Virus record (IMG/VR): IMGVR_UViG_3300031269_000089
Coordinates: 1 to 23,837 of that record
Length of the DNA: 23,837 nt
Direction: 5' to 3' (one strand)
DNA from: a virus
Below are positions 1 through 23,837 of the stretch, one piece after another (position 1 is the first letter of the stretch; the number at the start of each line of letters is the position of its first letter). Both the position numbers and the translations under genes were made by a program. The notes beneath the pieces are model-generated. The model had not been told where the DNA came from, made no database searches, and worked only from the letters and a program-made list of their open reading frames with translations.

Positions 1-161
1 GTATTTGATACTTGAAGAGGGTCAAACGTTTCGGGCGCATTCTCTGCAATGAAAACTTCATACAGAGGCCCAATGATACACGTAGGAAGTTCCGCCTCTA
101 CTGGCGCAATAACATCCTGCTGTGTAGTTTGTACTACTCTTACTCCCGGTTGGTTTGGCAT
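1..161 (-). CDS. Probable contractile tail sheath protein, N-terminal fragment
   Basis: This is the first 53 codons of a gene cut off by the window edge. The start ATG is at 161, with an AGGAG ribosome binding site a few bases upstream. The protein opens with MPNQPGVRVVQTTQQ and continues with PTCIIGPLYEVF. A Pro-Gly-Val near the N-terminus followed by a short strand ending in I-G-P is the usual opening of phage tail sheath proteins, whose N-terminal arm links neighbouring subunits. It lies downstream of neck and connector candidates and directly after a tail-terminator candidate, which is where a sheath gene normally sits. Family knowledge supports the call, but only 53 residues are visible. 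Another tail protein with a similar start cannot be excluded. Confidence 0.6.
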   Translation of the reverse strand, partial: MPNQPGVRVVQTTQQDVIAPVEAELPTCIIGPLYEVFIAENAPETFDPLQVSN

Positions 162-197
162 TTTATTCTCCTATATCCCAGATTGCATCTAAGAATA

Positions 198-863
198 TCA
201 TGCATCCAGCTGAATGCTAATATTTTGTAGTATCCAATCTGCGATGGGTTCGTTTGGTGTGCCATTTTCATCAAATGTAAGTTCTTGGCACGCTTCGTAA
301 ATTGCGATTCTTATAGTCTCAACAGGATCTCCAGTTCTATCCGAAAACCAATCTTGATCCATCTTCATTCTGAAGTTTATCGTACAGTCATAGTAACCAG
401 GTTTTGATTCATCTGGCCTACTTAATCGAAGTGGTGGACCTCCCACCAACTCGCTTATATTATCTACCCCTAGAGCATATATCGCTTTCCTAAACATAGA
501 AATTGACTTAGCTGTGGCAGATTGTAATAGCTTAGCTGAGGCTTTTGTGGCAGCTACACAGTGTATTGTGTAGGGGTGCATGTAGGGGGTTATGTGACTT
601 TCATTGTTCACTCCCCAATGATTTAAATTACTCCCTGTTGCCTGAATAACCTCTTGAAAGCCACCCTCTTGGATAATAAGAGCGGGGATGGCATTCACCG
701 TTTCGTCCTGATAGCTTTCAGACATCTCGATAATCAGGCTATTCTGCACCATATTATCGATATACCTAAACTCGTTAAGAACATCTTGATACAGAGTTTC
801 TTGACAGAAAAAACCTTTAAGAAAGCCTATAAGTATTGCTTCTCCTCGTACAACAAAGTTCAT
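198..863 (-). CDS. Putative tail terminator / tail completion protein
   Basis: A 221-residue protein of mixed alpha/beta character with no recognisable enzyme motif. The start ATG overlaps the stop of the preceding gene (ATGA) and has a GAGGA stretch just upstream, so translation is probably coupled. The central part (about residues 55-130) has a strand PALIIQEGG, then ITPYMHPYTIHCVAATKASA, then a long helix. This is the kind of layout seen in small phage tail-terminator proteins that cap the tube and sheath. The role is inferred mainly from position, between neck candidates and the sheath gene. K-x-A motifs, common in the head region, are absent here. It could be another neck or tail completion protein. 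Confidence 0.4.
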   Translation of the reverse strand: MNFVVRGEAILIGFLKGFFCQETLYQDVLNEFRYIDNMVQNSLIIEMSESYQDETVNAIPALIIQEGGFQEVIQATGSNLNHWGVNNESHITPYMHPYTIHCVAATKASAKLLQSATAKSISMFRKAIYALGVDNISELVGGPPLRLSRPDESKPGYYDCTINFRMKMDQDWFSDRTGDPVETIRIAIYEACQELTFDENGTPNEPIADWILQNISIQLDA

Positions 864-1654
864 ACTTCCTCACCGGGAAAAAATAGACTACCTTCTATCT
901 TCTGTTTATCGACTTGCATAAGTGTTAAGCTCTGACTTACTACTACCCCATTCGGCTCGCTGGAGCTAATATTTAAAGTCTTCCACACTCTACCCGTATC
1001 CTTTTCTACCATCATATCGCCAGGCTCTATGATGGGGTAAGCCGCAGTCCAAGCCTGTCTGACGATTTCCTCTGAAGAACCGTAGGCCTCAATAATGGTT
1101 GACTTAGGTACTGGAGTCATCCACCTCAATCTAAAAGTAACAGGCAGCGTCCAACCTTCTATATAACCCGTTCCCTGACATTGCTCGCACCTAGCCACAG
1201 TACCCCTTTCGCCGGTGTACGGGTCTGTACAGCTAGTACACAAAGTTCCGTGTTTGGTTCGCTTGTATAATGCGAAGTCCCACGCTCCGTAGCCTGGGTG
1301 TGTATTGACTCCCCTTAATGTGATTTCATGTTGTCTAATTATTTCTGAAGTAATCTTGCTGCCACCTTTACTCGTTGTAATAGGCTTAGATCGGACCAGG
1401 ATGTTTTCTGGGGTGGCAATCTCTCGTACAGTAAGTCGGTAAAAAAGAAGTGTATGAAAACCTCTCCATGCTGTTATTTCATCTTGATAGCCAATAGAAT
1501 TATAAGCAACTACATCAACTTCAGTCCACGGCCCCTCAGAGCCAGAAGCTCTCTCAATAACTACCTCGTGGCTAGAGTTAATACCATCAACCACCCATTG
1601 AAGCCTCCAGCCGAAGTCTGGCCAGACTCCAATGTTGATATCAGTAAATCTCAT
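860..1654 (-). CDS. Putative neck/connector structural protein with zinc-ribbon insert
   Basis: A 264-residue protein. Residues 1-90 are rich in beta strands and resemble a fibronectin-III-like fold (WRLQW, YRLTVRE). Residues 139-162 hold C139-x2-C142 and C156-x2-C159 followed by QGTGY, a pattern like half of a DnaJ zinc finger or rubredoxin-type knuckle. The C-terminal part (165-264) is again strand-rich. It has no J domain, so it is not a chaperone DnaJ. The start codon lies two bases after the stop of the gene before it, has no clear ribosome binding site, and is probably coupled. Its place between the adaptor candidate and the tail-terminator candidate suggests a head-to-tail connector or neck role. 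That role is inference only. Confidence 0.4.
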   Translation of the reverse strand: MRFTDINIGVWPDFGWRLQWVVDGINSSHEVVIERASGSEGPWTEVDVVAYNSIGYQDEITAWRGFHTLLFYRLTVREIATPENILVRSKPITTSKGGSKITSEIIRQHEITLRGVNTHPGYGAWDFALYKRTKHGTLCTSCTDPYTGERGTVARCEQCQGTGYIEGWTLPVTFRLRWMTPVPKSTIIEAYGSSEEIVRQAWTAAYPIIEPGDMMVEKDTGRVWKTLNISSSEPNGVVVSQSLTLMQVDKQKIEGSLFFPGEEV

Positions 1655-1656
1655 TA

Positions 1657-2427
1657 TTAGACTAGCAAGCTAAGATAGTTGGTAGCGAGCTCTTTCTTCT
1701 GTTTTTTGTTGGGCATTCTGAACAGCTTCTTCTTCTTTTCTTCTTCTTCAGAAGCTTTCTTTCTCATCGGTGCCTTACTGCCTTGAGGCATAAGCCAGAA
1801 GGAGCCGCCCAAGTACTTCACCCTCGACGGTTCTGTCTCCTGACCAAGAATAACCCACTTCTTGTTCATGTAGCGAACATCTTTATTGTCGATTCGCCTT
1901 CCTCTAGCCTTGACCTCTTCGGGGCGCATGAATGCAGCTTCTTTTAGAGAGGCTTGCTTACTTCGCTTCAACCTTCCCGCAGCATCAGAAAGAATCAGAT
2001 CTTTCTTATTCATCTTTCTAAGACCTCCGGTGCTCTTCTTAATGCTAAGCGGACCAGCCTTACCTTTTTTCTCTTTGCCGTCTGCGCTTCGAGTTTTCGC
2101 TTGAGACAAATTCATCTTTCTTCCGGCGTGAATTGACACGCCAGTGCCAGCATCGAGTTGAAGCTTCTTTTTGTTCATGGTGCGGACGTCACCTTCAACA
2201 TCATAAACTCTTGGGCTCTTGGAGGAACTTGCCATAGCATTTACAGACCCATCTACATCATGAAGAGGCATATCACCTCCTTTCGGATGTAGCGTTTTCT
2301 TTGGCTGTGGCACTCCCTTGTTGGTAATCAACCCCATGCTCGCGGCTACCTTTTCGACTATCAGTCTTGGCTTCGGGCGCTTATTTCCAAGCTCATAACA
2401 AAGTGCAATCTTCATTAGATGTTTCAT
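1657..2427 (-). CDS. Basic repeat protein with MKxLMKIA leader, unknown function
   Basis: A 256-residue, strongly basic protein. I chose the ATG at 2427 over an in-frame ATG at 2499. It has AGGA at good spacing and avoids a long overlap with the upstream gene. The N-terminus MKHLMKIA matches leaders of three other genes in this window. A short unit R-x-M-N-K-K followed by a hydrophobic triplet recurs near residues 82, 137 and 185, with degenerate copies near 103 and 237. The C-terminus is a highly charged run of E and K. No known domain is recognised. The charge suggests nucleic-acid contact or a flexible internal virion protein. It lies between two neck candidates and is probably part of the virion. 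Confidence 0.65.
   Translation of the reverse strand: MKHLMKIALCYELGNKRPKPRLIVEKVAASMGLITNKGVPQPKKTLHPKGGDMPLHDVDGSVNAMASSSKSPRVYDVEGDVRTMNKKKLQLDAGTGVSIHAGRKMNLSQAKTRSADGKEKKGKAGPLSIKKSTGGLRKMNKKDLILSDAAGRLKRSKQASLKEAAFMRPEEVKARGRRIDNKDVRYMNKKWVILGQETEPSRVKYLGGSFWLMPQGSKAPMRKKASEEEEKKKKLFRMPNKKQKKELATNYLSLLV
1693..2184 (-). repeat. Degenerate R-x-M-N-K-K protein repeats
   Basis: Within the basic 256-residue protein the unit R-[TKY]-M-N-K-K-x-hydrophobic occurs as RTMNKKKLQL, RKMNKKDLIL and RYMNKKWVIL. RKMNLSQAK and RMPNKKQKKEL are weaker copies. Spacing is irregular (roughly 20-55 residues), so this is a dispersed motif and not a tandem array. Confidence 0.6.
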
Positions 2428-2437
2428 AGTATTCCTA

Positions 2438-2902
2438 TCAGTATATGTCTGGGTACCAAGCCTCTGGACTTTCGATAAAGTCATAAGCTTGCTCTCCATT
2501 GAGTGCTATCTTTAATTGCTTTGCGTCTTCCGCGTGCGTTTGTAGGTAGTTTCCGATCCACTGCATATAATCAGAAGCTTTGTCGTTTACCGTGAACTGC
2601 ACACCATTGTCATTGAAGTTGAGAAAATTTCGACTGTGAACCATACCAGCCATCTTAAGAAGCTCTATCGTAACCCCATGGAAAAGAACGAGAGGGTCTG
2701 GAAAATCCTCAACCGTGTAAGGGTTGAGGATTGGGGGTGTTTTGTTGAAGTGAGTCACCCACAACCTAATGGCAAGCATTAACTTTTCGTCGCTAATTTC
2801 AGTACCTTCAATTAGCTTATTAAACTCTGGCAGATCGCCATAGTACAAGCGCATATCTCTTATGATCTGCTCAGGTACATCTATTTCATACGAAAGTGCC
2901 AT
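2438..2902 (-). CDS. Putative head-tail adaptor / neck protein
   Basis: A 154-residue, mostly helical protein. The ATG at 2902 is preceded by AGGGA. It has LMLAIRLWVTHFNKTPP (about residues 41-57), a D-F-P turn, a helix with LLKMAG, an RNFLNF segment, and a final W-rich helix with YMQWIGNYLQ. This order recalls small phage neck or connector proteins that bind beneath the portal. I cannot name a specific family from memory with certainty. It sits after the capsid gene and before the tail genes, the normal place for head completion proteins. Gene 2919-3434 ends 16 bases upstream. Confidence 0.45.
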   Translation of the reverse strand: MALSYEIDVPEQIIRDMRLYYGDLPEFNKLIEGTEISDEKLMLAIRLWVTHFNKTPPILNPYTVEDFPDPLVLFHGVTIELLKMAGMVHSRNFLNFNDNGVQFTVNDKASDYMQWIGNYLQTHAEDAKQLKIALNGEQAYDFIESPEAWYPDIY

Positions 2903-2918
2903 AGGTCATTCCCTGTAT

Positions 2919-3434
2919 TTATTGCTCTAGCATGTCTAGAATTTCCTGCTTCTTAAGACCTTCTACTTCCATGCCTTTACCTTCAGCCACTTCAATCAAT
3001 TCTTTCTTTAACATACTTGAGTAGTCTACCACCTCTTCTTCAGATTCAGTATTTTCTTCAAGCTCAGATACAGGACTCAGCCCCACCTCCCTCAAAGACT
3101 TCTCGGCACTTTCTTTCTCCGTTGTGTCTGCAAACTCGTCGGAAGACACGTAAGTTTTCTTTTCTTTGACAACAACCTCTTCTTCTTTTTCAACCACTTC
3201 AACAACCTCTTCTTCAGGCATTTCCATAGGAATGAGATCGCAAAGACAGTCACCAACAACAAGACCTACGAATTCTACACCCGAGTTTCTTGCAGCAGTT
3301 AGAGCGGGAGAGTGGAGAGTTCCAACCGGAACGTCTGCCCACTTGCCTGCAGAGATGACCTGATACCCAATTTTTACAGGACGCGAGCCCTTATTGTGCA
3401 ATCTTACTAGCACGGGTTCAATAAAAGGAAACAT
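2919..3434 (-). CDS. Putative FI-like head protein with C-terminal SAP/HeH-type domain
   Basis: A 171-residue protein in three parts. Residues 1-70 form a compact, probably beta-rich domain. Residues 72-137 are a very acidic, low-complexity linker of E, V and K. Residues 139-171 read LKKELIEVAEGKGM and then GLKKQEILDMLEQ, the helix-extended loop-helix pattern of SAP, HeH or Rho-N domains. In lambda-like phages a small acidic protein with a similar domain (gpFI) is encoded near the capsid gene and helps DNA packaging. This gene is the first after the capsid gene, so the parallel is reasonable but unproven. The start ATG has GAGG upstream and lies just beyond the capsid terminator. Confidence 0.4.
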   Translation of the reverse strand: MFPFIEPVLVRLHNKGSRPVKIGYQVISAGKWADVPVGTLHSPALTAARNSGVEFVGLVVGDCLCDLIPMEMPEEEVVEVVEKEEEVVVKEKKTYVSSDEFADTTEKESAEKSLREVGLSPVSELEENTESEEEVVDYSSMLKKELIEVAEGKGMEVEGLKKQEILDMLEQ

Positions 3435-3457
3435 TGTTATACCTCAGTGAATCGTTT

Positions 3458-3492
3458 AAAAAAAACCCCGAACCCCACTGAAGGGTTCGGGG
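3458..3492 (-). terminator. Strong intrinsic terminator after the capsid gene
   Basis: Read on the minus strand, CCCCGAACCC, a 7-base loop and GGGTTCGGGG form a perfect 10-bp GC-rich stem followed by eight T residues. The stem occupies 3466-3475 and 3483-3492, and the T tract is 3458-3465. It begins 25 bases past the capsid stop codon and ends 24 bases before the next start, so it should separate capsid mRNA from the downstream neck and tail genes. Confidence 0.92.
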
Positions 3493-3517
3493 CGTGAACC
3501 AATTAAGCGTTATTCGC

Positions 3518-4471
3518 TTATACTGGCGCGAGGATCAACTTGCCAATCGACTGGACATTACCAATCGAAGCTCCGAAGGTTCTGAAACCCTTCCATCGAA
3601 GGATATCATGCTGGTGCTCAATAGAGAAACGATCGTCGTTGAAAGTGAAGTGGTGACCAAGGTACTCAGGCTCAGTGAAGACGTAAATCTCATTCTCTGC
3701 AACAAGATCAGACTTCATGGTCTTAATCACTCGAAGACCGAAAAGCTGGTCGTATGAGTAACCATCTCTCCAGAATTCTGCCGACATACCATTATCAACT
3801 CCCGTCCAAGTGCCTGCACCTGAAGCGGTGTTCGACTGAATCCAAGTCGAAACGTAGTTGAACATTGACTGGGTCATCAGAAGAGTCGAAGCTTTAAGGT
3901 ATCGACCTTGCTGATTCTGACCGTCAATTTGGTTACGTAATCTGGCGAGCAGCTGAGGACTGATAATAGTATCACTACCTGCAGACAGATCAAGCTCTAG
4001 ACCTGAAGACGTGACGGCGGCGTTGCACATTCCGATGAAGATTTCATCCATCTTCTTTCGAATGTGGTAAGCAATGTGGTGACGAATGAGCTTTTGAACG
4101 GGCTGACGCATACCACGAAGTTCGCCTTCCGTCAGAGCGTACTCTGGGGATTCGATCTTGTGGAAGTTTACAGCGTATCGCTCGGTCTCAACGTACTGGT
4201 AATCACTTCGGCCACGGAATGTGGTTGTGACTGCCTGAACATCGGTGTACTCTTTGTCGATAACAACCTGGTAGTTTGGCGAGTTAACATCTCGGTCGCA
4301 CTGCGCAGGTGAGATTGATTGAGCGGGAAGAATCCGTTCCATGAACGAGTCTTCGTAGATCTGAAGCTTAAGGTACTCTGCCCCTTTCTCTTCGGCCTGT
4401 TTGGCCATTTCAGGATCATTTAGAGCCTGAATAAAGACCTCATTCAATTGACTGGCGGTAAAATCAAACAT
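3518..4471 (-). CDS. Major capsid protein (HK97 fold)
   Basis: A 317-residue protein that forms the icosahedral shell. The C-terminal half carries features common in HK97-type capsid proteins: a helix with LLMTQSMFNYVSTW (about residues 197-210) and a strand YVFTEPEYLGHHF. A conserved-looking tail follows, with IEHQHDILRWKGFRTFGASI and then IGKLIL. An E-loop-like strand pair lies near residues 65-105. The ATG has GGAG about ten bases upstream. It follows the candidate decoration gene and is followed by a strong terminator, fitting very high expression. The N-terminal 31 residues contain MAKQA and EKGA, which match the motif proposed here for the maturation protease, so removal of a short N-terminal segment is possible. 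The length is modest for a large phage capsid. Confidence 0.88.
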   Translation of the reverse strand: MFDFTASQLNEVFIQALNDPEMAKQAEEKGAEYLKLQIYEDSFMERILPAQSISPAQCDRDVNSPNYQVVIDKEYTDVQAVTTTFRGRSDYQYVETERYAVNFHKIESPEYALTEGELRGMRQPVQKLIRHHIAYHIRKKMDEIFIGMCNAAVTSSGLELDLSAGSDTIISPQLLARLRNQIDGQNQQGRYLKASTLLMTQSMFNYVSTWIQSNTASGAGTWTGVDNGMSAEFWRDGYSYDQLFGLRVIKTMKSDLVAENEIYVFTEPEYLGHHFTFNDDRFSIEHQHDILRWKGFRTFGASIGNVQSIGKLILAPV

Positions 4472-4505
4472 TTTTTAATACTCCATCCATTATGGTGGTT
4501 ATTTC

Positions 4506-5015
4506 TTATCCAAGATTAAAGTGGCAGAGGTAGTAACCTACACCTGCTAAGTCGGCGTCACCCACGCAACGTCCAACAACTTGAAGCGAAGCGAGAGCAG
4601 CATCAGTAGACCCGGTTACGAAGGCGGCAAATTCTGCAGCGTTCATAGGGTCCATGAGACCAGCAGCAGCGGTGCCAGCTTTAACCAGAACATCACCTGC
4701 TTCTGGCGTGGCCGTGAATAGATCTGCAGAAGCTTCAGCAATAAAAGTAGTAGCAATTGCTGTGTGTTCCTGACGAACAGTTCCATCAAGGTCGTATCTC
4801 TGCAGATCAAAGCGAGATGAACCGTCGGTCCAAATCATCTCTGCAGGAAGTCGTTGGTGAAGGGCTAAATCTCCGTCGCATGCCACAAAGAGGCCTGCAA
4901 CTCGGACTACTAAAGTTCCTGGTGTAAAGTTTGCACCATCTGCCGACCTACCCTCTCGCACAATCGTGCTAAAGTCTTTTGGGTGAATCGGGCGAATTCT
5001 GTCTTTGCTCAACAT
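4506..5015 (-). CDS. Putative capsid decoration protein
   Basis: A 169-residue protein rich in small residues and predicted beta strands: a TLVVRVAGLFVAC strand near residue 34, and an alanine/glycine-rich middle. The ATG at 5015 has GGAG seven bases upstream. It lies 34 bases before the capsid gene, the slot usually held by head decoration or stabilisation proteins (lambda gpD position). It contains no K-x-A motif, unlike the proteins upstream of it, which fits a protein outside the capsid that meets no maturation protease. No clear family motif was recognised, so the role is inferred from position and composition. Confidence 0.45.
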   Translation of the reverse strand: MLSKDRIRPIHPKDFSTIVREGRSADGANFTPGTLVVRVAGLFVACDGDLALHQRLPAEMIWTDGSSRFDLQRYDLDGTVRQEHTAIATTFIAEASADLFTATPEAGDVLVKAGTAAAGLMDPMNAAEFAAFVTGSTDAALASLQVVGRCVGDADLAGVGYYLCHFNLG

Positions 5016-5030
5016 TTTTGTATCTCCATT

Positions 5031-5387
5031 TTAAGCAATAGAAGCTAACCAATCGGTAAAGTTACCATTATTAACAGTATCCATTTCCTCAGACAGCGAA
5101 ATGCCGCTTGATTCTTCAAGATACTGGACAAACATTGCCACTTTTTCGATGTGACCATCGGATGAGTTTTCTAAGCTTGCACGCTTCGCTAAAAAATCCT
5201 CAATAGTTGCAGCCTTCAGCCCATCCGGGGCTTCCGTCTGACGCGCCTGAAGCAAAACTTCTTCTGCTTGAGCGCGCTTTTCGAACATCTCAAGTCTCTC
5301 TCGAAGTTCGGAAGCTTCTTTGGCAAGGAGCCTATTTTGGTCTTGCATTGACGTCAGGCCCTGCGCTAATTTCTCAAGCGTTGTCAT
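5031..5387 (-). CDS. Candidate scaffold / core protein, coiled coil
   Basis: A 118-residue, acidic, mainly helical protein. Residues 4-50 have a clear heptad-like coiled coil. The ATG at 5387 has AAGGAA six bases upstream, and the start overlaps the end of the 65-residue gene by 14 bases. It lies just upstream of the decoration and capsid genes and three genes after the protease, which is where scaffolds sit. All six lysines (6, 23, 37, 58, 68, 82) are in K-x-A triplets such as LEKLA, LAKEA, FEKRA, LAKRA and IEKVA. Repeated protease sites would fit a scaffold that is destroyed during maturation. The call is inference; 118 residues is short for a complete scaffold. Confidence 0.5.
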   Translation of the reverse strand: MTTLEKLAQGLTSMQDQNRLLAKEASELRERLEMFEKRAQAEEVLLQARQTEAPDGLKAATIEDFLAKRASLENSSDGHIEKVAMFVQYLEESSGISLSEEMDTVNNGNFTDWLASIA

Positions 5388-5571
5388 TATCTTTCCTTAT
5401 GTCCAGTTGCCTGCACATCTCCAAAATTTCTTTATTGCTCAATCCTTGAGCACGGAATTGCCTAATAAAAGGCTCCATCACTAAAAAACCTAAGAAGCGC
5501 TCCTGAACAGTCTCCTTGCTGTTCTCTTCCAGCATAAGCTCGACCAGGAGCGCTTCAAGATTATTAGTCAT
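5374..5571 (-). CDS. Small helical protein, unknown function
   Basis: A 65-residue protein starting at MTNNLEALL. The ATG at 5571 overlaps the stop of the 534-residue gene by 8 bases, so coupled translation is likely. An earlier in-frame ATG at 5607 would add 12 residues and lengthen the overlap, and I prefer the shorter form. The sequence is helical (LLVELMLEEN, EPFIRQFRAQG, SNKEILEMCRQL) with a possible small helix-turn-helix-like ending. It has no K-x-A motif. The setting between a repeat protein and a candidate scaffold suggests a role in head assembly. No family was recognised. Confidence 0.55.
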   Translation of the reverse strand: MTNNLEALLVELMLEENSKETVQERFLGFLVMEPFIRQFRAQGLSNKEILEMCRQLDIRKDNDNA

Positions 5572-7168
5572 CCAACAGACCCGCATCTTCAAGAACAGCA
5601 AGAGCATTCAGCACCCGAGGATCAGCGAGGGAAGCTGTAGCTTCCTTCTCTTCCCGGTTTGCTTGGTGCTTCTTGTACAGGTGACGTGCGCCTGCGCCTG
5701 CAGCCAGAAGTCCACCGGCAGCTAGTGCGCCGCCTGCAATTCCTTTACCGTGGCGACCCATGAACGCTCCTGTGGCCTTTCGGGCATCACCGACTCGTTC
5801 TTGCATCGTACGACCTTGCTTACCAGCCTCTCCAATGCTTGGATCGGCCTTCAGTTTGGAAGCAATACCAGTCTGACCACGCTTGCCTTCCTTTTCCTTG
5901 TCGGGTATGCTTCTAACTGAGCGACGGAGCTTCTTGTCCTTTTCGGTCAATTTAGGCTTCTTTCCAGCTTTAGGCTGCTTCTGCTTAGGGTTTCTCTTCG
6001 TCTTCCCATCTTCACCTTTCTGTTTCAGCTTAGGATTGTACTTAGCGTTAGCAGCAGCTCTTTCTGCATCCGAGTACCCCGACACATTAGTTTCCATATT
6101 TTCAGCAGCAATTTTATCAAGAACAAACTCGATAATATCTGTCTCGTACGCATCGGAAAGATCGTACTCAGCATATACCTCTGAGGCCACCTTTAAGAAC
6201 TCATGACACATTGACTCGACACCAAGTGTGAAGTCCATGTCTCCTTCGGAAGCATACTTATCAAGAGGAGCTTCAAGCGTGTTTTGAACGACAGCAAAGA
6301 CGTCGTCAATACTAGCCCCTTCCCAAGACATATCTGAGATCTGATTAAAAGCAGCCTCTTTTCCCATCAGAAGATCTTCGTTTTGATAAGCATCAACTGC
6401 ATACTGATCAAAGCCCGCAAGCTTCTCAAATACAGCCAGAAGAATCTCACCTTCAGTAGAATCGGAAGTATCGTACGTTCCGTAAATATCACCTGCGGTC
6501 TTAACTAGACCGTGGCACATTGTTTCAATGCCAAGTCTAAAGTCTGACTCCTCTTCAGAAGCATACTTATCAATATCTTGATTAACCGTGATATCAACAA
6601 TCTCTAAAATTTCTGCAACGGAAGCGCCATTGTCGGCGTATCCTAGAAGCTCGTCGAATGCAGCCTCTTTACCAAATTCAAATGCACTCATTTGATTAAT
6701 CTCCATAATGTTGTTTGGACCATTCCAAGCAATTTTAACTAAATCATGTTCTGATTCTAACACATGTTCTGAAGCTGCCAAAAAACCTGCAGCCTCTAAA
6801 GTGCTTTCCTCTTCCAGACTAAGTTGGGCTTCCTTACAAAACTCTTGAAGAGAAGCTCCTTTTTTGTTAGCGTCATAGGCCTCTTTTAAAAAAGAGTACC
6901 AACCCAAAGTGTAAGGATCGGCTTGAGCAATGTCTTGCATCGCTTCTTTTTGACCTAAAACAAAAGGGTCGACACCATCACCAAGATCAAGCAAAGACGC
7001 TTGCTTAGCCGTATCTTCCCACCCACTCTGGAAGAAACCTTCCAGAAAGTTTGTCCAGACGGAGTTGTAGCCCGCCTGCTTAATTGTCTCCACCTCATCA
7101 CCGGGCATTTCTTTTAGCCGGACGTGAACTAGAGATTCTGTATCATCGAAAATATTTTTATAGCTCAT
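5564..7168 (-). CDS. Repeat-containing internal head protein candidate
   Basis: A 534-residue protein with an acidic helical N-terminal part (1-360) and a basic lysine-rich part (375-470). A glycine/alanine-zipper segment (474-495) follows, then LYKK and a charged tail. Two copies of a unit of about 95 residues lie at 155-252 and 262-354. Each contains GKEAAF, GAS, DKYASE, DF-x-LG-[IV]-E-[TS]-MCH and a final K-[LI]-A. A partial third copy lies near 85-115. Fifteen of the first 18 lysines are in K-x-A. The gene starts within the stop of the protease gene (ATGA). I infer an internal head or core protein processed by the neighbouring protease. The glycine zipper could make it an ejected, membrane-interacting protein. 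Function is unknown. Confidence 0.7.
   Translation of the reverse strand: MSYKNIFDDTESLVHVRLKEMPGDEVETIKQAGYNSVWTNFLEGFFQSGWEDTAKQASLLDLGDGVDPFVLGQKEAMQDIAQADPYTLGWYSFLKEAYDANKKGASLQEFCKEAQLSLEEESTLEAAGFLAASEHVLESEHDLVKIAWNGPNNIMEINQMSAFEFGKEAAFDELLGYADNGASVAEILEIVDITVNQDIDKYASEEESDFRLGIETMCHGLVKTAGDIYGTYDTSDSTEGEILLAVFEKLAGFDQYAVDAYQNEDLLMGKEAAFNQISDMSWEGASIDDVFAVVQNTLEAPLDKYASEGDMDFTLGVESMCHEFLKVASEVYAEYDLSDAYETDIIEFVLDKIAAENMETNVSGYSDAERAAANAKYNPKLKQKGEDGKTKRNPKQKQPKAGKKPKLTEKDKKLRRSVRSIPDKEKEGKRGQTGIASKLKADPSIGEAGKQGRTMQERVGDARKATGAFMGRHGKGIAGGALAAGGLLAAGAGARHLYKKHQANREEKEATASLADPRVLNALAVLEDAGLLDD
6107..6706 (-). repeat. Two tandem units of about 95 residues in the 534-residue protein
   Basis: Residues 155-252 and 262-354 align over their length. 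Anchors common to both, in order, are GKEAAF, a GAS turn, a hydrophobic helix, DKYASE, DFxLGxE-x-MCH, an Asp/Ser-rich turn, and a helix ending in K-x-A. The copies have diverged at many other positions, so the duplication is old. Confidence 0.8.
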
Positions 7169-8262
7169 CTTAGGAAAACTCTTGAAAACTCGCCAATGGA
7201 GTGTCTGTATTGAAGATAAGCGTACTTCTCATGCTCTGTCAAAAAATTAGCGGGAGTTAATTTAGCACCCTCTTTTACTGGCGTGCCATAAATACCACCA
7301 ATAGCATTGGCTAGCTTATATAACGGTCGGCCCTGTATTCCAGTTCTTTCAGTCATTCTGTAATCAACATACGGAATGATGTCTGGTCTTATAAGGCTTG
7401 CGTCTTTCTGCATAATCGCTTGGAACTCATCAGGTCTGAGAACTCCGACCGCCTCGTGGATTGTTTGTAGAGCCTCACCTCTAGACAAATCATTGGTGGC
7501 CGATATTACTTCTGGCCTGAGTACTGAACGACCCTCTGCGACATTTCCTCCAACATCCTCTTTCTTGATATCAGCCAGCTTGCTAATATTGTTTTGAAGC
7601 GATGCGACTTTTCTTAAAACTGTAGATGCTGGATCTGCGGCAATAACCACGATTGATATATCTACAAATCTTGGTTTTGGATTTTTAGCATAAACCTGTC
7701 TGCCGTCCGACAGAACCTTTAGCATCATCCCCCGAAGGTGATTGCAGTACGACATTCTCGTATTTGCCTGATTGCCACAAATAGAGCACACATCATGCTT
7801 AACCTTTGCGCCCATACTGGTGGAAATCATTCCTCCAGAAGCGAACTTTTTAAGGTCTGCTGCTATCTTCTCTCTAGGAGCGCGCACAATAAGATCGACA
7901 ACGTCCATGGGGTCGTTATACGCCGACGCCATAACATCACCGATGGCGTTTCTAGGATCTTTGTTTTGGTGGTGTCTAAAGAGGTGGGCGTGCTTCTCAA
8001 AGCTTTCGTGGTGAGCCTTTAGTTCATCTCGACCAAACCAGTCCCCATTGTTATTTGGGCCATAGACCTCACCTGCACCCAAAGCTCTATCATACAAGTA
8101 TGCATAGTTTGGGTCAGGGTTTCGCTCGATATCTTGTATGAGATGGGCGAGCTTCTCGGGAACGTGGGTGTCCAGTCTGGCTAATTTATTGAGACCGTTT
8201 GAGGAGATATCAATGAAGCCAGTTTCTGTGTCACCAAATGAGTCGAAATTCTTGTAAATCAT
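7165..8262 (-). CDS. Prohead maturation protease (serine protease-like)
   Basis: A 365-residue protein that probably cleaves scaffold and capsid proteins inside the prohead. Residues 65-155 match the layout of phage prohead proteases of the herpesvirus-assemblin type. They contain NNGDWFGRDEL, a helix with HLFRHHQN (candidate catalytic H97 or H98), a strand IGDVMASAY, and GGMISTSMGAKV with candidate nucleophile S147 or S149. Directly after it, C159-x2-C162 and C173-x-H175 form a probable zinc site. The long C-terminal part (200-365) contains several K-x-A motifs (RKVAS, SKLAD, QKDAS, YKLAN) and may be a self-cleaved region. The start shares a base with the stop of the previous gene (TAATG). 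It lies upstream of scaffold and capsid candidates, as expected. Confidence 0.75.
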   Translation of the reverse strand: MIYKNFDSFGDTETGFIDISSNGLNKLARLDTHVPEKLAHLIQDIERNPDPNYAYLYDRALGAGEVYGPNNNGDWFGRDELKAHHESFEKHAHLFRHHQNKDPRNAIGDVMASAYNDPMDVVDLIVRAPREKIAADLKKFASGGMISTSMGAKVKHDVCSICGNQANTRMSYCNHLRGMMLKVLSDGRQVYAKNPKPRFVDISIVVIAADPASTVLRKVASLQNNISKLADIKKEDVGGNVAEGRSVLRPEVISATNDLSRGEALQTIHEAVGVLRPDEFQAIMQKDASLIRPDIIPYVDYRMTERTGIQGRPLYKLANAIGGIYGTPVKEGAKLTPANFLTEHEKYAYLQYRHSIGEFSRVFLR

Positions 8263-8696
8263 TACCCTAACTCATATTGAGCTTCTTCGCGTTGTTTCTG
8301 GTTGCGATACTTCTTGTACGCTAGACCCATTCCGATACCAGCTGTTGCAAGACCGGCTCCGATTCCCATGTTCTTTTTCGTGAAAAGGGTAGGAGATTGA
8401 CCTCTTACCTGGGTTTGCATTGGATCTCCACCTCCACCTCCACCGGATCGCCTGGGCTTCTTCTTGTCTTGCGCATAGTTAATATCGAGCTTTCCACCTG
8501 GAAGTAGAGTGTTCAATATTGACGCTTTGGCTGTCGAGGTTGCATTCAACGCTCTATCCGACATTCGACCTATAACTCTGCTGGGCGAAGTTGTTCTAGT
8601 CTTCGAGGTTCGAGAGGCGGGACCCATCAATACTCCTTGGTGTCTCTTTCTCTTTCTGCCCCTTATGGCGGCACTTTTTTCCATTAACGATTTCAT
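8262..8696 (-). CDS. Small basic protein with C-terminal glycine-zipper segment
   Basis: A 144-residue protein. AAGGA lies just upstream of the ATG. The N-terminus is MKSLMEKSAAIRGRKRKR, then a basic, Ser/Thr-rich region, a run of six glycines (85-90), and a glycine/alanine segment at 111-127 (GIGAGLATAGIGMGLAY) followed by KKYRNQKQREE. That last segment is hydrophobic enough to enter a membrane and resembles segments in two other proteins of this operon. It sits next to the protease. It may be a minor head protein or an internal protein released with the DNA. No family was recognised, so function is not assigned. Confidence 0.6.
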   Translation of the reverse strand: MKSLMEKSAAIRGRKRKRHQGVLMGPASRTSKTRTTSPSRVIGRMSDRALNATSTAKASILNTLLPGGKLDINYAQDKKKPRRSGGGGGGDPMQTQVRGQSPTLFTKKNMGIGAGLATAGIGMGLAYKKYRNQKQREEAQYELG

Positions 8697-8707
8697 GCTA
8701 TCTATCC

Positions 8708-9547
8708 TTAGTTGTCTAAAACTGAATTCATGCTATTAATCAAGCCTTGATACTGGTTACTTGATCCCCTTTTGGCAAAATCAACACCAGCGCTAAGGGA
8801 TTGATTGGTGATGCCCTCAAGAGACCTCGAAAGACCTCCCTTACCTCTAGTCTCTTGCACACTTGCAAGATCTTTAACAAATTCATGAGGAGCCATATGT
8901 GTCTGTTGGGCTCTTTGCAAGTAACTTCTTGCTGTAGTTATATTGCCTGCAATATCAGGAGAGAATCTCTGAAGCACTTCAAAATTCTCTCTATCTTGTC
9001 TCGATCTCGTTAAATCTGGATATTCTTTCTTTAGTCTATTCCATATTCTTTCGGTTTCGACCTTTTGGTAGAGCTTGTTAGCTCCGTGAATGCCACCGAC
9101 GATAATAGCGCCAGCCCCCGCAGTCGCTAACGTGCCACCCATAATCTGACCCAAGCCTGGAGCAACCGATCCACGAGAAGATTGTCCGTACGATGGCCGT
9201 CCCCGGCGGTTAGCAATTTTTTCTAGCTCTTTCATATCGCTGTGTGTCTCTTTCAGTGAAGCTGTAAGCTCTTTTACAACTGGTGCGGTTGGTGCGCTAT
9301 TAGTTCCAAAGCCCTTCTTAGCAGATACGTTACCTTTTCTGGCAGCACGCATTTTACTAACACCTCCACCAGCGGTCGCTAACGTACCGCCTCCAACTCT
9401 TGCCAGTCTCTGAGCTTTTGTTTCCCCAACAAACATTCCGGCAATTGGAATTTTTTGCATAGACCTTGTAGCAGCTTCTCCTGCAGCCATGTGAACCCCC
9501 TTGCCTATCACCTTCTTGAGTATAGCTTTTTTATATAAGGTATTCAC
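8708..9547 (-). CDS. Glycine-zipper virion protein candidate
   Basis: About 279 residues. I favour the GTG at 9547 as start, because AGAGG lies six bases upstream. The ATG two codons earlier touches that same site. GGTLATAG occurs twice (near residues 56-63 and 139-146 counting from the ATG). The second copy begins a hydrophobic glycine/alanine segment (GAGAIIVGGIHGA) followed by NKLYQK. The rest is basic and helical, with ELEKIANRRG in the middle and a Ser/Gln-rich C-terminus. The 5' end overlaps the preceding gene. Its composition resembles internal or ejection proteins, but this is inference and no known family is recognised. Confidence 0.55.
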   Translation of the reverse strand: MNTLYKKAILKKVIGKGVHMAAGEAATRSMQKIPIAGMFVGETKAQRLARVGGGTLATAGGGVSKMRAARKGNVSAKKGFGTNSAPTAPVVKELTASLKETHSDMKELEKIANRRGRPSYGQSSRGSVAPGLGQIMGGTLATAGAGAIIVGGIHGANKLYQKVETERIWNRLKKEYPDLTRSRQDRENFEVLQRFSPDIAGNITTARSYLQRAQQTHMAPHEFVKDLASVQETRGKGGLSRSLEGITNQSLSAGVDFAKRGSSNQYQGLINSMNSVLDN

Positions 9548-10307
9548 GAGCATCCTCTTTAGCTTGTCTAATTTCCTCTAAAACCTCTTCTACTTCTTGC
9601 TCAGCAGCCCCAATACCAGAGCGCATTTCCTCTATATCGTAAGCTAACTTCACCACCTCATTGTTGAAATCTAAATCAAACTCAAAGTCTGCACTGGCGA
9701 TTTTGTGCCCCCACTCTTCTAGCTGGCCCCTAACCCCATTAATAACATCTTGAGATGGAAGTTGGTTAAATACCTCAACCGGCGTACCTGCTAGCATTTG
9801 ATTTGCAGCACACTTCTCAAACTTTCTAATCATATCGTCGAGAGCCATTTCAATTCTAGCCAGCTTGCTTTTCTTTTTTGATAGCTTGAGTTTGAGCATG
9901 GACAGTATACTCATGGCAATACCAGCATCTGCCGGCTTCTTACCCATGTAGTCCTCTATTCTCGTCTCGCTCTCTCTGGATGGTGGTACATCCAAAGGGG
10001 ACAGATTGAGTTTTTCTTCTACACGCTGAGGAAGGCTTGGCACAGCTGAAGGCTGCTTAGACTTTAGAACCGCAATAACATTTGCTGTTTTGATTGCAGG
10101 GAATGTAAAGTGGGGATCTAGATCATTTTTAACAGCTTCTTTCTGCAAGCCCACAATAATGTTACGATTGGTACGTTCAACTATACGCTCAATGGAATGA
10201 GCGCTTAGGTTTTCCCGTGATGCTATTTTGGCAAGCTCTTGCTCTAAATTAGAGTCGTTGTCATCAAAAAAGATCGCGGTCAAATTTTTGGCTGTTTTCG
10301 AAATCAT
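9531..10307 (-). CDS. Helical head-region protein rich in K-x-A motifs, unknown
   Basis: A 258-residue protein and the first gene of the capsid-region operon. The ATG at 10307 has AGGAGA at good spacing. It is mostly helical, with a proline-rich break near 86-112, a basic helix (138-150) and an acidic coiled-coil C-terminus (220-258). Nine of about 22 lysines are in K-x-A (for example LAKIAS, LQKEAV, FEKCAA, HKIASA, VKLAYD). The motif load and acidic helices suggest a core or scaffold-type protein processed by the protease encoded further down. It shares no sequence signature with a known family that I can identify. Confidence 0.5.
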   Translation of the reverse strand: MISKTAKNLTAIFFDDNDSNLEQELAKIASRENLSAHSIERIVERTNRNIIVGLQKEAVKNDLDPHFTFPAIKTANVIAVLKSKQPSAVPSLPQRVEEKLNLSPLDVPPSRESETRIEDYMGKKPADAGIAMSILSMLKLKLSKKKSKLARIEMALDDMIRKFEKCAANQMLAGTPVEVFNQLPSQDVINGVRGQLEEWGHKIASADFEFDLDFNNEVVKLAYDIEEMRSGIGAAEQEVEEVLEEIRQAKEDAREYLI

Positions 10308-10358
10308 GCAGTTCTCCTATGTGAAAACTGTATCACATCAGTTTTAGGTAAACAAAAA
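10308..10358. promoter_or_regulatory. Divergent intergenic region with inverted repeat
   Basis: These 51 bases separate two divergently read genes and must hold the upstream signals of both, unless transcription enters from elsewhere. They contain a perfect inverted repeat AAAACTG (10324-10330), 8 bases, CAGTTTT (10339-10345). A second overlapping one, TGTGA-N8-TCACA, lies at 10320-10337. No convincing sigma-70 -10/-35 pair was found. A phage-polymerase promoter or an operator is possible. Confidence 0.4.
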
Positions 10359-11327
10359 ATGTCGATCCATCAAGATATACCAGCATTGAATATTCAGATC
10401 CATTTATGCACCGTAGAACGAGTTCATAAGTCGGGTCTCATTGACGCCAGAAGTGACAGAGATAGATTCTTTGAACAGATTAACACAACATACTTTGGAG
10501 CTGAAGGTAATTATGTAACAGGTAGTAGATGTATTGTTGTAACGGATGGTAGCCAATACTTATCACTAGGCCAAATAAACGAGCCCGCACAAGGTGATGA
10601 TGGGACTACTACGATTAAGAATCTCAGAAACGATCTGGCAGAACTTGTAAATGCCAGATCTCTCGTTTCTGTTAACAGTATGGGCATGCAGGCTAAGGTT
10701 GTGGTGTCTCCTGGAGCCGGAGTCGTGCTGGATAGTGGAGACAATGCAATTGTTCATCTCGATCCAGGAAATGCTAAAATAAACGAAATTGCAGATAGAA
10801 AGGAAACAATCACCGTTCCCTTCTTTGCCGATCATGACCATGATGGCGTGGTCGCTCAATCTGAATACAAGTGGAGGACGTTGGCTGATAATCTATCTTG
10901 GGATCGAGATGTAAAAAGAGAGCGCGATGACTCCCTAGATCTAGGTGCGGTATTGACCGCAAAGATAGGCCCGTCACCAAACGTTCTAAATATTGAACAC
11001 AAGTTTAGCGGCGCATTACTCTCCAGTATTGAAATAGGACAGCTAGGTAACATTACGATTAAAGGATCTTCATCTACGGTAGAAGTGTCTCCAATTGGTG
11101 TAAATATTACAACTGGGTCTGGACCTCTTACCGGCCAAATAACTGTTGACTCCGCAGGTAGGCTAAAGTTGGGAAGTAACTCCATAGATCTGCTAGATAC
11201 GATCAGCGACGTTATTCAAGAAATCGAAAATGCACAAGTTGTAACCCTTTTGGGTCCTCAACCTATTATTACGGCACCTCTATTTACTTTGCTTAGAACA
11301 GTTCAGCTAGCTTTAATAAAAGGGTAA
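10359..11327 (+). CDS. Baseplate spike-like protein (OB-fold plus beta-helix candidate)
   Basis: A 322-residue protein. Residues 10-75 form a small beta-barrel-like domain (VERVHKSGLIDARSD, then a strand ending in LGQINEPA), similar in plan to the OB fold of gp5/gpV-type spike proteins. Residues 220-275 are short repeated strands (GNITIKGSSSTVEVSPIGVN, GQITVDSAGRLKLGS), as in a spike beta-helix. The C-terminus has SIDLLDTISDVIQEIENAQ followed by LGPQPIITAP, a tail I associate with baseplate spike proteins of Mu/P2-like phages. Residues 158-169 form a canonical DxDxDG calcium loop. The ATG has only a weak AGG upstream. The role is inferred from fold-like patterns. Confidence 0.5.
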   Translation: MSIHQDIPALNIQIHLCTVERVHKSGLIDARSDRDRFFEQINTTYFGAEGNYVTGSRCIVVTDGSQYLSLGQINEPAQGDDGTTTIKNLRNDLAELVNARSLVSVNSMGMQAKVVVSPGAGVVLDSGDNAIVHLDPGNAKINEIADRKETITVPFFADHDHDGVVAQSEYKWRTLADNLSWDRDVKRERDDSLDLGAVLTAKIGPSPNVLNIEHKFSGALLSSIEIGQLGNITIKGSSSTVEVSPIGVNITTGSGPLTGQITVDSAGRLKLGSNSIDLLDTISDVIQEIENAQVVTLLGPQPIITAPLFTLLRTVQLALIKG

Positions 11328-11389
11328 ATTAGGATAGTTTTCCATCTTGTAATAGAATCTGAATGTGTGAACTCCAATAGGTATAAAAC

Positions 11390-13408
11390 ATGTACAAAAT
11401 AAAAAGAAAGAGCCTGACAAAAATCGCGGGAACGAATATCCCTGAAGATCAGAAGCTTTGGCCAGCCGAAGTGTTGAAGGGTCTTGTGAGCGAGCACCCG
11501 TATATTGACACCGGTAGAATCAAAATCAAGTTTACGAGAATTGAACCGGAAACGAAAACCACAATGGGTAAGATCATTGTAGGTGACGCTGCTGCAATTC
11601 CATTCTCAATCAGAACGAACGATAAGACAAAGAAGTTAGAGCTAGATCCTCTTGACATATTGTATGATGGAGAAAGCTTTCAGCACCTCAATGAAGAGTC
11701 CTTGAGAAGGACTATTGATAGACAGCAGGTGGGAAGACTCGTCAAAAAAGAGGACTCTGTACCACCAAGTAACAGATATATTGGTGATATAACAGGTGAC
11801 GTTACCCCTCTAGAGTGGTCGGCATACCCAAGCGGTTTTGCCGGACCTAGAAGTACGTCTGCCGGTCAGGGTCTGCTTTCATATGTCATCAAAAATCAAG
11901 ATGACGTCAGCAAGCTCTTTAACTTGCTCAATACATACGATGGCATCAACTCGTCTGTAGAGGCAATGGGTCTTAGAGATTCTCTAGAAAATCTTCGTGA
12001 CGGCATGGCCGAGAAGATCCCAACGAAGAGGCTTGCTCATATTATGAAGCGCCCAGAGGGCGGTTTTGCTGTTGCCTTCGATGGTGGCGATACACGGGCC
12101 GTTCGCGCCAAAGAGCTAAAGGTTATGCTGGGTGGTGACTTCCATCCTGTTATGCGTCATGTGATGCAACGGGGTTGGGCAATGATTAGAGACTTTCCTA
12201 CAATAAGAAGCGTTGATAGTGGAGCCTTAGCTGTCGTACCTACCCCAATTGAGTCTGGAGGTAGGTATCTTATTCAGGGTATGGATGGCAAAAAAATGCT
12301 CGCTCTTGTATGCGACCAAATGATCGACTTTGACGGTTCGGTCTTGAAGGTACAAAAGGCTATTTGCGAAGGCTCGCAGTGCTACGCAGAAGGCAAGGCT
12401 ATTCAGGGTTGGAGAGTGCCAAAGAAAATCCCTAGAGCTTTTGACGAATATAAGAGGCAGGGTGCCCTGGTTGTCACTAAAGATTATCCACTTTCATCTT
12501 GTGACACATCATTTCCCATAGGTGTTATCGACACAGGTGTTGAGGGATGTTTTATTGACGAGTCTTGGGGGACCCCAAAAGCAACCCCCTCATTTAAGAT
12601 TGAGAAGCTAATCTGCACTCCGAACGATCCAGATATTATGATCGCCAGGAGAACCGACACTTTAGAAGAAATTGGTCTTGTTATTGTTCCAGCTCTGGTT
12701 CGACCTCAGAAGATACAAGCTCATCACTTTGATAAGAATCTCATGCCTAAGAATTCTTACTACATTCCTGACCATATGTCCTTCGTTGAGACCAACGGTA
12801 AGATGATGATCTCAGATAAACAGGCTATTGTAGAAGGTAGGCCGGAAGCTCTTCTTAGAAAAAATGCAGGTATGTATTATCTGTTCGGTGAAACGGAAGA
12901 CGGTAAGGTCCAGTACACCGACATGTCTCCAGACCAAGCTAGAACAAAGTTGGCATGGTTGGGTGCAACGGACGATGTTATCGAAAAGGCTATGGATATG
13001 AGCACCGGACAAGATATCACACTCGAAGGGCTAAAAGAGGTCGAAGACGTCTTAACAAAGGTCGCCTCCGAAGGTGTGCAGTTTGATCCAATCTGGATCG
13101 AAAGAATTAAGGTCGCTGCAGAAGATGCTATTCAGGGAATTGAAAAAGAGGAAGAGGCTAGAGATCCAAGAACTATTGACTCTATCCTAAGTCTTCAGTT
13201 TGTGAGTCAAGAGAACCTGGAAGATCTGGTTGAGTCTCAGGAGATATTCCAAGAGGCTGAAGATAGACTTGCTCGTCTACTACTGGCCGCCCGCCAAGGA
13301 GAGAAGTCTATTCATGAGCGAGGTGTACAAAGAGCCCTTAAGGGTATTGGTGATGCAAGAAAAAGTCTTAAGACGCTTGAAATAGAACTCGAATCTAGAA
13401 ACAGATGA
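11390..13408 (+). CDS. Large probable virion structural protein, unknown family
   Basis: A 672-residue protein. AGG lies about 8 bases before the ATG in a 62-base gap. The N-terminus MYKIKRKSLTKIAG carries a basic stretch and a K-x-A motif, like the short leaders of neighbouring genes. Residues 45-110 contain strands (GKIIVGDAAAIPFSIR, then LDPLDILYDG). The middle (200-500) is long and mixed alpha/beta. The C-terminal 150 residues are helical and highly charged (LTKVASEG, RIKVAAED, a final coiled coil). It shows no enzyme motif, and no portal signature was found although its place near the terminase would suit a portal. A structural role is likely; the exact part is unknown. Confidence 0.6.
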   Translation: MYKIKRKSLTKIAGTNIPEDQKLWPAEVLKGLVSEHPYIDTGRIKIKFTRIEPETKTTMGKIIVGDAAAIPFSIRTNDKTKKLELDPLDILYDGESFQHLNEESLRRTIDRQQVGRLVKKEDSVPPSNRYIGDITGDVTPLEWSAYPSGFAGPRSTSAGQGLLSYVIKNQDDVSKLFNLLNTYDGINSSVEAMGLRDSLENLRDGMAEKIPTKRLAHIMKRPEGGFAVAFDGGDTRAVRAKELKVMLGGDFHPVMRHVMQRGWAMIRDFPTIRSVDSGALAVVPTPIESGGRYLIQGMDGKKMLALVCDQMIDFDGSVLKVQKAICEGSQCYAEGKAIQGWRVPKKIPRAFDEYKRQGALVVTKDYPLSSCDTSFPIGVIDTGVEGCFIDESWGTPKATPSFKIEKLICTPNDPDIMIARRTDTLEEIGLVIVPALVRPQKIQAHHFDKNLMPKNSYYIPDHMSFVETNGKMMISDKQAIVEGRPEALLRKNAGMYYLFGETEDGKVQYTDMSPDQARTKLAWLGATDDVIEKAMDMSTGQDITLEGLKEVEDVLTKVASEGVQFDPIWIERIKVAAEDAIQGIEKEEEARDPRTIDSILSLQFVSQENLEDLVESQEIFQEAEDRLARLLLAARQGEKSIHERGVQRALKGIGDARKSLKTLEIELESRNR

Positions 13409-13623
13409 GAGTATTGATCAAGATTGCTGAAGCTTATGCAGGAGGGGCGAGTGGATCTGGAAGTGGCGGAACTGGTGATTCTGGGGGCGGTGCTCACAGT
13501 GGGTCTAAATCCAGCACGAACGACGTATCTCATGCTGGAAGAAACGGTCCTTTCTACTCTCTCACACTTAAGATGTGTCCTCCGGGACAAGTGAGACGTA
13601 AGGGAAAATGCGTCAAAAAATAA
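13405..13623 (+). CDS. Small Gly/Ser-rich protein with MRVLIKIA leader
   Basis: A 72-residue protein whose start overlaps the stop of the large gene before it (ATGA), so it is probably translated by coupling. It begins MRVLIKIAEAYAGG, closely like the MKxLMKIA leaders of other genes here. Residues 13-45 are nearly all Gly, Ser, Thr and Ala. The C-terminus MCPPGQVRRKGKCVKK is basic, with two cysteines that could pair. There is no recognisable function. The shared leader and operon position argue that it is real and not a chance frame. Confidence 0.55.
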   Translation: MRVLIKIAEAYAGGASGSGSGGTGDSGGGAHSGSKSSTNDVSHAGRNGPFYSLTLKMCPPGQVRRKGKCVKK

Positions 13624-13710
13624 CAGATGTAGTACGTTCATTCTGAAAAAAGCAAAATCTTTGATAGTATATATTGGAGAACTACACATACATCTAACAA
13701 GATCGCCAAA
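13624..13710 (+). promoter_or_regulatory. Intergenic gap with possible promoter, weak evidence
   Basis: An AT-rich 87-base gap, the longest in the window. It holds TTGATAGTATATATTGGAG near 13661-13679, which could contain a -10-like TATATT, but no convincing -35 at normal spacing. The start ATG at 13711 has no good ribosome binding site: the GGAG at 13676-13679 is about 30 bases away. AGATGTA (13625-13631) and TACATCT (13689-13695) could pair but are far apart. Confidence 0.2.
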
Positions 13711-14466
13711 ATGAATCAAGCCCTCATAGAAAGAGTACCGAGAGTCCCGCACTGGCGCTGGGTGATGCATTGTGGCAAGTCGCACGATGATTACAACGAG
13801 CCGTTTGCTCAACTTCAAAGATACGTAGATGAGGAAGAGATTGACTTGAGTCTTAGTGCTTTAGTTGAACCTACACCCGATGTAAAAAGGGCTATATCGA
13901 TATACCTAACCGAGCCTCCGATTCGAGAAACAATCGAATCAATGCTCTACGAAAGGTGTTCTAAAAAACTAATCTCAGACGCTCTCTTTCATAAGTATAA
14001 AGAGGCTATTTCTGAGAATGTTGTTCGTCAGTACTCAAAGTATTTTTATGATACTGAGATAATGAACAACTATGAAATGGCCAAGTACTTCGAGAGGTCT
14101 GGTCAGAAAATACCTAAAGCCCCTCCTGTGCCAGGGCATATGAAAGAGGGTTACATTGCCTTTAAGAATGGGGTTGAGACGAAGCTCGACCCACAGCAAG
14201 CTATGATGCATATGTTCCAAACATCATTCTTCAGGGCACAAGAGTTGTCTGAGTATGGCTGGGTGGCAGATGACAAGATTATTAAATTTCAAAAAAGCGC
14301 AATGGATATACTTAAGACCATGCGTGAAGGAGAGATGGATCAACCAATACCGGAAGAGTTTATCTACGAAGTAGAGTATCCCTCAGAGACCTCCATAGAT
14401 GTGTCTGAACTCGATGATTATGACCCAGAAGATGACCCTAACGAAGAGGACTTAGAAGATGTCTGA
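13711..14466 (+). CDS. Acidic-tailed protein beside terminase, possible small terminase
   Basis: A 251-residue protein. Residues 55-125 are helical, with ERCSKKLISDALFHKYKEAI and then ENVVRQYSKYFYDTEIMNNY, a pattern compatible with a helix-turn-helix or helical DNA-binding domain. The last 30 residues are extremely acidic (SELDDYDPEDDPNEEDLEDV). Small terminase subunits often have an N-terminal DNA-binding part and an acidic tail, and the gene lies next to the large terminase gene, though on the opposite strand. This makes small terminase a possibility only. The start has no good ribosome binding site, so an alternative start was considered, but none in frame is better. Confidence 0.4.
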   Translation: MNQALIERVPRVPHWRWVMHCGKSHDDYNEPFAQLQRYVDEEEIDLSLSALVEPTPDVKRAISIYLTEPPIRETIESMLYERCSKKLISDALFHKYKEAISENVVRQYSKYFYDTEIMNNYEMAKYFERSGQKIPKAPPVPGHMKEGYIAFKNGVETKLDPQQAMMHMFQTSFFRAQELSEYGWVADDKIIKFQKSAMDILKTMREGEMDQPIPEEFIYEVEYPSETSIDVSELDDYDPEDDPNEEDLEDV

Positions 14467-14731
14467 TGACGTAAATATCCCAGCTCTACCTAACAGCAAC
14501 AAGTCAGGCGATAGCACTGAAGCTCCATTCGAGAGAGAAGGTGAACTGGATCACACGCTAGATGTGGATTTGGGTGACGGCACTTTCGGTGAAACGAGGA
14601 GAGCGATCGCAGGCCTAACTGGTGACTGGAAGCCCGGTAAGGTACACCTTGATGTAGATTGGGACGATCCCAATACCTACGATGAAGATTGGGGTGGTGG
14701 CTGGGACGATGCTATAATCTACGACGACTAA
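14459..14731 (+). CDS. Small, strongly acidic protein, unknown
   Basis: A 90-residue protein that starts inside the end of the previous gene (8-base overlap), with AGAGGA about ten bases upstream. It is rich in Asp and Glu throughout, with DVDWDDPNTYDEDWGGGWDD near the end. No domain was recognised. Its stop codon overlaps the stop codon of the convergent terminase gene. The composition would suit a DNA mimic or a partner of a basic protein, but nothing in the sequence proves it. Confidence 0.5.
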   Translation: MSDDVNIPALPNSNKSGDSTEAPFEREGELDHTLDVDLGDGTFGETRRAIAGLTGDWKPGKVHLDVDWDDPNTYDEDWGGGWDDAIIYDD

Positions 14732-16287
14732 AAACCTGAAGCGAAATACGCTTTAGCGATAACCTCTGCGTAAGCGCAGGCGTGAAACATGTCGTCCATG
14801 CCAGCCCTGTCGTATCTAAAGGTACCATCTCTCTCATTAATTTCTTTTCTGACATTTGTGAAATGTTCTGAGAAGGGGGCAAGATCTTTCCATTGAGGAA
14901 ACAAAAGCTTCCTCTGGTGCATCTTCCGTATAAACGTAGCAAGGGCGTTAGTCTTATTTAAAGTGAGTCTGGGTATAAGTTGCCCTGCAGTAACCCAGCT
15001 GGCATCTTTTGAGGTGGCTGAGTTAGACCAGTAGTTAGATGTAACAAGGCCATCTCTTCCCGTCTTGGCAAGCTCTTCCTCTAGTCGGTCGTTAAGACCA
15101 AAACCTCCACCATGATCGCCGTGTACGCGAGCGCACTGAAATCTATTGATTATACGCACCATATCTGGGATGCAAAACTTAGGCGAGCACTGCTTACCTT
15201 CATACTTCTTTAGGTAGACGTACCTAAACTTACCAACTGACTGATCCATTTGACCGATGGCTAGAGTGGTTGAGAATTGGCCGTGACCCCAATCTATCCC
15301 GGCGAAATTATAGTAATTCATTGTTTTGGGGCGAGGATCATCAGACATAACAAAGTCAGGATCGCAAATCTTTTTAAGAACAGCCTCATTGATTGGAACC
15401 TCAGCCGTATCGGCTGATTCTCCAAGCACCTCATTAAGAAACAAAGATCTGTCCGTATCTTCGAACTTATCTAAGATTTCTTCCCATTTGTGAGGCAGGC
15501 TATGGGAGATTTTGCAGTGAAGCTGATTTACATGGAATCCGGCAATCTTGGCACCTGGATTATGTTTTACCCAAAGACCATCATCTACATCTAGTAGATT
15601 TCCACAGTGATGGCATATCGGACCAAGCTTTCCAATACTCTTGATTCCTAACCTGATGTACTTAACCGGTGAGTGGTGATGACATCTTACCAACCACTCT
15701 CTCTGATCGGACATTCTCCATTTTTTTTCAACGGGGTTAACAAGAGACTTTGGAGTGCCTGTGTAAAGACTGATTCCATGTTCAGACGTGAACATGACCT
15801 CTCTAATTACAGGCTCTGTTACCGCCAAGTCCTGATCCTGGATCTCATCGTAGTGAACCATGTCAGCAGTAATACCACGACACGAATCCGGGTTGTGCTT
15901 AGCATACTTGAGGTATATCTTTCCCATGCCTCCACTTGGTCTAACAAAACCTCGCTCGAACACGTTCTCCGGCCAACCCTTGTGGAGATTGATAATGGGA
16001 GATTCCTCAATTATAGGCTTGAGCTTATCGTGAGAATACTTCCTTGTTTGGTCCTGCTCGGGCGCGACGTAAAGTATGTAGAAGTTGTCAATGAGACATT
16101 GCCTTGCACACGCTTCAGCTGCACCACCCGTTGACTTCCCCACCTGCCTGGACATCTTCCAAACTCTTTTTCTTGCAGGTGTGTCAAAGAGGGCTGGCAC
16201 CCAAGCTCTCCCTTTGAAACTAAAACGCTTACCCTTCTTTACATAAACAGAGTTAGCGATCCAGTTGGATAGTGTATTTCTAATCAT
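14728..16287 (-). CDS. terL: Terminase large subunit
   Basis: A 519-residue DNA-packaging motor protein with an N-terminal ATPase and a C-terminal nuclease that cuts phage DNA. Walker A is SRQVGKST (46-53) and Walker B is MVHYDE (143-148), with D147 and catalytic E148. The coupling motif is TGT (176-178). Between the domains a zinc-ribbon-like insert has C202-x2-H205 and C225-x2-C228. The RNase-H-type nuclease acidic residues are D332 (AGIDWG), D391 (HGDHGG) and D498/D499 (MDDMFHA). The length is normal for the family. The start overlaps the stop of the preceding gene (ATGA). It is the last gene of the polymerase operon and ends against a convergent gene with overlapping stop codons. Confidence 0.95.
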   Translation of the reverse strand: MIRNTLSNWIANSVYVKKGKRFSFKGRAWVPALFDTPARKRVWKMSRQVGKSTGGAAEACARQCLIDNFYILYVAPEQDQTRKYSHDKLKPIIEESPIINLHKGWPENVFERGFVRPSGGMGKIYLKYAKHNPDSCRGITADMVHYDEIQDQDLAVTEPVIREVMFTSEHGISLYTGTPKSLVNPVEKKWRMSDQREWLVRCHHHSPVKYIRLGIKSIGKLGPICHHCGNLLDVDDGLWVKHNPGAKIAGFHVNQLHCKISHSLPHKWEEILDKFEDTDRSLFLNEVLGESADTAEVPINEAVLKKICDPDFVMSDDPRPKTMNYYNFAGIDWGHGQFSTTLAIGQMDQSVGKFRYVYLKKYEGKQCSPKFCIPDMVRIINRFQCARVHGDHGGGFGLNDRLEEELAKTGRDGLVTSNYWSNSATSKDASWVTAGQLIPRLTLNKTNALATFIRKMHQRKLLFPQWKDLAPFSEHFTNVRKEINERDGTFRYDRAGMDDMFHACAYAEVIAKAYFASGF

Positions 16288-16550
16288 CGATTTTTACTCA
16301 TACTGGGCATACTCGTTCGTACGCTCGGCATCTTTACTTGAGGTACAACTTTCTTGTGGGCTGTTGGCATATCTGTAGGTGCCTTATTAGCACTCATTAT
16401 TTGCGCTATAGGTCTTGGAGACCCGACGTCTGGCGGCAAAGAAGATTCAGATACTGAAGACGGCAGCTTGTTCTTAGACATAGAAGAGGTGTTTGTCTTC
16501 TTCTGATCGAACTTATTCTTTTCTTCTGCAATCTTCATCAAAATTTTCAT
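16284..16550 (-). CDS. Small low-complexity protein with MKILMKIA leader
   Basis: An 88-residue protein, with ATGA overlaps at both ends and GAGAG just before the start. It opens MKILMKIAEEKNKF, almost identical to the leader of the basic repeat protein at 1657-2427. The rest is Ser/Pro/Met/Lys-rich and probably disordered (SVSESSLPPDVGSPRP, MPSVRTSMPSMSKNR). No domain was recognised. The shared leader suggests a common fate with the other leader-bearing proteins, possibly packaging into the head followed by processing. That is inference. Confidence 0.55.
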   Translation of the reverse strand: MKILMKIAEEKNKFDQKKTNTSSMSKNKLPSSVSESSLPPDVGSPRPIAQIMSANKAPTDMPTAHKKVVPQVKMPSVRTSMPSMSKNR

Positions 16551-17116
16551 AGCGCTCTCAGAGTAGACCTACTTTCAGTTGAGTCAACCTTTTGTTCGGG
16601 ATCATAATCCGCATCAGAACTTTTCATAGAGGTGTGCTTAGGAAGTCTCGGTTGTGCTCTATTCGCGCCACCGGAGGAGCTGGGTGCGGTAATAAATTGG
16701 TAACCTCCAGCAGCAGTTCCTATTCTTTTCTTTTTGCGGTGTACACCTGAACGCGTCTTCCTTCGTCTAATTTTAGCCTTTCTTGATATTTCAGCCTTGT
16801 TTTGCATGCGGTACATGCGCGCTTTAGTTCGCTCAGATTGTGTGCTAATTCTTGCGTTTTTTTCCATCTGACCCAACAAGGATAATAGGTGAGCCACTTT
16901 AAGCTCTCCACCAAAGGCTGCGTCCAAGGCTTCGTTTGAGAAATCAATTTCTGACTCTTCTTCGATGTCTTGGTAAAAAAAGATTTCATCATCCTCAGTC
17001 TGCCAGTCCAAATCTGCAAGCTGTTCTTCTGGGAGAGGATACGTCTCTGTGTACTCGGCGATTTTTTCCAAGATCGGGTCATCCATCCACTCCATATGGT
17101 AGTTGCTTGCCTTCAT
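16547..17116 (-). CDS. Two-charge-domain protein (acidic N-terminus, basic C-terminus), unknown
   Basis: A 189-residue protein. Residues 8-66 are acidic (about a third Asp and Glu). Residues 67-90 are a helix with K-x-A motifs (ELKVAHLL, MEKNARI). Residues 95-131 are strongly basic (MQNKAEISRKAKIRRRK, VHRKKKRIG), ending in TAAGGYQFI. The tail is Ser-rich. The ATG at 17116 follows the previous stop by one base and has AGGA upstream. A basic stretch of this kind could bind DNA or RNA or face packaged DNA. It lies between the RNA polymerase and terminase genes. No known family is claimed. Confidence 0.6.
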   Translation of the reverse strand: MKASNYHMEWMDDPILEKIAEYTETYPLPEEQLADLDWQTEDDEIFFYQDIEEESEIDFSNEALDAAFGGELKVAHLLSLLGQMEKNARISTQSERTKARMYRMQNKAEISRKAKIRRRKTRSGVHRKKKRIGTAAGGYQFITAPSSSGGANRAQPRLPKHTSMKSSDADYDPEQKVDSTESRSTLRAL

Positions 17117-17117
17117 C

Positions 17118-17726
17118 TTATCCTAACCCTAGAGCATTTTGGGCTGCACTTTCAGACTTATTTGGTCTCAACCCTTCAAGCTCTTTAGCATCCCTTCTTT
17201 CTTTTAGCTTGTCTTTACCTTTGAGTGCCTTATGGTACAAACCCGTCAGACCTCCAGGCTCTGGCAGTTTCTCTTTCGGCGCGAAGTGGGACTCGTAGCC
17301 AAGGGCATCGTTCATTGCCCCTTTAGAGCCCATTCTTTTTGCAGCTCTTCCCGGACTTCCTAGAATAGACTTGCCTGCATTAGCTACAGCGCGCGCGCCT
17401 CTACCCGCTCCACTAAGACCACGCTTGATGCCACCGGTTACACCTTTGAGGGTCTTTTTTACATTCTGCGCAGCCCGTCTGTTTTGGGATGTACCCGCAC
17501 CGTACCAGGCCGCCTCTTTCTCTAGATACTCAGCCCGTTCTGCAAGTTTGGCTGTCCAACCGTCACCGCCAAACTTTTTAGGGCCACCGTTCTCTCTAGC
17601 CAAAGCCTCATTTTCAGCCTCTAGCCACGCCATAGCCTTGTCTGTTTTGATGTAATCTAAGCCAAACGGGGCATCGCCCATTTCCTTAAAACGATCTACA
17701 TATGCCACTTTCATCATCGCTTTCAT
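17118..17726 (-). CDS. Basic protein with MKAMMKVA leader, unknown
   Basis: A 202-residue protein whose ATG overlaps the stop of the RNA polymerase gene (ATGA). The leader MKAMMKVAYVDRF resembles the MKxLMKIA starts elsewhere in the window. Residues 55-75 contain TAKLAERAEYLEKEAAWYG with two more K-x-A motifs. Residues 90-135 are basic and Gly/Ala-rich (GGIKRGLSGAGRGARAVANA). The C-terminus is charged and helical. No enzyme motif was seen. Tight coupling to the polymerase gene could mean a joint function, or simply a late virion protein in the same operon. Confidence 0.6.
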   Translation of the reverse strand: MKAMMKVAYVDRFKEMGDAPFGLDYIKTDKAMAWLEAENEALARENGGPKKFGGDGWTAKLAERAEYLEKEAAWYGAGTSQNRRAAQNVKKTLKGVTGGIKRGLSGAGRGARAVANAGKSILGSPGRAAKRMGSKGAMNDALGYESHFAPKEKLPEPGGLTGLYHKALKGKDKLKERRDAKELEGLRPNKSESAAQNALGLG

Positions 17727-20700
17727 TTTTGACCCGGTTTCTTAATTTTCGTGCCTGGACCTAAAGCGATAGAAGCGAAGTTGGAACCCGTTCTCTCTGA
17801 CTCAAAGCCCATACCTGCACCATCCTCTAGAGTTTGTTTAATTCTTCCTAATGCCATTCTTCTCATAAAGTCATCAGAAGCCTGCGGGGCATACAGTGAC
17901 CCCGGCAGTATGTTATTATACACAATCTGCTTTTTTGTTGGATTTTGTTTGTTCCAAGCAGTTACGGTACCCATAGTGCTGTAGTCTCCCGCAATCAAAC
18001 CTGGATGATCTCCAGGGTCTCTAATGCGCACCTGTTCGGTCAACATCTTGACTGGAACTTCATATGTTCTCTTGTGTAGATTAACGCCTGCAGATGCAAA
18101 TGTTTTGTGGAGATCGTTTCGCATCTGATCTTGTACGGACTCGACTCCTCTTAGCTTCATGAGTTCTTGAGGCTTGACGATGCCTTCAGATATCGCATCC
18201 CCCTTCTTCACTGTCTGACCTCTCTTAACCTCTACCTTCTTGCCTTTAGGTACGGTGTGGTCCTTGCCGGCAATGGTAACAATATTACCGCCGTACCCAG
18301 ACTTTCTAATACCTGTAACCAATCCAGACTTTTGGGCAAGGGTGGCTTTACCTCGAAGATTGTTTGGCATTCTAAAGATCTGCAAAGCTCTATCAAAAGC
18401 ATTCGCAAGCCCCTTATCTGCCGTAGCCACGCCTCCTGTGTGGAAAGACTTCATTGGCAGCTGTACAGATCTTTCGGTAATTGCTTGAATTTCACTAATG
18501 CCGACATTCTTGCCCACGTTCGGAAACTTACCAAATTCGTCAATACCAAAGCATTTTGAACAGATTCCAGACGGAGCTTCACATGTAAGTATGCTTCTTA
18601 CTTTTACTTTTGGAACTTTAGACTTCTGGAGTTTGCTCAAAACGGTGTCATCAATAGCAGATCCCATGGGGACTCCAGCATAAGCTTGCGCAAGAACTCT
18701 ATCTAAGAGATGCCTGTCAACATCCTCCATTCTACCATTCGTGGTGCCACAATCAGACATTGTGATCTTCTGAGTAGACGCAGAGTTTGTAAGCTCTTTG
18801 GAGAGCATTCCAGGTCCAGACACTGACTGAGATCTATCGATGATACCTTTTCTCTGAGCATACATGTGGCTGAAGAAGTCAGAACTAGAAAGACCTTCCG
18901 CGTAATTTCCCCTCACAGGCTCAGGCATGACATTTTGTCTATGATCAAGCATGAGGCCTAGCGTTCCCACCAACTGCTTGAGCTGATTTGGTCCAGGCTT
19001 AGACATACCAGAGTCCACCATGTCGGTCATATTGTTGCTGTTGCCAGAAGCGTTGTTCGGAAGCTTCATAGACATACCCATTATCTTAGAGTCAACCTTG
19101 GCGTATATATCAATAAGCTTCTTATCTCGCTCTTCTTTGGAAAGTTTTTTGTTTCTCCTGATTGCTGCAGCCTTGTTATCTGCGGCGCGGTACAGCTGCT
19201 TTCTTTCCTTAGTGAGCATCTTAAGGTCAGAGAGTAGGAAGCTCGTGCCAGACTCATACACATGAATCCTGCCCGCCTCCTTCCAGTCATTTATCACTCT
19301 CTTAAGAGCTTCCTTTCCTGCCTCTTTCTCAACTCTCTTGAGCATGTTTTGTTGCTCTTTTTCTGTCAGAGAGACTTGGTAATCTTTTAGCTTTGTTGGA
19401 ATTTTATCCATAGCTCTGATTTTACCGGCGGTTGTTCTACCAATAAGTCTTACTGAAACGATGTCATCCCATCTAATTTTTTTACTTCTAGCCTCCTTGA
19501 TAACCATCTCCGGTCGCATATAGTTCTTGGCTGTAGTGCGACCATTTCGAGTTAGCTTGAACATACCCATCATGTATTCTTTGCTTAGACCTACAGACAG
19601 ACGTTCTCGCTGGCGACCGGTTTGGTAAAGGTTGTTGGAGGGAAGCATCCTTAATGCTTCTTGTGTTGCCTCGGTTCCAACGGGTACGTGAATACCAAAA
19701 GTATCGCCATCGAAGTCAGCGTTAAAACCGCCAAGAACTTCAACCGGAAGTTTGACGGAGCTTCCAGCGATCAGCTTTGGCTTAAACGACATGAACGACC
19801 ATTTGTGTAGAGTTGGAGCTCTGTTGGCCATTACAACTTTAGAATCCATAACGTTTGTCAGGGCTCCCCTGGCAAACTTAGACTTAGCCTCTACCTCCTT
19901 TCTGGCATTCATAGAGGTCAGTCCTTGAGACTTTAGCTCTCTGATGACGAATGGCTTGAATACTTCCCAAGCCATCTTCTCAGGTATGCCGATGTGGTCC
20001 ATGTCAAGTTTTGGTTCCGGCCCAACGACTGCCGTTCCCGATACATCCTGACGCCTCTTAAGCAGCTTCGATTGATAGTACCCAGACTTTGGATTCGCCC
20101 CTGCGATAGTTTTTGCAAGACCTTTCACATCAGGCTTGTCAACAAGTCCCATAGATTGACCCATCGTGCCACGCATAGCTTCGTACAATTCCTTTCGAGT
20201 CTTGCTGGCCTCATCCTTTAAGCCCGGTCTGCTCTGAAATGTTTTCATCTGCTGATTCATTAGAATGGTGGCACGGTAGTGCTCATTCACATCAGCCACA
20301 GCTAAGTCTCCTGTAGGCAACTCGGTGATTGGTCGAAACTTAGGAGGGATGATTGGCATTTTGCTTACCACCATCTCTTCTAGCTTGATTTTATTGTCTT
20401 TGAAGTTCTTGAGAATCCTGGCTTCTCTATGTAGCTTATTGAGAACGCTGCCCTTCCTTTTGGGAGCCTCTGCCTCAATCTGCTTAATTCGAGCATTCAC
20501 ATCGACTTTCTTTAATAAGCTTTTTACAGCCTCTCCACCCTCAAGTGCGCCGGGAGCATCTGCCTTTACCAGCTTGCCATCCAGCACGCCCTTCTTGCCC
20601 GACATAATCGCATCAAGCTCGGACTTCTTGAGATGTGCTACAGAAAGTATCGACTTCTCAAAAGTCGGGTGAGGCATAGGCTCAGCGAGATCGACGTGAG

Positions 20701-23700
20701 ACCACTTGTCACCAATCAGACCACCCGTAGTTCTAAAGTCAAATAGACCCCCCTTTTCCTCTTTCAAGTCTTTTGCGCGGAGTGTTGTTGCGTCCTTAAT
20801 ACTTCCGTTCGAGACCTTTTTTACATCCCTATCTAGAAAGGGAACCATCTTGACCATGTTCTTTTCTTCAACAAGGTCGATACCCATCCCCCGCATCATG
20901 CCTACAAAGCGTTGGCTAGAGGCTGGCATATCTGGAGGAGGTAGCATTGTTCCGTTCTCGACAGCTCTCCATGCTTCAAGCTGCTTGTCACCTTTAAACG
21001 TATACATCTCGGCGAGGTTGGCATCCACTCCGTGAGAAAGTAAGGCATACATCTCACCCAGGCCCACAGCTCGCCCTGATTTACCGCCGCCTCGCGCCGG
21101 TTGTCCGCTTGTAGAGTAAGCGTGCTCAGCACCCGCGCCACGAGCTGAAAGTTTTTTATCAACCTGGTGCTCTAGCTTGAGGATGTATTGTTTTCCGTGA
21201 AGAACACCATCAATCTCTTGATCGCCGTCAATAAGTTTGCCGTGGTCCTTCAGATTTCTCTTCTTAAGTTCTTTTGTTATTTGGTTAGTATGGTCTCCAT
21301 CAAAAGGCTTTGCAATGAAAGGTTTCCCATCTTTTTCAGCAATGTGAGACGCTGTAGTCTCCATGATCTGACCAAGGTTCATTCTGCCGGGCACGCCACT
21401 AGGGTCAAGCAGAAGCTCCATAGGTTCGCCCTTCTCATTCTTGGGCATCTTTTTGTCTGGAAGGATTGTGGTAATCGTTCCCTTGTTACCGTAACGACCT
21501 ACAACCTTATCTCCGATCTTAGCCTTCTCCTCCGTTTTAATAACGACCATGATGTCTTTTTTGCGGAAGTGAACCTCAGCAACAGTACCCTCAGTATTCT
21601 TTTCCCATGTGGTAGAAGTATCTCTATAGTCTTGAGTTAAAAGGCGACTGATGTTTTGAAGCTGCTTTGAAAGCGTATCCTCCTCCACCTTCTTCATCTT
21701 TAGAACAATAGGATCTCCCTGCCTTACCTTGGAGCCTTTTTTGATAACACCATTATCACCAATCTTTTTAATCTGATCGCCATCAAAAATTGCAGGGAAG
21801 TAGGCTGCAAACTTTTTCTTATCAATCGTTTCATCATCTTGCAGGGGGACTGTTTTTTGGTAAGCGTGCATAGACGTGAGTTTTGTTGACCCCGTCTCAG
21901 ACACAACAACACCATCTTCGTGATTGTAGCCTTTGTAAGGAATATACGCCGTACGCATATTGATACCAAGAGCGAGAGTGCCATCTTTGGTATAATTAGT
22001 ATCACCGAGAGGTTCGCCCTTCTTGACCTTATCGCCAACCTTTACCTTAAGCTCTGTGTCGGTGTAGTTATTCTCATTCATCCAGAAATCATTAGGAATG
22101 CCTACAGTATACTCTTTCCCTTTGGAGTCTTTAATCTCTACTTCATCTTTTGAGACCTTCGAAACCGTACCGTCCACAGGGGATCTAGGTACGTTATTTC
22201 TGCCGACGATATCCTCGACAGTCCTGTTGTCTGACTCGCTAACTGCAGACTGAACTAGAGGGCTTTCTCTGTACTTAAGGGGCTTAGCTTGAGACTGCAT
22301 TTTGGCTGCAGTCATAACCCGAATGCCGTTGTTGTGGGACAAAAATGGCACACCCATGGTATTTACACCAAACATGTCTGTAGAGACACGCATCGCGTAT
22401 TGCACTTTGGAGGGTGATACTCTCTCCACCTCACCTTTGTGAACAACTTTCACCAACCCGTCATCGTCAGGCTTGAGCTTTTTAGACTTAAAATACTCAG
22501 GAAATGTAACGGTAGATGTATGAAACTTTCTGGGATCTAACTCGATAGACTTACCGCTCTTTACGTCATATACGGTGGTGACGAGATTCTTTCCCCTCTT
22601 CTTTACGCCAACGGCCAGGTGTAATGTAGTACCAATATTCTGACCCTCCGGCGTGTGCGCTGGGTCTACGAAACCCATGTGCGAAGGATCGATGGCTCTT
22701 ACATCTCGTGTAACAGCGTGGGTGGATTGAATGCCACCTTCACCCATTACTGTAAGCTCAGAGAATGTCGCCTCCTGATCCATAGGGTTGTTTTGTTTTG
22801 GTATTTTCGATAAGTTTGTTTGCGTAAAGGTCGATTCAAGCGGTTGTTGAAAAATATCTTTTTGGACGATTTCGGCGACTTTGTCATAACGCTTAATATT
22901 CCTCGATAGGTTTCTAGATATTCTGCTTCTGTATTGCCTTTGGTTCAGACGCTCAATGGCGAAGTCTGACAGGTCGTAAATCTGGTTGTGAATGAGAGAC
23001 TCTTTATTGTCTTCTTCTGACTCACCTCTTGACACTTCAAGTATCTTCATGGTTACAGCTACAAGCAGTTTCACGCTCGTACTTTCAAACTTTTGACCGA
23101 GCGTTAGCTGAACGTTCTCACCGTCATAGGAAGACTTTTCTTTGAAGTAGTCGATGATCCACTGTCTATATCCAGCAACGTTTTTCTTTGTTACTTCCGG
23201 ATCACCTGCATAATGAAGTTTTGTGTACAGTTTTTTCAAGGCAGCAAGGGGGTCCTGAGCGCCTCTTGCTTTCATGTTTGTTTCATAAACCTCCTTGCCC
23301 CAAGCCTTCCTCATTTGCTCCTTACTTACACCCAGCCCAATAAAAAGCGCATGCAGGTTAACAAGGGAGTTCTCTACCTCCAATACAAAGTCACCCCCCT
23401 TACGAAGGCTGATGCTTAGGTTTCTACCCTTCGATGAGTTGAGCCAAGCGGAAATCTTCCCATCATCATGCTCTCTTGTGTATACGCCAGGGATAAGTCT
23501 TTTCTGTAGAGGAAACGAGTACTCATTTCCGCCCACAATGTATGTTCCTCTCATTGTCACTTGAGGCACATCCATGACTTTAATGGTCGACCTATTGAGA
23601 ACCTTACCGCCCTCTACAAGCTCAAGGGTGGCCTTTACCGGATAGGTGTACGAAGCTCCGTTTATCTTGGCCTTCTTTTGACTCTTTAGATCGTCGACGC

Positions 23701-23836
23701 GATTATTGGAGGGAATGTCGATAGAAACAACACGCAACTCTCTATCACCAGAAGTTACGCTCAACATTTCTGCAAGCGAAGACTTAAGATTTCTTAGCAA
23801 TTGATCGTGTGTCTCATGTGCAATTTGAAAACTCAT
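17723..23836 (-). CDS. Fused RNA polymerase beta-beta' subunit
   Basis: A 2,037-residue chain containing both large subunits of a bacterial-type RNA polymerase. In the beta part (about 1-1005), 88-104 match the protrusion (MRGTYIVGG) and 341-402 the rifampicin region and fork (DPSHMGF, HTPEGQNIG). GDK and NKG carry lysines 777 and 785 (E. coli K1065 and K1073 equivalents). The beta' part starts near 1008 with GSIKDATTL. Clamp helices lie about 1107-1160, catalytic NADFDGD is 1372-1378, and the bridge helix is about 1652-1685. A zinc site uses C1696, C1752, C1759 and C1762. The trigger loop has M1795 and H1799, and the conserved C-terminal RGVESV is at 1896. The beta' N-terminal zinc ribbon and SI3 are absent. 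The start ATG is one base from the window edge, so an upstream start cannot be excluded. No alpha, omega or sigma gene is in the window. It is the first visible gene of the operon leading to the terminase. Confidence 0.96.
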   Translation of the reverse strand: MSFQIAHETHDQLLRNLKSSLAEMLSVTSGDRELRVVSIDIPSNNRVDDLKSQKKAKINGASYTYPVKATLELVEGGKVLNRSTIKVMDVPQVTMRGTYIVGGNEYSFPLQKRLIPGVYTREHDDGKISAWLNSSKGRNLSISLRKGGDFVLEVENSLVNLHALFIGLGVSKEQMRKAWGKEVYETNMKARGAQDPLAALKKLYTKLHYAGDPEVTKKNVAGYRQWIIDYFKEKSSYDGENVQLTLGQKFESTSVKLLVAVTMKILEVSRGESEEDNKESLIHNQIYDLSDFAIERLNQRQYRSRISRNLSRNIKRYDKVAEIVQKDIFQQPLESTFTQTNLSKIPKQNNPMDQEATFSELTVMGEGGIQSTHAVTRDVRAIDPSHMGFVDPAHTPEGQNIGTTLHLAVGVKKRGKNLVTTVYDVKSGKSIELDPRKFHTSTVTFPEYFKSKKLKPDDDGLVKVVHKGEVERVSPSKVQYAMRVSTDMFGVNTMGVPFLSHNNGIRVMTAAKMQSQAKPLKYRESPLVQSAVSESDNRTVEDIVGRNNVPRSPVDGTVSKVSKDEVEIKDSKGKEYTVGIPNDFWMNENNYTDTELKVKVGDKVKKGEPLGDTNYTKDGTLALGINMRTAYIPYKGYNHEDGVVVSETGSTKLTSMHAYQKTVPLQDDETIDKKKFAAYFPAIFDGDQIKKIGDNGVIKKGSKVRQGDPIVLKMKKVEEDTLSKQLQNISRLLTQDYRDTSTTWEKNTEGTVAEVHFRKKDIMVVIKTEEKAKIGDKVVGRYGNKGTITTILPDKKMPKNEKGEPMELLLDPSGVPGRMNLGQIMETTASHIAEKDGKPFIAKPFDGDHTNQITKELKKRNLKDHGKLIDGDQEIDGVLHGKQYILKLEHQVDKKLSARGAGAEHAYSTSGQPARGGGKSGRAVGLGEMYALLSHGVDANLAEMYTFKGDKQLEAWRAVENGTMLPPPDMPASSQRFVGMMRGMGIDLVEEKNMVKMVPFLDRDVKKVSNGSIKDATTLRAKDLKEEKGGLFDFRTTGGLIGDKWSHVDLAEPMPHPTFEKSILSVAHLKKSELDAIMSGKKGVLDGKLVKADAPGALEGGEAVKSLLKKVDVNARIKQIEAEAPKRKGSVLNKLHREARILKNFKDNKIKLEEMVVSKMPIIPPKFRPITELPTGDLAVADVNEHYRATILMNQQMKTFQSRPGLKDEASKTRKELYEAMRGTMGQSMGLVDKPDVKGLAKTIAGANPKSGYYQSKLLKRRQDVSGTAVVGPEPKLDMDHIGIPEKMAWEVFKPFVIRELKSQGLTSMNARKEVEAKSKFARGALTNVMDSKVVMANRAPTLHKWSFMSFKPKLIAGSSVKLPVEVLGGFNADFDGDTFGIHVPVGTEATQEALRMLPSNNLYQTGRQRERLSVGLSKEYMMGMFKLTRNGRTTAKNYMRPEMVIKEARSKKIRWDDIVSVRLIGRTTAGKIRAMDKIPTKLKDYQVSLTEKEQQNMLKRVEKEAGKEALKRVINDWKEAGRIHVYESGTSFLLSDLKMLTKERKQLYRAADNKAAAIRRNKKLSKEERDKKLIDIYAKVDSKIMGMSMKLPNNASGNSNNMTDMVDSGMSKPGPNQLKQLVGTLGLMLDHRQNVMPEPVRGNYAEGLSSSDFFSHMYAQRKGIIDRSQSVSGPGMLSKELTNSASTQKITMSDCGTTNGRMEDVDRHLLDRVLAQAYAGVPMGSAIDDTVLSKLQKSKVPKVKVRSILTCEAPSGICSKCFGIDEFGKFPNVGKNVGISEIQAITERSVQLPMKSFHTGGVATADKGLANAFDRALQIFRMPNNLRGKATLAQKSGLVTGIRKSGYGGNIVTIAGKDHTVPKGKKVEVKRGQTVKKGDAISEGIVKPQELMKLRGVESVQDQMRNDLHKTFASAGVNLHKRTYEVPVKMLTEQVRIRDPGDHPGLIAGDYSTMGTVTAWNKQNPTKKQIVYNNILPGSLYAPQASDDFMRRMALGRIKQTLEDGAGMGFESERTGSNFASIALGPGTKIKKPGQK

Positions 23837-23837
23837 A

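Follow-up and report, generated by a model that had tools for sequence, protein, structure and literature searches.

Does a bacteriophage carry a bacterial-type RNA polymerase (RNAP) whose β and β′ subunits are a single polypeptide, and if so, what would such an enzyme be for? The question is raised by an IMG/VR virus record of 23,837 bp with no larger assembly behind it, which we analyzed over its full length and refer to as the window. A first-pass annotation made from the sequence alone had described a 2,037-residue chain that joins β to β′ without a linker, and the reading frame, the domain matches and an alignment to the E. coli subunits all agree with that description. The gene (17723–23836, minus strand) is an ATG-to-stop frame with no internal stop across its 2,037 codons for amino acids, supported by domain and structure-sequence matches. 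Its β part comprises aa 1–990 (20867–23836, minus strand), where the end of E. coli RpoB aligns to aa 990 and a PDB β match spans aa 74–989; its β′ part comprises aa 991–2037 (17726–20866, minus strand; boundary at ~991), as judged from the alignment to E. coli RpoC and a PDB β′ match over aa 1100–2018. The Pfam and NCBIfam domains follow in the order Rpb2_3 through Rpb2_6, then Rpb1_1, Rpb1_2, Rpb1_4 and Rpb1_5, with E-values of 1e-52 for Rpb2_6, 3e-137 for rpoC_TIGR and 3e-101 for the rpoB model NF001616. Ordered domains with matches of this strength exclude a chance frame, and that reading was rejected. The observation of a one-chain β-β′ in the window is confirmed.

When the chain is aligned to E. 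coli RpoB-RpoC, β ends at aa 990 and β′ residue 20 falls at aa 995, close to the join near residue 1008 that had first been proposed; the chain lacks the final few residues of β and the first ~18 of β′ and has no linker. In an AlphaFold2 model, which covers aa 560–1460 only (40 sequences, mean pLDDT 84), the junction (20840–20881, minus strand) consists of two strands, aa 986–991 and 994–999, with a two-residue gap and no linker between them (pLDDT about 83–92 there). The modelled strands probably form a tight hairpin; strand pairing was not measured. Modelling of this kind had been suggested as a check on the first annotation, and Foldseek matches the modelled segment to bacterial RNAP chains (E about 3e-31, probability 1.00). 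Only 1 nt separates the start codon from the contig end, which leaves upstream signals outside the record. Because the chains of relatives begin at the same residue, the window chain is probably complete, and an artefact of the contig end was rejected as the cause of its start.

Relatives were sought in IMG/VR, a database search that had likewise been proposed. Scanned as a single sequence, the window protein gave no matches there; profile scans did recover relatives, and yielded a large set of them from phages. A profile of the window, Vibrio phage D69 and Salmonella phage Arash returned 56 loci in a complete listing, and from the 384 relatives matched by a profile of the close group the best 80 were taken. 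The second scan is biased towards fusions; the first is not, since its patterns lie away from the junction. In form A, the RNAP is one chain of about 2,000–2,200 aa, carried as a near-complete single ORF by at least 75 loci on contigs of up to about 200 kb. Form B, that of Arash and D69, joins β to the first half of β′ (about 1,525 aa) and leaves a separate β′ C-part (about 609 aa). In form C, the β gene carries the first ~100 aa of β′ as its tail, including the β′ N-terminal module (GGLFDxxxTGG...), and two more β′ genes follow; a tail of this kind is expected if a fused ancestor was cut. About 50 loci, among the matches listed, have the gene cut elsewhere, inside β or β′. The junction itself is uncut in all 127 phage loci that cover it among the matches listed (126 by ORF, and L110 with TGA read as Trp), and because E. 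coli comes out cut at 988/990 in the same test, the test was able to fail. The window is an ordinary member of a large phage clade, with an architecture common among uncultured phages; we know of no cultured one-chain member.

Some relatives have irregular RNAP frames of their own. Where TGA codons interrupt the RNAP frame, the sister sequence has Trp, at four of four sites in L110:9900-15910 (IMGVR_UViG_3300025602_000002, 205,518 bp) and at the one site in L111:9959-16021 (IMGVR_UViG_3300024261_000050). Reading these splits as fissions was rejected for that reason; TGA appears to code for Trp in both phages, and with this reading each RNAP is a single chain of about 2,020 aa. A same-frame TGA also splits the RNAP of L108:9935-16219, at a variable position that is not Trp, and may be a cut, a sequencing error or a read-through site. 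In L144:9926-18946, the RNAP frame reaches 3,006 aa and its active centre carries two large intein-like inserts, one directly after NADFDGD and the other in the trigger loop past the catalytic His (ending THN before T). Vibrio phage D181 (L004:5890-13872) has an extra cut in β near window aa 500–510, where a homing endonuclease gene separates the parts; D69 is uncut there.

A tree was computed in IQ-TREE under LG+C20+F+G4 from 45 rows and 1,958 columns, with 15 bacteria of many phyla and no archaeal rows. Support was 100/100 for bacteria and 100/100 for the phage clade of fused and split forms, including Arash and D69, on a branch of 0.81. Inside that clade, the window's group (L069, L008, L006, L007 and L051) received 100/100 and forms B and C together 100/99; the separate-subunit phage enzymes (YerA41, Carin-5 and Rhizobium phage) lie outside. 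A scan with the Rhizobium phage β′ as query found no relatives and so did not bring up a separate-subunit mReC sister group. The simplest history is a single fusion in the stem of the clade, followed by later cuts, with the deepest forks within the clade unresolved.

The same tree bears on whether the gene is instead a host rpoB-rpoC locus, or the contig is contaminated with bacterial sequence, as the strong bacterial similarity might suggest. Placement inside a host rpoB/rpoC pair had been named in advance as the outcome that would overturn the phage assignment, and it did not occur: the clade and the 15 bacteria are split at 100/100. Terminase and capsid genes of phage type lie in the same window, as does a probable prohead protease gene, in keeping with the phage origin first claimed, and ribosomal-protein neighbours are absent. 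Cultured phages, moreover, hold an orthologue, and a scan of a prokaryote genome collection with the clade patterns returned no relative and no prophage or host link. A bacterial chromosome was rejected as the source on the basis of the tree and the neighbouring genes, and we regard a host or contaminant origin as extremely improbable.

As far as sequence can tell, the two-barrel active site of the window chain is intact; that it is active is an inference. No catalytic residue that was checked is missing. The β residues R506, E640, D641, K777 and K785 are kept (E. coli R678, E813, D814, K1065 and K1073), and the two active-site lysines (21482–21508, minus strand) are invariant in 60 of 60 aligned clade members. 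R1339, D1374, D1376 and D1378 are kept in β′, where the metal-binding motif NADFDGD stands at aa 1372–1378 (19703–19723, minus strand); it recurs in 71 of 72 complete one-chain members, the other having NADLDGD. By alignment, the bridge-helix region lies at about aa 1655–1690 (18767–18874, minus strand) and the trigger loop at 18392–18484 (minus strand) with Q1792, M1795 and H1799 kept, its Q and H being invariant in every aligned clade member that covers the site. For these landmarks, the claim that bacterial features run along the whole length holds; it fails at the β′ N-terminal zinc-binding domain, which is missing. At the four cysteines of that domain, 60 of 60 clade members have gaps, whereas 31 of 32 bacteria and 3 of 3 other phage enzymes have the residues. 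The second zinc site, C1696/C1752/C1759/C1762, is placed by alignment at 18551–18751 (minus strand), and in one-chain members C1696, C1752 and C1759 are each found in 38 of 40 and C1762 in 37 of 40. Loss of the zinc-binding domain with the second zinc site kept is, judged from these alignments, a mark of the clade. The clamp helices (20162–20293, minus strand, by alignment) are the sigma-binding coiled coil in bacteria, where the arginines R275, R278 and R297 contact sigma. E. coli R275, R278, R281 and R297 are not kept in the window, and the three kept by bacteria (R275, R278 and R297) are replaced there.

Cellular RNAPs need α to bring β and β′ together. No α (PF01193) was found in searches of 20 and 24 phage records (one shared, 43 distinct), with a control that matched in 13 of 14 genomes; 38 of the 43 records are contigs longer than 75 kb or complete phage genomes, the search was confined to one family, and completeness is unproven. 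Among phages with split forms, all 14 long contigs or genomes searched had sigma70 region 2 over the cut-off, as had 4 of 24 records that are mostly one-chain; region 4 passed it in 6 of 27, including a 159-aa frame on the contig of the close relative L069; most one-chain contigs had no match to the Pfam sigma models. One β and one β′ catalytic-barrel locus were found per record in all 25 tested, Arash and D69 included. We infer that the covalent join may replace the scaffold role of the α dimer, and that promoters would be picked by a phage sigma or another phage factor. How phage enzymes hold together without α has been stated to be unknown (PMC7598289). Instead of standing alone, the fused chain could assemble with host α, and perhaps ω or sigma, into a hybrid enzyme like bacterial RpoBC fusions: β and β′ are bacterial-like throughout, by E-value no NCBIfam model matches better than that of the Helicobacter-type fusion, and a phage α was not found in the records searched. 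However, phiKZ-type phage enzymes function without α (PMC7598289), and the join itself provides the link, with the proviso that α-contact residues were not compared; we think a hybrid quite unlikely.

The genes around the RNAP place it among those for the head and packaging. The start of a 202-aa protein of no family (17118–17726) overlaps the RNAP stop by 4 nt, and a 189-aa protein (16547–17116), an 88-aa frame from the ORF list that lies between RNAP and TerL (16284–16550), and the 519-aa terminase large subunit TerL (14728–16287) complete the run, all on the minus strand. TerL matches phrog_675 (E=4e-58), PF05876 and PF03237, the last at 24.5 bits against a cut-off of 22 and below PF05876. 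Three of the four joints from RNAP to TerL are 4-nt overlaps and one is a 1-nt gap, which bears out the operon shared with the terminase that had been described; its late expression is only inferred, from the position in the cluster. In L010:10004-16597, the RNAP frame of 2,197 aa reaches into a homologue of the 189-aa neighbour, fused at its C-terminus, and overlaps TerL by 4 nt. Further along the window lie a probable prohead protease or structural protein (7165–8262, minus strand; phrog_18299, E=9e-5; 47–49% identity to D69 and Arash genes) and the major capsid protein (3518–4471, minus strand; phrog_2522, E=1e-6), which has homologues in split-form phages and no Pfam match. Plus-strand genes of unassigned function (322, 672 and 251 aa, and smaller ones) occupy 10359–14731 inside this minus-strand structural cluster, and the three largest stay together on the opposite strand in close relatives as well. 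Scanning the window for Rfam families and tRNAs gave nothing. Directly upstream of the RNAP, relatives have a portal gene (profile against the Arash/D69 portal, hhalign probability 100, E 5e-64), and capsid and protease genes lie downstream of it in the window and D69; the RNAP thus sits inside a portal-terminase cluster.

That location is best read together with the virion proteome of Arash, whose Gp206 is a fused β-β′N of the window's clade. Gp206 was the most-detected protein in Arash virions, with 100% coverage, 128 unique peptides and 3,516 spectra, compared with 1,333 for the major capsid protein, 1,210 for Gp216 (the β′ C-part) and 467 for the sigma factor Gp10 (PMC10585845). The figure is 2.6 times that of the capsid protein, which is not a copy ratio because spectral counts scale with protein length. 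The earlier suggestion that the enzyme may be packaged gains strength from these data. Together with the portal-adjacent location, they make a virion polymerase the best-supported reading, to which we give moderate confidence: the one-chain RNAP would be made together with the structural proteins and then packaged, and it would enter the cell with the DNA and transcribe early phage genes. The fusion, the active site, the clade-wide junction, the single enzyme per relative genome and the portal-terminase location are read directly from sequence, and co-production, packaging and early transcription are inferred for the window phage. The evidence from Arash comes from a cousin with the split form, about 29% identical, and there are no virion, expression or activity data for the window phage or any one-chain member.

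A place in a structural-gene operon with the terminase would also suit an enzyme made during infection for middle or late phage genes, its presence in virion preparations being carry-over, and many relatives encode sigma factors. Arash virion preparations also hold ribonucleotide reductase and other soluble enzymes, and their authors note that enzymes may persist there through being made in large amounts (PMC10585845). Full coverage and an excess of spectra over capsid speak against carry-over of Gp206, with the reservation on copy number given above, as does the presence of a single such enzyme per genome, and we hold this alternative to be rather unlikely. The reading we prefer, taken as a whole, has further points against it: most one-chain contigs have no detected sigma, the clamp-helix arginines are not kept, and recruitment of host α is possible. 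Only tentatively, as something possible but short of probable, do we extend it to a widespread and largely uncultured group of large tailed phages with a one-chain, α-free, sigma-programmable RNAP as a major virion component, fused once in the stem and, in some branches, later re-cut within β or β′.

How does this enzyme compare with known systems? The fused RpoBC models NF007172 and NF011417, which we take to be those of Helicobacter and Wolbachia, also join β and β′ in one chain. They differ from the window chain in being of bacterial chromosomes and longer (2,890 and 2,839 positions), as had been claimed of bacterial fusions; the window chain branches apart from bacteria, and its 470 and 426 bits do not meet their cut-offs of 5,372 and 4,632. 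The phiKZ/AR9 type shares with the window chain two barrels, kinship with cellular RNAP and, as far as the one-family search shows, the lack of α, and one version is found in virions (PMC7598289). The contrast already drawn with that type stands: its enzymes are four or five separate, highly diverged polypeptides (PMC7598289), usually two enzymes per phage and without a sigma70-type factor, whereas the window RNAP is one chain and 25 relatives have one enzyme per genome, the window being a fragment. CrAss-like, YonO and P23-45 enzymes hold both catalytic barrels in a single chain, that of P23-45 being a virion RNAP fused to the tape measure (PMC10770324), but are very diverged; crAss RNAP has no detectable similarity to cellular β/β′ profiles (PMC7481178), whereas the window chain aligns with bacterial subunits across almost all of their length.

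Closer are the mReC Caudovirales RNAPs (Weinheimer & Aylward 2020, PMC7481178), in which, as in the window, cellular profiles recognise β and β′, the motif is NADxDGD and the source is IMG/VR; the mReC branch lies apart from cells. The mReC profile criterion (score at least 80, length at least 800 aa) is met by proxy, with TIGR02386 at 459 bits and NF001616 at 340 bits instead of COG0085/0086, and the terminase criterion PF03237 is met at 24.5 bits. On the criterion of a deep branch apart from Bacteria and from Archaea/Eukarya, the window chain is separate from Bacteria in a tree without archaeal rows; the capsid family PF07068 was found in 0 of 24 long contigs, with no positive control. mReC and the window clade are likely to overlap, although this could not be demonstrated, and that paper mentions a β-β′ fusion for crAssphage only (PMC7481178). 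We found no literature description of a phage β-β′ fusion of this kind, a weak absence given that subscription journals were mostly uncovered, and the portions searched of jumbo-phage reviews of 2020 and 2026 contain no mention of one. The family is known in pieces, through the probable mReC overlap and the deposited Arash and Vibrio phages, with the fusion itself undescribed in the literature found. A compact natural β-β′ fusion in dozens of phages, alignable to bacterial sequences residue by residue, makes the α question directly testable with one expressed gene and can serve as a marker in the phylogeny of a large phage lineage; an α-free one-chain enzyme, if true, would give a minimal, "monomeric" RNA polymerase of cellular type that occurs in nature.

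The closest described enzymes are those of Arash (Gp206 and Gp216; OQ632216, PMC10585845) and Vibrio phages D69, D148 and D181, which share with the window the clade, the uncut junction, the missing β′ zinc-binding domain and the adjacent portal; Arash and D69, which were tested for it, have a single enzyme per genome together with a sigma gene. Unlike the window, all four have β′ cut after the catalytic barrel with the C-part as its own gene, and AADYDGD in place of NADFDGD, at about 29% identity. Enzymes of this type were published as "β" and "β′" with the fusion unmentioned, Gp206 as "subunit β" (PMC10585845). The comparison with the window corrects that reading of Gp206 and suggests that a virion polymerase of bacterial type is open to study in a cultured phage.
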